Under the pieces are notes generated by a model that saw only the letters and a list, made by a program, of their open reading frames with translations, was not told the origin of the DNA and ran no database searches. The position numbers and the translations under genes are program-made. A DNA stretch of 64,000 nt, from assembly GCF_001541225.1 (NCBI RefSeq), contig NZ_LMTS01000327.1:36560-100559 (forward strand). Reading direction: 5' to 3'. Positions 1 to 64,000 of this stretch are shown one piece after another. The stretch's first letter is position 1; each line of letters opens with the position of its first letter. Source of the DNA: Variovorax sp. WDL1 (GTDB lineage Bacteria > Pseudomonadota > Gammaproteobacteria > Burkholderiales > Burkholderiaceae_C).

Positions 1-23
1 GCGCTGAAGCGGGGCTCGCGCAC

Positions 24-845
24 GTGAGCACCGTCCAGCCTGCCCCTGTCGTCGAACTGGACGGCGCCGACCTGGCCCGCCGCTTCGGCGGCCTGGAGCG
101 GCTTTATGGGGTACCGGGCGCGGCCCGCATCCGCGACGCGCATGTACTGGTCGCCGGCATCGGTGGCGTCGGCTCCTGGGCTGTCGAAGCGCTCGCGCGC
201 AGCGGAGTCGGGCGGCTGACGCTGATCGACCTCGACCACATCTCCGAGTCGAACATCAACCGCCAGATCCACGCGCTCGACAGCACCATCGGGCAAGCAA
301 AGGTCGAGGCCATGCGCGAGCGCATCGCACACTTCCATCCTGCCTGCGAGGTGCTGGCTGTCGACGACTTCGTCGAGCCCGGCAACTGGCAAACGTTGCT
401 TGCGAGCGCGCAGGCTGCGAACGGGCCGGTGGACGCCGTCGTCGATGCCTGCGACCAGGTGCGCGCCAAGCTGGCGATGGCCGCATGGGCGCGCCAGACC
501 GGTGCCGGCTTCATCACGGTGGGGGCGGCCGGCGGCAAGCGGCTCGCGCACAAGGTCGACATCGACGATCTCGCCGCGGTGACGCACGATCCGCTGCTGG
601 CGCAACTGCGTCAACGGCTGCGCAAGGAATATGGCGCACCGCGCGAGGGCCGCAAGATCGGCGTGACCTGCGTCTTCAGCCGCGAAAGCGTCGCACCGCC
701 CGATGCTTCCTGCGCCATCGAGGACACGGGCGACGGCTCGCTGAACTGCCATGGCTACGGCTCCGTGGTCAGCGTGACGGCCACCTTCGGGCAGTGCGCG
801 GCCGGCTGGGTACTGGATCGGATCGCCCGCAGCGGGACGCTATAA
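24..845 (+). CDS. tcdA: tRNA threonylcarbamoyladenosine dehydratase TcdA
   Basis: This is an E1-like (ThiF/MoeB fold) enzyme that uses ATP to cyclise t6A37 to ct6A37 in ANN-decoding tRNAs, in the cytoplasm. The family signature RFGGLERLYG lies near residue 20, the nucleotide-binding GIGGVGSW loop follows near residue 46, and a DACDQVRAKL segment follows near residue 140. At 273 aa it is close to the E. coli protein (268 aa). The start is GTG at 24. The frame stays open to the window edge, so a start outside the window is possible. Its substrate class includes tRNA-Lys(UUU), whose gene follows immediately. The stop codon overlaps the TATAAT -10-like box of that tRNA gene. Confidence 0.93.
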   Translation: MSTVQPAPVVELDGADLARRFGGLERLYGVPGAARIRDAHVLVAGIGGVGSWAVEALARSGVGRLTLIDLDHISESNINRQIHALDSTIGQAKVEAMRERIAHFHPACEVLAVDDFVEPGNWQTLLASAQAANGPVDAVVDACDQVRAKLAMAAWARQTGAGFITVGAAGGKRLAHKVDIDDLAAVTHDPLLAQLRQRLRKEYGAPREGRKIGVTCVFSRESVAPPDASCAIEDTGDGSLNCHGYGSVVSVTATFGQCAAGWVLDRIARSGTL

Positions 846-874
846 TTTCGGGCTTTGCCGGCTTCGATGCCGGC
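841..874 (+). promoter_or_regulatory. Putative tRNA-Lys promoter and leader hairpin
   Basis: A perfect TATAAT lies at 841-846, overlapping the tcdA stop codon. A GCCGGC-TTCGAT-GCCGGC hairpin lies at 857-874, upstream of the mature tRNA at 898. No convincing -35 box is visible about 17 bp upstream. The hairpin would be in the 5' leader removed by RNase P. Confidence 0.5.
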
Positions 875-897
875 CGAGAGAAGAAGATAAAAAGTGT

Positions 898-973
898 GGG
901 ACGTTAGCTCAGTTGGTAGAGCAGCGGACTTTTAATCCGTTGGTCACAAGTTCGAATCTTGTACGTCCTACCA
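898..973 (+). tRNA. tRNA-Lys(UUU)
   Basis: This is a 76-nt cloverleaf. The acceptor arm GGGACGT pairs with ACGTCCT, closed by a G-U pair at position 1-72. The anticodon loop is CTTTTAA with anticodon TTT, the T arm contains GTTCGAATC, and CCA is encoded in the DNA. It is followed directly by an intrinsic terminator. Confidence 0.97.
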
Positions 974-986
974 GAATCTCAAAAAG

Positions 987-1022
987 ATCCCCTATGCGAT
1001 AAGCATCAGGGGATTTTTTTTT
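987..1022 (+). terminator. Rho-independent terminator of tRNA-Lys
   Basis: An ATCCCCT/AGGGGAT stem with an inner ATGC/GCAT extension is followed by a run of nine T residues. It sits 14 bp after the tRNA CCA end. Confidence 0.9.
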
Positions 1023-1081
1023 GACTACTCAAAGCGGGAATCGCTGAGCGTGTGAACCACCACCTTGGAATCACGCCTGCC

Positions 1082-2077
1082 TCAGCTCGGCAAGATCCCC
1101 AGGCGCTTGATCAGGTCCCCCCAGCGCTGGCTGTCCGCCAGCACGAGCTTGCGGAAGTCGTCCCCATAGACCTGTGACGGAATCCCGCCGCCCTTGCGCA
1201 CGGCTTCCTGGAACACGGGGTCCGCCTGCATGTCCTGGATGGCCTTGCCGAGCTTGGCTAGTATGGCGGGCGGCAGGTTGGCCGGAGCGACCATGCCGAA
1301 GAGCTGGTCGGGCAGCGCCGCAGGGGACCCTGCCTCCTTGAGCGAAGGGACGCTGGGCAACGAGGGATCGCGGGTCTCGCCCGTCACCACCAGGGGCTTG
1401 AGCTTGCCGGCGTTGATCAGCCCCAGCGAAGTGGGCACGGAGGCGAAGGTGTATTGCACCTCGCCGCCGATGATTGCTGCATCCGTCTCCGGCCCGGCCT
1501 TGAACGGAATGTGCACGGCCTTGATGCCCACGGCCGAGTTGAACTCCTCGGCGGCCAGGTGAATGCTGTTGCCGATGCCGGAAGAGCCGAAGTTCAGCGC
1601 GCCCGGCTTGGACTTGGCGAGCGCGATGAACTCGGCCAACGTGTTGACGCCGAGCTGCGGCGACACCACGAGGACCTGGCGCGATGTCTGGATCAGGCCC
1701 AGGTAGGTGAACGAGCGCGCGACGTCGTAGCCGGGGCTCTTGATCAGGTGCGGCGCAGAGGTCAGTGCCGTGCTGGTGCCCATGCCGATGGTGTAGCCGT
1801 CCGGAGCCGCGCGGGCGACGTGCGCCAGGCCGATGGTGCCCGAGCCGCCCAGCTTCAGGTCGACGATGACGTTGCCGTTGAGCCGCTGGTTGAGCTGCAC
1901 GACGATGAGGCGCGCCAGGAAGTCGACAGCGCCACCGAAGGGCGAAACCAGGGTGATCGGCTTCTCCGGATAGGCGCCCTGTGCCAGTGCGGCCAGCGGC
2001 ATGGCGCCGAGCGACGCGGCGGCCAGGCCGCCCGAGATGATGGCCGTTCGGCGGGTGACGAGAGGGCGGTCGGTCAT
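1082..2077 (-). CDS. TctC/Bug-family tripartite tricarboxylate transporter receptor
   Basis: This is a periplasmic solute-binding protein of 331 aa, of the family that captures carboxylates or other small anions for TctAB-type carriers. The N-terminus has a TRRT twin-arginine-like motif, a hydrophobic stretch and an ALAQG cleavage region, followed by YPEKPITLVSPF, the typical first strand of Bug proteins. DGYTIGMG and related family blocks follow. I chose ATG at 2077 because AAGGAAACCC precedes it and the signal peptide then starts at residue 1; the frame is open further upstream. No tctA or tctB lies in the window. It diverges from the catabolic operon at 2292 and shares its operator-containing intergenic region. 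The ligand is unknown. Confidence 0.9.
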   Translation of the reverse strand: MTDRPLVTRRTAIISGGLAAASLGAMPLAALAQGAYPEKPITLVSPFGGAVDFLARLIVVQLNQRLNGNVIVDLKLGGSGTIGLAHVARAAPDGYTIGMGTSTALTSAPHLIKSPGYDVARSFTYLGLIQTSRQVLVVSPQLGVNTLAEFIALAKSKPGALNFGSSGIGNSIHLAAEEFNSAVGIKAVHIPFKAGPETDAAIIGGEVQYTFASVPTSLGLINAGKLKPLVVTGETRDPSLPSVPSLKEAGSPAALPDQLFGMVAPANLPPAILAKLGKAIQDMQADPVFQEAVRKGGGIPSQVYGDDFRKLVLADSQRWGDLIKRLGILPS

Positions 2078-2106
2078 GGGTTTCCTTCGGGACGGTTGAG
2101 TCCAAT

Positions 2107-2136
2107 AGATTAATGGACGGACCAATGGACGGTCAC
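2107..2136 (-). promoter_or_regulatory. Putative promoter with TGGTNNNTCCA operator upstream of the first tctC
   Basis: On the minus strand a -35-like GTGACC (2131-2136) and a -10-like TAATCT (2107-2112) are separated by 18 bp. Between them lies TGGTCCGTCCA (2114-2124), a variant of the palindrome found at the other promoters of this cluster. Confidence 0.5.
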
Positions 2137-2246
2137 TCTCATTTACCCGGATGTCGAATGCCGTGGCTGCGTCAGGAAGCGGCTGTCGAACATGAACGCG
2201 GCTCTGCGCATGCCCGCGTCGCATTTTTGGGTCGTAAGTTGGCTTT

Positions 2247-2264
2247 TAAAATGGTATAACCATT
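2247..2264 (+). promoter_or_regulatory. Operator palindrome at the promoter of the catabolic operon
   Basis: AATGGTATAACCATT (2250-2264) is a perfect 15-bp palindrome with TGGTNNNACCA at its core. It overlaps a TAAAAT -10-like box (2247-2252) and ends 27 bp before the TTG start at 2292. The form is typical of GntR/FadR-family operators. The assignment to that family is inference. Confidence 0.65.
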
Positions 2265-2291
2265 CTATCCGCCCATCGACAGGAGACTTCC

Positions 2292-3350
2292 TTGCAATCC
2301 AATCAACCCGTCGCGCTGGTCGCGGGAGCCAGCGGGATCGTGGGCACGGGCATCGCGCAGCGGCTCGTGGCCGACGGCTGGCGCGTGTTGTGCGCCTCGC
2401 GCTCGGGCGGCGGCGGCGTCGCCGTGACCGAGGGCATCGCCGTGGACCTGATGGATCCGCACGCATGCCGCAAGGCCATCGCGCCGCACGAGGGAATCAG
2501 CCACGTCTTCTACGCGGCTTACCAGCAGGCACACAGCCGGGCTGCCGAGGTGGCGCCCAATCTCGGCATGCTGCGCAACGTGGTGGAGGCCGCGAGCGCC
2601 TCGGCACCGCGCCTGCGAAAGATCGTTCTGGTCACGGGTGCCAAGTTCTACGGCATCCAGTGGGGCGCCGTGTCCACGCCATGCCGCGAGAGCGATGCGC
2701 GGCAACTGCCGCCCAATTTCTACTACGACCAGGAAGACTTCCTGCGCCAGGCGCAGCGCGGCCAGGCATGGTCGTGGGTCAACCTCATTCCGCCTTTCGT
2801 CTCGGGCTTCGCGGTCGGCAACCCGATGAACCTGGTGCTGGGGGTCGGCATCTACGCTGCCGTCTGCAAGGAGCTGGGGCTGCCGCTGCGCTTTCCGGGC
2901 AGCGCGGGTGCCTACGATGCCTTGCACCAGATCGCCGACGCCCAGCAGATCGGCGCGGCTGCGAGCTGGGCCGCGACGGCCGACACAGCGGCCAACCAGG
3001 CCTTCAACGTCGCCAACGGCGACGCCGCGCGCTGGCGAAATACGTGGCCGGTGATCGCCGCGGGCCTGGACATGGAAGCGGCGCAGCCCAAGACCATGCC
3101 GCTTGCCGACGTGATGCCCGACCAGCAGGCCGTGTGGGATCGGATCGCGCAGCGGCACGGCCTGCGCAGCATCGAGATTGCGAAGATCGTGAACTGGGCC
3201 TGGGTCGACTACATGCTGCGCATGTCGCATGACGTGGTGCTCGAGACCGGCAAGATCCGCCGCGCGGGCTTTCATGACTGCATCGAGACCGACCGTGTGT
3301 TCGTGCAGCGTCTGCGCGAACTGCAGGAGCACAAGGTGATTCCACAATGA
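2292..3350 (+). CDS. PRISE-type SDR reductase (progesterone 5-beta-reductase/iridoid synthase-like)
   Basis: This is an NAD(P)-dependent extended short-chain dehydrogenase of 352 aa. GASGIVG (residues 12-18) is the dinucleotide-binding turn. TGAKFYG places a lysine at 118, and NFYYDQEDF places a tyrosine at 145. These match the Lys/Tyr pair of the PRISE family, which reduces activated C=C bonds of enones such as progesterone or 8-oxogeranial. The start is TTG at 2292, preceded by AGGAG at good spacing. It is the first gene of an operon with overlapping genes, under an operator palindrome. A role in reducing an enone or enoyl intermediate is inferred; the substrate is not known. Confidence 0.82.
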   Translation: MQSNQPVALVAGASGIVGTGIAQRLVADGWRVLCASRSGGGGVAVTEGIAVDLMDPHACRKAIAPHEGISHVFYAAYQQAHSRAAEVAPNLGMLRNVVEAASASAPRLRKIVLVTGAKFYGIQWGAVSTPCRESDARQLPPNFYYDQEDFLRQAQRGQAWSWVNLIPPFVSGFAVGNPMNLVLGVGIYAAVCKELGLPLRFPGSAGAYDALHQIADAQQIGAAASWAATADTAANQAFNVANGDAARWRNTWPVIAAGLDMEAAQPKTMPLADVMPDQQAVWDRIAQRHGLRSIEIAKIVNWAWVDYMLRMSHDVVLETGKIRRAGFHDCIETDRVFVQRLRELQEHKVIPQ

Positions 3351-4195
3351 ATGCGCGGCACCGCAGGACGGCTGACCTGACACTGGGCTTCCTGACGCTG
3401 GGCGCGCAGGCAGCACCGCTGGACACCATCGAGGCCGCCGCACAGGCCGGCTTCGGCGCGGCCGGGACGCGCGTGAGCGGACGCTACCCCGGCGATGCCT
3501 GGCCGTCGGTCGAGGCCGACCCTTCGGCATTCGAGAGGATCCGCGCCACCGCTGCCGAGAAGGGCGTTCGCATATCGAGCATCAGCGGCTACTACCTGTC
3601 GCCGCAGGTGCGCTCCTCGCACCTGATGGCCAACGTCGAGGCGGCCAGGGCCGTGGGCGCCCCGATGATCCTGCAGGGCTGCTTCGAGGCGGACCACGCG
3701 CGCGTCGCATCGCTGCTGCGCGACTACGCGGCCGCCGCTGCCGACGCGGGCATCCGGATCGCGCTGGAGTTCATGCCGATGAGTGAACTGAAGACGATCT
3801 GGCAGGCGCAGGCGGTCATCACCGCCAGCGGCGCGGGCAATGCCGGGCTCCTGATCGACACGCTGCACCTCGCACGCTCCGGCGCCACCGCCGCAGATGT
3901 GGCCGCGCTGGACCCGGCCATCATCTACCTCACGCAGCTCAGCGATGCGCCTGCGCAACTGGCCGCCGGCAGCACGCTGTTCGACGAGGCGATGTCGGGG
4001 CGCATGTATCTCGGCGACGGCGGTCTCGACCTGGCGTCCGTGGTGAATGCGCTGCCGGCCGATGCAGAGCTCGAACTGGAGACGCCGGTGGTCGCGCACG
4101 CCGGGCTACCGCCGGCGGCGCGCGCGCGCCAGGCTGCCGAGGCGGCGCAACGATTCTTCGACCGCCACTTTCCCGCTGCCATGGAGGGACCATGA
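3347..4195 (+). CDS. Sugar phosphate isomerase/epimerase-type TIM-barrel protein
   Basis: This protein of 282 aa is of the xylose isomerase-like TIM-barrel (AP endonuclease 2) superfamily. Visible features are the N-terminal LGFLTLGAQAAPLDTIEAA strand-helix, GVRISSISGYY, the IALEFMP strand with a glutamate ligand, and the GLLIDTLHLARSG block that usually provides metal ligands. It overlaps the preceding gene by ATGA and the next gene by ATGA, so translation is probably coupled. In catabolic operons such proteins act as isomerases, epimerases or hydrolases. The reaction here cannot be named from sequence. Confidence 0.8.
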   Translation: MNARHRRTADLTLGFLTLGAQAAPLDTIEAAAQAGFGAAGTRVSGRYPGDAWPSVEADPSAFERIRATAAEKGVRISSISGYYLSPQVRSSHLMANVEAARAVGAPMILQGCFEADHARVASLLRDYAAAAADAGIRIALEFMPMSELKTIWQAQAVITASGAGNAGLLIDTLHLARSGATAADVAALDPAIIYLTQLSDAPAQLAAGSTLFDEAMSGRMYLGDGGLDLASVVNALPADAELELETPVVAHAGLPPAARARQAAEAAQRFFDRHFPAAMEGP

Positions 4196-4901
4196 TGCTC
4201 ATCAAGACGCTTTGCCTGGCTGCCTCGCAACCGGCTCCCGCGGCCGCGGATGCACTCGAGCGGACGGCCGCACAGGCGTTGCGCGAGGTGCCTGGCCTGC
4301 AGCTGGCGCAGGTGAACCGCGTCGTGCGCCATGTGCCGACGGACTACATCGAGAACGACAGGCCTTATGGCGGCGTGGTGGCGCAGGCGGATGCCATCGA
4401 TGTGTCGATGGATCTGCATTTCGCCGATGCCGCAGCCGCCCGGCAGGCCGTCGAGTCGCCCGCATGGGCGGCGCTGATGAAGGGCATGCAGGGCGTCGCG
4501 CGTCTGCTCTTTGCGATGGACAGCGAACCGAACGTGCCGGTGCCCCTGCGCCACGGTGCCGTCGACGGCGGGTTCCGCCGCTGGTTGCTGCTGACGCGCA
4601 AGGCCGCCTCGCGAGAGGATTTTCGAGCTGCCTGGTTCGGCCGCCATGCCAGCCTGGTCAGGCACCTGCCGCTGCTCGACGGCTACGTGCAGAACCTCGT
4701 GTCGGCGCGCTACGACGCAGCCGGGCGGCCGGCTGCCTACGAGAGCCTGCCGATCGACGGCATCGCCGAGGTGTGCTTTGCCGACGAAGCCGCCATGAAC
4801 ACGAGCTATGCATCCGATGCGCGCCTGCCGCTCAAGGACGATGGACGCGAGCTCAATGCGCGGGTGAGCACCATCCTCGTCCAGGGCAGGTGGTCCGATG
4901 A
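4192..4901 (+). CDS. EthD-domain protein with a C-terminal frameshift (no in-frame stop)
   Basis: The protein has two ferredoxin-like dimeric alpha/beta-barrel halves. The second (about residues 125-235, from RRWLLLTRKAASREDF to NARVSTILVQG) is EthD-like. As sequenced, its frame has no stop until 7887 and would run through the next gene into the CoA-transferase. Adding one G to the GGG tract at 4884-4886 gives ...VQGQVVR-stop, with TGA at 4899-4901 overlapping the next ATG at 4898. That restores the ATGA overlap seen at most junctions of this block. I therefore place the real end at 4901 and suspect a one-base deletion or sequencing error. The function of EthD domains in such operons is mostly unknown. 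Confidence 0.62.
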
Positions 4902-6685
4902 AGGCGGCAAGCGAGGGCTTCGACCAGACGGTCGACGTGGTGGTGATCGGCACCGGGGCCGGCGGCATGGCGGCCGCGGTGGCCGCACGCAAGATGGGGC
5001 TCGAGGTGCTCCTGCTCGAAAAGGAGCCGCTGTACGGTGGCACAACGGCGCGATCGGGCGGCGTGCTGTGGATCCCGTGCAATCCGATCTCCACCTTCAA
5101 GCCCGAGCCGGACTCGATGGACGACGCACGCACCTACCTGAAGTACGAATGCGGCGATTTCCACGACGGCGAGCGCGTGGAGGCCTTCCTCGCCAACGGT
5201 CCGCGCATGGTCGATTTCTTCGTGCGCCAGACCGCGGTGAAGCTGATCGCGCTCCCGGATTACCCGGACTACCACGCAGAGAGTCCCGGCGGGCGCATGG
5301 CCGGGCGTTCGATCATGGCCGCGCCGCTCGACGGGCGCGAGCTCGGCGATCACATCCGATCGCTGCGGCCTCCGCTCAAGGAGATCACCTTCGTGGGCAT
5401 GATGTTCAACTCGAGCGCCGAGGTCGGGCACTTCTTCAACGTCACGCGGTCATTCAAGTCGGCGGCCTACGTCGCGAAGCGGCTCGTGACGCATGCGATC
5501 GAGATGATGTTCCACGGCCGTGCGATGCGGCTGACCAACGGCAATGCACTGGCCGCAAGGCTGGCGAAGTCGGCCTTCGATCTCGGCATTCCGATGTGGC
5601 TCGAATCGCCGGCCCGGGCGCTCGTGCGCGATGGCGGGCGCGATGGCGGACGCATCAGTGGCGTCGTCGTGGGCAAGCCAGACGGCAGCAGCGTGCGTGT
5701 CGGCGCGCAGCGCGGCGTTGTGCTGGCGGCGGGTGGATTTCCGCAGGATGTCGAGCGCCGGAAAAGGCTGTTTCAGCATGCGCCGACCGGCCACGAGCAC
5801 CTGTCGCCCGCACCGTCCGGCAACACCGGCGACGGCCTGCGCCTGGCCGAGTCGGTGGGCGGGCAGGTCGGCACGGAGCTGCCGAACGCGGCGGCATGGA
5901 TTCCGGTGTCGAAGGTGCGGCGCGCCAATGGCGAAACCGGCGTCTTCCCGCACCTGATCGACCGCTACAAGCCGGGCATCATCGCCGTCAACCGCGAGGG
6001 CCGGCGCTTCACCAACGAGTCCGACTCGTACCACGACATGGGCATGGCGATGCAGAAGCACTGCGCCGACGGGACCGAGGTCGCCGCCTGGCTGATTGCC
6101 GATCACCGCACCATCCGCCGCTACGGACTCGGCTTCGCGAAGCCGTTCCCGTTGCCACTGGGCGCGCATCTTCGCTCGGGCTACCTGCTGCGCGGAAAGA
6201 CGCTGGGCGAACTCGCCGCCCAGGCCGGCATCGATGGCGCGGCGCTGCAGATGACGGTGGACGACTACAACGTCGGCGCGGAAGAAGGCAAGGACCTCCA
6301 GTTTCGCCGCGGCTGGCGTGTCTACAACCGCTTCCTCGGCGACAAGACCCATGGGCCCAACCCCTGCGTCGCGCCGGTGAAGGACGGGCCGTTCTATGCG
6401 GTCAAGGTCGTCATGGGCGACCTGGGCACTTTCGCCGGCATCAGGACCGACCGCTTCGCGCGCGTGCTCGACGGCGAAGGCCGGCCGGTGCCCGGGCTGT
6501 TCGCGGCCGGCAACGACAACGCGAGCGTCATGGGCGGCGGTTACCCCGGAGGCGGCATCACCCTCGGGCCGGCGATGACGTTCGGCTTCGTGGCGGCCGA
6601 GTTCATGGCCGGGCACGGCGCGTCGGAGGCCACCGCGGAGGCACGGCCGTCGATGACCACTGCCCGAGGCGGGAGCGAGAGATGA
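4898..6685 (+). CDS. FAD-dependent 3-ketosteroid-delta1-dehydrogenase-like oxidoreductase
   Basis: This is a flavoprotein of 595 aa in the fumarate reductase/ketosteroid dehydrogenase family. VVVIGTGAGGMAAA (residues 15-28) is the FAD Rossmann loop, and LLLEKEPLYGGTTARSGG follows. GGGYPGGGITLGPAMTFG near residue 546 is the C-terminal FAD-contacting signature typical of 3-ketosteroid-1-dehydrogenases. No signal peptide is visible. ATGA overlap with the CoA-transferase follows. It probably introduces or removes a C=C bond next to a carbonyl. A steroid substrate is not shown. The same cluster has a second flavoprotein of this superfamily at 13719. Confidence 0.85.
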   Translation: MKAASEGFDQTVDVVVIGTGAGGMAAAVAARKMGLEVLLLEKEPLYGGTTARSGGVLWIPCNPISTFKPEPDSMDDARTYLKYECGDFHDGERVEAFLANGPRMVDFFVRQTAVKLIALPDYPDYHAESPGGRMAGRSIMAAPLDGRELGDHIRSLRPPLKEITFVGMMFNSSAEVGHFFNVTRSFKSAAYVAKRLVTHAIEMMFHGRAMRLTNGNALAARLAKSAFDLGIPMWLESPARALVRDGGRDGGRISGVVVGKPDGSSVRVGAQRGVVLAAGGFPQDVERRKRLFQHAPTGHEHLSPAPSGNTGDGLRLAESVGGQVGTELPNAAAWIPVSKVRRANGETGVFPHLIDRYKPGIIAVNREGRRFTNESDSYHDMGMAMQKHCADGTEVAAWLIADHRTIRRYGLGFAKPFPLPLGAHLRSGYLLRGKTLGELAAQAGIDGAALQMTVDDYNVGAEEGKDLQFRRGWRVYNRFLGDKTHGPNPCVAPVKDGPFYAVKVVMGDLGTFAGIRTDRFARVLDGEGRPVPGLFAAGNDNASVMGGGYPGGGITLGPAMTFGFVAAEFMAGHGASEATAEARPSMTTARGGSER

Positions 6686-6742
6686 GCCGCACGGCCGTTC
6701 CGAAGGCGAATAGCACCGCAGCCGAAGGCGAAGGTATTCCAG
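6682..6742 (+). repeat. 61-bp repeat, copy 1 (inverted relative to copy 2 at 12120-12180)
   Basis: The copies agree at 59 of 61 positions and lie in opposite orientation about 5.4 kb apart. Each begins with ATGAGCCGCACGGCCG, contains GAAGGCGAA twice, and ends in TCCAG. In this copy the element supplies the first 20 residues of the CoA-transferase frame, MSRTAVPKANSTAAEGEGIP. Confidence 0.85.
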
Positions 6743-7887
6743 GAAGCCGCGCCACCGGCCCCTTGGGCGGCCTCAGGATCATCGAGATGGCCGGGCTCGC
6801 GCCCGGCCCCTTTGCCGCCATGATGCTCGCCGACATGGGCGCGACGGTGCTGCGCATCGACCGGCCCGATCCGGCGGCGCGCGCAATGCCGCAGCGCTTC
6901 TACTTCACCGACCGCAATCGCCGTTCGATCGCGGTGGACCTCAAGTCGAGCGGCGGCGCCGCGCTGGTCAAGCGCCTCGTTGCAGGTGCGGACGCGCTCA
7001 TCGAGGGCTTCCGCCCGGGCGTGATGGAGCGGCTGGGACTGGGTCCCGAACCTTGCCTGGCGCTCAACCCGAAGCTGGTCTACGGCCGCATGACGGGCTG
7101 GGGCCAGGAAGGCCCGATGGCCATGGCGCCCGGGCACGACATCAACTACATCGCGCTGTCAGGCGCGCTGGAGGCGATCGGCAATGCGGACGGCCCACCG
7201 GTGGTGCCGCTGAACCTGGTCGGCGACTTCGGCGGCGGCGGCATGTACCTTGCCTTCGGCATCGCCTGCGCGCTGATCGAAGCCGCTCGCTCCGGCAAGG
7301 GCCAGGTCGTCGATGCGGCCATGGTCGATGGTGCGGCCTCGCTCATGACCTACTTCTTCGGCTATCGCGCAGGCGGTGCGTGGCCGGGGAGGGGGCGCAG
7401 CGTGACCGGCGGCGGCTCGCCGTTCTACGCCGTGTACGAGACGCGCGACGGCAAGTACATCAGCATCGGCTCGGCCGAGCCGAAGTTCTACGCCGAGCTG
7501 CTGCGCCAGACGGGACTCGAGAACGCGGGCCTGCCCGATCGCGCTGACCCGGCCAACTGGCCGGCCATCCGTGCGCGACTGGCCGAGGTGTTCCGCACGC
7601 GCACGCGCGGCGAGTGGTGCGCGCAGCTCGAGACCAGCGAGACCTGCTTCGCGCCCGTCCTGAGCATGGAGGAGGCCGCCGCGCATCCGCACAATCGCGC
7701 GCGCGGCACCTTCGTCGAAGTCGACGGCATGGTGCAGCCCGCGCCGGCGCCGCGCTTCTCACGAACGCCGGCCGCGTTGCCGGCAGCCGGGGTGGAGCCG
7801 GGCATCGATCTGCATGCGGCGCTGGCAGGCTGGGGCCTGGAGCTGGCAGAGATCGACGGGCTCGCGGCCGCCGGCGTCGTGGGCTGA
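6682..7887 (+). CDS. Family III CoA-transferase / alpha-methylacyl-CoA racemase-like (CaiB/BaiF)
   Basis: This enzyme of 401 aa transfers CoA between acyl-CoA and a carboxylate, or racemises 2-methylacyl-CoA. LRIIEMAGLAPGPFAAMMLADMGA (residues 31-54) is the family N-terminus. EGFRPGVMERLGLG and the GHDINYIALSG signature (151-161) point to the racemase-like branch. ATG at 6682 overlaps the upstream TGA. The first 20 or so residues come from a repeated 61-bp element, not the family core, which starts near residue 28. Its place in the operon suggests it activates the substrate or epimerises an intermediate. Racemase and transferase cannot be told apart here. Confidence 0.85.
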   Translation: MSRTAVPKANSTAAEGEGIPGSRATGPLGGLRIIEMAGLAPGPFAAMMLADMGATVLRIDRPDPAARAMPQRFYFTDRNRRSIAVDLKSSGGAALVKRLVAGADALIEGFRPGVMERLGLGPEPCLALNPKLVYGRMTGWGQEGPMAMAPGHDINYIALSGALEAIGNADGPPVVPLNLVGDFGGGGMYLAFGIACALIEAARSGKGQVVDAAMVDGAASLMTYFFGYRAGGAWPGRGRSVTGGGSPFYAVYETRDGKYISIGSAEPKFYAELLRQTGLENAGLPDRADPANWPAIRARLAEVFRTRTRGEWCAQLETSETCFAPVLSMEEAAAHPHNRARGTFVEVDGMVQPAPAPRFSRTPAALPAAGVEPGIDLHAALAGWGLELAEIDGLAAAGVVG

Positions 7888-7918
7888 AAGCCGCCGACCC
7901 GGGGATACCCGCTTCCTG

Positions 7919-7958
7919 TTGACGAACATCGGGCTTCAAGCATAATGGTCTTACCAAT
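7919..7958 (+). promoter_or_regulatory. Promoter with TGGTNNNACCA operator before the second tctC
   Basis: TTGACG (7919-7924), a 16-bp spacer and CATAAT (7941-7946) form a good sigma-70-type promoter. The near-palindrome AATGGTCTTACCAAT (7944-7958) overlaps the -10 box and expected start site, a repressor-type placement. The layout is the same as at 13180-13221. Confidence 0.7.
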
Positions 7959-8015
7959 GAATGACAGGGCCATGCGGCAACAGCAACCCTGCGTCCGAAT
8001 CCAAGGAGACGAACC

Positions 8016-8984
8016 ATGATTTCACGCCGCCACCTCATGGGCGCCGCTGCCCTTGCGAGTCTGCCGTATGGCATGGCCCGCGCGCAGGGCTTCCCGAACA
8101 AGCCGATCCGCATCGTCGTGCCCTTTGCCGCCGGCGGCACGGGCGACGTGCTGTGCCGCAACCTGCAGGAGCCGCTGCAGCGCCTGCTCGGCCAGCCGAT
8201 CGTCATCGACAACCGGCTGGGCGCCAGCGGCACGATGGGCACGCAGTATGTCAAGAACGCGGCGCCTGACGGATACACGCTGCTGCAGGTGGGCAACAGC
8301 ACAGTCACCACATCGCTGATGCAGAAGACGGCCGGCTACGACGCCATCAAGGACCTTGCGCCGGTCGCGAACATCGCGACCACGCCGATGGTGTTCCTGC
8401 TCAACCCGGTGATCCCGGCCAAGAGCATCGCCGAGCTGATCGCGTATGCCAAGACGCGGCCGGGCGAGCTCGAGTACGCGTCTGCCGGCCGCGGCTCGCT
8501 GGGCCATCTCGCGAACGAGCTCTTCAACCAGATGGCCGGGCTGAAGATGGTCTACGTTCCGTACCAGGGCTCGTCGCAGGCCACCAACGCGGTGCTGGCG
8601 GGAGACGTCAAGGTCGTGATCACCACGCCCTCCGATGCGATCAATGCCTTCGTGGGCAGCGGCAGGCTGCGCATGCTGGGCGTGTCCTCGCCCAAGCGCA
8701 GCCCGCTGCTGCCGAAGGTGCCCGCCATCGCCGAGTCGCTGCCCGGTTTCAGCGTGATGGCGTGGTTCGGCCTGGCGGCACCGGCGGGCACGCCCGCGGA
8801 GATCGTGGCGCGGATCAACGAGGCCGTGAACATGGCGGTGGCAGAGGCGGCCATGCAGGAGAAGCTCAAGGGCCTGGGCATGACGCCCCAGCCCGGCAAT
8901 GCCGCCGCCTTCGGCGAACTGATCCGCAACGACCAGCAGATCTGGACGCGCGTCATGCGCGAGGCCAACCTGTCGCCTGAGTGA
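8016..8984 (+). CDS. TctC/Bug-family tripartite tricarboxylate transporter receptor (second)
   Basis: This is a periplasmic solute receptor of 322 aa. The signal sequence starts ISRRHLMGAAALASLPYG and ends near ARAQG. The mature part begins FPNKPIRIVVPFAAGGTGD, the classical Bug start, with DGYTLLQVGNS and VPYQGSSQATNAVLAG further in. An AAGGAGACGAACC ribosome site precedes ATG 8016. It is followed after 80 bp by the thiolase-like gene and has its own operator-controlled promoter. It probably imports a carboxylated substrate or breakdown product of this pathway. No membrane subunits of its class are present here. Confidence 0.9.
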   Translation: MISRRHLMGAAALASLPYGMARAQGFPNKPIRIVVPFAAGGTGDVLCRNLQEPLQRLLGQPIVIDNRLGASGTMGTQYVKNAAPDGYTLLQVGNSTVTTSLMQKTAGYDAIKDLAPVANIATTPMVFLLNPVIPAKSIAELIAYAKTRPGELEYASAGRGSLGHLANELFNQMAGLKMVYVPYQGSSQATNAVLAGDVKVVITTPSDAINAFVGSGRLRMLGVSSPKRSPLLPKVPAIAESLPGFSVMAWFGLAAPAGTPAEIVARINEAVNMAVAEAAMQEKLKGLGMTPQPGNAAAFGELIRNDQQIWTRVMREANLSPE

Positions 8985-9064
8985 GAAGGTGACCGCGGCA
9001 AGGGTTCACCTGCAACAGTGTTCGGCCGGCCATTGAACCGATAGATACAAATGGATATTCAGCG

Positions 9065-10246
9065 ATGACGAATCGATCACTTCGGGGCCGCGTTGCCATC
9101 GTCGGCATCGGCGAGACCACCTACTACAAGCACAGCCAGTCGCCCGATGCCGAGTTCAAGCTCGCGCTGAAGGCGGTGCTGGCCGCCTCGAAGGACGCGG
9201 GCATCGACCCGCGCGACATCGATGGCTTCGCCTCCTATTCCAACGACCGCACCGACCCTTCGCGCCTTTCTGCGGCGCTGGGGGCGAAGCAGCTGCGTTC
9301 GACCACGATGCAGTGGGGTGGCGGAGGCGGTGGGAACTGTGGGGCCGTTGCCAACGGGGCCGCGGCCATTGCGGCGGGGCTGGCCGATTGCGTGGTCGCC
9401 TTTCGCGCGCTGGCCCAGGGCGAGTACGGCCGCTTCGGCAAGGCGCCGACCGCGCCGACCATCGCGGGCGACATGGCCTACCAGGCGCCCTACGGTGTGC
9501 TCTCGCCGGGGCAGAAGTTCGCGATGAAGGCGCGGCGCTTCATGCATGAGCACGGGGTACGGCAGGAGGCGTTGCGCGCCATCGCCATGGCCTCCTACCG
9601 CCACGCGCAGTCGAACCCGCGCGCCGTGATGTACGGCAAGCCGCTCACCGAGGCGAAGTACGACGACTCGCGCTGGATCGTCGAGCCCTTCCACCTGTTC
9701 GACTGCTGCATGGAGAACGACGGCGCCGCCGCGGTGATCATGGTGCCGGCCGAGCGTGCGAAGGATTTCCCGAACAAGCCGGTGTACGTCCTCGGCGCGG
9801 CAACCGGCTCGGACCATCGCGTGGGTGCGAATGCGCACAACCAGCCGAACTACGCGAGTTCGAGCTTCTCTACCGTGGCGCCCCACATGTACGGGATGGC
9901 CGGCCTGGGCCCGAAGGACGTGGGCGTGGTGCAGAGCTACGAGAACTTCACCGGCGGCGTGCTGATGGCGCTGGCGGAGCACGGCTTCTTCGAGCCCGAG
10001 GAGGCCAACGATTTCCTGCGGCTCGAGAACCTGCTGGCACCGGGCGGCAAGCTGCCGCTCAACACCAGCGGCGGCAACCTGGCCGAGTGCTACATGCATG
10101 GCTTCGAGCTGGTGCTCGAAGCAGTGCGCCAGGTGCGTGGCACTTCCACCGCGCAGGCGCCGCGCAACGACGTGGCGCTGGTGATCGGCGGGCCAATGGT
10201 CACGCCGGTGAGCAATCTACTTCTCGGATCGGAGGCGACCCTGTGA
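9065..10246 (+). CDS. Thiolase-like (SCP-x/lipid-transfer type) protein
   Basis: This protein of 393 aa has the thiolase fold and belongs to the branch annotated as lipid-transfer protein or acetyl-CoA acetyltransferase. GRVAIVGIGETTYYKHS is the typical N-terminus. Cys92 lies in GGGGGGNCGAVANGAA, where thiolases carry their nucleophile. TSGGNLAECYMHGF near residue 331 resembles the C-terminal thiolase motif. It overlaps the next gene, a zinc-ribbon OB-fold protein, by GTGA. Such pairs form complexes that act on acyl-CoA, and in actinobacterial steroid side-chain degradation the paired Ltp2/DUF35 proteins perform retro-aldol cleavage. A similar carbon-carbon cleaving role is inferred. Confidence 0.82.
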   Translation: MTNRSLRGRVAIVGIGETTYYKHSQSPDAEFKLALKAVLAASKDAGIDPRDIDGFASYSNDRTDPSRLSAALGAKQLRSTTMQWGGGGGGNCGAVANGAAAIAAGLADCVVAFRALAQGEYGRFGKAPTAPTIAGDMAYQAPYGVLSPGQKFAMKARRFMHEHGVRQEALRAIAMASYRHAQSNPRAVMYGKPLTEAKYDDSRWIVEPFHLFDCCMENDGAAAVIMVPAERAKDFPNKPVYVLGAATGSDHRVGANAHNQPNYASSSFSTVAPHMYGMAGLGPKDVGVVQSYENFTGGVLMALAEHGFFEPEEANDFLRLENLLAPGGKLPLNTSGGNLAECYMHGFELVLEAVRQVRGTSTAQAPRNDVALVIGGPMVTPVSNLLLGSEATL

Positions 10247-10701
10247 CCCCCAGCACGACGAACGAAGCGTACCTGCCGGCCGGGCTGCCGATCCCGGTGC
10301 CGGAGGCAGACGGCCTGTCCGCGCCTTTCTGGAACGGCCTGCGGGAGAACCGGGTGATGGTCCAGCACTGCCGGGCCTGCGGCACGTTCCAGCATGGCCC
10401 CGAATGGATCTGCCATGGCTGCCATGCTGTCGATCCGCCGTTCGAGCAAGTGGCGCCGCGCGGGCGGATCTTCAGTTGGGAGCGCGCCTGGCATCCGGTG
10501 CACGCCTGCCTGAACGGGCACGGCCCCTATCTGGTGGTCGTGGTCGAACTGCGCGATGCGCCCGGCGTGCGAATGCTGGGCAACCTGCTGGGCGATCCGA
10601 TGGCCGAGGTCGTCATCGGCGCCGAGGTCGAAGGCGTGTTCGAACACCATCTCCAAGCAAGCCCGCCCTTCACGCTGCTGCAGTGGCGTTGCGTGAAGTA
10701 G
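10243..10701 (+). CDS. Zn-ribbon OB-fold (DUF35-type) partner of the thiolase-like protein
   Basis: This protein of 152 aa has an N-terminal rubredoxin-like zinc ribbon, with ligands Cys43, Cys46, Cys57 and Cys60 (CRACG and CHGC). An OB-fold-type beta-rich region follows (about residues 70-150). The start is GTG at 10243, overlapping the thiolase-like stop codon. DUF35 proteins are obligate partners of thiolase-like or HMG-CoA-synthase-like enzymes and channel acyl-CoA. It converges with the membrane-protein gene ending at 10723. Confidence 0.85.
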   Translation: MTPSTTNEAYLPAGLPIPVPEADGLSAPFWNGLRENRVMVQHCRACGTFQHGPEWICHGCHAVDPPFEQVAPRGRIFSWERAWHPVHACLNGHGPYLVVVVELRDAPGVRMLGNLLGDPMAEVVIGAEVEGVFEHHLQASPPFTLLQWRCVK

Positions 10702-10722
10702 AACCGCCGAACCGGTGCTGGT

Positions 10723-12180
10723 TCAAGGATGAACCTGCACCATCGCGGAGCCGATGCCGAGTGCCAATGCGGCGACGCCCAGGCAGATCAGCGCGAACAC
10801 GTGGTTGACCCGGACGGTGACGGCATAGATCGAGAAGCCGGAGTAGCGGCTCGTCATGAGGGCGATCATGGAGAAGGGCGTCGAACAGGTGGCGATGGCC
10901 CAGCCGACCAGGATCGCCGCGAGATGCGGCATCGGCGCGAGATGCAGCACGCCGGGCGGCAGGGACGAGGCCACCAGCACGGCAGACAGGACCGGATGCA
11001 CAGCCATGAAGCCGAGGGCGATGATCGCCAGCATCAGGGCCAGGCAAGCGAGCACGGGTGAATGCGACAGTGCGCCGCCGATCGTCGCCGTCCAGGCCGG
11101 CGGAACGGCGCTGGCGATGATCGTGCCGCCGCAGCCGGCGACCATGAAGAGGGCGACCTCTCCGGCCAGCGCAGGCAGGGCGAGCACATCGGTGCGCAGC
11201 AGCGCGAAGGCCTGCGCAAGACGGTGCGGGCCCTTCGCCTGGGCCCGGTGCAAAGCGAGCACGGCCGGCGGGATCAGGACCACGATGGCGCCGACCACGG
11301 CGATGTGCAGCGCCTGCGCCAGCAGCATCACGGCGCCGAGAAAGCCGGCCATGGCCGCGATCATCGGCAGCAGCGCGCGGTACAGCGCGATGTCAGGCCG
11401 CGCCGCGGGAGCCGGCGTCTTGCGGCCGCGCAGCCGCCACAGGTCGAGCGCCGTGCCGATCAGGACGGCGCTGACAGCCAGGCCCAGCGTCAACGGGACG
11501 ATGGTGAACCAGTCGAGGCCGGGATAGAGCGCAACCAGGATCGTCAGGTTGCTGACCATGGGGCTCCACAGGGTGGCCGCGGCGAAGCTGCGGTTGATCG
11601 CCGCGAACATCGCCAGCCGGTCTTCCTCCACCGCGAACTCGCCTCTCGAGGCCATCTGCAGCAGCAAGGTGACTCCGGCCATCCCCAGCAGGCCGCCGAA
11701 GAGCTGGGCTGCCACCGAGAACCACGCGTACCGGCTGCGCATGCTGCTCGCCAGCAGGTGCTGCGTGACGACATGCGTGTGCGGGCTGTGCAGCGCGGCG
11801 CGTGCCAGCAGCGACACCGAGGACACCAGCGAAACCAGCAGTCCTCCGATGGCAATTCCCTTTGCAAGGCTTGCGATCGGCGCCGCCGAGAAAGGCAGCA
11901 TCAGCAGGCTCGCCGAGCCCACGGCAAGTGACATGCGGCGGATGCTGGGCGGAATGCGCCGGTGCTCCAGCAGAAGAAAAAGTGCCGCCGCGGCACCCAT
12001 CACCCACACCGCGCCGGCCCGCGGCCAGAACAGATGGGCGAGCGTTCCGAGCGCGACCACGATGAGGCAGGCCGCGCCGGGCCAGCCTCGGGATCCGGTC
12101 ACGGCGATTGCTTCGTTCACTGGAGTACCTTCGCCTTCGGCTGCGGTGCTATTCGCCTTCGGAGCGGCCGTGCGGCTCAT
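10723..12180 (-). CDS. Polytopic membrane protein of unknown family, probable transporter
   Basis: The protein of about 485 aa has roughly 12 hydrophobic helices and little else, such as GAACLIVVALGTLAHLF near the N-terminus and VFALICLGVAALALGIG at the C-terminus. A loop with AATLWSPMVSNLTILVALYP recalls re-entrant loops of ion-transporter-superfamily carriers, but I do not recognise the family. The start is uncertain. TTG at 12192 overlaps the upstream stop, ATG at 12180 lies at the start of the 61-bp repeat, and GTG at 12120 follows a GAAGG at the repeat's end. The GTG start gives the most natural membrane-protein N-terminus. It may be the carrier for the cluster's substrate. Confidence 0.7.
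   Translation of the reverse strand: MSRTAAPKANSTAAEGEGTPVNEAIAVTGSRGWPGAACLIVVALGTLAHLFWPRAGAVWVMGAAAALFLLLEHRRIPPSIRRMSLAVGSASLLMLPFSAAPIASLAKGIAIGGLLVSLVSSVSLLARAALHSPHTHVVTQHLLASSMRSRYAWFSVAAQLFGGLLGMAGVTLLLQMASRGEFAVEEDRLAMFAAINRSFAAATLWSPMVSNLTILVALYPGLDWFTIVPLTLGLAVSAVLIGTALDLWRLRGRKTPAPAARPDIALYRALLPMIAAMAGFLGAVMLLAQALHIAVVGAIVVLIPPAVLALHRAQAKGPHRLAQAFALLRTDVLALPALAGEVALFMVAGCGGTIIASAVPPAWTATIGGALSHSPVLACLALMLAIIALGFMAVHPVLSAVLVASSLPPGVLHLAPMPHLAAILVGWAIATCSTPFSMIALMTSRYSGFSIYAVTVRVNHVFALICLGVAALALGIGSAMVQVHP
12120..12180 (-). repeat. 61-bp repeat, copy 2
   Basis: This is the inverted partner of the element at 6682-6742, with two mismatches in 61 positions. It lies between the tandem-repeat protein gene and the membrane-protein gene. 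It ends GAAGGTACTCCAG, followed by TG, so its last base forms the first base of the GTG at 12120. Confidence 0.85.
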
Positions 12181-12188
12181 GGGCGCAG

Positions 12189-13034
12189 TCAACTCAGGAG
12201 GAGCAAGGCGGCTTCCTTCGCGCTCTGGCCGACCTGCACGCCCTTGTCGCGGGCGAGCTTGTTGGCGGCGCTGATGACGCCGTCGAAGTAGGTGCTCTGG
12301 CCGTCGCCCATGCGGGCGGTGAGCGCGCTGACCGAGGCGCCGGGGATGCCGTCGGGCTCGACGGCTTCCAGCGCGCTCAGTCCGGAGTTGTTCTTGCCGA
12401 TGCCGCCGTCAGAGCAAATGAAGGCCCAGGGCCGGTAGTCGCGGAAGTAGCCGACCACGCTGCGCCCGGTGTGCCCGGCGGTGCACAGCACGTTGCGCTC
12501 CCTGTCCTCGGGCAGGGCGTAGGCGATGGAGTCGGTGCACACGATGCTGCGTCCGTTCGCCGCAGTGTGGACCAGGCGCCGTCGCGTCGGCTCGAACACC
12601 GCCGGCTTCTTCTCGCCGGAGAGAAGGTATTGCGCGGCCTCGCGGGCGCGCATGCCAGGCTCGATGCCCAGCGCCTGAGCCGCAACGTTGACGCGGCTCA
12701 CGATGCCGTTGTCGTGGAGGTCCGAGCCGTTGCCCATTTCGGCGGTCATCACGTCCACGGCGGCGGACGGGATACCCAGCGCCTCGTAGTACCAGAGTCC
12801 GGCAATGCCGGCGCCGTCCTTGCCGATGGCGCAGTCCAGCCCGATGACGGCACGGGGCCTGGCCGCCATCACCATGCGTGCGCACAACACGCCGCAGTAG
12901 GAGGCGTTCACCACCACATCGCCGGCGGTCTCGGGCGCCTGGGCAACGTAGCCCTCGACGTAGGTGGCCGAGTCGAAGATGAGGACGCGCCCCTGGGGGC
13001 TGCGAACGATTCGGGGAGCGGGGCTGGATGTCAT
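12189..13034 (-). CDS. Unrecognised protein of two tandem homologous domains
   Basis: The protein of 281 aa has two related halves, about residues 14-138 and 159-280. The alignable core is G(C/G)IGK(D/N)xxGxxxLxxxxxxGIPxAxVxxxTAxMGxG, followed by DxG(I/V)(V/I)SxxN and a closing EAAxxLL. Both halves also begin with a GRxxxxxDSxxY strand. The glycine-rich conserved core suggests a metal- or anion-binding pseudo-symmetric fold, but I cannot name a family. Cyanuric acid hydrolase-type enzymes have three repeats and are longer. ATG 13034 is chosen because the frame upstream lacks a ribosome site. Its stop overlaps a TTG of the membrane-protein gene, so the two are probably co-expressed. Confidence 0.8.
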   Translation of the reverse strand: MTSSPAPRIVRSPQGRVLIFDSATYVEGYVAQAPETAGDVVVNASYCGVLCARMVMAARPRAVIGLDCAIGKDGAGIAGLWYYEALGIPSAAVDVMTAEMGNGSDLHDNGIVSRVNVAAQALGIEPGMRAREAAQYLLSGEKKPAVFEPTRRRLVHTAANGRSIVCTDSIAYALPEDRERNVLCTAGHTGRSVVGYFRDYRPWAFICSDGGIGKNNSGLSALEAVEPDGIPGASVSALTARMGDGQSTYFDGVISAANKLARDKGVQVGQSAKEAALLLLS

Positions 13035-13085
13035 GGAAGAGGGGCCTTTGCCGAAAGAGTAGGTGCCTGGACGGCAAAATGCCGT

Positions 13086-13100
13086 AATGGTAAATCCATT
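13086..13100 (-). promoter_or_regulatory. Operator-like palindrome upstream of the tandem-repeat protein gene
   Basis: AATGGTAAATCCATT reads TGGTNNNTCCA, the same variant as the site near 2114. It lies about 52 bp before the ATG at 13034 and 103 bp from the strong palindrome serving the divergent cupin gene. No good -35/-10 pair was found on this strand. Confidence 0.5.
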
Positions 13101-13179
13101 TGCACAATCTTGGGCGCGGGCACGGCGGGTCGGGTATGCCCCCCAGCCCCCTCTGGGCGAGAAGTGCCCGATAAGGGTG

Positions 13180-13221
13180 TTGACCAATTGTTTGTGCCAG
13201 GCATAATGGTAAGACCATTAT
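13180..13221 (+). promoter_or_regulatory. Promoter with perfect 19-bp operator palindrome before the cupin gene
   Basis: TTGACC (13180-13185), a 16-bp spacer and CATAAT (13202-13207) form the promoter. ATAATGGTAAGACCATTAT (13203-13221) is a perfect 19-bp palindrome covering the -10 box and predicted start site. It is the best copy of the cluster's TGGTNNNACCA motif. Confidence 0.8.
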
Positions 13222-13227
13222 ATTGGA

Positions 13228-13635
13228 ATGCACATGGCCGCGTTCACTCCCTTTCATCCGCACCACGAGAAGCTCGCCGACGACGCCTCGCGCTACGTCG
13301 ACGTCGCGAGCATTCCATGGAAGCCGACGCCAACGCCGGGCATCGACATGAAAGTCCTGATGCAGGACGAGGCGAGCGGCCTGCTTACGGCGCTGTTCCG
13401 CTGGGAGCCCGGCACCCAGCTGCCGCTGCACGAGCACGTCGAGATCGAGCAGACCTACGTGCTCAAGGGCAGCATCGTCGACGAGGAGGGCGAAGTGCGC
13501 GAGGGCGGCTACGTCTGGCGTCCCAAGGGCAACCGCCACCTCGCGCGTTCGCCCAAGGGGGCGCTCGTGCTGTCCTTCTTCCTGAAGCCGAACAAGTTCC
13601 TCGAGGGCGACCACGCGGGCGAGGAGCTCAAGTAG
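13228..13635 (+). CDS. ChrR-type cupin domain protein
   Basis: This is a small single-domain cupin of 133-135 aa. The metal-binding motif runs FRWEPGTQLPLHEHVEIEQT, with the two histidines and a glutamate in place. GGYVWRPKGNRHLARSPKG supplies the second cupin motif with its histidine. Similar proteins include ChrR-like cupins and dihydroxyacetophenone-type dioxygenases. ATG at 13234 fits the GGA at 13225-13227 better than ATG at 13228, so the protein may be two residues shorter. It sits just behind the operator palindrome. A dioxygenase or sensor role is possible; the reaction is unknown. Confidence 0.82.
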   Translation: MHMAAFTPFHPHHEKLADDASRYVDVASIPWKPTPTPGIDMKVLMQDEASGLLTALFRWEPGTQLPLHEHVEIEQTYVLKGSIVDEEGEVREGGYVWRPKGNRHLARSPKGALVLSFFLKPNKFLEGDHAGEELK

Positions 13636-13722
13636 ATGATCCACCGCTGCATTGTTCATCCCATCATCGTGGACAACCCGCCCGGCGCTTCCGCCGGCAA
13701 GACCGGAATCACCGCCGAGTGA
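13636..13722 (+). CDS. Possible 28-aa ORF coupling the cupin to the flavoprotein
   Basis: ATG at 13636 directly follows the cupin TAG stop. GAGGAG lies about 10 bp upstream. The frame ends in TGA at 13720-13722, which overlaps the GTG start of the flavoprotein. It encodes MIHRCIVHPIIVDNPPGASA followed by eight more residues, with no known domain. It may be a translational coupler or simply unused sequence. Confidence 0.35.
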   Translation: MIHRCIVHPIIVDNPPGASAGKTGITAE

Positions 13723-15218
13723 AGCCGGGGTTCGATGTCCTTGTCGTCGGCGGCGGCGCGTCGGGGCTGAGTGCCGGCATCGAGGCTGCGGCGGCGGGCG
13801 CGCACACGGCGGTGCTCGAGAAGAACGCCCAGCCCGGAGGCAGCAGCCGCCTGTCGGTCGGATCGATCAATGCCGCCGGCTCGAGCCTGCAGAAGCGCGC
13901 CGGCATCGTCGACACGCCTGACGAGCATTTCGAGGACATGGATCACTACATGGGTGCATTCGCCTCGCACGAGAACCTGGCGCTGCGCCGGCTGCTGGTC
14001 GACAACGCGGCGGGCACGCTCGATTGGCTGATGTCGCTCGGCCTCAGCTTCTACGGCCCGACGGCGGATCCGCCGCACCGCCATCCGCGCATGCACAACG
14101 TGGTGCCGAATTCGCGCGCCTATCCCTACTACCTGGGCCGCGAGGCAAGGCGCAGGGGTGTCGACCTGCGGCTCGGCACGCGCGTGGTCGGTCTGCTGCG
14201 CGCGGATGACGGCGGCGTGCGCGGCGTGTCCGCACTGGTGGACGGCCAGACGGTGGAAATCGAAGCGCGCAAGGGTGTGGTTCTCGCTGCCGGCGACTAC
14301 AGCAACGGACGCGATCTCATGCAACGCTTCCGTCCCGAGCTGGCCGGCATCCCGGGGGTGAATCCAACGGCGACCGGCGACGGGCACCGGATGGCCGAGG
14401 CCTTCGGCGCGCGGCTGGTCAACGGCGAAGTCATCTATGGGCCGGGGCTTCGCTTCGCGGAGCCCGCGCGGCCGAGCCTGGTGCGCCGCCTGCCGCCCTC
14501 GTGGCTGCTGGGCAAGCTGATGCAGCTGTCCTTGAACCATTTGCCGATCGCGCTCTTCCGGCCCTTCGTGATGGCCTTCATGACGGCGTCGCTCGGGCCC
14601 GAAGCATCGCTCCTGCGCGCCGGGGCCGTGCTCGTCAACGCCGACGGACGGCGTTTCACCGACGAACTGGCACAACCGGGCCTGGCGATCGCGCACCAGC
14701 CCGCCGGGCAGGCATGGCTCGTGTTCGACGAACGCGTGGCGCAGATGTTCTCGAAGCCGCCGCACTACGTCTCGACCGCACCAGGCGTGGCCTTCGCCTA
14801 CCTGCCGGACTACCGGCGGCATCGCAAGGATCTCTATCACCGCGCTGGCGACCTCGGCGCCCTGGCCCGCAGCCTGGGCATGCCGCCTGATGCCCTTCGA
14901 GCCACGCTCGAGCAGCACAACGCGGACCTGGCCGCAGGCGCCGCCGGTGCGGCGGCAGGCCGGGGAACGCTGGCGCAAGCACCGTTCCACGCCCTGGGCC
15001 CGTTGGAGAGCCGCATCGTCATCACTGACGGCGGGCTGGCGGTCAATGCCGTCCACCAGGTGCTCGATCGAGAAGGGGCCGTGATCCCCAGGCTCTATGC
15101 CGCCGGGGCCGTGGGGCAGGGCGGGGCGCTCCTGGCCGGCAACGGCCATCACATCTGCTGGGCGGTGACTTCCGGGCGGCGCGCCGGGCGGTTCGTGGCG
15201 CAGGGCCGAGTTGGTTGA
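13719..15218 (+). CDS. FAD-binding oxidoreductase, fumarate reductase/ketosteroid dehydrogenase superfamily
   Basis: This is a flavoprotein of 499 aa. VLVVGGGASGLSAGIEAA (residues 6-23) is the FAD-binding loop. AVLEKNAQPGGSSRLSVGSIN and the C-terminal YAAGAVGQGGALLAGNGHH complete the family pattern. The frame upstream is open but carries no homology, so I place the start at GTG 13719, which overlaps the stop of the short ORF before it. The region around residues 258-295 is hydrophobic (LIGH-like helices around PSWLLGKLMQLSL) and could be membrane-associated. It is probably co-transcribed with the cupin. The substrate is unknown, with an enone or enoyl compound suggested by context. Confidence 0.83.
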   Translation: MKPGFDVLVVGGGASGLSAGIEAAAAGAHTAVLEKNAQPGGSSRLSVGSINAAGSSLQKRAGIVDTPDEHFEDMDHYMGAFASHENLALRRLLVDNAAGTLDWLMSLGLSFYGPTADPPHRHPRMHNVVPNSRAYPYYLGREARRRGVDLRLGTRVVGLLRADDGGVRGVSALVDGQTVEIEARKGVVLAAGDYSNGRDLMQRFRPELAGIPGVNPTATGDGHRMAEAFGARLVNGEVIYGPGLRFAEPARPSLVRRLPPSWLLGKLMQLSLNHLPIALFRPFVMAFMTASLGPEASLLRAGAVLVNADGRRFTDELAQPGLAIAHQPAGQAWLVFDERVAQMFSKPPHYVSTAPGVAFAYLPDYRRHRKDLYHRAGDLGALARSLGMPPDALRATLEQHNADLAAGAAGAAAGRGTLAQAPFHALGPLESRIVITDGGLAVNAVHQVLDREGAVIPRLYAAGAVGQGGALLAGNGHHICWAVTSGRRAGRFVAQGRVG

Positions 15219-15245
15219 TCCATCAACACTCTTGCTTCGGGCGAC

Positions 15246-15497
15246 TCAGCAGGGCCGCCGGTCCGGGTGCAAGGAGGCCGTAGCGAGGAACATCAGGTAG
15301 CGCTCCACGGCCTGTTGTTCCGCTTCTTCCAGCGACGCCAAGGTCTGGATCTGTTCCGGCGTGGGGCCGCCACCGCTCCCGCACAGGCGATTCCCCAGGG
15401 ACTCGATCAACAGTTCGCGCCACGCAACGGTGGCCGCCCTGGTGCTCAGCACCTTCGAGCGCAGCCGTTCCAGTTCTGCGTGGTCGGATGTTTGCAT
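15246..15497 (-). CDS. Small hypothetical protein (83 aa)
   Basis: The predicted protein is helical, starting MQTSDHAELERLRSKVLSTR, with a central GSGGGPTPEQIQTLASLEEAE segment. AAGAGGG precedes the ATG at 15497 with good spacing, which supports a real gene. No domain is recognised. It faces the flavoprotein gene end-to-end. Confidence 0.5.
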   Translation of the reverse strand: MQTSDHAELERLRSKVLSTRAATVAWRELLIESLGNRLCGSGGGPTPEQIQTLASLEEAEQQAVERYLMFLATASLHPDRRPC

Positions 15498-15636
15498 GCC
15501 ATCCCTCTTGATTAGAGTGCTTAAGTTCTAATTCAAGATCGAGGATGGCTCCAATCTCGTCTGTAGGCAATCAGCCGAAAAGTGAGCGGGCGCAGAGGTG
15601 CAGGGAGGTCATCTCCGCCCGGATTGGACGCGGCCC

Positions 15637-16164
15637 TCAACGCTTCGGATGAACGTAGGCCAGCGCCTTGAAGTCCTCGAAACTCGGGAGCTCCCAATCT
15701 ACGTCGCTCGAGAAGCGGTGGCTGTCCAGCCAGGCCGACCAGCAGGCGAACTGTGGTGGAGACGGCGCCACGATGGGGCGCTGCTTCTTCATCAGCGCGA
15801 GCGCGTCGAGCGGCGCGAGGCCGCGGTGCACCAGCAAGCACAGCGCCAGCGTGGCGGAGCGGCCGATCCCGTACTCGCAATGGATCAGCACACGCTGGCC
15901 CTGGTCAAGAAACTCGTTGGCGAAGCGAATGCCATGCTCCAGATCCGGCATCTCCACCGGGCGCATGTCCGTGGTAGGGAGGTGCAGCAGCGTGATGCCG
16001 TGGCGCCGGAACAGTTGCGTGTCGGGCATGGCCTCGCCACGCAGGTCGATCACGGCCTGGATTCGATGCTCGTGCGCCAGCAGCTCCGCACATTCGGAGG
16101 GGTAGCTGCCCCCGACGGCAAGCAGGTCGGTGATCCAGTTGAAATTGGGTTGCCAAGCATCCAC
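15637..16164 (-). CDS. Dual-specificity-type protein phosphatase
   Basis: This is a cysteine-based phosphatase of about 175 aa. The signature HCEYGIGRS contains the nucleophile Cys96 and Arg102. Asp66 in PTTDMRPVE is a good candidate general acid. The fold continues through IQAVIDLRGE and a helical C-terminus. The frame is open to 16296, but the homology begins near FNWITDLLAVGGS, so GTG 16164 is chosen; it lacks a strong ribosome site. Bacterial DUSP-like proteins act on phosphoproteins, phosphosugars or lipids. The target is unknown. Confidence 0.75.
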   Translation of the reverse strand: MDAWQPNFNWITDLLAVGGSYPSECAELLAHEHRIQAVIDLRGEAMPDTQLFRRHGITLLHLPTTDMRPVEMPDLEHGIRFANEFLDQGQRVLIHCEYGIGRSATLALCLLVHRGLAPLDALALMKKQRPIVAPSPPQFACWSAWLDSHRFSSDVDWELPSFEDFKALAYVHPKR

Positions 16165-16297
16165 GGAAAAAACTCTAGCGTCATTGATCCAGCGGGAGCG
16201 CAACGGGATACCACAGGCCGCGCGACCCTGATGTAGGTGGATTCTGTAGACGAAGGTGTGCTTTTTTACCTGGATCTCGCGGCCCGATGTAAGCACA

Positions 16298-16501
16298 ATG
16301 GATTACATGAAGAGCACCATCCAACCGACGACCCACGAATGGTGGGAGGACCATACGGATCAAGCCGAGCAGCGCGCCTTTCTGGATTCATATCGGTCTG
16401 CTCAACGCATCGAGCATGCGGTAGCTTGGCGCCGCAACGTGATGCTCGGTTTTCTGGCTGTCGCAGTGCCGTTCCTGGTGCGCTTGCTCAGCACCTTGTG
16501 A
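16298..16501 (+). CDS. Small hypothetical protein with one C-terminal membrane helix
   Basis: The protein is 67 aa from ATG 16298, or 81 aa from ATG 16256. It is polar at first (HEWWEDHTDQAEQRAFLDSY), then has a hydrophobic C-terminal helix NVMLGFLAVAVPFLVRLLS. No domain is recognised. It diverges from the phosphatase gene. Whether it is expressed is uncertain. Confidence 0.4.
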   Translation: MDYMKSTIQPTTHEWWEDHTDQAEQRAFLDSYRSAQRIEHAVAWRRNVMLGFLAVAVPFLVRLLSTL

Positions 16502-16568
16502 CGAGGGGACTCCGCGGCAACGAGCTGCCGACTGGGCCGTTTGGAGAAGAGAGACTCTCGAGGATCGA

Positions 16569-16790
16569 TCAGTCGGGAACGTCGCCCAGTATCGGCTGGC
16601 CGCCCGCTATCGCCGAGACGAGGCCGACGGCGCCTGCACGCAGCAGTTCCTGCCTCAGCGCCGTCTCCAGCTGATGGCGAGCCGTGTCCGGCCGATCGTG
16701 GTCGTACTCGTCGTCCAACTCGCAGTGCAGGTAGTAGTCAACCCGTGCCATGAGCCGTTCCACCGATGCTGCGAGATCTGTCTCATTCAT
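16569..16790 (-). CDS. Small hypothetical protein (73 aa)
   Basis: The protein starts MNETDLAASVERLMARVDYY and contains an acidic ELDDEYDHDRPD stretch before a helical C-terminal half. GAGGAG lies at good distance upstream of ATG 16790, which supports translation. No domain is recognised. Confidence 0.55.
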   Translation of the reverse strand: MNETDLAASVERLMARVDYYLHCELDDEYDHDRPDTARHQLETALRQELLRAGAVGLVSAIAGGQPILGDVPD

Positions 16791-16969
16791 CTGTTAACTC
16801 CTCACCTCGATCCCTGACATGAATTTCGGGCTGCCTTGTTCGGTTCGCTTCGGCACCTTGCCCGGCATTATGAACTTGACAGTCGGCCAGACTGGATTTC
16901 GTCAGATGGTATGCCGTCATCATGTGGGGACAAACAAACAGGTCCAGCCGGGATGACAGCGATGCCTGC
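16791..16969. other. Intergenic region without recognised features
   Basis: There is no convincing gene or terminator here. The bases upstream of 16790 provide the ribosome site of the 73-aa gene. Confidence 0.4.
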
Positions 16970-17539
16970 TCAGTTGGGGCGCAGCCGCGCCCATCCGGAG
17001 CGGCGGCGCGGGGCGGCGCCGGCCTCGATCTGCCCTTGTTCGGGCCCTGGCGGAGGCGGAAGGAGATGCCGCACCGACTGCGCTACCACGACGCAATCGC
17101 GGATGTGGAGCTCGCCCAAGGCCCGCAAAGCGGCGTAGCCGATTGCGGCGGAGACCAGTTGGCCCGCGACGGGAACGTATTTGGTGGCCTGCTTTGCCGT
17201 CAGGCGTATGCCGGCGTGACTGGCCAGCTTGATCAACAGCTCGCGCGTCATCAGCTTGCCCACCAGCAGGGCGCCGGCGGCGGCAGCAGCTTTCTGTATG
17301 CGCTCGCGCTGATGAGGCGCAAGCCCCTCGATCTGGGCCACCGAGAGACCGAATTCGGCGCTGATCCGGGGAATCAGCCGCGACAGCAGGGCGGCGTCGG
17401 CGGCCCAGTCGACGCCGGGAATGGGCACCGCGCTGGCCGCGGCGGCGATCAGCGCCTTGTGGCCGAGCATGCGCCGGCTGCGCTGGATGGCAGCGATCAG
17501 CTGCGGATCGCCGCGTGCGAGTTCGAGGGCCGAGGGCAT
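16970..17539 (-). CDS. DUF697-like membrane-associated protein
   Basis: The protein of 189 aa has several moderately hydrophobic helices. SAVPIPGVDWAADAALLSRL (residues 36-55) resembles the PIPG-containing core of DUF697/YcjF-type proteins. A second hydrophobic pair lies around VGKLMTRELLIKLA and VPVAGQLVSAAIGYAALRAL. It starts 26 bp downstream of the yheS stop on the same strand and may be its last co-transcribed gene. Its function is unknown. The C-terminal 30 residues are rich in Pro, Arg and Gly. Confidence 0.65.
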   Translation of the reverse strand: MPSALELARGDPQLIAAIQRSRRMLGHKALIAAAASAVPIPGVDWAADAALLSRLIPRISAEFGLSVAQIEGLAPHQRERIQKAAAAAGALLVGKLMTRELLIKLASHAGIRLTAKQATKYVPVAGQLVSAAIGYAALRALGELHIRDCVVVAQSVRHLLPPPPGPEQGQIEAGAAPRRRSGWARLRPN

Positions 17540-17565
17540 GGTTCGCCGAAGGCTATCACGTCCGG

Positions 17566-19526
<1,961 letters not shown>

Positions 19527-19530
<4 letters not shown>

Positions 19531-20393
19531 GAAAGAAGGGATTCGCGGGTGACCAGGAGCACCTGGTCCTCGCCGGCGCTGGTGGCGAGCCACACCACCT
19601 CGAGTTTGGGGAACGCCGCCTCGAAATGCAGGCGCTCGTTGCCGATCTCGAGCACCAGCACGGCGTTTTCGCTCATGCGGGCCGGTGCATCGGCGAACAG
19701 GCGGCGCACGAAGTCCATGCCGTCGGCGCCGCCGGCCAGGGCCAGCTCGGGCTCGGCACGGTACTCGGCAGGCAGGGCGGCCATGCTCCGTGCGTTGACG
19801 TAGGGCGGGTTGCACAGGATCAGGTCGTACGGTCCGCGCACGGCGGCGAGCCCGTCGGATTCGATCAACGTGATGCGATCGTCCAGCGCATGCCGCGTGA
19901 CGTTGATGGCTGCGACCTCGAGGGCCTCGGTCGAGAGATCGGCCGCATCGACGCGGATGTCCGGATAGGTCAGGGCGGCCAGCACGGCAAGACTGCCGTT
20001 GCCGGTGCACAGGTCCAGCACCCGTTGCGTGTGCTCGCCGAGCCAGGGGTCGATGGTTCCGTCGGCCAGCAGCTCGGCGATGAAGCTGCGCGGCACGATG
20101 GCGCGCTCGTCCACGTAGAAGGGCACGCCCTGCAGCCAGGCTTCCTTGGTGAGGTAGGCCGCGGGCTTGCGCGTGGCGATGCGCGCCGCCAGCAGCTCGG
20201 CCACGCGCGCGGCATCGGCTGGCGAAACAGGGCGCCCGGCCGCTTCGTCCAGGCTGTCGAGCGGCAAGCCCAGGCGCCACAGCACCAGCCACGCCGCCTC
20301 GTCGAAGGCGTTGGTCGTGCCGTGGCCGAAGGCGACGCCGGCCTCGGCCAGCTGCTTTTCGCCGGCCTCGATCAGTTTCATGACCGTGGTCAT
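19527..20393 (-). CDS. prmB: Ribosomal protein L3 N5-glutamine methyltransferase PrmB
   Basis: This S-adenosylmethionine-dependent methyltransferase of 288 aa modifies a glutamine of ribosomal protein L3. VLDLCTGNGSLAV (about residues 125-137) binds SAM. NPPY at 195-198 is the glutamine-methyltransferase signature. The N-terminal 100 residues form the helical substrate-binding domain, as in HemK-family enzymes. ATG 20393 follows a GGGACCGTG context; a second ATG lies four codons on. It ends in an ATGA overlap with yheS, so two ribosome-related genes are coupled. It begins 22 bp after the dapE stop. Confidence 0.92.
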
Positions 20394-20415
20394 CACGGTC
20401 CCACGCTCGGCATTG

Positions 20416-21597
20416 TCATACGCCAACCAGCGCTTCGAGCCGATCCAGCGTGCGTTGGTAGATGTTCTTGAGCTGCTCGATCTCGGCGACGGCGATGTGC
20501 TCGTCGATCTTGTGGATGCTCGCGTTGACCGGCCCCAGTTCGACCACCTGCCTGCAGATCTTCGCGATGAAGCGCGCATCGCTGGTGCCGCCGCTGGTCG
20601 AGAGCTCGGTCTCGATGCCGGTCTCGTCGCGGACGGCCTGCTGCACCGCGGCTACCAGTTCGCCGGGCGGCGTGAGGAAGGGCAGGCCGCCCACGGTCCA
20701 CGAAAGGGTGTAGTCGAGCCCGTGCGCATCGAGCACCGCCTTGACCCGCGCCTGCAGGGACTCGGGGGTGGCTTCGGTCGAGAAGCGAAAGTTGAAGTCG
20801 ACCACCGCACTGCCGGGAATCACGTTGCTGGCGCCGGTGCCCGCATGGATGTTGCTGATCTGCCAACTGGTCGGCTGGAAGTACGGATTGGGCGCGGCGT
20901 CCCAGCCGCCCGCCGCGTTGATCGTGACGAGTTCCGCCAGTGCGGGCGCAAAGGCATGCACCGGATTCTTCGCGAGGTGCGGGTAGGCGATGTGGCCTTG
21001 CACGCCATGAATGGTGAGCCGCCCGCTCATGGTGCCGCGCCGGCCATTCTTGATCATGTCGCCGCAGCGCTCGACCGAGGTGGGCTCGCCGACGATGCAG
21101 TAGTCGATTCGTTCCCCACGCGCGGCCAGCGCATTGCACACCACCACCGTGCCGTCGACGGCGGGGCCCTCTTCGTCGCTGGTGAGCAGCAGGGCCAGGG
21201 TGAGACGCGGGTCGGGCCGGGCGGCCAGGAAGTCCTCGATCGCGACCACGAAGGCGGCCAGCGAGGTCTTCATGTCGCAGGCACCGCGGCCGTACAGCTT
21301 GCCGTCGCGGTGGGTGGGTGTGAAGGGGTGGCTCGTCCACTGCTCCAGCGGGCCCGTGGGCACCACGTCGGTGTGTCCGGCAAAGGCCAGTGTGCGCGCG
21401 GCCTCGGCGCCCGCGCTGCCCGGGCGCACGGCCCACAGGTTGGTCACGCGAAAGTCGGCGGGGCCACTCTCGAAGGTCTCGAGCCTGAAGCCCAGGCGGG
21501 CCAGCCGCTCGCCGAGGATCTGCTGGCAGCGCGCGTCGTCGGGGGTTACCGAGGCGCGGGAGATCAGTTGTTCGGCGAGTTGCAGCGTACGGGACAT
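20416..21597 (-). CDS. dapE: Succinyl-diaminopimelate desuccinylase DapE
   Basis: This zinc-dependent M20 hydrolase of 393 aa removes succinate from N-succinyl-LL-DAP in lysine and peptidoglycan synthesis. Visible metal-site motifs are FAGHTDVVP (His75), [13 protein letters not shown] (Asp108) and [15 protein letters not shown] (Glu142/143). [15 protein letters not shown] marks the lid-domain segment. ATG 21597 is the natural family start, though the frame is open upstream. dapC and dapD lie nearby on the same strand, separated from dapE by the pilU-like gene. Confidence 0.95.
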
Positions 21598-21770
21598 GAA
21601 TGAAGCTAGTCCAATGAATCGTTGGAATGGCATCCCGAGGGACGCGCGAGACGGGCTGCGATGCAAGGCGCGAAGCGCAGCGATGCCCTGTGGCATCGCG
21701 AGCATTCGCAACGCCGCAGCGCGGCTCGTATCGCGGGGACAGCGGGTGTCATTTCAGTGATTCAGTGGAC
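21598..21770. other. Gap between dapE and the pilU-like gene with a hairpin
   Basis: No gene is seen. A GCGATGCC-CTGT-GGCATCGC hairpin lies at 21680-21699, without a T tract on either side. It may be an RNA-processing or stability element. Confidence 0.35.
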
Positions 21771-22919
21771 CTAGTGTCGGACGTCGAGCGTGATGTCCGT
21801 GAAGGAGGGTTCGTCGACCTGGTCGAGCAAGGCGTGCTCTTCCTTGCGGGCCGGTGCCGCATTGCGGTTCTGCAGGCGCCACATCAGGTTGGTCGGGGAA
21901 TCGGCCTGCGACAGGACTTCCTCGCGGCTGACGCGGTTCTCGGTGATGAGGCGGGCGATGTCCTCCTCGAAGGTCTGCGAGCCTTCGGCCATGGATTGCT
22001 CCATCGCCTCCTTGACACCGGAGAAGTCGCCCTTGCTGATCAGGTCGGCCACCAGCGCGGTGTTGAGCATGACCTCCAGCGCCGGCACGCGGCTGCCCTC
22101 GGGCGTGCGCAGCAGGCGCTGCGCGATGATGGCCCGCATTGCGCCGCTCAGGTCGCCCAGCAGGGTGGCGCGCACTTCGACTGGGTAGAAGCTCAGGATC
22201 CGGTTGAGCGCGCGGTAGCTGTTGTTGGCGTGCAGCGTGGCCACGCACAGGTGGCCCGACTGGGCGTAGGCAATGGCGGCCGTCATGGTCTCGCGGTCGC
22301 GGATCTCGCCGATCTGGATCACGTCGGGCGCCTGGCGCAGCGCGTTCTTGAGCGCGATCTGCAGCGACTCCGTGTCGCTGCCGACGTCGCGCTGGTTCAC
22401 CATCGACTTCTTGTTGGTGTAGGTGAATTCGATCGGCTCCTCGACGGTGAGGATGTGGCCGCTGGCGTGCTCGTTGCGGTAGTCCAGCATCGAGGCCAGC
22501 GTGGTGCTCTTGCCGGCGCCGGTGGAGCCCACCATCAGGATGAGGCCGCGCTTTTCCATCACCAGGGTCTTGAGGATCCCGGGCAGGTTCAGGTCGTCGA
22601 AGGTGGGGATCTCCGAGGCGATGTGACGCACCACCACGGCGTAGCTGCCGCGCTGGCGCATGCCGCTGATGCGGAAGTTGCCCGCGCCCTCGAGGGCGAC
22701 CGCCATGTTGAGCTCGCCGGTACGCTCGAGCTCGGCGATGCGCGCCTCGGGCACCACCTCCGCCAGCAGGGCCAGCGGCGCCTCGGGCGGCAGCACCTGC
22801 GCGTTGATGGGCAGGCAGTTGCCGTTGATCCGGATCAGCGCCGGGGAGTGCGCCGACAGGTAGATGTCGGAGGCCTTGCGCTCGGCCATCAGGCGCAGAA
22901 TTCTCTCCATCGTCTTCAT
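21771..22919 (-). CDS. Type IV pilus retraction ATPase, PilU/PilT family
   Basis: This is a hexameric secretion-family ATPase of 382 aa that powers pilus retraction. Walker A is GSTGAGKST (131-139). APDVIQIGEIRDRETMTAA is the Walker B/Asp-box region, and HLCVATLHANNSYRALNR contains the His box. The N-terminus MKTMERILRLMAERKASDIY is the PilT/PilU PAS-like start. The length and long C-terminal tail suit PilU better than PilT. ATG 22919 has GGAGGAGAG upstream. It lies between dapD and dapE, an unexpected place; no other pilus gene is in the window. Confidence 0.88.
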   Translation of the reverse strand: MKTMERILRLMAERKASDIYLSAHSPALIRINGNCLPINAQVLPPEAPLALLAEVVPEARIAELERTGELNMAVALEGAGNFRISGMRQRGSYAVVVRHIASEIPTFDDLNLPGILKTLVMEKRGLILMVGSTGAGKSTTLASMLDYRNEHASGHILTVEEPIEFTYTNKKSMVNQRDVGSDTESLQIALKNALRQAPDVIQIGEIRDRETMTAAIAYAQSGHLCVATLHANNSYRALNRILSFYPVEVRATLLGDLSGAMRAIIAQRLLRTPEGSRVPALEVMLNTALVADLISKGDFSGVKEAMEQSMAEGSQTFEEDIARLITENRVSREEVLSQADSPTNLMWRLQNRNAAPARKEEHALLDQVDEPSFTDITLDVRH

Positions 22920-22963
22920 CGGCTCTCTCCTCCAGCGTGGTTGGGAATGGGTGTCGCGGCTTC

Positions 22964-23784
<821 letters not shown>

Positions 23785-23788
<4 letters not shown>

Positions 23789-24996
23789 GGATGGGCTCGG
23801 TTCTGGATGAAGTTCACGATGCGCTGCGCGGCCTCGGTGCATTCAGCGGTGTCGGCCACCAGCGCCATGCGGATGCGGCCGCGGCCCGGATTGGCGCCGC
23901 CGGCTTCGCGGGCGAGATAGCTGCCGGGCAGCACGGTCACATTGTATTGAGCGTAGAGCGCGCGGGCGAAGGCGGCGTCGTCGCCCTGCCACGACGCGGG
24001 CACGCCGGCCCACAGGTAGAAGCTGGCATCGGGCAGCCGCACGTCCAGCACGTTTTCGAGCAGGGGCGTGACTGTCGCGAACTTGGCGCGGTACTGGGCG
24101 CGGTTCTCGATGACGTGCGCCTCGTCGCCCCACGCCGCGATGCTGGCCGCTGCCACCGCCCCGCTCATCGCGCTGCCGTGGTAGGTGCGGTAGAGCATGA
24201 AGGACTTGATGATCGCGGCGTCGCCCGCCACGAAGCCGCTGCGCAGGCCGGGGACGTTGCTGCGCTTGGACAGGGAGGTGAGCGCGATGAGATTGCGGAA
24301 GTCGCTGCGGCCCAGCTTCGCCGCGGCCTGCAGGCCCCCGAGCGGCGGCTCGTCGCGGAAGTAGATTTCGCTGTAGCACTCGTCGGCCGCGATCACGAAA
24401 CCATGGCGGTCCGACAGGGCGAAGAGCTTCTGCCACTCCTCCATCGGCATCACCGCGCCGGTCGGGTTGCCGGGGGAACACACGAAGACCAGCTGGGTGC
24501 GCTCCCACACCGCGGCCGGGACGCTGTCCCAGTCGACCGCGAAATTGCGCGCCGGCACGCTGGGCACGTAGTACGGCTCGGCGCCCGCCAGCAGGGCCGC
24601 GCCCTCGTAGATCTGATAGAAGGGGTTGGGCGAGAGCACCACCGGGGCAGGTGTCGTCGACGCATCGACCACTGTTTGTGCGAGCGCGAACAGCGCCTCG
24701 CGCGATCCGTTGACCGGCAGCACCTGCGTGGCAGGGTCCAGGTCGAGCGCGTATCGGCGCTGCAGCCAACCAGTGAAGGACTGGCGCAGCTTCAGGTCGC
24801 CGGCGGTCGCCGGATACACCGCCAGTGCGCCCAGGCCGGCGGACAGCGCCTCCTTGATGAACTCCGGCGTCGGATGCTTGGGCTCGCCGATGCCGAGGCT
24901 GATGGGCGCGAATTCCGGGTTCGGCGTGACATCCGAGAAGAGCCGGCGCAGCCGCTCGAACGGGTAGGGCTGCAGCTTGGAGAGCAGGGGGTTCAT
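23785..24996 (-). CDS. dapC: Succinyldiaminopimelate transaminase DapC
   Basis: This fold-type I PLP aminotransferase of 403 aa converts N-succinyl-2-amino-6-ketopimelate to N-succinyl-LL-DAP. [15 protein letters not shown] carries the PLP lysine, and [11 protein letters not shown] and [10 protein letters not shown] are typical PLP-contacting motifs. The N-terminus [14 protein letters not shown] is characteristic of DapC. ATG 24996 starts 12 bp after the argA stop. With dapD and dapE it completes the succinylase branch in one strand-wise cluster. Confidence 0.94.
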
Positions 24997-25007
24997 GGTG
25001 TCGATGT

Positions 25008-26354
25008 TCAGAGCTTCTTGACCAGCACCTGGCTCTTGCGGTCCCAGTTGTACTTGCGCTTGCGCGCCTCGGGCAGCCAGTCGGGGTTGACTTGCTGGAA
25101 GCCGCGCCTGAGGAACCAGTGCATCGTGCGGGTGGTCAGCACGAAGATGCTTTCGAGCCCGCTGGCCTTGGCGCGCTGCTCGATGCGCTTGAGGATGCGC
25201 TCGCCATCGCCTTGCGACTGCGACTGCGGCGACACGGTGAGCGCCGCCATCTCCGCCGTCTTCGCCTCCGGATAGGGGTAGAGCGCTGCGCAGCCGAAGA
25301 TCACGCCGTCGTGCTCGATCACCGTGTACTGGCCGATGTCGCGTTCGATCTCGGTGCGGCTGCGCTTGACCAGCGTGCCGTCTCGCTCGAAGGGCTCGAT
25401 CAGCTGCAGGATGCCACCGATGTCGTCGGCCGTGGCTTCGCGCAGTGACTCGAGCTTCTCGTCGATCACCATGGTGCCGATGCCGTCGTGCACGTAGACC
25501 TCGAGCAGCAGCGATCCGTCCACCGCGAAGGGAATGATGTGGTTGCGCTCCACGCCCGCCTCGCAGGCCTTGACGCAATGCTGCAGGTAGAAGCCCGTAT
25601 CGGTCGGCTTCTGCGGCGGCGCAAGCGAGGCCAGCAGCTTCCTGGCACTGTCGAGCGGCAGCTCGGTGTCGATCGGATTGTCTTCGCCTACGGGCTGGGC
25701 GGGGTCCTGAGGGATGCCCGGCACCTCGGTCAGGAAGATCAGCTTGTCGGCCTGGATCGAGATCGCCACGCTGGTCGCGACCTCCTCCATTGTCAGGTTG
25801 AAGGCCTCGCCGGTGGGCGAGAAGCCGAAGGGCGACATCAGCACCATGGCGCCGAAGTCCAGCCCGTGGCGGATGCCGGCGGCGTCCACCTTGCGCACCA
25901 GGCCCGAGTGCTGGAAGTCGACGCCGTCCACCACGCCGACGGGCCGCGCGGTGATGAAGTTGCCGGAGACCATGCGCACGGTGGAGCCTGCCATGGGCGT
26001 GTTCGGCAGGCCCTGGCTGAAGGCGGCCTCGATCTCGTAGCGCAGCTGGCCGGCGGCTTCCTGTGCGCAATCGAGCGCCACTTCGTCGGTGATGCGGATG
26101 CCATGAGAGTACTTCGCCGCGTGGCCCTTCGCGCGCAGCTGCTCGTTGACCTGCGGCCGGAAGCCGTGCACCAGCACCACCTTGACGCCCATGCTCTGGA
26201 TCAGCGCCAGGTCCTGCGCAATGTGGGGCAGCTTGCCGGCGGCGATAGCCTCGCCTGCCATGGCGACCACGAAGGTCTTGCCGCGATGCATGTGGATGTA
26301 GGGCGCCACCGAGCGGAACCAGGGGACGAAGGTGAAATTGAAGACGGTGGACAT
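25008..26354 (-). CDS. argA: N-acetylglutamate synthase ArgA
   Basis: This enzyme of 448 aa acetylates glutamate with acetyl-CoA, the first step of arginine synthesis. Residues 1-290 form an amino-acid-kinase-like regulatory domain with VVLVHGFRPQVNEQL and ADKLIFLTEVPGI. The C-terminal GNAT domain contains SQGDGERILKRIEQRA, the acetyl-CoA loop, and TTRTMHWFLRRGFQ. Its start lies 25 bp after the vapC stop on the same strand, so toxin-antitoxin transcription may read into argA. Feedback inhibition by arginine is usual for the family. Confidence 0.95.
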   Translation of the reverse strand: MSTVFNFTFVPWFRSVAPYIHMHRGKTFVVAMAGEAIAAGKLPHIAQDLALIQSMGVKVVLVHGFRPQVNEQLRAKGHAAKYSHGIRITDEVALDCAQEAAGQLRYEIEAAFSQGLPNTPMAGSTVRMVSGNFITARPVGVVDGVDFQHSGLVRKVDAAGIRHGLDFGAMVLMSPFGFSPTGEAFNLTMEEVATSVAISIQADKLIFLTEVPGIPQDPAQPVGEDNPIDTELPLDSARKLLASLAPPQKPTDTGFYLQHCVKACEAGVERNHIIPFAVDGSLLLEVYVHDGIGTMVIDEKLESLREATADDIGGILQLIEPFERDGTLVKRSRTEIERDIGQYTVIEHDGVIFGCAALYPYPEAKTAEMAALTVSPQSQSQGDGERILKRIEQRAKASGLESIFVLTTRTMHWFLRRGFQQVNPDWLPEARKRKYNWDRKSQVLVKKL

Positions 26355-26378
26355 GGGGAGGCCGTGAGGGGGCTGACG

Positions 26379-26798
26379 TCAGCTCGAATGGAAAGGATTT
26401 TCGACGACAAGCCTCCCGAATCGCTGGCCGTGCTGGCCGTCATGCGACACGAGCACGTCGGCATTGGCGCGCAGCGCGGCTTCGAGAATCAGCGCGTCCC
26501 ACCACTGCAGCCGATGCTTTTGAGCCAGCTCGGCCGCGGCCACGACGCTCTCGGCGGTGGCGCCGACCACGTCGAACGCGCACAGCTGGCTGATCTGGCT
26601 GGTGGCTTCGCGTGTGCTGAGCGGGGGCTTCAGCTTGCGCGTCGTGATGTTGTAGAACTCCTGCAGCACCTGGGTGCTGAGCGCGACCGTGTCGTCCTTG
26701 ATGGCTCGGGCAAAGCGGTCGATCGCGATCTCCTTGCGGACGGGATCGCCCGCGTCGACTGCGTAGACCAGCACGTTGGTGTCGAAAAAGGTGGTCAT
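26379..26798 (-). CDS. VapC-type PIN-domain toxin
   Basis: This PIN-domain RNase of 139 aa is the toxin of a type II toxin-antitoxin pair. Acidic residues at the usual places are Asp6 (FFDTNVLVYA), Glu47 (QEFYNI), Asp101 (WWDALI) and Asp120. The ATG at 26798 overlaps the antitoxin stop (TGATG), so expression is coupled with antitoxin made first. VapC toxins cleave tRNA or rRNA; the target here is unknown. Confidence 0.9.
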   Translation of the reverse strand: MTTFFDTNVLVYAVDAGDPVRKEIAIDRFARAIKDDTVALSTQVLQEFYNITTRKLKPPLSTREATSQISQLCAFDVVGATAESVVAAAELAQKHRLQWWDALILEAALRANADVLVSHDGQHGQRFGRLVVENPFHSS

Positions 26799-27040
26799 CA
26801 GGAGGGGTAGGGACGATCGTGTGCGTCTTCGCGCGACCACTTCGCGCCCTGGCTGTTCGCCTTGCTGCGCCGGGCCGCGGCGATAAAGGCCTCGCCGGCA
26901 ACCTGCTGGCGATCATTGCCCTGGGCGTAGTCAGCGAGGAACTCGCGGATGCGGGCACTGACGGACGTGCCTTCGTTGATGGCGCGTACGCGCGCCTTGC
27001 GCACGATGGCTTCGTCGACGGCGATGGTCAAATTGGTCAT
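26798..27040 (-). CDS. VapB-type antitoxin
   Basis: This small protein of 80 aa starts MTNLTIAVDEAIVRKARVRA, which resembles a ribbon-helix-helix DNA-binding domain. A charged C-terminal half is suited to wrapping the toxin. ATG 27040 has GAGGGGAAACGG upstream. It neutralises the downstream PIN toxin and probably autorepresses the operon. It is divergent from hrpA, whose start lies only 73 bp away. Confidence 0.82.
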   Translation of the reverse strand: MTNLTIAVDEAIVRKARVRAINEGTSVSARIREFLADYAQGNDRQQVAGEAFIAAARRSKANSQGAKWSREDAHDRPYPS

Positions 27041-27070
27041 CCGTTTCCCCTCTGCAGCGATACGAGAACC

Positions 27071-27103
27071 AGTGTAGCACGTGAACCCGTGAAGTGAGAT
27101 AAT
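27071..27103. promoter_or_regulatory. Putative divergent promoter region, vapBC/hrpA
   Basis: GATAAT at 27098-27103 is a -10-like box for hrpA and would give a very short leader before ATG 27114. TACACT on the minus strand (27071-27076) is a -10-like box for vapB. CACGTGAACCCGTG between them (27079-27092) is an imperfect inverted repeat that could bind the antitoxin. The -35 boxes are weak. Confidence 0.4.
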
Positions 27104-27113
27104 CGGCCGGTTC

Positions 27114-30100
27114 ATGAGTTCCCATCCACCCCTCGCGGTGCAGGCGCGCGCGCCGCTCGCCATCGAATTTCCAGAGTCCCTGCCCGTCTCGGCGCGGCGT
27201 GACGAGATCATGGCTGCCATCGCGGGCCACCAGGTCGTCATCGTCTGTGGCGAAACCGGCTCCGGCAAGACCACGCAATTGCCCAAGATCGCGCTGGCGA
27301 TGGGCCGCGGCAAGCTCAATGCACCGCCCGGGAAGGGTCGGCTGATCGGCCATACCCAGCCGCGGCGCATCGCCGCCTCCTCGGTCGCCAAGCGCATCGC
27401 GGAAGAGCTCAAGACGCCGCTGGGCGAGGTGGTCGGCTACAAGGTGCGCTTCCAGGACCGCCTGTCGCGCGATGCCTCGGTCAAGCTGATGACCGACGGC
27501 ATCCTGCTGGCCGAGACGCAGACCGACCCGCTGCTCAAGGCTTATGACACGCTGATCATCGACGAGGCGCACGAGCGCTCGCTCAATATCGATTTCCTGC
27601 TGGGCTACCTGCGCGAGATCCTGCCGCGGCGGCCCGATCTCAAGGTGATCGTGACCTCGGCCACCATCGATGCCGAGCGCTTTGCGCAGCATTTCGCGTC
27701 GGCAAAAGGTCCTGCGCCCACCATCTATGTCTCGGGCCGCATGTACCCCGTCGAGCAGCGCTACCGCCCCTACGAGGAGTCGCGCGACTACGACCTCAAC
27801 GACGCGATCGCCGACGGCGTCGACGAGCTCTGGCGGGACCCGCGCGATGGCGGCGACATCCTGGTCTTCCTGCCTGGCGAGCGCGAGATCCGCGAGGCCG
27901 CGGACCACCTGCGCAAGCACCTGAGCCACCAGCCGCTGCTGCGCAACGCCGAGGTGCTGCCCCTGTTCGCGCGCCTGTCGCAGGCCGAGCAGGACCGCAT
28001 CTTCGACAGCCACAGCGGCCGGCGCATCGTGCTCGCGACCAACGTGGCCGAGACCTCGCTGACGGTGCCTGGCATTCGCTACGTGATCGACGCCGGCACG
28101 GCGCGGGTCAAGCGCTACAGCTTCCGCAGCAAGGTGGAGCAGTTGCTGGTCGAGCCGATCAGCCAGGCAGCGGCCAACCAGCGCGCCGGCCGCTGCGGGC
28201 GGGTGGCCGATGGCATCTGCATCCGGCTTTATGACGAGAAGGATTTCGAAGGGCGCCCGCGCTTCACCGACCCGGAGATCCTGCGATCGTCGCTGGCCGG
28301 CGTGATCCTGCGGATGAAATCGCTGCATCTGGGCGATGTCGAGCGCTTTCCCTTCCTGGAGGCGCCGCAGCGGCGCGCCATCGCCGACGGCTACCAGCTG
28401 CTCAACGAGCTCGGCGCGGTCGACGATGCCAACGAACTCACGCCCATGGGCATGGAGCTCGCGAAGCTGCCGCTGGACCCGCGCGTCGGCCGCATGATCC
28501 TGGAGGCGCGCACGCGCGGCGCGCTCGACGAGGTGCTGGTGATCGCCAGCGCGCTGTCGGTGCAGGACGTTCGGGATCGGCCTCTCGACGCGCAGCAGCA
28601 GGCGGACCAGGCGCACGCCAAGTTCGATGACGAGAAGAGCGAGTTCAGCGGGTATCTGCGGCTGTGGCAGTGGATCCATGATGCGCGCGGTGGAGGTGCG
28701 GGGGAGGGCCGCGGTGGGAGCGCGCCCACCCACAAGCTCAGCAATCGACAGTACGAGCAGCTCCTGCGCCAGAACTTCATCAACGTCCGCCGCGTGCGCG
28801 AGTGGCGCGACATCCATTCGCAACTGCTCACGGTGGTGACGGAGCACAAGTGGCGCGTCAACAGCGCGCCCGCCAGCTACGAGGCGCTGCACCTGTCCAT
28901 GCTGTCGGGACTGCTCGGCAACGTGGGCTGGAAGATGGAGGAAGAAGAGGCCTACCTCGGCGCCCGCGGCATCAAGTTCCATCGGCATCCCGGCGCGCAC
29001 CTCAAGAAGAAGCCCGGCCGCTGGATCGTGTGCGCCGAGCTGGTGGAGACCACGCGCCTCTTCGGCCGCGGCATCGCCAACATCGAGCCTCCATGGCTGG
29101 AGCAGGTGGCGGGCCATCTGCTGAAGAAGCAGCTGCTCGATCCGCATTGGGAGAAGAAGAGCGCGCAGGTCGTGGCGCTGGAGCGCGCGACGCTCTACGG
29201 GCTGGTGGTCTACAGCGGGCGTCGCGTGGAATTCGGCCGCGTCGATCCGGTCGCGGCGCGCGACATCTTCATCCGCGAGGCGCTGGTCGGCGGGCAGTGG
29301 GAGAGCAAGCTGCCCTTCCTTGCCGCCAACCGAAAGCTGGTGCGCGAGGTCGAGGGGCTGGAGCACAAGTCGCGCCGCCAGGACGTGCTGGTCGACGACG
29401 AGCTGATCTACGCCTTCTACGACGCCCAGCTGCCTTCCGACCTCGCCAGCGGCTTCGCGTTCGAGAGCTGGTACCGACAAGCCTCGAAGGAGGCGCCGAA
29501 GCTGCTTTACCTGACGCGCGAGGAGCTGATGCGCCACCAGGCGGCGGGGATCACGACGCAGTCCTTCCCGCCGACGCTGCGACTGGGTGGCGTGGACTGC
29601 GCGGCCAGCTATCTGCACGAGCCCGGCGATCCCAGAGATGGGCTGACGGTGACCGTGCCGCTCTTCGTGCTGAACCAGGTGAGCGAGGAGCGCTGCGAGT
29701 GGCTGGTCGCGGGCATGCTCAAAGACAAGGTGCAGGCGCTGCTCAAGAGCTTGCCGCAAAAGCCGCGGTCGCGGCTGGTGCCGTTGCCCGAATCGGCCGC
29801 ACGGCTCGCCGAAGCGCTGGGGGCTCCCGAGGCCTTCGGCCACGGATCGCTGACCGAGGCGCTGCTCAAGCGGGTTCGCAACGAGGCCAGCCTGGACGTC
29901 AAGCGCACCGACTTCAAGCTCGACATGCTGCCGCCTCACCTGTTCATGAACCTGCGCGTGGTTGACGAACACGGCCGGCAGCTGGGCATGGGCCGCAACC
30001 TCGGGGCGCTGAAGGCGGAGCTGGGCGCGCAGGCACGCGGTGCCTTCCAGGCGCTGGCAGGGCTGCAGGTGAAGGTCTCGCAGGATGCGCCACCCTCCGC

Positions 30101-31019
30101 GGAGGCCGGCGAGGCCAAGCAGACCGCGGGCCGCGCCGCGACGAAGGAGGACGCACCTTCCCTGCCAGCGGGCCAGCGCTACACGAGCTGGAGCTTCGGA
30201 GAGCTGCCCGAGCTGATGGAAGTGCGCCGTGGTGCCCAGTCGCTGATCGGCTTCCCGGCCCTGGTCGATGCCGGCGACGCGGTGACGATCGAGGTGTTCG
30301 ACGAGCCGGCGGTAGCCGCGGCCAAGCATCGCGCCGGCCTGCGTCGCCTGGTCGCATTGCAGCTCAAGGACGCGCTCAAGTACCTCGAGAAGAACATCCC
30401 GGACCTGCAGAAGATGGCGGTGGCCTACATGCCGCTGGGCACGGCCGAGGAGCTGCGCGCGCAGATTGTCGAGGTGGCGCTGGAGCGAGCCTTCCTGCAG
30501 GAGCCGCTGCCCGCCGACCAGGCCGCCTTCGAGCGCCGTGTGGAGGAGGGGCGCGGGCGGCTCACGCTGATTGCCAACGAGATTGCCCGCCTCGCGGGCA
30601 CCATCCTCGCGGAATACACCTTGGCAGCGCGCAAGATCAAGGACACCAAGGTCCAGCCCGAAGCGACGGCGGACGCCGCGCAGCAGCTGCAGCGCCTGGT
30701 AGGCAAGCGTTTCGTCGCGCAGACGCCGTGGCCCCGGCTCGCGCATTTCGCACGCTACCTCAAGGCCATCAGCCTGCGGTTGGACAAGCTGCGCGCCGAC
30801 CCTGCCCGTGACGCCCAGCGGCTGGCGGAGCTGCGGCCGCAGGAGCAGCGTTACTGGCGCCTGGTGGCCGAGCGCAAGGGTGCCGTGGACGAGCGCATGG
30901 ACGAGTTCCGCTGGTTGCTGGAGGAGTTGCGCGTGAGCTTCTTCGCGCAGGAGCTGCGCACACCGCAGCCGGTGAGCATCAAGCGGCTCGACAAGCTCTG
31001 GGCGCAGCTTCAGGGCTGA
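27114..31019 (+). CDS. hrpA: DEAH-box ATP-dependent RNA helicase HrpA
   Basis: This protein of 1301 aa belongs to the bacterial DEAH family linked to mRNA processing and rescue of stalled ribosomes. CGETGSGKTTQLP (about residues 45-57) is motif I, DEAHERSLNIDF motif II, TSATIDAERF motif III and QRAGRCGR motif VI. The winged-helix and OB-fold region follows. The C-terminal half is the large DUF3418 domain found in HrpA. A short Gly-rich insert, GGGAGEGRGG, lies near residue 525. It is divergent from argA/vapBC. Confidence 0.95.
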   Translation: MSSHPPLAVQARAPLAIEFPESLPVSARRDEIMAAIAGHQVVIVCGETGSGKTTQLPKIALAMGRGKLNAPPGKGRLIGHTQPRRIAASSVAKRIAEELKTPLGEVVGYKVRFQDRLSRDASVKLMTDGILLAETQTDPLLKAYDTLIIDEAHERSLNIDFLLGYLREILPRRPDLKVIVTSATIDAERFAQHFASAKGPAPTIYVSGRMYPVEQRYRPYEESRDYDLNDAIADGVDELWRDPRDGGDILVFLPGEREIREAADHLRKHLSHQPLLRNAEVLPLFARLSQAEQDRIFDSHSGRRIVLATNVAETSLTVPGIRYVIDAGTARVKRYSFRSKVEQLLVEPISQAAANQRAGRCGRVADGICIRLYDEKDFEGRPRFTDPEILRSSLAGVILRMKSLHLGDVERFPFLEAPQRRAIADGYQLLNELGAVDDANELTPMGMELAKLPLDPRVGRMILEARTRGALDEVLVIASALSVQDVRDRPLDAQQQADQAHAKFDDEKSEFSGYLRLWQWIHDARGGGAGEGRGGSAPTHKLSNRQYEQLLRQNFINVRRVREWRDIHSQLLTVVTEHKWRVNSAPASYEALHLSMLSGLLGNVGWKMEEEEAYLGARGIKFHRHPGAHLKKKPGRWIVCAELVETTRLFGRGIANIEPPWLEQVAGHLLKKQLLDPHWEKKSAQVVALERATLYGLVVYSGRRVEFGRVDPVAARDIFIREALVGGQWESKLPFLAANRKLVREVEGLEHKSRRQDVLVDDELIYAFYDAQLPSDLASGFAFESWYRQASKEAPKLLYLTREELMRHQAAGITTQSFPPTLRLGGVDCAASYLHEPGDPRDGLTVTVPLFVLNQVSEERCEWLVAGMLKDKVQALLKSLPQKPRSRLVPLPESAARLAEALGAPEAFGHGSLTEALLKRVRNEASLDVKRTDFKLDMLPPHLFMNLRVVDEHGRQLGMGRNLGALKAELGAQARGAFQALAGLQVKVSQDAPPSAEAGEAKQTAGRAATKEDAPSLPAGQRYTSWSFGELPELMEVRRGAQSLIGFPALVDAGDAVTIEVFDEPAVAAAKHRAGLRRLVALQLKDALKYLEKNIPDLQKMAVAYMPLGTAEELRAQIVEVALERAFLQEPLPADQAAFERRVEEGRGRLTLIANEIARLAGTILAEYTLAARKIKDTKVQPEATADAAQQLQRLVGKRFVAQTPWPRLAHFARYLKAISLRLDKLRADPARDAQRLAELRPQEQRYWRLVAERKGAVDERMDEFRWLLEELRVSFFAQELRTPQPVSIKRLDKLWAQLQG

Positions 31020-31037
31020 GCATCCGAAACGCCGGCG

Positions 31038-31062
31038 AAAAAAAGCCCACCGGGGGGTGGGC
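31038..31062 (-). terminator. Rho-independent terminator of the DUF3309 gene
   Basis: GCCCACC (31045-31051) pairs with GGTGGGC (31056-31062). On the minus strand the stem is followed by seven T residues (31044-31038). The T tract is on the minus side only, so it serves the DUF3309 gene. Confidence 0.8.
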
Positions 31063-31106
31063 CTTGCCGTTGCGGCGCCGGGGCGCCGCGAGCTACTTCT
31101 TCATTT

Positions 31107-31265
31107 CTATATGCGCCCCATCAGGAGCAGCACGATCACCACCAGCACCACCAGGCCCAGGCCGCCGCTCGGCCCGTAGCCCCAGCTGCGGCTGTAGCCC
31201 CAGCTTGGCAGAGCGCCTATCAGCAGCAGGATCAGGACGATCAGCAGGATCAGCGAGAGCGACAT
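31107..31265 (-). CDS. DUF3309-family small membrane protein (52 aa)
   Basis: The reverse strand encodes MSLSLILLIVLILLLIGALP, then SWGYSRSWGYGPSGGLG, then a second hydrophobic segment ending LLLMGRI. This is the DUF3309 pattern: two membrane segments joined by an aromatic-glycine loop. GGAGTCATCC precedes ATG 31265. It is followed by an intrinsic terminator. The function is unknown; homologues are common in soil proteobacteria and often stress-linked. Confidence 0.85.
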   Translation of the reverse strand: MSLSLILLIVLILLLIGALPSWGYSRSWGYGPSGGLGLVVLVVIVLLLMGRI

Positions 31266-31324
31266 GGATGACTCCTTGGTGTTGTGTACCGAGGACCCAT
31301 GGTCATTGGGAGCGCTGCCTTTGG

Positions 31325-31350
31325 CCGCCGGAAGGCGCGCCCTCCGGCGG
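31325..31350. other. Strong hairpin downstream of the aminotransferase gene
   Basis: CCGCCGGA (31325-31332) pairs with TCCGGCGG (31343-31350) around a 10-nt loop. No T tract follows on either strand, so it may be an RNA 3'-end stabiliser and not a terminator. Confidence 0.4.
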
Positions 31351-31373
31351 TCAGGACTCTCCTACCGTTCGTG

Positions 31374-32540
31374 TCAGAGCCGGGCCAGCCGGTCGAGCGC
31401 CGCCCTGAGCGTCTCGTCTTTCTTGGCGAAGCAGAAGCGCACAACGCGCTGGTCGAAGCCCTCGGCGTAGAAGGCCGACAGCGGGATGGCGGCTACGCCG
31501 ATCTCGCGGGTGAGCCATTGGCAGAAATCGGCTTCGCCCAGGTCGCTGACCTCGCGGATGTCGACGCACTGGAAGTACGTACCGGCGCTCGGCAGCAGCT
31601 TGAACCGGGTCTTCGCCAGGCCCTCGGCGAACAGGTCGCGCTTACGCTGGTAGAAGGCCGGCAACTCCAGGTAGGGCGCCGGGTCGGCCATGTAGCTGGC
31701 GAGCGCGTGCTGCATCGGCGTGTTGACGGTGAACACGTTGAACTGGTGCACCTTGCGGAACTCGGCCGTGAGCGGCGCCGGCGCCGCGACGTAGCCGACC
31801 TTCCAGCCGGTCACGTGGTAGGTCTTGCCGAAGCTGCTGACGATGAAGCTGCGCGCTGCCAGGCCGGGGAAGCGCGCGGCGCTTTCGTGGCGCGCGCCGG
31901 CGTAGACCATGTGCTCGTAGACCTCGTCGCTGATCACCAACACGTCGGTCGGCGCGAGGAGTTCCTCGAGCCGGCGCATTTCGGCCTCGGTCCACACGGT
32001 GGCGCTGGGGTTGTGCGGCGTGTTGACGATGATCGCGCGCGTACGCGGGGTGAGCGCGGCCGCGATCCTGTCGAAGTCGGGCCGGAAGCTGCCGGGTGTG
32101 AGCGGCACCCGCACCACCGTCCCGCCGGCCAGTTCGATATTGGGGGCATAGCTGTCGTAGCAGGGCTCCAGCACGATCACCTCGTCGCCGGCATGCACCA
32201 CCGCGAGGATGGCGGTGATGATGGCCTGCGTGGCGCCGGCGGTGATGGTGATCTCGCTCGCCGGGTCGTAGCGGTGTCCATAGAGCGTCTCGACCTTCGC
32301 GGCGATCGCCTCGCGCAGCGGGAGGATGCCGGGCATCGGCGGGTACTGGTTGTGGCCGGCGGCCATGGCGGCAGTCACCGCATCGAGCAGCTTGGGGTCG
32401 CAGTCGAAATCGGGGAAGCCCTGGCCGAGGTTGACGGCATTCTTCTCGGCGGCCAGCGCCGACATCACGGTGAAGATGGTCGTGCCGACGCTCGGCAGCT
32501 TGGTTTGCACATTCGGAGTGCGGGCAACCGGATTGCTCAC
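31374..32540 (-). CDS. Methionine aminotransferase, YbdL-like
   Basis: This fold-type I PLP enzyme of 388 aa transaminates methionine with 2-oxo acids. It resembles E. coli YbdL throughout, including KLPSVGTTIFTVMSALA, VNLGQGFPDFD, INTPHNPSATVW-type (IVNTPHNPSATVW), SSFGKTYHVTGWKVGY with the PLP lysine, and CQWLTREIGVAAIPLS. The start is GTG 32540, overlapping the cysB stop as GTGA. Coupling to cysB fits a job in sulfur amino-acid metabolism such as methionine salvage. Confidence 0.87.
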   Translation of the reverse strand: MSNPVARTPNVQTKLPSVGTTIFTVMSALAAEKNAVNLGQGFPDFDCDPKLLDAVTAAMAAGHNQYPPMPGILPLREAIAAKVETLYGHRYDPASEITITAGATQAIITAILAVVHAGDEVIVLEPCYDSYAPNIELAGGTVVRVPLTPGSFRPDFDRIAAALTPRTRAIIVNTPHNPSATVWTEAEMRRLEELLAPTDVLVISDEVYEHMVYAGARHESAARFPGLAARSFIVSSFGKTYHVTGWKVGYVAAPAPLTAEFRKVHQFNVFTVNTPMQHALASYMADPAPYLELPAFYQRKRDLFAEGLAKTRFKLLPSAGTYFQCVDIREVSDLGEADFCQWLTREIGVAAIPLSAFYAEGFDQRVVRFCFAKKDETLRAALDRLARL

Positions 32541-33478
32541 AGTTCGTAGTCCTGGTTGTGACCAGCCAATGCCTTGGCGATCAGGTTGCGGTCGAGCCGG
32601 TCCGACAGCAGCTCGGCGAATTTGAAGACGAAGTTGCGCAGGTAGGCGCTGCGCTTGAAGGCGACGCGTGCGATGTTGCTGCCGAACACGTGGCCCATGG
32701 GCCGCACCACCAGGTCGGCATTGGAGTCGTCGCGCACGGCCATCTCGGCCACGATGCCGACGCCCAGGCCGAGGCGCACGTAGGTCTTGATCACGTCGGA
32801 GTCGATGGCCTCCAGCGCGATGCGCGGCGTGAGCTTCTTCTGCGCGAAGGCATGGTCGATGCGTGTGCGGCCGGTGAAGGAAGGGTGGTAGGTGATGATG
32901 GGCTCGGCCGCCAAGTCCTCGAGATGGATGCGCTCCTTGTCCGCCAGCGGGTGCGTCTTGGGCAACACCAGCACGTGCTGCCACTCGTAGCAGGGCAGGG
33001 TCACGAGCTCGGCGTAGTCCGCGAGCGACTCGGTGGCGATGCCGATCTCGGCGATCTCATCTATCACCATCCTCGCCACCTGGTCGGGCGAGCCCTGGTG
33101 GAGGCTCACGTTGACCTTGGGATAGGCCTCGCGCAGCCTGGCCACCGGCACCGGCAGCACGTACCGGGCCTGCGTGTGGGTGGTGGCGATCGAGAGGGTG
33201 CCGCTGTCCTGCGCGCTGAACTGCTCGCCGATGCGCTTGAGGTTGCCCACCTCGCGCATGATGAGCTCGATGCTCGCGAGCACATGCTGGCCCGGCTCGG
33301 TCACGCGCTTCAGGCGCTTGCCGTGGCGCGCGAAGATTTCCACGCCCAGTTCTTCCTCGAGCTCGATGATTGCCTTGGACACGCCGGGCTGCGAGGTGTG
33401 CAGTGCCTTGGCCGCCTCGGTCAGGTTGAGGTTGCGACGCACCGCCTCCTGCACGAACTTGAACTGGTGAAGATTCAT
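32537..33478 (-). CDS. cysB: CysB-like LysR-family regulator of sulfur assimilation
   Basis: This LysR-type activator of 313 aa has an N-terminal winged HTH (residues 1-60, with LTEAAKALHTSQPGVSKAI as the recognition region). Residues 90-300 form the effector-binding domain, where CysB proteins sense O- or N-acetylserine. The sequence FKFVQEAVRRNLNLTEAA is typical of CysB/Cbl. It is directly coupled to the methionine aminotransferase gene, an arrangement differing from E. coli, where cysB stands alone. Confidence 0.93.
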   Translation of the reverse strand: MNLHQFKFVQEAVRRNLNLTEAAKALHTSQPGVSKAIIELEEELGVEIFARHGKRLKRVTEPGQHVLASIELIMREVGNLKRIGEQFSAQDSGTLSIATTHTQARYVLPVPVARLREAYPKVNVSLHQGSPDQVARMVIDEIAEIGIATESLADYAELVTLPCYEWQHVLVLPKTHPLADKERIHLEDLAAEPIITYHPSFTGRTRIDHAFAQKKLTPRIALEAIDSDVIKTYVRLGLGVGIVAEMAVRDDSNADLVVRPMGHVFGSNIARVAFKRSAYLRNFVFKFAELLSDRLDRNLIAKALAGHNQDYEL

Positions 33479-33543
33479 AACAAGTTCCGTCTTATTTCCG
33501 GATTCATTATGCCTTCCCGGTCTATCGAAAACGCCGGAAATGT

Positions 33544-33915
33544 TCAGGATCCGAGAGCCAGCCGGGCCAGCAGGTCGAGCACCTCGGGCTCTTCGCCGAC
33601 GGTCCGCGCCAGTTCGACCGGCACCTGCGGGTGGGATGCGCGCAGTTCTTCGAGCAGCCGCGGCAGGTCTTCCCGCAGATGCTTGCCCATGCCGAGGAAG
33701 AGCGGCACCACACGCACCGCCCCGGCGCCACCGGCGACCAGCTCCGCCATGGCGGTTCGCAGATCCGGCTGCGACAGCTCGAGGTAGGCGCTGCGCACCT
33801 GCACTGCCGGATCGAGATCAGCCACCCGCCGCGCCACGGCTTCCACCGGCGCGCGCCAGCGGACATCGCGAGAGCCGTGCGCGAGCAGCACGATGCCGAG
33901 AGTGCGTTCCTCCAT
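33544..33915 (-). CDS. CbiX-domain protein (sirohydrochlorin chelatase-like)
   Basis: This single CbiX-domain protein of 123 aa is the short type that inserts metal into sirohydrochlorin. His13 in LLAHGSRD is the usual metal-binding residue; VVPLFLGMGKHLREDLP carries the second conserved histidine region. Position next to cysB and lptG suggests co-transcription. Sirohaem, the cofactor of sulfite reductase, would link it to cysB, but nickel or cobalt chelation is also possible. Confidence 0.82.
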   Translation of the reverse strand: MEERTLGIVLLAHGSRDVRWRAPVEAVARRVADLDPAVQVRSAYLELSQPDLRTAMAELVAGGAGAVRVVPLFLGMGKHLREDLPRLLEELRASHPQVPVELARTVGEEPEVLDLLARLALGS

Positions 33916-33923
33916 GCGCGTCG

Positions 33924-35030
33924 CTAGCGCCGCAGCACCAGCCAGGTGAAGGCCGCCAGCGACATCACCGAATAGATCAGGCCAGGGGCCGCGGCCGTGA
34001 TCCAGGGCCACCAATTGCTCAGGTTGCCCAGGTAGCCGAACACGTTGTTCAGCAGGAAGAAGCTGATGCCGATCATCACGCCGCCGAACACGTAGGCCGT
34101 AATGCCCGCCTGGCGGAAATGCAGGTAGGCGAAGGGCAGGGCGAGCACCACCATCACCAGGCAGGACAGTGGATAGAAGACCTTGCGCCAGAACTCGATC
34201 TCATAGCGCTGGGCGGTCTGGCCGTTGGCATCGAGGTGCTGGATGTATTCGAACAGGTCGATGGTGCGCATGCGGTCCGGCCGCAGCAGCGCCACCGAGA
34301 CCATCTCGTTGGTGAGCGAACTTGGCCAGTTCACGACCGGGGTTTGCGTGGTGATGACGCGGACCTTGTCGGCATTGCCCGTGTCGTACTGCTGCTGCTC
34401 TACGCCGACCAGCGTCCACACCCCGTTCGAGATGTGCGCCTGCAAGGCGGAGGTGTGCGAGACCAGAAGGCCCTTCGCGCCGAACTCGAAGATGCGCAGG
34501 TCCTTCAGCGTGCCGTCGCGCGAGATCGAGGCCACGTTCACCGCATAGGACTTGTCGCCCTGTTTTTCCCTGAGCCACGCGCCGGTGTAGCCCACCAGCG
34601 AATAGGTGCCCTGGTAGCGCGACTTCAGCAGCTGGGCGGTGCGGTCGGAAGCAGGCGAGACATAGTCGCCCACCGCGAAGGTCAGGAACACGAAGCCGAG
34701 GCCCAGCACGAGCAGGGTGCGCAGCGCACGCCAGGGGCCGAGGCCGCTGGTGCGCAGGATCGTGTACTCGGAGCTCTGCGCCAGCCGCGCCATCACGAAG
34801 ATGGTGCCGATCAGCACCGCGATCGGGAGCAGCTCGTAGAGATGGCTCGGGATCAGCAGGGCGACGTACATCAGGGCCTGGGCCCCGCCGTAGCCCAGGG
34901 TGCCCGGCTGTCCGATGGACTGCAGCTCGTCGACGAAGTCGAAGAAGAAGAACAGGCTCAGGAAGCCCAGGGTCACGAAGGCCACCGCCTTCAGCACCTC
35001 GACGTAGATCAGCCGGCGAATGGTTTTCAC
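33924..35030 (-). CDS. lptG: LPS export permease LptG
   Basis: This inner-membrane protein of 368 aa belongs to the LptB2FG ABC exporter that moves lipopolysaccharide to the LptA bridge. It has three helices before and three after a periplasmic beta-jellyroll domain (about residues 110-260). The N-terminus MKTIRRLIYVEVLKAVAFVT is typical. The start is GTG 35030, overlapping the lptF stop as GTGA. A short gap to the CbiX-type gene (8 bp) points to the same operon. Confidence 0.94.
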   Translation of the reverse strand: MKTIRRLIYVEVLKAVAFVTLGFLSLFFFFDFVDELQSIGQPGTLGYGGAQALMYVALLIPSHLYELLPIAVLIGTIFVMARLAQSSEYTILRTSGLGPWRALRTLLVLGLGFVFLTFAVGDYVSPASDRTAQLLKSRYQGTYSLVGYTGAWLREKQGDKSYAVNVASISRDGTLKDLRIFEFGAKGLLVSHTSALQAHISNGVWTLVGVEQQQYDTGNADKVRVITTQTPVVNWPSSLTNEMVSVALLRPDRMRTIDLFEYIQHLDANGQTAQRYEIEFWRKVFYPLSCLVMVVLALPFAYLHFRQAGITAYVFGGVMIGISFFLLNNVFGYLGNLSNWWPWITAAAPGLIYSVMSLAAFTWLVLRR

Positions 35031-36136
35031 GTTTCGGAACTCGCCGGCGACCGGCTTCGGACGGGGAACGGGTGCCAGCTCCAGTTGAAATGGCGCTTGG
35101 CGAGCCAGAGCAGGGCGAGCGCAAGCGCGCCGCCATGCAGCGCCAGCATGAAGCCACCCATGCTGTAGCGGCCCGTGCCGACCCAGTTCTGGCCGAGATT
35201 GAGCAGGTTGTAGTAGAGGACGAAGGCGCACAGCGCGAACAGCAGGTTGCCGCTGCGGCCCACGCGCGGATTGGCGCTCGAAACGGTCAGCGCCAGCACC
35301 ACGAAGTTGATGGCCGCGAGCACCATGCCGATGCGCCAGGCCAGCTCGCCGTTATTGGCCACGCTGGGCTCGCGCATCAGGTTCAGGGTGGTCTTGGCAC
35401 GCACCGGCGCGGCGCCGTTGGAGGGATCGATGTCGCTGCCGACCTTGGCGCCGTAGCTGCGGAACTCGCTGATCTTGAGCTCGCCGGGCAGCAGCGGGCG
35501 TTCCAGCCGCTGGCCGTTGCTCAGCATCAGGTAGCGCGATTCGCCGATGTTCTCGATGCGGCCGCTCTGCGCGGAGGTGATGATCTGCAGGTTGCGCTCG
35601 ATCGAGGAGATGAACACGTTGCTGGCGGTGGCGCTGTCGGGCGTGTCCTTGTCGATGAAGAACACCCGCAGCCGTCCAGCTGACTCGCGGAACTCGCCGG
35701 GCGACACGCGTTCGATGTCGCTGCGGCGCTGGTACTGGTCGCGCATGCCCTGGGTCTGCGAGTTGGCCCAGGGCCAGCCGACCAGGGCGAACACGGCGAT
35801 CAGCAGCAGGATCGGCCAGGCGAAGCGGAACAGCGGAGGCAGGAAATCGGCCAGGCCGCGGCCGCTGGAGAACCAGATCACCATCTCGCTGTCGCGGTAC
35901 ATGCGAGACAGCGTGCCCACGATGGCGACGAACAGGCTGAGGCTCAGGATGGTGGGCATGTAGCCGAGCACCGTGTAGGTCATCACCAGGAAGACCTCGG
36001 AGGGATTCACGCTGCCCCTGGCCGCCAGGCCGAGCGTGCGGATCAGCATCATGGTCATCACGATGGTGATCAGCACCACCAGCGTGGCCCCGAAGCTGCG
36101 CGACAGCTCCTTGCGTATGGAGGAATGGAATAACAT
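35027..36136 (-). CDS. lptF: LPS export permease LptF
   Basis: This inner-membrane partner of LptG (369 aa) has six helices with a periplasmic jellyroll domain. MLFHSSIRKELSRSFGATLV is the typical start, with EMVIWFSSGRGL in the coupling region and a basic tail. Only 21 bp separate its ATG from the divergent pepA ATG. No ribosome-binding site is visible there, so the mRNA may be leaderless or the promoter may lie within pepA. Confidence 0.94.
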   Translation of the reverse strand: MLFHSSIRKELSRSFGATLVVLITIVMTMMLIRTLGLAARGSVNPSEVFLVMTYTVLGYMPTILSLSLFVAIVGTLSRMYRDSEMVIWFSSGRGLADFLPPLFRFAWPILLLIAVFALVGWPWANSQTQGMRDQYQRRSDIERVSPGEFRESAGRLRVFFIDKDTPDSATASNVFISSIERNLQIITSAQSGRIENIGESRYLMLSNGQRLERPLLPGELKISEFRSYGAKVGSDIDPSNGAAPVRAKTTLNLMREPSVANNGELAWRIGMVLAAINFVVLALTVSSANPRVGRSGNLLFALCAFVLYYNLLNLGQNWVGTGRYSMGGFMLALHGGALALALLWLAKRHFNWSWHPFPVRSRSPASSET

Positions 36137-36157
36137 CGTCGAGGGAAAAAAAGGATT

Positions 36158-37651
36158 ATGGACTTTCAAATCAAGACCCTCTCCACCGCCCAGGCTGCCA
36201 CTGACAAATGCGATGCGCTGATCGTGCTCGCCGCAGCCGGAGCCTCCCCCTCCAAGGATGTGATCGCGACGCTCGTGGCCGACGCCCGCAAGTCCGGCGA
36301 CCTGGGCGACAAGGCCGGCAAGGTGCTGGCCTTGTACCGTCCGGCCCGTATCGCGGCGCCGCGGGTGCTGCTGGCCTCGGTGGGCGACGGCAAGCCTGCC
36401 TCGGTGCGCACCGGCGTGCTGGCCGCCGTCGCCGCGGCCAAGGCAGCGGACCCCAAGCGGGTGGCGATCGTCTTTGCCCAGCCCACCGACGCGGCAGGCC
36501 TGCGCAGCGCGGTGATCGCGGCGGCCGACGCGAGCTATGTCTACACCGCCACCAAGTCCAAGCCCGAGCCGCGCTCGATTCGCCAGCTGGACTTCGGCGT
36601 GGCCGATTCGGCGGCGCTTCGCGAGGCCTTCGGCGAGGCCGCGGCCACGGTCGCGGGCATCGAGCTGGCCAAGGAATGGGCCAATCGCCCCGGCAACCAC
36701 TGCACCCCCACGATGCTGGCCGAGGCCGCGCAGAAGCTCGCCGCGCTGCCGCAGCTGAAGTGCGAGGTGCTGGGGCCCAAGGAGGTCCAGAAGCTCGGCA
36801 TGGGCGCGTTCAGCGCGGTTGCGCAGGGCTCGGCCGAGCCGCTGCGCTTCATCGTGCTGCGCTACCAGGGTGCCCCCAAGGACGAGGCGCCCGTGGTGCT
36901 GGTGGGCAAGGGCATCACCTTCGATACCGGCGGCGTCTCGCTCAAGCCGGCGGCGGAGATGGACGAGATGAAGTTCGACATGTGCGGCGCCGCCAGCGTG
37001 CTGGGCGTGTTCCGCGCGCTCGGCGACATCCGTCCCTCCATCAACGTCGTGGGGCTGATCCCGACCTGCGAGAACATGAACGACGGCCGCGCGATCAAGC
37101 CCGGCGACGTGATCACCAGCATGAGCGGGCAGACCATCGAGATCCTCAACACCGATGCCGAGGGGCGCCTGATCCTGTGCGATGCGCTGAGCTACGCCAG
37201 GCGCTTCGACCCTGCGGTGGTGGTCGACATCGCCACGCTGACCGGGGCCTGCGTGGTGGCGCTGGGCGGCGTGCGCAGCGGCCTCTTCGCCAGCGACGAC
37301 GCGCTGGCCGATGCGCTGCTGGAGGCCGGCGAGGCATCGCAGGACCGCTGCTGGCGCATGCCGCTCGACGATGACTACGCCGAGGGCCTCAAGACCAATT
37401 TCGCCGACGTGGCGAACGTTGCGGGCCGGGCCGGCGGCGCGGTCACCGCGGCCAAGTTCCTGCAACGCTTCGCGGGCGACTTCCCCTGGGCGCACCTGGA
37501 TATCGCGGGCACGGCGTGGAAGAGCGGGGCGGCCAAGGGCGCGACCGGACGCCCCGTCGGTCTGCTGCTGTCCTATCTGCTGGAGCGGGCCCGCCAAGGC
37601 GACGCCCGGCCGGTGCCGCGCAAGGCTCGCAGGCACGCCAAGGCCCGGTAG
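36158..37651 (+). CDS. pepA: Leucyl aminopeptidase PepA
   Basis: This M17 metallo-aminopeptidase of 497 aa removes N-terminal leucine and other residues. Metal-site motifs are VLVGKGITFDTGGVSLK and NTDAEGRL (331-338), with DMCGAASVLG between. The first 165 residues are the N-terminal domain that in E. coli also binds DNA. An AAAAAGGATT ribosome site precedes ATG 36158. The basic C-terminal tail RKARRHAKAR extends beyond the family core. Confidence 0.95.
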   Translation: MDFQIKTLSTAQAATDKCDALIVLAAAGASPSKDVIATLVADARKSGDLGDKAGKVLALYRPARIAAPRVLLASVGDGKPASVRTGVLAAVAAAKAADPKRVAIVFAQPTDAAGLRSAVIAAADASYVYTATKSKPEPRSIRQLDFGVADSAALREAFGEAAATVAGIELAKEWANRPGNHCTPTMLAEAAQKLAALPQLKCEVLGPKEVQKLGMGAFSAVAQGSAEPLRFIVLRYQGAPKDEAPVVLVGKGITFDTGGVSLKPAAEMDEMKFDMCGAASVLGVFRALGDIRPSINVVGLIPTCENMNDGRAIKPGDVITSMSGQTIEILNTDAEGRLILCDALSYARRFDPAVVVDIATLTGACVVALGGVRSGLFASDDALADALLEAGEASQDRCWRMPLDDDYAEGLKTNFADVANVAGRAGGAVTAAKFLQRFAGDFPWAHLDIAGTAWKSGAAKGATGRPVGLLLSYLLERARQGDARPVPRKARRHAKAR

Positions 37652-37656
37652 CGGCC

Positions 37657-38094
37657 ATGACCGAGATCGACTTCCACTTCAACACGCCGGACAAGGTGAA
37701 CTACGCCTGCCGGCTGCTGCGCAAGGCCGTCGGTGCGCGGGGCGCACGCGTGGTGGTGGTCGCCGATGCGCAGATGCTCGACGCGGTAGATCTCGCGCTC
37801 TGGACCTTCGCGCCGGCGGAGTTCATCGCCCACTGCCGCAGCGATGGCGAGCCCCACACGCTTGCGAGATCGCCGGTGGTGCTGGCCGAGAGCTGCGATG
37901 CGCCGCTGCCGCATCGCCAGGTGCTGGTGAACCTCGGTCACACGGTGCCCGGCGGCTTCGAGCGCTTCGAACGCCTGATCGACATCGTGAGCGCCGACGA
38001 TGCCGATCGGCAAGCCGGCCGCGCGCGCTGGCGGCATTACGCCGACCGCGGCTACGCGATCCAGCGCCACGACTTCGCAGGGAGCACTGCCTGA
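37657..38094 (+). CDS. holC: DNA polymerase III chi subunit HolC
   Basis: This protein of 145 aa links the clamp loader to SSB protein. The sequence TEIDFHFNTPDKVNYACRLL and the SPVVLAESCDAPLPHRQVLVNL block are typical of chi. ATG 37657 is only 5 bp after the pepA stop. The pepA-holC order is common in proteobacteria. Its stop overlaps the next ATG as TGATG. Confidence 0.93.
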   Translation: MTEIDFHFNTPDKVNYACRLLRKAVGARGARVVVVADAQMLDAVDLALWTFAPAEFIAHCRSDGEPHTLARSPVVLAESCDAPLPHRQVLVNLGHTVPGGFERFERLIDIVSADDADRQAGRARWRHYADRGYAIQRHDFAGSTA

Positions 38095-38486
38095 TGTCCG
38101 CCCGTACCCCGCCACGCTTCGTGCCCACGCTCACCACCGTGCTCGAGGTGCCGGCCGGGTCAGTGCCCGCGAGCCAGCCAGTTCCCGAGCAGGCCGTCGC
38201 TGCGGACCGGTCGCAGGCCGTCGCGCTCGGTCCACAGACCCTGTTGTCGGAGGTCGAAGCCTTCCGTGTCGAGGAGCACCTGCTGCATCGCGTTCTCCAA
38301 CGCGTGGACCTCTCGCTGGAGGAGCGCCTGAGCGATACGGTGTCGGCCGCAGTTCAGCAACAGCTCGACAACATGATCCCGCGCCTGCGCGACGAAATCG
38401 AAGCGGTGCTGCGCGAGTTGGTGAGCGAAGCCCTTGCCCAGGAGCTGTCCGACAACCCAGGGTCAACGCCACCTTTTCGCCCCTGA
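38094..38486 (+). CDS. Hypothetical protein downstream of holC
   Basis: The protein of 130 aa has a disordered Pro/Ala-rich N-terminus, then a helical, leucine-rich region LLHRVLQRVDLSLEERLSDT and QQQLDNMIPRLRDEIEAVLR, possibly a coiled coil. It is coupled to holC by the TGATG overlap. Similar short proteins follow holC in other Burkholderiales, but no function is known to me. Confidence 0.75.
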   Translation: MSARTPPRFVPTLTTVLEVPAGSVPASQPVPEQAVAADRSQAVALGPQTLLSEVEAFRVEEHLLHRVLQRVDLSLEERLSDTVSAAVQQQLDNMIPRLRDEIEAVLRELVSEALAQELSDNPGSTPPFRP

Positions 38487-38623
38487 TCCTTGGGCTACAC
38501 TGCGCGCCAGGTCGAAGGCGCGAGGCGCTGAGGGTCTGCGGCGTGAAACTTGCTGAGGGTTCGCGCACGGATCAAAAGGCCGTATATCTAGTGTTCTTAT
38601 CCACCAATACTTGGAGGTTCCTC

Positions 38624-39841
38624 ATGCAATTGAAATGGACTGCAGTCACGCTTGCAGCACTCACGCTCGTGGCTTGTGGCAAGAAGGAAGAAGCAGCGGC
38701 TCCGGCGACTGCGCCGGCACCCACCGCGGCAGCCCCTGCTCCCGCGGCTCCTCCGGCCGATGCATTGGTGGTCAAGATCGGTCACGTCGGCCCGACCAGC
38801 GGCGCCATCGCCCACCTCGGCAAGGACAACGAGCTCGGCGCGCGCATGGCCATCGAGGACCTGAATGCCAAGGGCCTCAAGATCGGCGACAAGGTCGCCA
38901 AGTTCGAGCTGCTCGCCGAGGACGACGCAGCCGATCCGAAGCAGGGCACCGCGGTTGCCCAGAAACTGGTCGACAGCAAGGTCAACGGCATCGTCGGCCA
39001 CCTGAACTCGGGCACCACCATCCCCGCTTCCAAGCTCTACAGCGACGCCGGCATCCCGCAGGTCTCGCCTTCTGCGACCAACCCCAAGTACACCCGCCAG
39101 GGCTTCAAGACCACCTTCCGCGTGGTGGCTGACGACACGCAGCTCGGCGGCACGCTGGGCAAGTACGCGGTCGATACGCTCAAGGGCAAGAACATCGCCG
39201 TCATTGACGACCGCACGGCGTACGGCCAGGGCGTCGCCGAGGAGTTCGAGAAGGCCGTCAAGGCCGCCGGCGGCACGATCGTCGGCCACGAGTTCACCAC
39301 CGACAAGTCGACCGACTTCAACGCCATCCTCACCAAGCTCAAGGGCGCCAAACCCGACGTGCTGTTCTTCGGCGGCATGGACGCCGTGGGCGGCCCGATG
39401 CTCAAGCAGGTCAAGCAACTGGGCCTGAACGTCAAGTTCATGGGCGGCGACGGCCTGTGCACCGGCGAGTTGGCCAAGCTGGCCGGCGATGCGATCGGCG
39501 AAGAAATGGTGGTCTGCGCGGAAGCCGGCGGTGTCGAAGGCGACTTCAAGCAGCCGCTGGAAGACTTCAAGACCAAGTTCAAGACCAAGAACGGCGTCGA
39601 CGTGCAGATCTATGCACCGTACGTGTACGACGCGGTCAACGTGCTGGCCGAGGCCATGGTGAAGGCCGGTTCTGCCGATCCCGAGAAGTACCTGCTGGAG
39701 CTCGGCAAGATCCAATACAAGGGCGTGACCGGCCCGATCGCCTTCGACGAGAAGGGCGACATCAAGAACGGCGCGCTGACGATCTACACCTACAAGGGTG
39801 GCGCGCGTACCCAGATCGCCGTGGTGCGCGGCGCGAGCTGA
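38624..39841 (+). CDS. Branched-chain amino acid-type ABC transporter substrate-binding lipoprotein
   Basis: This is a periplasmic receptor of the LivJ/LivK family (405 aa). The lipobox TLVACGKK makes Cys18 the likely lipidated residue, and an Ala/Pro-rich linker follows. The mature domain begins VVKIGHVGPTSGAIAHLGKD and has the two-lobe type I fold. Ligand specificity in this family covers Leu/Ile/Val, other amino acids and amides. TTGGAGG precedes ATG 38624. The permease and ATPase genes are not adjacent, so the gene is a stand-alone receptor, as often seen in Comamonadaceae. Confidence 0.9.
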   Translation: MQLKWTAVTLAALTLVACGKKEEAAAPATAPAPTAAAPAPAAPPADALVVKIGHVGPTSGAIAHLGKDNELGARMAIEDLNAKGLKIGDKVAKFELLAEDDAADPKQGTAVAQKLVDSKVNGIVGHLNSGTTIPASKLYSDAGIPQVSPSATNPKYTRQGFKTTFRVVADDTQLGGTLGKYAVDTLKGKNIAVIDDRTAYGQGVAEEFEKAVKAAGGTIVGHEFTTDKSTDFNAILTKLKGAKPDVLFFGGMDAVGGPMLKQVKQLGLNVKFMGGDGLCTGELAKLAGDAIGEEMVVCAEAGGVEGDFKQPLEDFKTKFKTKNGVDVQIYAPYVYDAVNVLAEAMVKAGSADPEKYLLELGKIQYKGVTGPIAFDEKGDIKNGALTIYTYKGGARTQIAVVRGAS

Positions 39842-39867
39842 AACAAGCCCGCTCCATCTGCCGAAAG

Positions 39868-39890
39868 AAGGGCCCTCAGGGGCCCTTTTT
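39868..39890 (+). terminator. Terminator after the livK-type gene
   Basis: AAGGGCCC (39868-39875) pairs with GGGCCCTT (39880-39887), followed by T residues to 39890. It overlaps the end of the convergent receiver gene and may work in both directions. Confidence 0.85.
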
Positions 39891-40269
39891 ACATGGCGCT
39901 GCGGCTGGCGTCGTTGCAGTAGTCGAAGAAGGCCTCGAGCTCCCGCGACTTGTCGAACACGGCATCAGCGCCCAACGCCCTACAGCGTGCTCGTATGTCG
40001 GCATTGACGTAGTTGCTCAGCACCACGGCGCGCTGGGTTGCGCTGCGCTGCCTGCAGGTTCTCAGCACGCCGAGGCCGGAGCCCTGCTTGAGGAACACGT
40101 CGATCACCACGAGCTGCCACTCGCCGGCGTGGGAGGCCAGCCAGGTGGCCGCTTCGTTTTCGCTGTCGGCACAACCGACGACCTGGGCGCCGACCAGGTC
40201 CTCGAGGGCAGGGATCAGGTTGTCGCGGATCGTCTTGTTGTCTTCGACAAGGAAGGTGGAGAGCGTCAT
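39889..40269 (-). CDS. Stand-alone response regulator receiver protein
   Basis: This single CheY-like receiver domain is 126 aa. Glu9 and Asp10 form the acidic pocket, Asp57 (LVVIDVFL) is the phospho-acceptor, Ser85 the switch residue and Lys107 the conserved lysine. No output domain follows. It has no partner kinase in the window and lies between the livK-type gene and tRNA-Ser. It may be a phosphotransfer or protein-interaction module. Confidence 0.85.
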   Translation of the reverse strand: MTLSTFLVEDNKTIRDNLIPALEDLVGAQVVGCADSENEAATWLASHAGEWQLVVIDVFLKQGSGLGVLRTCRQRSATQRAVVLSNYVNADIRARCRALGADAVFDKSRELEAFFDYCNDASRSAM

Positions 40270-40399
40270 ACGCTTTACGCTTTCTTGCCTGTGAAGCCGA
40301 AAGCCTACCGCAATGCAGCATGCGCCGGCCCGCCCAAGCTGCTCGCGGTTGCGTAGGATAAGGCGCACGAAAAAGAGGCAGCCCGGGCGATTGAAGCAA

Positions 40400-40424
40400 A
40401 AGAAAACGGGGCGCTGGGCCCCGT
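40400..40424 (-). terminator. Terminator of tRNA-Ser
   Basis: ACGGGGC pairs with GCCCCGT (40406-40412 with 40418-40424). On the minus strand a T-rich tract (40405-40400) follows. It is 15 bp after the tRNA CCA end. Confidence 0.8.
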
Positions 40425-40438
40425 ATTTGCTGATCGAG

Positions 40439-40529
40439 TGGCGGAGCAGGCGGGATTCGAACCCGCGGAGGGCTATTAACCCTCACACGCTTTCCAGGCG
40501 TGCGACTTAAACCACTCATCCACCGCTCC
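40439..40529 (-). tRNA. tRNA-Ser(GGA)
   Basis: This is a 91-nt class II tRNA on the minus strand with a long variable arm. The acceptor arm GGAGCGG pairs with CTGCTCC. The anticodon loop is CTGGAAA, giving anticodon GGA. The T arm contains GTTCGAATC, and CCA is encoded. Confidence 0.96.
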
Positions 40530-40565
40530 GAAGCCCGCGATTGTAGCAGCGGCGACGGGGCCTTC

Positions 40566-41495
40566 TCAGGCGGTGCTCGGTGTCTTTCCGGCCTGCACCA
40601 TGCGCATCGCCGAGGCGATGAGCGCGGCGGTTTCGTTCATGTTGCTGGGCACGATCAGGGTGGTGGTGGCGTCGGCCGCGACCTTGCCGTAGGCATCGAC
40701 GGCGCGCTCGGCCACCTTCAGCTGCACTGCCTGCTCGCCGCCGGGCTGGCGGATGGCGGCGGCCACGCGTTCGATGGCGCCGGCCGTGGCCTCCGCCACT
40801 GCCGTGATGGCCGCCGCCTCGCCCTGCGCGTTGTTGATCTGGGCCTGCTTCTCGCCCTCGGAGCGCGCGATGAAGGCTTCGCGCTCGCCGGTGGCGATGT
40901 TGATCTGCTCCTGGCGGCGGCCTTCGGAGGCCGCGATCAGCGCGCGCTTTTCACGCTCGGCCGTGATCTGGCGCTGCATCGCCTGCAGGATCTCCTTCGG
41001 CGGCGTCAGGTCCTTGATCTCGTAGCGCAGCACCTTCACCCCCCAGTTCAGCGCCGCCTCGTCGATGGCGGCCACTACCTGTGCGTTGATGATGTCGCGC
41101 TCCTCGAAGGTCTTGTCGAGCTCGAGCTTGCCGATCACGCTGCGCAGCGAGGTCTGCGCCAGTTGTGTCACGGCCACGATGTAGTTCGACGAGCCGTAGC
41201 TCGCGCGCATCGGGTCGGTGACCTGGAAGTAGAGGATGCCGTCGACCTGCAACTGCGTGTTGTCGCGGGTGATGCAGATCTGGCTCGGGACATCCAGCGG
41301 GATCTCCTTCAGGCTGTGCTTGTAGGCCACCTTGTCGATGAAGGGGATCAGGAAGTTGGGCCCGGGCGTCATCGTGTTGTGGTACTTGCCCAGGCGCTCG
41401 CGCACCCAGGCGTTCTGCTGGGGCACGAACTTGATGGACTGGCTGATGACGATGATCGCGATGACCAGCAGGACCAGGGGGACGGTGAATTCCAT
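40566..41495 (-). CDS. SPFH/Band 7 membrane protein, QmcA/stomatin-like
   Basis: This protein of 309 aa has one N-terminal membrane helix (VPLVLLVIAIIVISQSI), then the SPFH domain, with VPQQNAWVRERLGKYHNTM and SLRSVIGKLELDKTFEERD. A long Ala/Glu-rich coiled coil follows (about 180-260). Such proteins form membrane microdomain rings and often pair with NfeD-like proteins. The nfeD-type gene lies directly upstream on the same strand, as expected. Confidence 0.92.
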   Translation of the reverse strand: MEFTVPLVLLVIAIIVISQSIKFVPQQNAWVRERLGKYHNTMTPGPNFLIPFIDKVAYKHSLKEIPLDVPSQICITRDNTQLQVDGILYFQVTDPMRASYGSSNYIVAVTQLAQTSLRSVIGKLELDKTFEERDIINAQVVAAIDEAALNWGVKVLRYEIKDLTPPKEILQAMQRQITAEREKRALIAASEGRRQEQINIATGEREAFIARSEGEKQAQINNAQGEAAAITAVAEATAGAIERVAAAIRQPGGEQAVQLKVAERAVDAYGKVAADATTTLIVPSNMNETAALIASAMRMVQAGKTPSTA

Positions 41496-41531
41496 GAAGA
41501 TGTTTCCTCGTTGTGCTTGTTTGCTTGGGTG

Positions 41532-41957
41532 TCAGATCTTGTCGACGACCAGCCGGCTGCCGACGACTTCGGCCACCCGGTGCTCGCCGATGCTCGGCGT
41601 GACGCCGGGGCGAGGCACCACGGTCCATTGCGCGCCGCGGTAGCGCACGGTGGCAGTGCCGTCCGGATGCCAGGCGTCGACAAAGATGCTTTCGCCGATG
41701 TCCAGGTTGATGTCGCGGTTGGCTGCGGCCGGCGGTTCGGCCGGGCGCTTGCGGCGGATCGTGTGCCAGACGAGCACCGCGCCGACGCCGACGACCGCTG
41801 CCACGACAAGCTGGGTACCCAGCCCGGCACCGGCATGCGCCGCGATGGCCGCAGCCGCGAAACCCGCACTCAGGAGCAGCAGGTAGACGGTGCCGGACAG
41901 CAGCTCCAGCACGATCGCTCCCCCCGCAATCAGCCACCAGACGGTGGAACTCGCCAT
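41532..41957 (-). CDS. NfeD-like membrane protein
   Basis: This protein of 141 aa has two or three N-terminal helices (AGGAIVLELLSGTVYLLLLS and a following pair). A C-terminal OB-fold-like domain contains NRDINLDIGESIFVDAWHPD and GATVRYRGAQW-type strands. It forms a pair with the SPFH protein 36 bp downstream and probably modulates it. ATG 41957 is preceded by GAGGAG. Confidence 0.88.
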   Translation of the reverse strand: MASSTVWWLIAGGAIVLELLSGTVYLLLLSAGFAAAAIAAHAGAGLGTQLVVAAVVGVGAVLVWHTIRRKRPAEPPAAANRDINLDIGESIFVDAWHPDGTATVRYRGAQWTVVPRPGVTPSIGEHRVAEVVGSRLVVDKI

Positions 41958-42074
41958 GTCACGACTCCTCTCTAAGTGAAGGCATGACATTCTGTGTCAA
42001 AAGGGCGGCGATCCCTTCATCTGAATTCCGTACACTTCGCGGCTGTTTGCTTGTCCCGCCCCCCGGAGCCCCCC

Positions 42075-44369
42075 ATGAAATTCCGTTTCCCGATCGTCAT
42101 CATCGACGAGGACTTCCGCTCCGAGAACACCTCGGGACTCAGTATCCGCGCCCTGGCCCAGGCCTTCGAGAGCGAGGGCTTCGAAGTGCTGGGTGTCACC
42201 AGCTACGGCGACCTGAGCCAGTTCGCCCAGCAGCAGAGCCGCGCCAGCGCCTTCATCCTGTCGATCGACGACGAGGAGTTCACCCCTGGGCCCGACCTGG
42301 ATCCGGCGGTATTGAACCTGCGCAACTTCATCGAAGAGGTGAGGCGCAAGAACGCCGACGTGCCGATCTACATCTACGGCGAGACGAAAACCTCACGCCA
42401 CCTGCCGAACGACATCCTGCGCGAGCTGCACGGCTTCATCCACATGTTCGAGGACACGCCGGAGTTCGTGGCGCGCCACATCATCCGCGAGGCCAAGTCC
42501 TACCTCGAAGGGGTGCAGCCGCCGTTCTTCAAGGCGCTGATCGACTATGCGGAAGACGGCTCCTACTCCTGGCACTGCCCCGGCCACTCGGGTGGCGTCG
42601 CCTTCCTCAAGAGCCCGGTCGGCCAGATGTTCCATCAGTTCTTCGGCGAGAACATGCTGCGCGCCGACGTCTGCAACGCGGTGGAGGAACTGGGCCAGTT
42701 GCTCGACCACACCGGCCCGGTGGCGGCCAGCGAGCGCAACGCGGCGCGCATCTTCAACGCCGACCACTGCTTTTTCGTGACCAACGGCACCAGCACCAGC
42801 AACAAGATGGTGTGGCACCACACCGTGGCCCCCGACGACGTGGTGGTGGTGGACCGCAACTGCCACAAGTCGGTGCTGCACGCGATCATCATGACCGGTG
42901 CCATTCCCGTCTTCATGAAGCCGACGCGCAACCACTTCGGCATCATCGGCCCGATCCCCAGGAGCGAGTTCGAGCCGGCGGCCATCAAGGACAAGATCCG
43001 CGCCAACCCGTTGCTCGCGCATGTCGATGCCGACAAGGTCAAGCCGCGCGTCATGACGCTCACGCAGTCCACCTACGACGGGGTGATCTACAACACCGAG
43101 ACCATCAAGGGCATGCTCGACGGCTACGTCGACACACTGCACTTCGACGAGGCGTGGCTGCCGCACGCGGCTTTCCATCCCTTCTACGGCGCCTACCATG
43201 CAATGGGCAAGCGGCGCGTGCGGCCGAAGGAGTCGCTGGTGTTCGCCACCCAGTCCACCCACAAGCTGCTGGCGGGTATCAGCCAGGCCAGCCACGTGCT
43301 GGTGCAGGACTCGCAGAACCGTGCACTCGACCGCGACCTCTTCAACGAGGCCTACCTGATGCACTCCTCGACGAGCCCGCAGTACGCGATCATCGCCAGC
43401 TGCGACGTGGCCGCCGCGATGATGGAGCCGCCCGGCGGCACCGCGCTGGTGGAAGAGAGCATCCTCGAGGCGCTGGACTTCCGCCGCGCAATGCGCAAGG
43501 TGGAGCAGGAGTTCGGCAAGGACGAGTGGTGGTTCAAGGTCTGGGGCCCCGAGAAGCTGGTGGAGGAAGGCATCGGCCGCGCCAGCGACTGGATCATGCA
43601 GGGCGAGTCGCGCAGCGGCCCGAACGCCAGGAACGGCGCACGCAACTGGCACGGCTTCGGCAAGCTCGCCGACGGCTTCAACATGCTGGACCCGATCAAG
43701 TCGACCATCGTGACGCCGGGCCTGGACCTGAACGGCAAGTTCGCCGCCACCGGCATTCCGGCCAGCATCGTCACCAAGTTCCTGGCCGAGCACGGTGTGA
43801 TCGTCGAGAAGACGGGGCTCTACAGCTTCTTCATCATGTTCACCATCGGCATCACCAAGGGCCGCTGGAACACGCTGCTCACGGCGCTGCAGCAGTTCAA
43901 GGACGACTACGCGCGCAACCAGCCGATGTGGCGCATCCTGCCGGAGTTCTGCCAGAGCCACCCGGGCTATGAGCGCCTCGGGCTGCGCGACCTCTGCCAG
44001 CACGTCCACGAGCTCTATGCGCGCCACGACGTGGCCCGGCTCACGACCGAGATGTACCTGAGCGACCTCCAGCCGGCGATGAAGCCCAGCGACGCCTTCG
44101 CACACATCGCGCACCGCAAGACCGAGCGGGTGGAGATCGATCACCTCGAGGGCCGCATCACCACGAGCCTGATCACGCCCTACCCGCCGGGCATTCCGCT
44201 GCTGATCCCGGGCGAGGTTTTCAACAAGAAGATCGTCGACTACCTCAAGTTCGCGCGCGCGTTCAACAGCGAGTGCCCGGGCTTCGAGACCGACATCCAC
44301 GGGCTGGTGGCCCGGTTCGACGAGAGCGGCAAGAAGCGCTACTACGCAGACTGCGTGCGCGCGGGCTGA
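42075..44369 (+). CDS. Orn/Lys/Arg decarboxylase, AdiA-like PLP enzyme
   Basis: This fold-type I decarboxylase of 764 aa is of the large bacterial type. An N-terminal receiver-like wing domain (residues 1-130) is followed by the PLP domain. HKLLAGISQASHV carries the PLP lysine, Lys397, and VTNGTSTSNKMVWHH the cofactor pocket. The C-terminal domain contains TPYPPGIPLLIPGE. The length fits arginine or lysine decarboxylases of acid resistance; the substrate cannot be settled here. A CACT-type -10 (TACACT near 42031) lies upstream. It diverges from nfeD/qmcA. Confidence 0.87.
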   Translation: MKFRFPIVIIDEDFRSENTSGLSIRALAQAFESEGFEVLGVTSYGDLSQFAQQQSRASAFILSIDDEEFTPGPDLDPAVLNLRNFIEEVRRKNADVPIYIYGETKTSRHLPNDILRELHGFIHMFEDTPEFVARHIIREAKSYLEGVQPPFFKALIDYAEDGSYSWHCPGHSGGVAFLKSPVGQMFHQFFGENMLRADVCNAVEELGQLLDHTGPVAASERNAARIFNADHCFFVTNGTSTSNKMVWHHTVAPDDVVVVDRNCHKSVLHAIIMTGAIPVFMKPTRNHFGIIGPIPRSEFEPAAIKDKIRANPLLAHVDADKVKPRVMTLTQSTYDGVIYNTETIKGMLDGYVDTLHFDEAWLPHAAFHPFYGAYHAMGKRRVRPKESLVFATQSTHKLLAGISQASHVLVQDSQNRALDRDLFNEAYLMHSSTSPQYAIIASCDVAAAMMEPPGGTALVEESILEALDFRRAMRKVEQEFGKDEWWFKVWGPEKLVEEGIGRASDWIMQGESRSGPNARNGARNWHGFGKLADGFNMLDPIKSTIVTPGLDLNGKFAATGIPASIVTKFLAEHGVIVEKTGLYSFFIMFTIGITKGRWNTLLTALQQFKDDYARNQPMWRILPEFCQSHPGYERLGLRDLCQHVHELYARHDVARLTTEMYLSDLQPAMKPSDAFAHIAHRKTERVEIDHLEGRITTSLITPYPPGIPLLIPGEVFNKKIVDYLKFARAFNSECPGFETDIHGLVARFDESGKKRYYADCVRAG

Positions 44370-44464
44370 GGGGCGGCAGGCTAATCCAAATCGGCGCGGC
44401 TTTCGTATTGGTTGCAGCCGACGTCATTCCGGCGTCGGTTTCAACCCTCGAGGAGCCTTTCATC

Positions 44465-45022
44465 ATGAGCAGCAGATTCCACCGCCTTGCCTCTCTCACC
44501 CTGGCTGCCGCAATGGCGGTCGGCGCCGCCGCGGCCTCGGCGCAAGTCATGGTCGGCGGCGCGCCGATGTCGGCGAGCAAGGACATCATCGACAACGCCG
44601 TCAACTCGAAGGACCACACCACGCTGGTGGCAGCGGTCAAGGCCGCAGGGCTGGTCGAAACCCTCAAGGGGCCGGGTCCCTTCACCTTGTTCGCGCCGAC
44701 CAATGTGGCCTTCGCGGCATTGCCCGCCGGCACCGTGGACACGCTGCTCAAGCCCGAGAACAAGGCCCAGCTGACAGCCGTGCTGACCTATCACGTGGTG
44801 CCCGGCAAGCTCGACGCCGCAGCGCTGGGCAGCCAGATCATGGACGGCAAGGGTACGGCCACGCTCAAGACCGCGGCCGGCGGCACGCTCACCGCCAAGG
44901 AAAGCGGCGGCAAGATCATGGTGGGCGACGAAAAGGGCGGCTGGGCCACGGTGAGCACCGCCAATGTTTACCAGTCCAACGGCGTGATCCACGTCGTTGA
45001 CAAGGTACTGCTGCCCAAGTAA
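44465..45022 (+). CDS. Fasciclin-domain secreted protein
   Basis: This protein of 185 aa has a signal peptide (ASLTLAAAMAVGAAAASA, cleaved about residue 27). One FAS1 domain follows, with VNSKDHTTLVAAVKAAGLVE, GPFTLFAPTNVAFAALPAGT and VLTYHVVPGKLDAAAL. FAS1 proteins mediate adhesion or bind small ligands. ATG 44465 follows GAGGAG. It stands alone, convergent with the DNA ligase gene. Confidence 0.93.
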   Translation: MSSRFHRLASLTLAAAMAVGAAAASAQVMVGGAPMSASKDIIDNAVNSKDHTTLVAAVKAAGLVETLKGPGPFTLFAPTNVAFAALPAGTVDTLLKPENKAQLTAVLTYHVVPGKLDAAALGSQIMDGKGTATLKTAAGGTLTAKESGGKIMVGDEKGGWATVSTANVYQSNGVIHVVDKVLLPK

Positions 45023-45034
45023 GGGATCAGCGGT

Positions 45035-45904
45035 CTAGGAGGAGGACGCGAGGTCGTCCCGCACCCGCAGGAAGCGCGCGAACCTCGGCAGGCCACCGGG
45101 GTTCGTGCCGTTGTAGCGATAGCTGACCCAGCTTCCCACGGCAGGCGGATGGTCGCGCTGCGCGTCGCTGAAGCCGCCGCCCAGCTTGAAGCGCCGGCCT
45201 TCGGGCGTCTCGACCAGCAGCGCGCCCATTCGGCCTGCGTGCCGGCCGCGGCCTGGTACATGGGCCAGCACGCGCGCGTCCGCATCCTCGTAGGGCTTGA
45301 ACTTGAGCAGGTCGGCCGATCGTTCCGTGCGGTAGAGGGAGGCACCCCGATGCAGCATCAGGCCTTCGCCGCCCATGCGCATTGTCTTGTCGAGCAACGC
45401 CTGCAACTCCTCGTGCGTGCCGGCCCGCGCCTGGGGCACCGGTACCACCCAGGGGGCGTCCTTCAACGGCAGCAGCTTGCGCAGCGCAGCCAGCCGTGCC
45501 GTGAAGTCGCCGGTCTGGGCCGGCAGGTCGAAGACCATGAAGCGGATGTTCCGCCAGGCCGGCTCGTTCGGCGTCTGGTCCCGGACCGTGGATAGCGTCT
45601 CCGCAAAGCGCCCGCGGCCCGCCCATAGCTCGCCGTCCATTGGCACCGCCGGCAGCGCTGCGGTGAACCAGGCGGGGGCGGCCACGCGCTCGCCGCCACG
45701 TGTCCAGAGCTGCCTGCCGTCCCAGTAGCCGCGCATCCCGTCGTACTTCTCGCTGACCCAATAGTCCGCCAGCGGCATGCCGCGGCGATAGACATCGGCC
45801 AGCATGAGCTTCGGCGCGGCTGCATGCGCCAGCGCGAAGGGCGCCAGCGCGAAGGGCGCCAGCGCGAGCGCCGGGCCGAGAAGCAGTAGCTTTCGACGAT
45901 CCAT
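45035..45904 (-). CDS. Periplasmic-type minimal ATP-dependent DNA ligase (LigE-like)
   Basis: This is a short ATP-dependent DNA ligase of 289 aa with only the nucleotidyltransferase and OB domains and an N-terminal signal sequence. Lys53 in SEKYDGMRG is the adenylated residue. RFMVFDLP, GEGLMLHRG and LLKFKPYEDA are later ligase motifs. LigE-type enzymes occur in proteobacteria and are exported, with a suggested role in DNA uptake or extracellular DNA repair. The signal peptide contains a 15-bp tandem repeat encoding PFALA units. Confidence 0.9.
   Translation of the reverse strand: MDRRKLLLLGPALALAPFALAPFALAHAAAPKLMLADVYRRGMPLADYWVSEKYDGMRGYWDGRQLWTRGGERVAAPAWFTAALPAVPMDGELWAGRGRFAETLSTVRDQTPNEPAWRNIRFMVFDLPAQTGDFTARLAALRKLLPLKDAPWVVPVPQARAGTHEELQALLDKTMRMGGEGLMLHRGASLYRTERSADLLKFKPYEDADARVLAHVPGRGRHAGRMGALLVETPEGRRFKLGGGFSDAQRDHPPAVGSWVSYRYNGTNPGGLPRFARFLRVRDDLASSS
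45826..45870 (-). repeat. 15-bp tandem repeat in the ligase signal peptide
   Basis: GCGCCAGCGCGAAGG occurs at 45826-45840 and 45841-45855, followed by a third copy with two changes at 45856-45870. In frame it encodes repeated PFALA in the hydrophobic core of the signal peptide. Confidence 0.85.
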
Positions 45905-45979
45905 GTGTTGTTCCCTGAATGATCTTCTTGTCTTGACGCGAGCCGGCCCGCCGCCGGCCGATAGCCCGGAGCGGCGCGG

Positions 45980-46762
45980 CTATTCGGCGATGCCGCCCAC
46001 CACCTGGCTGAAGCCGCCGTCGACGTGGGTGATCTCGGCCGTCACGCCGCTGGCCAGGTCACTCAGCAGGAAGGCGGCAACGTTGCCCACTTCCTCGATG
46101 GTGACGTTGCGGCGAATCGGCGAGACCTCCGCCACCACGGAGAGGATCTTGCCGAAGCCCTTGATGCCGCTCGCCGCCAACGTCTTGATCGGTCCGGCGC
46201 TGATGCCGTTGACACGCATGCCCTTCGGCCCCAGCGACTCGGCCAGGTAGCGCACCGAGGCCTCCAGCGAGGCCTTCGCCAGGCCCATGGTGTTGTAGTT
46301 GGGCAGCGCGCGCACAGAGCCCAGGTAGGTGAGCGTGAGCAGGGCCGACTTGTCGTTGAGGTAGGGCAGGGCCGCCTTGGCCATGGCGGGGAAGCTGTAG
46401 GCGCTGATGTCGTGCGCCACCTTGAAGCCCTCGCGCGACAGGCCGTCGAGGAAATCGCCGGCGATCGCCTCGCGCGGCGCGAAGCCGATGCTGTGCACGA
46501 AACCGTCGAACCTGGGCCAGGTCTGAGACAGGTCGGTGAAAAGCTTGGCGATCTGGGCGTCGTCGCCGACGTCGCAGTCGAACACCAGCTTGGAGCCGAA
46601 ATCATTGGCGAACTCGGTGATGCGGTCCTTGAAACGCTCGCCTACGTAGCTGAAGGCAAGCTCGGCGCCTTGCTCATGGCACGCCTTGGCGATGCCGTAA
46701 GCGATGGAGCGGTTGCTCAGCACGCCGGTGATCAGGAATTTTTTGCCGGAAAGAAAGCCCAT
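45980..46762 (-). CDS. fabI: Enoyl-ACP reductase FabI
   Basis: This NADH-dependent reductase of 260 aa performs the last step of fatty-acid elongation. Tyr146, Tyr156 and Lys163 align with the E. coli FabI catalytic residues. [18 protein letters not shown] is the family N-terminus. The C-terminal [14 protein letters not shown] is typical. ATG 46762 lies 37 bp from the divergent yejA start. FabI is the target of triclosan and related inhibitors. Confidence 0.96.
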
Positions 46763-46799
46763 GGAGCGACCTCGTGAAAATCTTGGGCAGAATTCTCGC

Positions 46800-48596
46800 A
46801 TGCGAGGTTGGCTGCTCTTGGTGTTGGCGCTCTCGGCTGCCCCCTCGTGGGCTGCCTATGCGTACGCGCAGTTCGGTGACATCAAGTACCCGCCCGACTT
46901 CACGCATTTCAGCTATGTGAATCCGAACGCGCCCAAGGGCGGCGAGATCCGCATGGTGCCGCCGACGCGGCCGACGAACTTCGACAAGTTCAATCCTTTC
47001 ACGCTCAAGGGCACCGCGCCCTACGGCATCGGCGCCTTGCTTTTCGAGAGCCTTTTGACCGGCAATTCGGAGGAGCCGACCACGGCCTACGGGCTTCTGG
47101 CCGAGGACGTCGAGGTCGCAGGCGACAGGCGCTCGGCGACCTTTCGCATCCGGCCCAGCGCGCGCTTCAACGACGGCTCGCCGGTGCTGGCCGCCGATGT
47201 CGTGCATTCCTTCACGACCCTCACGGGCCCCCTGGCGGCACCTCAGTTCCGCACGATCTATGCAGAGGTGAAGGGTGTCAAGGCGCTGGGCGAGCGACTC
47301 GTGCGCTTCGAGTTCGCAAGCCCCAATCCCGAGCTGCCGCTGGTGGTGGGCGGCATGGCCGTGTTCAGCCGGTCATGGGGAGCCGGCAAGCCTTTCGACC
47401 AGGTCACGACGGAGGTGCCGATCGGCTCCGGACCCTACCGGATTGCCAACCCGCGGATGGGCCGCGACATCACCTATGCACGCGATCCGAACTACTGGGG
47501 TGCCGACATTCCGGTGCGCAAGGGCTTCTTCAACTTCGATCGCATCACCTTCAAGATCTACCTCGACGACACCTCGCGCTTCGAAGGACTCAAGGCCGGC
47601 GAATTCGACTTCATGCGCGAGTTCACCTCGCGCAACTGGGCGCGCCAATACACGGGAAAGCAGTTCGCATCGGGCGAGCTCCTCAAGCGCGCGTTCGAGA
47701 ACCAGAACCCCGGAGATTTCCAGGGCTATGTGTTCAACCTGCGCAACCCGAAGTTCAAGGACATCCGGGTACGGCAGGCCATCGGACTCGCGTTCGATTT
47801 CGAGTGGCTCAACAAGCAGCTCTTCTACGGCCTGTACAAGCGGGTCCAGGGCTACTACCCGAACAGCGAGTTCCATGCCGAAGGACTGCCCAAGCCGGAC
47901 GAGCTGGCGCTGCTCGAGCCGCTGCGCGACAAGCTGCGCCCCGAAGTGTTCGGTCCCGCGGCGATTCCGCCGAGCACAGCGCCTCCGGGGAGCCTGCGTG
48001 AGAACCTGCGCAATGCCAGGAATCTGCTGGCCGATGCAGGCTGGACGTATCGCGAGGGCGCCCTGCGCAACGAGAAAGGCGAGGCCTTCACCATCGAGTT
48101 CCTGAACGATCAGCCGTCGCTGATCCGAGTCGTGACCCCGTTGCAGACCGCGTTGCTGAAGCTGGGCATCCAGATGAGCTTCCGCACGGTGGACTTCTCG
48201 CTCTCGCAGCAGCGCATGGACAACTTCGACTTCGAGATGACGTCCGTGCGCCTGCCCGGCACCACGGCGCCGGGCGGGGAGCTGCTGGAGTTGTTCGGCT
48301 CCAAGGCGGCGGCAACCCACGGTTCGCGGAACATCTGGGGCATTGCGGATCCAGCGGTCGATGCCCTGCTGCAGAAGGTCGTGAGCGCCACGACCCGGCC
48401 AGAGCTCAGCGCCGCCATGCGCTCGCTCGATCGCGTGCTCTCGCACGGGCACTACTCGGTCCCCCAGTACTATGGCGACGCCTTCCTGATCGGCTACCGG
48501 CCTCGGCCCTTCGTTCTGCCGGACAGGATTCCGCCCTACTACCAGGCCGACACCTGGGCCATGAGCACGTGGTGGGCATCGCCCTCCAACAAGTGA
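46800..48596 (+). CDS. yejA: YejA-type oligopeptide ABC transporter substrate-binding protein
   Basis: This periplasmic receptor of the dipeptide/oligopeptide class (598 aa) has a signal peptide [16 protein letters not shown] and then [20 protein letters not shown], typical of Yej[20 protein letters not shown] and the C-terminal [19 protein letters not shown] are family blocks. ATG 46800 is chosen so that the signal peptide starts at residue 1; another in-frame ATG at 46761 overlaps fabI's start. With yejB, yejE and yejF downstream it forms an importer, in E. coli used for microcin C and peptides. Confidence 0.94.
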
Positions 48597-48603
48597 AACC
48601 GCG

Positions 48604-49638
48604 ATGGTCAGCTACATCCTCAAACGCCTGCTGCTGATGGTGCCCACGCTCTTCGGCGTGCTGCTGCTGACCTTCGTCACGGTCCAGTTCGTGCCGGGCG
48701 GGCCCGTCGAGCAGATGGTGGCGCAGCTGCAGGGGCGGGATTCGGGCGGCGAGCGCGCGGCCAGCTCGGGCGCCGGCTACCGTGGCCGGCAGGGCCTGGA
48801 CGAGAAGCGCATCGAGGAGATCAAGAAGCTCTACGGCTTCGACAAGCCGCCTGCGGAACGCTTCTGGATGATGCTCAAGTCCTTCGCGCGCCTCGATCTG
48901 GGGACCAGCTTCTACCAGCACAAGGACGTCTGGGAACTGGTCAAGGAAAAGCTCCCGGTCTCGATCAGCCTCGGCCTCTGGACCTTCTTCATCAGCTACC
49001 TGATCGCGGTGCCGCTCGGCGTGGCGAAGGCCGTGCGCGCCGGGTCGCGATTCGATACCGTCACCACGCTGATCGTGCTGGTGGGCTACGCCATTCCGGG
49101 TTTCGTGCTTGGGGTGGCGTTGCTGGTGGTGTTCGGCGGGCAGCTCCAGTGGTTCCCGCTGCGCGGCTTGACGTCGTCCAACTGGGACAGCTTGGGATGG
49201 AGCGCGAAGATCGTCGACTACCTGTGGCACATTGCGCTGCCGGTGACGGCCATGGTGCTGGGCAGCTTTGCCGTGACTGCGATGCTGACCAAGAACTCCT
49301 TCCTCGAGGAGATCCGAAAGCAGTACGTGCTGACCGCGCGCGCCAAGGGCCTGACCGAGCGCAAGGTGCTTTGGAAGCACGTGTTCCGCAATGCGCTGAT
49401 TCCGATCATCACCGGCTTTCCGGCCGCCTTCATCGGCGCCTTCTTCACTGGGTCGTTGCTGATCGAGACCCTGTTCTCGCTCGACGGGTTGGGCCTCCTG
49501 AGCTACGAGAGCGTGATCAGGCGCGATTACCCGGTGGTGCTCGGCACCCTCTACCTTTTCACCCTGATCGGCCTCGTGACCAAGCTCGTTTCCGATCTCT
49601 GCTACGTCCTCGTGGACCCGAGGGTGAAGTTTGACTAG
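48604..49638 (+). CDS. yejB: YejB ABC transporter permease
   Basis: This inner-membrane permease of 344 aa has six helices and the EAA-type cytoplasmic loop (LTARAKGLTERKVLWKH). MVSYILKRLLLMVPTLFGVLLLTF is the characteristic N-terminus. It begins 7 bp after yejA and overlaps yejE by 8 bp. Confidence 0.95.
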   Translation: MVSYILKRLLLMVPTLFGVLLLTFVTVQFVPGGPVEQMVAQLQGRDSGGERAASSGAGYRGRQGLDEKRIEEIKKLYGFDKPPAERFWMMLKSFARLDLGTSFYQHKDVWELVKEKLPVSISLGLWTFFISYLIAVPLGVAKAVRAGSRFDTVTTLIVLVGYAIPGFVLGVALLVVFGGQLQWFPLRGLTSSNWDSLGWSAKIVDYLWHIALPVTAMVLGSFAVTAMLTKNSFLEEIRKQYVLTARAKGLTERKVLWKHVFRNALIPIITGFPAAFIGAFFTGSLLIETLFSLDGLGLLSYESVIRRDYPVVLGTLYLFTLIGLVTKLVSDLCYVLVDPRVKFD

Positions 49639-50671
49639 CGCAACGTCCTCGGTTTCCCCCGCCCGGCGCGCCTGGCTGCGCTTCAAGCGCAACAGGCTCG
49701 GGTTCTGGAGCCTCGCGCTTTTCAGCGTCCTGGTGGTCCTGAGCCTGTTCGCCGAAATTGTCTCGACCGACAAGCCGCTGGTGGTGCGCTACGAAGGGCA
49801 GACCTACTTCCCGGTGCTGCGCAACTACTCCGAGAAGACCTTCGGCGGCGATTTCGAAACGCCCGCCGACTACCTCGATCCCTTCATCCGCGAGCGAATC
49901 ACCCAGGGTGGCAACTGGGCGATCTATGCGCCCAACCCCTACGGGCCGAAGACGCTCAACTACTTCGCGACATCGCCCAATCCGGCCGCCCCTTCGAGGG
50001 AGAATTTCCTGGGAAGTGACGACCGTGGCCGCGACCTGCTGGCGCAACTGATCTACGGCTTCCGCGTCAGCGTCCTGTTCGCGCTGGCGCTCACCGCCAT
50101 CGGCGTGGTGCTCGGTATCGTCACCGGAGCGATCCAGGGCTACTTCGGCGGCAAGACCGACCTCGCTTTCCAGCGTTTCATCGAGATCTGGAGCTCCATG
50201 CCCGAGCTCTATCTGCTGATCATCTTCAGCGCCATCTTCGCGCCCAGCGTGGCGCTGCTGCTGGTCCTGCTGAGCCTGTTCGGCTGGATGGGCCTGTCGG
50301 ACTACGTGCGCGCCGAGTTCCTGCGCAATCGGCAGATGGACTATGTGCGGGCCGCCCGCGCGCTCGGCGTGGGCAATCTGCAGATCATGCGGCGCCATAT
50401 CCTGCCCAACAGCATGACGCCGGTCGTGACCTTCCTGCCGTTTCGCATGAGCTCGGCGATCCTGGCGCTCACCTCGCTCGACTTCCTGGGCCTGGGCGTG
50501 CCGCCGGGCACGCCCTCGCTGGGCGAATTGCTGAGCCAGGGCAAGGCCAACATCGATGCCTGGTGGATCTCGATCTCTACCTTCGCCGTACTTGTCGTGA
50601 CGCTGATGCTCCTGACCTTCATGGGCGATGCCTTGCGCGATGCGCTCGATCCGCGGAAGGCCGACCGATGA
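49631..50671 (+). CDS. yejE: YejE ABC transporter permease
   Basis: This second permease of 346 aa has an N-terminal helix after RRAWLRFKRNRLGFWSLALF. A periplasmic segment of about 100 residues precedes the five-helix permease domain, with EAA loop RAARALGVGNLQIMRRH. It overlaps yejB and is followed 43 bp later by yejF. Start at ATG/GTG-type codon 49631 lies within yejB, as usual. Confidence 0.94.
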   Translation: MTSATSSVSPARRAWLRFKRNRLGFWSLALFSVLVVLSLFAEIVSTDKPLVVRYEGQTYFPVLRNYSEKTFGGDFETPADYLDPFIRERITQGGNWAIYAPNPYGPKTLNYFATSPNPAAPSRENFLGSDDRGRDLLAQLIYGFRVSVLFALALTAIGVVLGIVTGAIQGYFGGKTDLAFQRFIEIWSSMPELYLLIIFSAIFAPSVALLLVLLSLFGWMGLSDYVRAEFLRNRQMDYVRAARALGVGNLQIMRRHILPNSMTPVVTFLPFRMSSAILALTSLDFLGLGVPPGTPSLGELLSQGKANIDAWWISISTFAVLVVTLMLLTFMGDALRDALDPRKADR

Positions 50672-50714
50672 ACGCAGCGTCGGGCCCGTCGAAGTGCAAG
50701 GCGAGGGAGGCGGT

Positions 50715-52328
50715 ATGAGCACGGCGCTGCTCGAGGTGCGAGGCCTGCGTGTCTCCTTCGGTGGCAAGGAAGTGGTGCGCGGCATCGATTTCGGCATTGC
50801 GCCCTGCGAAAAGCTGGCCCTGGTGGGCGAATCGGGCTCCGGCAAGACCGTGACAGCACTGAGCCTGCTTCGGCTCGCCCTCAACGCCGAAGTGTCCGGC
50901 CACGCGCGGCTGGCCGGCAACGGGGAGGGCGCCGGCCCGCGCGATCTGCTGACCCTGCCCGAGCGCGACCTGCGCGCGATCCGCGGCAAGGAGGTCGCGA
51001 TGATCTTCCAGGAGCCGATGACCGCCCTGAACGCGCTCTACACCGTGGGTGACCAGATCGCCGAGGTCCTGGAAGTGCACGAGGCGCTGCCCAGGCGCGC
51101 GGCGCAGGAGGCGGCGGTCCAGCTCCTGGCAGACACCGGCATCCCGGAGCCGGCGCGCCGGGCGCGGGCCTTTCCGCACCAGCTTTCGGGCGGCCAGCGC
51201 CAGCGCGCCATGATCGCCATGGCCCTGGCCTGCAAGCCCCGCCTGCTGCTGGCCGATGAGCCCACCACGGCGCTCGACGTGACGGTGCGGGCGCAGATCC
51301 TCGACCTGCTGGCCGAGCTGCAGGACAAGCATCGCATGGCCGTGCTGATGATCACGCACGACCTCAACATGGTGCGCCGCTTCGCCGACCGCGTGGCGGT
51401 GATGGAGAACGGTGCGATCGTCGAACAGGGCGCCGTGGCCCAGGTGTTCGGAACCCCGCAGCATGCCTACACCCGCAAGCTGATCGACAGCCGGCCTGCG
51501 CGCGATGTGCCCCCTGTGCCCTCCCAGCAGGAGCCGCCGGTGCTGGAGGCCCAAGGCCTGCGGGTGAGCTACCCGGTCTCGCGCCCCGGCTTCGCCGGCT
51601 GGTTCCGCAAGGGCGAGTTCGTGGCGGTGCAAGGCGCCGATTTCCGCATCGGGCAGGGCGAGACCTTGGGGGTGGTGGGCGAGTCGGGCTCGGGCAAGTC
51701 GACCCTGGCCTTGGCCGCCCTGGGCCTGCTCAGACACGGTGGCAGCCTCGGCGTCACGGGCCAACGCTGGAACAGCGGCCGGGCGAGCGACCGCGCGCTG
51801 CGCCGGCAGATGCAGGTGGTGTTCCAGGACCCGTTTTCCTCGCTCTCGCCGCGCATGACGGTGGAGCAGATCGTCGGAGAAGGCCTGACGGTGCACGCGC
51901 CCGAACTCGACATCGCCGCCCGCCGCGTACGCGCGCTCGAGGCCTTGGCCGATGTGGGCCTGACCGAGGCCCAGTTCCCGTCGCTCCTCGATCGCTATCC
52001 CCATGAATTCTCCGGTGGCCAGCGCCAGCGCCTGGCCATCGCGCGGGCGCTGATCGTCGGCCCGCGGCTCCTGGTACTCGACGAGCCCACCAGTGCCCTC
52101 GATGTCACCATTCAGAAGCAGGTGCTGGGCCTGTTGCAGCGCCTGCAGCGCGAGCGCGGCCTGAGTTACCTGCTGATCACGCACGACGTCGAGGTGATCC
52201 GCGCCATGGCGCATCAGGTCATCGTGATGAAGGACGGCGCGATCCTCGAATCCGGCGCTGCCCTGCGGGTCCTCGATGCGCCGGAGCATCCCTACACGCA
52301 GAAGCTGGTGGCCGCGGCCGTTGGCTGA
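50715..52328 (+). CDS. yejF: YejF ABC transporter ATPase (two fused ATPase domains)
   Basis: This is a duplicated ATP-binding protein of 537 aa. Both halves carry Walker A (GESGSGKT and GESGSGKS), the signature LSGGQRQR or FSGGQRQR, and Walker B LLLADEPTTALDV or LLVLDEPTSALDV. It energises the YejBE permease. ATG 50715 has GGGAGG upstream. It is followed by an MFS gene after 24 bp. Confidence 0.95.
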   Translation: MSTALLEVRGLRVSFGGKEVVRGIDFGIAPCEKLALVGESGSGKTVTALSLLRLALNAEVSGHARLAGNGEGAGPRDLLTLPERDLRAIRGKEVAMIFQEPMTALNALYTVGDQIAEVLEVHEALPRRAAQEAAVQLLADTGIPEPARRARAFPHQLSGGQRQRAMIAMALACKPRLLLADEPTTALDVTVRAQILDLLAELQDKHRMAVLMITHDLNMVRRFADRVAVMENGAIVEQGAVAQVFGTPQHAYTRKLIDSRPARDVPPVPSQQEPPVLEAQGLRVSYPVSRPGFAGWFRKGEFVAVQGADFRIGQGETLGVVGESGSGKSTLALAALGLLRHGGSLGVTGQRWNSGRASDRALRRQMQVVFQDPFSSLSPRMTVEQIVGEGLTVHAPELDIAARRVRALEALADVGLTEAQFPSLLDRYPHEFSGGQRQRLAIARALIVGPRLLVLDEPTSALDVTIQKQVLGLLQRLQRERGLSYLLITHDVEVIRAMAHQVIVMKDGAILESGAALRVLDAPEHPYTQKLVAAAVG

Positions 52329-52352
52329 TCGAACGAATCCGGAAACGCATCG

Positions 52353-53558
52353 ATGTCGACAATCGGAAGCGACCGGCGCAGCGCGTGGCGCGCCGCGCTG
52401 GCCTGCATGGTGGCCCTGGCGGTGGCGATGGGTCTCGGGCGATTCGCCTTCACCCCCATGCTGCCGGTCATGCTGCACGAGGGCCGGCTGGGCCTGGAAG
52501 CGGGCGGACTGCTGGCGTCGCTCAACTACCTCGGCTACTTCCTGGGCGCGCTGTCCTGCGCGGCGATCCGGGTCGAGGCTGCCCACATGGTGCGCGGCGG
52601 GCTGGTCGCCACAGCGGCGCTGCTGCTCGGGATGGGGCTGTGGGACAGCTTCACCGCCTGGGGCGTGCTGCGCACGGCGGCGGGGGTTGTGAGCGCCTGG
52701 ACCTTCGTCTTCGCGTCGGGCTGGGGTCTCAGGCGCCTGGCCGAGACGCACGCGCCCACCCTGCAGGGGGTGATCTACACCGGCCCCGGCATCGGCATTG
52801 CGGTCACGGGGCTGCTGGGCGGCGCGATCGGCCGCTGGGGTTCGGAGGCCGGGTGGATCGGCTTCGGGCTGTTGTCGGCGGTGCTGATCGCCGGAGTCTG
52901 GCGCATGTTCGGCGACGGTGCGCATGCGCTGGCGCCCGCGCGGTCCGCAGCCTTGGCCTCTGCCGAGCCAGCCGACTCCGCCGCCGCCAGAGCCGATGCG
53001 TGGTGGCTGGTCGCGCTCTACGGCCTCGCCGGCTTCGGCTACATCATCACCGCCACATTCTTGCCCGTGATCGCGCGCCAGGCTCTGCCGGGATCGTCCT
53101 GGCCCGACTTCTTCTGGCCGCTGTTCGGTCTGGCGGTGGTGCCGGGCGCACTGATCGGCGCGCGGGCGCCTGTCCGCTGGGACAATCGGCTGCTGCTGGG
53201 ACTCGCCTACGGGCTGCAGGCGGTCGGTGTGCTGCTGTCGGTGGCCTGGCCGAGCATCGGCGGCTTCATGCTGGGCAGCTTGCTGCTGGGCCTGCCGTTC
53301 ACGGCGATCACCCTCTTCGCGATGCGGGAGGCGCGCCGCCTGCGGGGGAACGCGGCGGCCGGGCTGATCGGCTATGCGACGGCTTCCTATGGCGTCGGGC
53401 AGATCCTGGGACCGCTCTTCGCCGCCCCGCTGGCCCAGCGCACAGGCTCTTTCACCCTGCCGCTCCTGGTGGCTGCAGCTGCGCTGGCGCTGGGTGCGCT
53501 GCTGTTCGCCTCGGTCTGGTGGCGTGCCAGGCGGTCGGCAGGCGCCATTGCGGCCTAG
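52353..53558 (+). CDS. YbfB/YjiJ-family MFS transporter
   Basis: This major-facilitator protein of 401 aa has about 12 helices. The segment AMGLGRFAFTPMLPVMLHEG near residue 24 is the YbfB/YjiJ signature. Charged loops such as RFAFTPML and AMREARRLRG are seen between helices. It follows yejF closely and may be co-transcribed. The substrate is unknown; the family is broadly called arabinose-efflux-like. Confidence 0.85.
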   Translation: MSTIGSDRRSAWRAALACMVALAVAMGLGRFAFTPMLPVMLHEGRLGLEAGGLLASLNYLGYFLGALSCAAIRVEAAHMVRGGLVATAALLLGMGLWDSFTAWGVLRTAAGVVSAWTFVFASGWGLRRLAETHAPTLQGVIYTGPGIGIAVTGLLGGAIGRWGSEAGWIGFGLLSAVLIAGVWRMFGDGAHALAPARSAALASAEPADSAAARADAWWLVALYGLAGFGYIITATFLPVIARQALPGSSWPDFFWPLFGLAVVPGALIGARAPVRWDNRLLLGLAYGLQAVGVLLSVAWPSIGGFMLGSLLLGLPFTAITLFAMREARRLRGNAAAGLIGYATASYGVGQILGPLFAAPLAQRTGSFTLPLLVAAAALALGALLFASVWWRARRSAGAIAA

Positions 53559-53571
53559 AAAGGAGCGATTC

Positions 53572-53708
53572 CTGACACGTTTGGCATATAATTCGAGGCT
53601 CACGACCAAACGGGCGGGTACCTACCGCCCGTTTTTTATTGGTCGAAGCATTTTTCGCGGCGCTGGGCGGGCGGCGCACCGACACACACAGAAGGCGCAC
53701 TAAAGCAC
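53572..53708 (+). promoter_or_regulatory. Leader region of the rimP-nusA-infB operon
   Basis: TATAAT at 53587-53592 is a -10-like box; the preceding CTGACA is only 9 bp away, too close for a normal -35. The leader then runs through a terminator hairpin (53608-53637) before the GTG start of rimP at 53709. Confidence 0.5.
53608..53637 (+). terminator. Terminator-like hairpin (possible attenuator) before rimP
   Basis: AAACGGGCGG (53608-53617) pairs with CCGCCCGTTT (53625-53634) around GTACCTA, followed by a T tract. It lies downstream of the -10-like box and upstream of rimP, so transcription of the operon would have to pass it. It could equally end transcription from the MFS gene. Confidence 0.7.
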
Positions 53709-54332
53709 GTGGCATTGCAGCAGACAGTGGAACGAACCGTGGCCGGCCTCGGCTACGACCTGGTCGAGATCGAACGCTCGGCGGGAGGGCTGCTGCGTGT
53801 CACGATTGATTTGCCCTGGAGCGGCCCCACATCGGAGGCTGCGGCACCCGGCGCGCCGGAGGCTCTCGTCACCGTCGAGGATTGCGAAAAGGTCACCCGC
53901 CAGCTGCAGTTCGCGCTCGAGGTGGACGACATCGACTACAAGCGCCTCGAGGTTTCTTCGCCGGGGATTGACCGGCCGCTGCGCAATGCGCAGGATTTCG
54001 AACGTTTCGTCGGCGAGGTGATCGACATCACGCTGAAGGCGCCCATGGGCGCCGCCGCGGGGGGGCAGGTGGCGGCCAACCGCAAGAAATTTCGCGGCAC
54101 GCTGGAGCGGGTCGCAGGGGCCGATGGAGCCCAGGGCTGGCAGATCGTCTGGAGCCAGGAGCCCGAAGGAAAGACGGCGCCGAAGCCCGGCCAGAAGATC
54201 AGCGCGAAGCGCGCGCCCGCCCCGGTGCAGGCGCTGGGCTTCACCCTGGACGAGCTGCGCGAGGCGCGGCTCGCCCCGATCGTGGATTTCAAGGGGCGCA
54301 GGCCCAAACCCGACGTGACGGTGTCGGACTGA
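53709..54332 (+). CDS. rimP: Ribosome maturation factor RimP
   Basis: This 30S-assembly factor of 207 aa begins with an alpha/beta N-terminal domain ([21 protein letters not shown]), followed by [20 protein letters not shown]. An SH3-like C-terminal domain follows. It is longer than E. coli RimP (about 150 aa), with an insert near residues 115-155 and a basic C-terminus. The start is GTG at 53709. It is the first gene of the translation operon with nusA. Confidence 0.93.
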
Positions 54333-54349
54333 ACAAGGAGAGTGGTGGC

Positions 54350-55834
54350 ATGAATCGCGAAATGTTGATGTTGGTGGATGCGATCTCGCGCGAGAAGAAC
54401 GTCGAACGCGACGTTGTCTTCGGCGCGGTCGAGTCCGCCTTGGCGCAAGCCACCAAGAAGCTCTACCAGGGCGATGTGGACATTCGCGTTGCGGTGGATC
54501 GCGACAGCGGCGACTACGAGACCTTCCGCCGCTGGCACGTGGTGCCCGACGAGGCTGGCCTGCAGCTGCCCGACCAGGAGATCCTGCTGTTCGAGGCCAA
54601 GGAAGAGATGCCCGACATCGAGGTAGACGAGTACATCGAGGAGTCGGTGGATTCGGTGCCGATCGGGCGCATCGGCGCGATGGCGGCCAAGCAGGTCATC
54701 CTGCAGAAGATCCGCGACGCCGAGCGCGAGATGCTGCTCAACGACTTCATGTCGCGCGGCGAGAAGATCTTCACCGGCACCGTCAAGCGTCTCGACAAGG
54801 GCGACATCATCGTCGAGGCGGGGCGCGTCGAAGGGCGACTGCGCCGCAGTGAAATGATCTCCAAGGAGAACCTGCGCAACGGCGACCGTGTACGGGCGAT
54901 GATCATGGAGGTCGACCTCACGCTGCGCGGCGCGCCCATCATCCTGTCGCGCGCGGCGCCCGAGTTCATGATCGAGCTGTTCCGCCAGGAAGTGCCCGAG
55001 ATCGAGCAGGGTCTGCTCGAGATCAAGAGCTGCGCCCGCGACCCCGGCTCGCGCGCCAAGATCGCGGTGCTCTCGCACGACAAGCGTGTCGATTCGATCG
55101 GCACCTGCGTCGGCGTGCGCGGCACGCGCGTCAACGCCGTCACCAACGAGCTCGCCGGCGAGCGCGTGGACATCGTGCTGTGGAGCGAGGACCCGGCACA
55201 GTTCGTGATCGGCGCGCTCGCCCCGGCCAACGTGTCGTCGATCGTGGTCGACGAGGAAAAGCACGCCATGGACGTGGTGGTCGACGAGGAAAACCTCGCG
55301 ATCGCGATCGGCCGCGGCGGCCAGAACGTGCGGCTTGCCTCCGAGCTGACCGGCTGGAAGATCAACATCATGGATGCCAACGAGTCTGCCCAGAAGCAGG
55401 CGAGCGAGACCGACGCCAGCCGCAAGCTCTTCATGGAGAAGCTCGACGTCGACGAGGAGATCGCCGACATCCTTATCTCCGAGGGCTTCACCAGCCTGGA
55501 GGAGGTGGCCTACGTGCCCATCTCCGAGCTGCTCGAGATCGAGAGCTTCGACGAGGACACGATCAACGAGCTGCGCTCGCGCGCGAAGGATGCGCTGCTC
55601 ACCATGGAAATCGCCCGGGAAGAGAACGTCGAGAGCGTCTCGCAGGACCTGCGCGATCTCGCGGGCCTCGACCCCGCCCTGATCCCGAAGCTGGCCGAAG
55701 CGGGCGTGCATACGCGCGACGACCTGGCCGACCTCGCGGTCGACGAACTCACCGAAATCACCGGCCAGAGCGCCGATGAAGCCAAGAACCTGATCTTGAA
55801 GGCCCGCGAACACTGGTTCGCCGGCCAAGAGTGA
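54350..55834 (+). CDS. nusA: Transcription elongation/termination factor NusA
   Basis: This RNA polymerase-binding protein of 494 aa has an N-terminal domain (residues 1-125), an S1 domain and two KH domains around [16 protein letters not shown] and [16 protein letters not shown]. Two C-terminal helical acidic repeats follow, with [18 protein letters not shown]. It controls pausing and termination. The gene lies 17 bp after rimP and before infB, as in most bacteria. Confidence 0.97.
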
Positions 55835-55858
55835 CGGTCATGGAGGCACGAAAGCAAT

Positions 55859-58777
55859 ATGTCCAGTACCACTGTCGCCGAGTTCGCGAACGAGCTCAAG
55901 AAGACGCCCGAAACCCTGCTTGACCAGCTCAAGAGCGCGGGTGTGCCCAAGGCCGCCGTCACCGACGCGCTCACCGAGGCTGACAAGCAGCGCCTGCTCG
56001 GCTTCCTGAAGGCCAGCCATGGCACGGTCGAGCCCGAGCGCAAGAAGATCACGCTGACCAAGAAATCGACCACCGAGATCAAGCAGGCCGACGCCACCGG
56101 CCGTGCGCGCACGATCCAGGTCGAAGTGCGCAAGAAGCGCACGTTCATCCAGCGCGACGAGGGACACACGGCCACGCCCGAGCCGGTGAAGGGGGCGGTC
56201 GAAGCTCCCATGCCCCCCGCTGCCGAGCCCGCTGCGCCGCGCGTCGACGAGGCAGAACTCGCGCGCCGCGAGGAAGAGGCGCGCCGTCAGGCGGAGCTGA
56301 TCCGCCGCCAGGAGGAAGAGCTGGTCGAGAAGCGCCGCCTGCGCGAGGAAGCCGAGGCACGCGAGCGCGAGAAGGCCGAGCGTGCCGAACAGGCCGAGCA
56401 GCAGGCCCGCGCCGCGCGTGCGAAGGCGGCCGCGGAAAAGGCTGCCGCCGCCGTGACCGAAGGCGCGCCCGAAGCGCCCGAGGAAGCCCCGGCCGTGGCC
56501 GACCGCAAGGCCGCTGCAGAAGCCGCTGCCGCCCAGGTCAAGGAAGACGCCAAGGCCAAGGCGGCCGCCGAATCGAAGGCCCGCGCCGACGAGGAGGCCG
56601 CGCGCGCCAAGGACCTCGACGAGCGGCGCCGCAAGGCGCTGGCCGAGGCGGAAGCCATTCGCGCCATGATGAATGCGCCGGCACGCGTGCTCGTGCCGCA
56701 CAAGGCGCCCGAGAAGGTGGCGGCGGAAGCCAAGGCCGCAGGAGTCAAGGGCACGCTGCACAAGCCGACTGCCCCGGCAGCACGTCCGGGGGCGCCGGCC
56801 GCACCCGGGACCACGGCGCCCGGTGCAGGCAAGGAAGTCAAATCGGCCAAGCTCTCCTCGAGCTGGGCCGGCGACACCGCCAAGAAGAAGGAAATCAAGA
56901 CCCGCGGCGATGCCAGCGGCGGCGTCGGACGCGGCAACTGGCGCGGAGGCCCGCGCGGGCGTCGCGGCAATGACCGTGGCGGCCAGGAAGAGCGCGTGCA
57001 GGCCGCGCCGGTCGAGGCACGCATCATCGAAGTGCACGTGCCCGAGACCATCACGGTCTCTGAGTTGGCGCACAAGATGGCAGTGAAGGCCTCGGAGGTC
57101 ATCAAGCAGCTGATGAAGCTGGGTCAGATGGCCACCATCAACCAGTCGCTGGACCAGGACACGGCGATGATCATCGTCGAGGAAATGGGCCACAACGCGG
57201 TCGTGGCTGCCCTGGACGATCCGGAAGCCTTCACCGACGAGGACGTGTCGGCGCAGTTGGCCGAAGCGCTGCCGCGCGCACCGGTCGTGACCGTCATGGG
57301 CCACGTCGACCACGGCAAGACCTCGCTGCTGGACTACATCCGCCGCACCAAGGTCGCGGCGGGCGAGGCCGGCGGCATCACGCAGCACATCGGCGCCTAC
57401 CACGTGCAGACTGAACGCGGCATGGTGTCCTTCCTGGATACTCCGGGCCACGAGGCGTTCACCGCCATGCGGGCCCGCGGCGCGCAGGCGACCGACATCG
57501 TGATCCTGGTGGTGGCAGCGGACGACGGCGTCATGCCCCAGACCAAGGAAGCCATCAGCCACGCCAAGGCCGCCAAGGTGCCGATCGTGGTGGCGATCAA
57601 CAAGATCGACAAGCCCGATGCCAACCTGGACCGCGTCAAGCAGGAACTGGTGGCCGAGCAAGTGGTGCCCGAGGAATACGGCGGCGACACCCCCTTCGTG
57701 TCGGTGTCCGCCAAGACCGGTCAGGGCGTGGACGATCTGCTGGAGCAGGTGCTGCTGCAGGCCGAGGTGCTGGAGCTCAAGGCGCCGGTCGATGCCGCCG
57801 CCAAGGGCCTGGTGATCGAAGCGCAGCTGGACAAGGGCCGCGGCCCGGTCGCGACCGTGCTGGTTCAATCCGGCACACTCAAGATCGGCGACGTGGTGTT
57901 GGCCGGCTCGACCTACGGCCGCGTGCGCGCCATGCTGGACGAGGACGGCAAGCCCACCAAGGAGGCCGGCCCTTCGATCCCGGTGGAGATCCAGGGCCTG
58001 ACCGAGGTTCCGCAGGCCGGCGACGAGTTCATGGTGATGAGCGACGAGCGCCGTGCGCGCGAGATCGCGACCTACCGCGCGGGCAAGTTCCGCAACACCA
58101 AGCTGGCCAAGCAGCAGGCGGCCAAGTTCGAGAACGTGTTCTCCGAGATGGGCGCCGGCGAGGTCAAGACGCTGCCGATCATCATCAAGGCCGACGTCCA
58201 GGGCTCGCAGGAAGCCCTCGCGCAGTCGCTGCTCAAGCTCTCGACCGACGAGGTCAAGGTGCAGGTGGTGTATGCGGCGGTGGGCGGCATCAGCGAGTCG
58301 GACATCAACCTCGCGATCGCCTCCAAGGCCACGGTGATCGGCTTCAACGTGCGCGCCGATGCCGGCGCGCGCCGCCTGGCCGAGGGCAACAATGTCAGCA
58401 TCAGCTACTACAGCATCATCTATGACGCTGTAGACGAGCTGAAGACGGCCATGGCCGGCATGCTGGCGCCGGAGCGCCGCGAAGAGATCATCGGCTCGGC
58501 CGAGATCCGCACCGTGTTCGTGGCCTCCAAGATCGGCACCGTCGCCGGCTGCTACGTCACCTCGGGCTACGTTACCCGCAACGCGCATTTCCGCCTGCTG
58601 CGCGACAACGTGGTCGTCTATACCGGCGAGCTCGAGTCGCTCAAGCGGATGAAGGACGACGTGCGCGAGGTGCGCGAAGGCTTCGAGTGCGGTATCAAGC
58701 TCAAGAACTACAACGACATCAAGGAAGGTGATCAGCTGGAGTTCTTCGAGATCAAGGAGATCGCGCGGACGCTGTAG
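55859..58777 (+). CDS. infB: Translation initiation factor IF-2
   Basis: This GTPase of 972 aa brings initiator tRNA to the ribosome. The N-terminal domain (about 60 residues, [20 protein letters not shown]) is followed by a long Ala/Glu/Lys-rich helical stretch. A Gly/Arg-rich segment [18 protein letters not shown] lies near residue 360. The GTPase motifs are [12 protein letters not shown] (from residue 481), DTPGHEAF and NKID. Domains II-IV follow, ending in [12 protein letters not shown]. Confidence 0.97.
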
Positions 58778-58805
58778 GCGTCACCAAGGCGTCACGATCC
58801 TGGCC

Positions 58806-59177
58806 ATGCCTAAGAGAAAAGCCGCAACCCCCAATCGCGCCTTCAAGGTGGCCGATCAGATCCAGCGCGATCTGACGGAGCTGATCGCGCGCGAGCTGAA
58901 GGATCCGCGGGTGGGCATGGTCACGATCCAGGCGGTCGAAGTCACGCCCGACTACGCGCATGCGAAGGTCTTCTTCAGCCTGCTGGTGGGCGACCCGGTG
59001 GAGACCACCGAGGCGCTCAACCAGGCGGCTGGTTTCCTGCGCAACGGCCTCTTCAAGCGGCTGCACATCCACACGGTCCCCACGCTGCACTTCCAGTTCG
59101 ACCGCACCACCGAGCGCGCCGCCGACATGAATGCGCTGATCGCGCAGGCCGTCGCTTCCCGTTCAAAAGACGACTAG
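58806..59177 (+). CDS. rbfA: Ribosome-binding factor A
   Basis: This small KH-like protein of 123 aa acts in maturation of the 30S subunit, especially 16S rRNA 5' end processing and cold adaptation. [20 protein letters not shown] and [14 protein letters not shown] are typical. The start is ATG 58806, 29 bp after infB; the frame is open upstream. It ends 3 bp before truB. Confidence 0.94.
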
Positions 59178-59179
59178 GC

Positions 59180-60124
59180 ATGAACGCGCCACGCACACGG
59201 GTGCAGCGGCGCCCTGTGCACGGGGTGCTTCTGCTCGACAAGCCGCTTGGCCTGTCCAGCAACCAGGCCTTGCAGAAGGCCAAGTGGCTGCTGCGCGCCG
59301 AGAAGGCAGGCCACACGGGCACGCTCGATCCGCTCGCGAGCGGCGTGCTGCCGCTGTGCTTCGGCGCGGCGACCAAGTTCAGCCAGTTGCATCTGGACGC
59401 GGACAAGACCTACGAGGCGACCGCGCGGCTCGGCATCCGGACGTCCACCGGCGACGCCGAGGGCGAAGTCATCGACCAGCGGCCCGTTGCCCTCACGCCC
59501 GCGGATCTGGATCGGGTCCAGGTGCAGTTCACCGGCCCGATTCGCCAGGTGCCGCCGATGCACAGTGCCCTCAAGAAGGACGGCAAGGCGCTCTACGAGT
59601 ATGCGCGCGAGGGTATCGAGGTCGAGCGCGCGGCGCGCGATGTCGTGATCCACGCGCTGGCGCTCAGCCAGTTGTCGGCGCATGAGATCCGGATCCGGGC
59701 CAGCGTGAGCAAGGGTACCTACATCCGCACCCTCGGCGAAGACATCGGCGAGGCGCTCGGCTGCGGCGCCCATCTCACCGCGCTGCGCCGCACGGCCACC
59801 GGCGATTTCGAGGCCTCCCGATGCGTGACGCTGGAAGCACTGGAAGCCATGAGCGAAGAAGAGCGCCTCGCCCAGCTGCTGCCCGTCGAGTCGCTCGTAG
59901 CCGGCCATACGAGCGTCATGCTGCCGGCAGAAGATGCAGCACGTTTTCTGTCCGGCCTGCGCCGCCGCGGCGGCTGGCCCGATGCCGCGGAGGTCGCCGT
60001 CTTCGGCTGCACGCCGCGCGCGTTCCTCGGCACCGCCCATGTGAAGGCCGGCGAACTCATCCCGGGGCGCTTGCTGAACCCCCTCGAAATCCAGCAGACA
60101 CTTTTGACCGAAGCCATACCATGA
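59180..60124 (+). CDS. truB: tRNA pseudouridine(55) synthase TruB
   Basis: This enzyme of 314 aa makes pseudouridine 55 in the T loop of tRNAs. Asp50 in GHTGTLDPLASG is the catalytic residue. VSKGTYIRTLGEDIGEALG and ALRRTATGDFEASRCVTL are family blocks. The C-terminal part is a PUA-like domain. Its TGA stop overlaps the typA ATG. Confidence 0.95.
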   Translation: MNAPRTRVQRRPVHGVLLLDKPLGLSSNQALQKAKWLLRAEKAGHTGTLDPLASGVLPLCFGAATKFSQLHLDADKTYEATARLGIRTSTGDAEGEVIDQRPVALTPADLDRVQVQFTGPIRQVPPMHSALKKDGKALYEYAREGIEVERAARDVVIHALALSQLSAHEIRIRASVSKGTYIRTLGEDIGEALGCGAHLTALRRTATGDFEASRCVTLEALEAMSEEERLAQLLPVESLVAGHTSVMLPAEDAARFLSGLRRRGGWPDAAEVAVFGCTPRAFLGTAHVKAGELIPGRLLNPLEIQQTLLTEAIP

Positions 60125-61956
60125 GCACCAACCAGATCCGAAACATCGCCATCATTGCCCACGTGGACCACGGCAAGACCACGATGGTCGACCAGCTGCT
60201 TCGCCAGTCAGGCACCTTTGCCGCGCACGAGAAAGTGGTAGACACCGTGATGGACAACAACGCGATCGAGAAAGAGCGCGGTATCACGATCCTCGCCAAG
60301 AACTGCGCCGTGACCTGGAAGGGCATGCACATCAATATCGTGGACACCCCTGGCCACGCAGACTTCGGCGGCGAGGTGGAGCGCGCGCTCAGCATGGTGG
60401 ACGGCGTGGTGCTGCTGATCGACGCCCAGGAAGGCCCGATGCCCCAGACTCGCTTCGTCACCAAGAAGGCGTTGGCGCTGGGGCTCAAGCCGATCCTGGT
60501 GGTGAACAAGGTCGACAAGCCGGGCGCTCGCCCAGACCACGTGGTCAATGCCGCCTTCGACTTGTTCGACAAGCTGGGTGCCACGGACGAGCAGCTGGAC
60601 TTCCCCGTGGTCTACGCCTCGGGCATCAACGGCTGGTCGTCGCTGGAAGAGGGCGCACCGGGCGAGCAGTGGGGGCCCGACATGTCGGCCCTGTTCGACA
60701 CCATCCTCGAGCACGTGCCGGCCCATGCGGGCGATCCTGATGCGCCGCTGCAGCTGCAGATCTCGGCGATCGACTTCTCGACTTTCGTGGGCCGCATCGG
60801 CGTCGGGCGCATCAACGCCGGCACCATCCGCCCGATGATGGACGTGGTGGTAATGGAAGGGCCCGACGGCAAGTCCTTCAAGGGCCGGGTCAACCAGGTG
60901 CTGACCTTCCAGGGGCTGGAGCGCGTGCAGGCCACCGAAGCCGGCCCGGGCGAGATCGTGCTGATCAACGGCATTGCCGACATCGGCATCGGCGTGACCG
61001 TTACCGATCCCGCCAACCCGGCGCCGCTGCCCATGCTCAAGGTCGACGAGCCGACGCTGACGATGAACTTCTGCGTCAACACCAGCCCCCTGGCCGGCCG
61101 TGAAGGCAAGTTCGTCACCAGCCGCCAGATCTGGGACCGCCTGCAGAAGGAGCTGCAGCACAACGTGGCGCTGCGCGTCAAAGAGACCGACGAGGAAGGC
61201 GTGTTCGAAGTCATGGGCCGCGGCGAGCTGCACCTGACCATCCTGCTGGAGAACATGCGGCGCGAAGGCTACGAGCTGGCGGTGTCGAAGCCACGCGTTG
61301 TGTTCCGCGACATCGATGGCGTGCGGTACGAACCGATCGAGATGGTGACCGCCGACATCGAGGACCAGCACCAGGGCGGCGTGATGCAGGCGCTGGGCGA
61401 GCGCAAGGGCGAGCTGGTCAACATGGAGCCGGACGGCCGTGGCCGCGTGCGACTCGAATACCGCATCCCGGCGCGCGGCCTGATCGGCTTCACCAACGAG
61501 TTCCTGAACCTGACGCGCGGCTCGGGCCTGATCTCGAACATCTTCGACAGCTACGAGCCGCACAAGGGCGAGATCGGCAGCCGCAAGAATGGCGTGCTGA
61601 TCTCGATGGACGACGGCGAGATCTTCACCTACGCGCTGGGCAAGCTGGACGACCGCGGCCGCATGTTCGTACGGGCGAACGACCCGGTGTACGAAGGCAT
61701 GATCGTCGGCATCCACAGCCGCGACAACGACCTCGTGGTCAACGCCACGCGCACCAAGCAGCTCACCAACTTCCGGGTCTCGGGCAAGGAGGATGCGATC
61801 AAGATCACACCGCCGATCGACCTGACGCTGGAGTACGGCGTGGAGTTCATCGAGGACGACGAGCTGGTCGAGATCACGCCCAAGAGCGTGCGCCTTCGCA
61901 AGCGCCACCTGAAGGAACATGAGCGCAAGCGCGCCAGCCGCGAAACCGCGATCTAG
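60121..61956 (+). CDS. typA: Ribosome-associated GTPase TypA/BipA
   Basis: This translational GTPase of 611 aa is related to EF-G and needed for stress and low-temperature growth in many bacteria. AHVDHGKTTMVDQLL (from residue 13) is G1, DTPGHADFGGEVER G3 and VVNKVDKPGARP G4. The C-terminal domain includes VMQALGERKGELVNM and the basic KRHLKEHERKRASRE. The start ATG 60121 is coupled to truB by ATGA. Confidence 0.96.
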   Translation: MSTNQIRNIAIIAHVDHGKTTMVDQLLRQSGTFAAHEKVVDTVMDNNAIEKERGITILAKNCAVTWKGMHINIVDTPGHADFGGEVERALSMVDGVVLLIDAQEGPMPQTRFVTKKALALGLKPILVVNKVDKPGARPDHVVNAAFDLFDKLGATDEQLDFPVVYASGINGWSSLEEGAPGEQWGPDMSALFDTILEHVPAHAGDPDAPLQLQISAIDFSTFVGRIGVGRINAGTIRPMMDVVVMEGPDGKSFKGRVNQVLTFQGLERVQATEAGPGEIVLINGIADIGIGVTVTDPANPAPLPMLKVDEPTLTMNFCVNTSPLAGREGKFVTSRQIWDRLQKELQHNVALRVKETDEEGVFEVMGRGELHLTILLENMRREGYELAVSKPRVVFRDIDGVRYEPIEMVTADIEDQHQGGVMQALGERKGELVNMEPDGRGRVRLEYRIPARGLIGFTNEFLNLTRGSGLISNIFDSYEPHKGEIGSRKNGVLISMDDGEIFTYALGKLDDRGRMFVRANDPVYEGMIVGIHSRDNDLVVNATRTKQLTNFRVSGKEDAIKITPPIDLTLEYGVEFIEDDELVEITPKSVRLRKRHLKEHERKRASRETAI

Positions 61957-62860
61957 GGCTGTGCTCACCCACGGCCGCGCCGTCTGGCTGATGGTCGCCG
62001 TGACCCTCATGTGGGCCACGGCAGGCGTGGTCACGCGCCACCTCGAGCACGCGCGCAGCTTCGAGATCACTTTCTGGCGCAGCTTCTTTACGCTCGCGGC
62101 CCTGCTCGTGATCCTGCCTGCCTGGCGGGGCAGGGGCGTGCTGGCGAAGACTCTTACCGGCGGCCGGGCGCTCTGGATCTCCGGCGTTTGCTGGTGCGTG
62201 ATGTTCACCGCCTTCATGGTGGCACTCACACTCACGAGCGTGGCCAATGTGCTCGTCACGATGGCGCTCGGACCGCTGTTGACCGCGCTCGCTGCCCGGA
62301 TCTTCATCGGCCATCGGCTGCCAGCGCGAACCTGGGGCGCCATTGTGGTGGCCGGGCTGGGTATCGGCTGGATGTACGGAACCCAGCTCGACGGGGGCAT
62401 GCTGGCCGGCACGCTGGTGGCGCTGTGCGTCCCGCTCGCCGGCGCCTGCAACTGGACCGTGGTGCAGCATGCCCATGCGAAGGGGCACGACGTGGACCTG
62501 GTGCCCTCGGTGCTGGTGGGGGCCGCGATGTCCTCGCTGCTGACGTTGCCGCTGGCCTGGCCCTTCCAGGCCAACGCGCACGACATCGGTTTGCTGGCCT
62601 TCCTGGGTTTGTTCCAGCTCGCGATTCCCTGCGTGCTCTCCGTGCTTTGCGCGCGGGTGCTGAAGGCGCCCGAGGTGGCCTTGCTGGCGCTGCTGGAGAT
62701 CATCTTCGGCATCGCCCTGGCCTGGGTCGGCGCTGGCGAAGCGCCCGCGCCGAGCGTAATGGTGGGTGGCGCGCTTGTGATGGGAGCCCTGGTGTTCAAC
62801 GAGTGGCTCGGCCTGCGCGGCCGGCGTGCGGCGGCCTTAGCCGTTCCCGGAACCCATTAG
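61919..62860 (+). CDS. DMT-superfamily transporter (EamA family)
   Basis: This inner-membrane protein of 313 aa has about ten helices in two EamA repeats, with WLMVAVTLMWATAGVVTRHL near the start and VALLALLEIIFGIALAWVG near the end. ATG 61919 lies 38 bp inside the end of typA. Another start within the first helix is unlikely. The substrate is unknown (metabolite export). The end is followed by a GC-rich hairpin at 62882-62900. Confidence 0.85.
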   Translation: MSASAPAAKPRSRAVLTHGRAVWLMVAVTLMWATAGVVTRHLEHARSFEITFWRSFFTLAALLVILPAWRGRGVLAKTLTGGRALWISGVCWCVMFTAFMVALTLTSVANVLVTMALGPLLTALAARIFIGHRLPARTWGAIVVAGLGIGWMYGTQLDGGMLAGTLVALCVPLAGACNWTVVQHAHAKGHDVDLVPSVLVGAAMSSLLTLPLAWPFQANAHDIGLLAFLGLFQLAIPCVLSVLCARVLKAPEVALLALLEIIFGIALAWVGAGEAPAPSVMVGGALVMGALVFNEWLGLRGRRAAALAVPGTH

Positions 62861-62881
62861 CATCCGTGCTTCCACCGATTT

Positions 62882-62900
62882 CGCGCCCGGTGCGGGCGCG
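62882..62900 (+). other. GC-rich hairpin downstream of the DMT transporter
   Basis: CGCGCCCG pairs with CGGGCGCG around GTG. It lacks a T tract, so it may mark the operon end as a weak terminator or stabilise the transcript. Confidence 0.4.
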
Positions 62901-62933
62901 TTCAAGACTTTCCATCCAATGAGGGAGATAGCG

Positions 62934-63383
62934 ATGCGACTTTTCGCCATCCTGCTGGCCGCCGCGGCGGCTGCGGCATCCATGGGGGCTGCGGCCCAAG
63001 TCTCGGTCAACATCAACGTGCCTGGCCTGATCACGATCGCGCCGCCGGCGCCCCGCTACGAGGTCGTGCCGGCACCGCGCGCCGGTTTCGTCTGGGTGCC
63101 GGGCAACTGGCACTGGCGGCAGAACGCCTACGACTGGCGCCCGGGGTATTGGGAGCGCTCGCGGCGGGATTATGTCTATGCACCGGGACGCTGGGTGCGT
63201 GCGGATGGGGGATGGCGCTGGGCCGAGCCCAACTGGCGCCGCGCCGAGCGGCGTGCGCAGCGGCGGGACCGCGACGATGATCACCACGAGCACCGTGGCC
63301 GTCATGGCGATCGCGGCCATGATGACGACCGCCACGGTGGCTATCACTGCCCGCCGGGTCAGGCCAAGAAGGGGCGCTGCTGA
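62934..63383 (+). CDS. Secreted WxxGxW-repeat protein
   Basis: This protein of 149 aa has a signal peptide (RLFAILLAAAAAAASMGAAA, cleaved about residue 22). A Trp/Tyr-rich repeat region follows (WVPGNWHWRQNAYDWRPGYW, YAPGRWVRADGGWRW). The C-terminal third is rich in Arg, Asp and His and may bind metal. GAGGGAGA precedes ATG 62934. The family is common in betaproteobacteria and often called BcpO-like or YXWGXW repeat; function is unknown. Confidence 0.85.
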   Translation: MRLFAILLAAAAAAASMGAAAQVSVNINVPGLITIAPPAPRYEVVPAPRAGFVWVPGNWHWRQNAYDWRPGYWERSRRDYVYAPGRWVRADGGWRWAEPNWRRAERRAQRRDRDDDHHEHRGRHGDRGHDDDRHGGYHCPPGQAKKGRC

Positions 63384-63403
63384 GGCAGCGCCTCCCAGTC
63401 CGA

Positions 63404-63793
63404 TCAGGGCCGCGCGACCTTCCAGACGTTGTTGACCCCGTCGCCCGTCTTGTCGCCGGCCTTCGCGTCCTTGGTCCAGTAGTAGAGCGGCCAGCCCTTG
63501 TAGGCCCACTGGCGCTTGCCGTCGTCGCGCATGACGATGGTGTAGGCGCCCATCGGCTTGGCCGTGTCGGCTGCAAGCAGGGGCGGCCAGTTGGTCGCGC
63601 AGGGCCCGTTGCAGGCGGACTTGCCGCTGCCGGCAGCGTCGCGGGCGAAGGTGTACAGCGTCATGCCGGTCGGCCCGATCAGCACGCCGTCGGCGGTGCG
63701 GGTCGGAGTGTCCGGCGCCGAGGCCATCCTGGACATGCCGCCGCAGCCGGCGAGCAGGGCAGCCGCGAGAATCGAGGCGCTGAGCAGTTTCAT
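63404..63793 (-). CDS. COG4315-type lipoprotein with Yx(F/W/Y)xxD repeats
   Basis: This secreted lipoprotein of 129 aa has lipobox LLAGC (Cys17). YTFARD and YYWTKD match the Yx(FWY)xxD repeats of this family. The CNGPCATNWPPLLA segment between is typical. GGAGAAAACTT precedes ATG 63793. It is followed upstream by the tail of a probable anti-sigma factor gene on the same strand. Confidence 0.9.
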   Translation of the reverse strand: MKLLSASILAAALLAGCGGMSRMASAPDTPTRTADGVLIGPTGMTLYTFARDAAGSGKSACNGPCATNWPPLLAADTAKPMGAYTIVMRDDGKRQWAYKGWPLYYWTKDAKAGDKTGDGVNNVWKVARP

Positions 63794-63861
63794 GATGAAG
63801 TTTTCTCCTTGTTGAACAAACACACCAAACAGGCCGACGCAGCTGGCGTTCCGGCCTTCCA

Positions 63862-64000
63862 TCAAAGCTGGCGGTAAACGGCGCCGGCCAGGCTCAGCAG
63901 CACCTCGCGCGGCAGGTTGCCCGTCAGCGCATAGCCGAAGCCCTGGTCGACCCAATAGAAGCTCGATACCGGCCCCTCGGCCGAGTAGCGGAAGGCTGTT
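63862..64000 (-). CDS. C-terminal fragment of a probable anti-sigma factor (gene continues beyond the window)
   Basis: The reverse strand from the window edge encodes FRYSAEGPVSSFYWVDQGFG, then YALTGNLPREVLLSLAGAVYRQL with stop at 63862. This ending is common in membrane anti-sigma factors of ECF sigma operons. Only the last 45 residues are seen. Its neighbour, the COG4315 lipoprotein, is often found in such operons. Confidence 0.6.
   Translation of the reverse strand, partial: TAFRYSAEGPVSSFYWVDQGFGYALTGNLPREVLLSLAGAVYRQL

Follow-up and report, generated by a model that had tools for sequence, protein, structure and literature searches.

A compact enzyme island next to a tRNA-Lys gene of Variovorax sp. 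WDL1 probably helps this soil bacterium to consume a ring-shaped plant- or steroid-like acid. We judge the chances slightly better than even that the island would contribute ring redox and side-chain processing to a larger CoA-dependent pathway, whose substrate would be a ring acid carrying, or acquiring, a ring ketone or enone. The island lies in a window of 64,000 nucleotides, the whole stretch of DNA that was analysed (Table 1). A first-pass annotation had described a catabolic gene set at 2292-15218; the set is real, but the identities of two members and one coordinate were wrong. Its statement that the families are known and the set matches no recognised pathway agrees with a literature search, with most subscription papers outside its scope, that found no paper on this combination of genes.

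Table 1. Features of the catabolic island and its edges (positions in the window).
Feature	Position	Strand	Evidence or remark
tRNA-Lys (TTT)	898..973	+	ARAGORN, Rfam; left edge of island
TctC-family solute receptor 1 (TctC-1)	1082..2077	-	PF03401, 210 bits; divergent from PRISE
PRISE-type enone reductase	2292..3350	+	PF22917; start approximate
TIM-barrel (AP_endonuc_2) protein, PRISE partner	3347..4195	+	PF01261
EthD-domain protein	4192..4898	+	PF07110, 49 bits
KstD-like FAD dehydrogenase (FAD1)	4898..6685	+	NF004789, 754 bits (cut-off 747)
60-bp start-codon repeat, copy 1	6682..6741	+	start of racemase-type gene
Alpha-methylacyl-CoA racemase-type protein	6682..7887	+	MCR 1x74, 382 bits
TctC-family solute receptor 2 (TctC-2)	8016..8984	+	PF03401, 238 bits
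Thiolase-like protein, Ltp2-type retro-aldolase (predicted)	9065..10246	+	6ok1, 271 bits
DUF35 (ChsH2-type) partner	10243..10701	+	PF01796, PF12172; four zinc-ribbon Cys
Membrane protein (by reading)	10723..12120	-	no Pfam match; missing from first-pass gene list
60-bp start-codon repeat, copy 2	12121..12180	-	
Protein with two similar halves (duplicated-domain)	12189..13034	-	DUF1805, 28.7 bits (cut-off 29.5); missing from first-pass gene list
Cupin_7 protein	13228..13635	+	PF12973, 81.5 bits
Flavocytochrome c/urocanate-reductase-like flavoprotein (FAD2)	13719..15218	+	6t85, 132 bits; TIGR01813, 177 bits (cut-off 285)
Dual-specificity phosphatase	15637..16164	-	PF00782, 47.5 bits; same slot occupied likewise in G075

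The slot beside tRNA-Lys holds the island in the window and in the related genome G075. Of 28 loci read, 5 were island-free, with a gene like that at 16970-17539 of the window directly adjoining the tRNA; genome G006 is probably a sixth empty site, where a small gene like that at 16569-16790 adjoins tRNA-Lys. No direct repeat of at least 12 nt from the 3' part of the tRNA and the following bases was found elsewhere in the window, and no integrase gene was recognised on reading its first 20 kb. Because we saw no att repeat at the island edges, we infer insertion from the empty sites, and the island appears to have been placed horizontally. The flanking genes, named by reading, are presumably tcdA, ABC-F and DUF697.

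The racemase-type protein had been called a CaiB/BaiF CoA-transferase and credited with CoA activation. The CoA-transferase-III fold was matched at 290 bits, but by sequence and residues the protein is a racemase: it scored 382 bits against the 2-methylacyl-CoA racemase MCR, over nearly its whole length, and the highest-scoring chain without racemase in its name (YfdE) gave 145 bits. All three MCR residues H126, D156 and E241, which we take to be the active site, aligned with identical residues, and all 3 orthologues checked retain the motifs. On these scores and residues we rejected a transferase role; an acyl-CoA ligase sits on another contig. Unlike MCR, the window protein has an N-terminal extension formed by a copy of a genomic repeat. 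Thus a gene of CaiB/BaiF type in a cluster of this kind can encode a racemase.

In sequence, the putative thiolase/DUF35 pair retains both tyrosines known from Ltp2, a steroid retro-aldolase. Both members were supported by profiles (thiolase C-terminal domain; OB and zf-ChsH2 domains of DUF35), and CxxC occurs twice in the DUF35 partner. As in the steroid side-chain aldolases Ltp2-ChsH2 of Thermomonospora curvata and Sal-Shy of Comamonas testosteroni, the thiolase-fold gene adjoins its DUF35 partner. Tyr294 and Tyr344 of TcLtp2, described as catalytic in PMC12329534, both aligned with tyrosines of the window thiolase, with the same motifs in the two orthologues checked. Two differences from Ltp2 were seen: its YDHF motif, with the oxyanion histidine, reads YENF in the window thiolase and both orthologues, placing an asparagine there, and no hydratase gene was recognised in the block.

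In predicted fold and conserved positions, FAD1 matches enzymes that introduce a double bond into a ring beside a ketone. Its nearest solved chain is the 3-oxosteroid 1-dehydrogenase 7p18 (362 bits), and its motifs pdY, nesdsY and gggYpggG align with identical residues of the KstD chain 8joj; the Tyr/Tyr/Tyr/Gly positions so matched are presumably catalytic. FAD1 thus shares fold and aligned positions with the 3-ketosteroid delta-1-dehydrogenases and the oxocyclohexane dehydrogenases ChcC1/ChcC2, but lies under the listed NCBIfam equivalog cut-offs for both. It scored 500/789, 442/788 and 382/793 bits with the three KstD models listed, and was therefore not filed as KstD. With the model of ChcC2, a 4-oxocyclohexenecarboxylate dehydrogenase, it reached 562 of 900 bits, so this monocyclic-ring model scored higher than the KstD models, as it did for three homologues. 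The annotation's claim of two ketosteroid-dehydrogenase-like flavoproteins holds for FAD1 but not for FAD2, whose nearest relatives are urocanate and fumarate reductases (best chains: urocanate reductase, 132 bits; flavocytochrome c, 126 bits). A KstD role was rejected for FAD2, as delta-1-ketosteroid dehydrogenase chains reached at most 52 bits and the delta-4-(5-alpha) chain 4at0 reached 71. Because the flavocytochrome c model led (177 bits, against 119 for a KstD model) with all models below cut-off, FAD2 is only a distant cousin of KstD.

The PRISE assignment was borne out (PF22917, 87 bits; cut-off 27). The protein aligned with progesterone 5-beta-reductase 5mlh at 154 bits and shares with plant enone reductases both the Pfam family and a Lys/Tyr pair, but it is bacterial and a predicted reductase; Lys118 and Tyr144, which we take to be the catalytic pair, were invariant across 7 aligned sequences. 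Plant-like enone reductases are widespread in bacteria: the homologue search gave 316 related stretches, and among the 80 homologues kept, 67 more distant ones were 38-45% identical to the window protein. Judging by titles and the opening of abstracts, none of the papers listed in a literature search dealt with bacterial PRISE. The proposal of a catabolic set with C=C redox at a ring ketone and retro-aldol chain cleavage is supported.

The remaining genes were mostly assigned by profile. The TIM-barrel protein (AP_endonuc_2, 73 bits), the EthD-domain protein and the cupin belong to the families first given to them. Near its 3' end the EthD frame departs by one base in length from those of three relatives, and therefore has no stop codon of its own before the next gene. 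Both TctC receptors were confirmed by profile, but TctC-1 lies outside 2292-15218; it adjoins PRISE also in G005, G075, G018 and G020. A Dke1-like (acetylacetone dioxygenase) cupin was rejected, with no chain so named among 18 PDB matches (best ChrR, 44 bits). For the duplicated-domain protein, a match to IMS (PF00817; 26.4 bits, cut-off 23.2) was taken as spurious, as it spans 29 residues with no individually significant stretch; an AlphaFold2 model from a two-sequence alignment gave a pLDDT of 41. Its gene adjoins those of the cupin and FAD1 in Paraburkholderia xenovorans LB400 and in genome G073.

Two cluster genes start inside copies of a 60-bp repeat, and among the copies read the repeat lies mostly at gene starts. 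The frame of the membrane protein runs on to 12192 through this repeat. RNA folding of the region gave a z-score of -0.06, and a literature search on such a start-codon repeat, with most subscription papers outside its scope, found nothing.

We compared the island with related loci, calling genes with a custom codon-usage script (a non-standard gene finder giving approximate starts; retrained codon scores for LB400) and naming those without a profile match by tblastn with proteins of the window or of relatives, or by reading. The first-pass annotation had proposed a synteny search; G075 has the set in the same order at 84-96% identity, except for the membrane gene, which is missing there. Among the 37 Variovorax genomes common to both homologue lists, close PRISE orthologues and close FAD1 orthologues occur in an identical group of 5, a coincidence of 1 in C(37,5) (2.3e-6) by chance with kinship ignored and with identity limits chosen after viewing the lists (drops among the 37 from 74% to 41% for PRISE and from 80% to 58% for FAD1). 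PRISE homologues of lower identity are frequent, occurring in 24 of 61 genomes.

Among 13 named loci with a PRISE of at least 57% identity, the TIM barrel adjoins PRISE in 12, and in 7 the order TctC-PRISE-TIM runs on into a block of enoyl-CoA hydratase, thiolase, SDR and MaoC genes. On the opposite flank, 6 of these 7 have a Rieske oxygenase and reductase; in the seventh, the contig ends first. The host has this beta-oxidation/thiolase block on contig C4, where 116 bp separate the hydratase gene from the Rieske genes, with no TctC-PRISE-TIM between them. The block on contig C6 holds an acyl-CoA ligase (90% identical), orthologous to the ligase linked with FAD1 in a relative, together with two acyl-CoA dehydrogenases, a CaiB gene and a thiolase/DUF35-like pair; it is without EthD-FAD1 and the racemase, which in G018 lie within the corresponding block. 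Both host blocks are thus without genes present in the island. The fit is inexact, because the SnoaL-like gene of the G018 block is missing from the C6 block and the island, and because nothing in either block corresponds to the island thiolase, cupin, FAD2 or duplicated-domain protein.

Other relatives combine the genes differently. In G073, the FAD1 cluster includes an old-yellow-enzyme gene (PF00724; N-ethylmaleimide reductase model, 326/403 bits) and no PRISE was found within the 20 kb read, as if one enone reductase had replaced another. In LB400, FAD1, the cupin, the duplicated-domain protein, PRISE, an EthD-like protein (by reading) and an FAA hydrolase share one stretch. Since no racemase, thiolase or DUF35 match was found in the 21 kb read there, the CoA branch may be functionally separate from the ring branch.

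In the pathway that we propose, an acyl-CoA ligase encoded elsewhere would activate the side chain, the racemase would make it accessible to acyl-CoA dehydrogenases by inverting an alpha-methyl centre, hydration would give a beta-hydroxyacyl-CoA, and the thiolase/DUF35 pair would make a retro-aldol cut to a ring ketone and a short acyl-CoA. We infer that FAD1 and PRISE, despite their opposite reactions, belong to one pathway, in which they would act on double bonds of the ring, at different positions or steps, ahead of ring cleavage. We favour this scheme because FAD1, the racemase, the thiolase and PRISE have residue-level matches, because G075 carries in this slot a compact set that is almost the same, because close PRISE and FAD1 orthologues share genomes within the genus, and because the island supplies genes missing from the C4 and C6 blocks.

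The presence together of four families that have steroid counterparts could point to catabolism of the side chain and A ring of steroids or bile acids, with the racemase acting on the C25 methyl, FAD1 as ketosteroid delta-1-dehydrogenase, the thiolase/DUF35 pair as C17 side-chain aldolase and PRISE as 5-beta-reductase. The nearest solved chains of FAD1 and of the thiolase (Ltp2, chain 6ok1, with both tyrosines kept) agree with this; the KstD and ChcC2 model scores of FAD1 and its three homologues do not, and the PRISE-linked Rieske oxygenase is phthalate-dioxygenase-like (664 bits) rather than KshA-like (40 bits), and a KshA identity was rejected. We regard a steroid substrate as unlikely.

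A norisoprenoid such as abscisic acid or an ionone-type compound is likewise an improbable substrate. Its side chain would be shortened to a beta-hydroxy acid at the ring carbon and removed by retro-aldol cleavage, leaving a cyclohexenedione for enone reduction and ring desaturation. The discussion of PMC9599779 suggests a Baeyer-Villiger step for abscisic acid degradation by Rhodococcus sp. P1Y; a known metabolite there has chemistry that the island set could handle, but the discussion assigns no genes. A Hydrogenophaga locus joins PRISE-TIM with an FMO-like monooxygenase, plus a second by reading, but the block in the window has none among its own genes, and there is no evident reason why an alpha-methylacyl-CoA racemase would be needed.

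Aromatising catabolism of an alicyclic (cyclohexane-type) acid, in which FAD1 would act as ChcC2 does, seems very unlikely. ChcC2 is the best FAD1 model with a specific named reaction, and the TIM-barrel family includes ring-ketone dehydratases (here with a weak QuiC match, 22.5 bits of 1200 required), but FAD1 stays under the ChcC2 cut-off, and aromatisation needs neither an enone reductase, a racemase nor a retro-aldolase. We find it hardly credible that the island is a mixture serving several unrelated pathways: neighbour sets vary among relatives, and the membrane, cupin, FAD2 and duplicated-domain genes are not in every version, but the order is conserved in G075 and the PRISE and FAD1 orthologues co-occur.

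Our preferred reading, an island of ring-redox and side-chain steps, might be extended, with the C4 and C6 blocks included, to a complete, undescribed pathway that degrades a cyclic-enone acid of norisoprenoid type, for example abscisic acid, although we think this quite improbable. Ligase, racemase and beta-oxidation would lead to a tertiary beta-hydroxyacyl-CoA, the Ltp2-type aldolase would release a cyclohexenedione, and PRISE and the KstD-like dehydrogenase would ready the ring for cleavage. The bacterial enzymes and mechanisms of abscisic acid degradation are still to be worked out, according to PMC9599779. If our preferred reading holds, the widespread plant-like enone reductases of bacteria would be linked to a catabolic pathway with testable chemistry, and the island would offer candidate genes for breaking down ring acids, among them abscisic acid.

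Within the 8.14-Mb, 351-contig genome of Variovorax sp. WDL1, the window lies on contig C166 and carries a catabolic island beside a tRNA-Lys gene. When the gene set was sought in other genomes by synteny, as the first-pass annotation had advised, the relative genome G075 was found to carry all of the block genes except the membrane protein gene in identical order, in the same chromosomal slot, and at 84 to 96% identity. The membrane protein (465 aa) gave no Pfam match and no NCBIfam match at E 0.01, and a fragment of it lies at the edge of the locus read in the relative G005. The EthD frame differs by one base in length near its 3' end from those of G005, G008, and G075, so that there is no stop and the frame reads on across FAD1 as far as the racemase frame, giving an open frame of 1231 aa; this may be either a sequencing error or a real change.

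Features of the island and its flanks in window order (blank cells, no value reported)
Feature	Position (nt)	Strand	Remark
tcdA			left flank; by reading
tRNA-Lys	898-973
TctC-1		-	solute receptor
PRISE	2292-3350	+	enone reductase
TIM barrel	3347-4195	+	AP_endonuc_2 protein
EthD	4192-4900	+
FAD1	4898-6685	+	KstD-like FAD dehydrogenase
Repeat copy	6682-6741	+	60-bp repeat
Racemase	6682-7887	+
TctC-2		+	solute receptor
Thiolase	9065-10246	+
DUF35	10243-10701	+
Membrane protein	10723-12120	-
Repeat copy	12121-12180	-	60-bp repeat
Duplicated-domain protein	12189-13034	-	uncharacterised
Cupin		+
FAD2	13719-15218	+	flavoprotein
Phosphatase			right of FAD2
Small gene			by reading
DUF697-like gene			by reading
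ABC-F gene			by reading

Orthologues of PRISE (at least 74% identity) and of FAD1 (at least 80%, rounded) occurred in the same 5 of the 37 Variovorax genomes that both searches covered, a coincidence with odds of 1 in 435,897 if 5 genomes are drawn at random from 37, by a calculation that ignores phylogeny and uses identity limits set after the lists had been seen. Weaker homologues of each were common: 24 of 61 genomes held one of PRISE, and 17 of 61 held one of FAD1 at E 1e-200. A survey of PRISE loci kept 80 loci from 316 related stretches, 13 of them with PRISE at 57% or more, including those of G018 and G020. PRISE and the TIM-barrel gene were adjacent in 12 of these 13, the exception being Paraburkholderia xenovorans LB400, while at the 67 other loci (PRISE at most 45%, some on short contigs) no TIM-barrel, FAD1, EthD, cupin, or duplicated-domain protein was found at E 1e-12; the partnership is thus a trait of the closer orthologue group and not of PRISE at large. 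In LB400 (chromosome 1, 928586-949623), one cluster holds an FAA hydrolase, an EthD-like protein, PRISE, SDRs, transporters, an IclR-like regulator, the duplicated-domain protein, a cupin, FAD1, and an esterase-like gene, several of them by reading, and it gave no racemase, thiolase, or DUF35 matches. As judged from sequence, the gene set of the island is not a chance collection.

FAD1 passed the cut-off of the NF004789 subfamily in an NCBIfam profile search; among the best 25 of 77 families, the named-reaction models ChcC2 (562 bits) and the ketosteroid dehydrogenases (500, 442, and 382 bits) all stayed below cut-off. Its closest solved chain is a 3-oxosteroid 1-dehydrogenase (362 bits), and alignment to the KstD chain 8joj showed conserved Tyr and Gly positions, which we take to be the catalytic positions of KstD. 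Of the two flavoproteins previously called ketosteroid-dehydrogenase-like, FAD1 therefore keeps that description, short of the KstD cut-offs, and FAD2 loses it, since urocanate reductase is its nearest relative (132 bits) and KstD relatives score lower. The supposed CaiB/BaiF CoA-transferase is by sequence a racemase-type protein instead: MCR was nearest at 382 bits versus 145 for the best chain not named racemase, and the three active-site residues are kept. Ltp2 is the closest relative of the thiolase (271 bits, against 155 for the next best). Tyr294 and Tyr344, the base and acid of Ltp2 according to PMC12329534, both align with Tyr in the thiolase, although its motif is YENF where that of Ltp2 is YDHF. 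In PRISE, Lys118 and Tyr144 are invariant in 7 of 7 aligned sequences, the window's own included. Solved chains match the TIM barrel only weakly (30.6 bits), and the cupin is ChrR-like. The duplicated-domain protein, whose family is uncharacterised, has two similar halves; among 300 genomes from the order, 26 (the host being one) hold a match to it, and some of the matches are single-domain proteins. DUF1805 fell just below the Pfam cut-off, and an IMS match above it was short and taken as spurious. Elsewhere in the order, some of these shorter relatives, of about 131 aa, are encoded beside dihydroxy-acid-dehydratase-like genes, by reading. Within the host, contig C165 carries a second KstD-like FAD gene (8649-10403 of the locus read, 54% identical to FAD1); close to it are genes resembling those for NIPSNAP (by reading), thiolase/DUF35, and racemase (52%).

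The best-supported reading is that the island would provide the ring redox and side-chain retro-aldol steps of a pathway that depends on CoA and acts on a ring acid. The earlier interpretation is supported in part: a catabolic set of known families with ring redox and retro-aldol chemistry is kept, and the CoA-transferase and the KstD-like assignment of FAD2 are dropped. We infer the single reactions from sequence, and the reaction order and the substrate are likewise inferred. In G073, an old yellow enzyme lies in the FAD1 cluster and PRISE was not seen in 20 kb, which supports enone reduction as the role of PRISE; the LB400 assembly, lacking racemase, thiolase, and DUF35, argues that ring redox is separable from the CoA branch. 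Abscisic acid may, by analogy, be an attractive candidate substrate because rhodococcal acid, described in PMC9599779 as its bacterial metabolite, has a beta-hydroxy acid arrangement that an Ltp2-type enzyme could cleave. Steroid acids and alicyclic acids may be further candidates.

The tRNA-Lys site beside tcdA is seemingly variable, its gene content differing among relatives, with a few genes phage- or integrase-like by reading. At 5 of 28 loci (G013, G018, G025, G029, and G030), a gene like that at 16970-17539 of the window lies near tRNA-Lys with the block absent, as does in G006 a small gene like that at 16569-16790; the remaining loci have other genes at the site or too little flank. A search for an att repeat at the island found none. 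G005 carries a larger version about 11 kb from tcdA, with an extra SDR and an 8.5-kb insert of transporter, SDR, amidohydrolase, and cyclase type, and in G008 some 0.47 Mb separate tcdA from the set, which is accompanied there by a Rieske oxygenase, amidohydrolases, and additional TctC genes. We regard the block as real: a variant catabolic set, horizontally placed and built from known families.

At 7 of the 13 close PRISE loci, the genes that come after TctC-PRISE-TIM encode an enoyl-CoA hydratase, a thiolase (beside a DUF35-like gene, by reading), an SDR, a hydratase, and MaoC, and in 6 of these 7 a Rieske oxygenase and reductase lie on the opposite side. Host contig C4 carries a matching block (MaoC 87%, hydratase 88%, SDR 96%, thiolase 97%, hydratase 87%, Rieske 76%, and reductase 65%), in which hydratase and Rieske genes are 116 bp apart and TctC-PRISE-TIM is missing between them. 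A second block in G018 comprises EthD-FAD1, racemase, CaiB, a thiolase/DUF35-like pair, two acyl-CoA dehydrogenases, and an acyl-CoA ligase; its counterpart on host contig C6 (ligase 90%) is without EthD-FAD1 and racemase. C6 also lacks a SnoaL-like gene that the G018 block has, and holds other genes, so the fit of the island to these blocks is inexact. Both host blocks match those of G018 and G020, and the host has one PRISE match at E 0.001 and one FAD1 match at E 1e-200. In the C4 and C6 blocks, the copies on the island may have displaced the original genes. Genes on the other half of contig C4 resemble, by reading, those for conjugation (type IV secretion), which possibly places the C4 block on a mobile element.

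The racemase and membrane protein genes each begin inside a copy of a 60-bp repeat, the two copies being 97% identical over 61 nt. With 40 of 92 candidates scored, the host gave at least 44 matches; with 40 of 82, G008 gave at least 53. Matches occurred in 40 of 61 genus genomes at E 0.001, many of them weak, and in 10 of 120 family genomes, host counted, at E 1e-6. Context was read at the best 30 loci per genome. Among 27 distinct host arrays, 18 start an open frame of at least 100 aa in the repeat (one, L013, out of frame with the called gene), 8 have a short frame and a following gene no more than 100 nt away, and 1 is other. The 22 distinct G008 arrays divide into 15 with a frame of at least 100 aa (L301 inside a longer called gene), 3 with a short frame and a near next gene, and 4 others (L296 misaligned). 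For comparison, the chance that a random point falls no more than 5 nt from a called same-strand start is about 0.6% in the loci read. The typical host frame is MSRTAAPKANSTAAEGEGTP followed by an unrelated protein (MurG-, TrpA-, LivG-, or RapZ-like by reading), and the stop of the upstream gene overlaps the repeat's ATGA in 16 of 27 host and 16 of 22 G008 arrays. Tandem copies are spaced 60 bp, so the reading frame is kept. The repeat is present at the racemase orthologue of G005 and absent from those of G075, G008, and G018. A further copy lies at 38408-38468 of host contig C165, which also bears the second KstD-like gene.

In most arrays read, this dispersed repeat lies at gene starts and operon junctions, and it gives unrelated predicted proteins in-frame N-terminal extensions of about 20 aa. 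Our literature search on the 60-bp start-codon repeat found no description of it; the nearest likeness is probably to the Rickettsia palindromic elements, which are inserted in-frame in genes. The repeat is possibly more surprising than the catabolic cluster itself.
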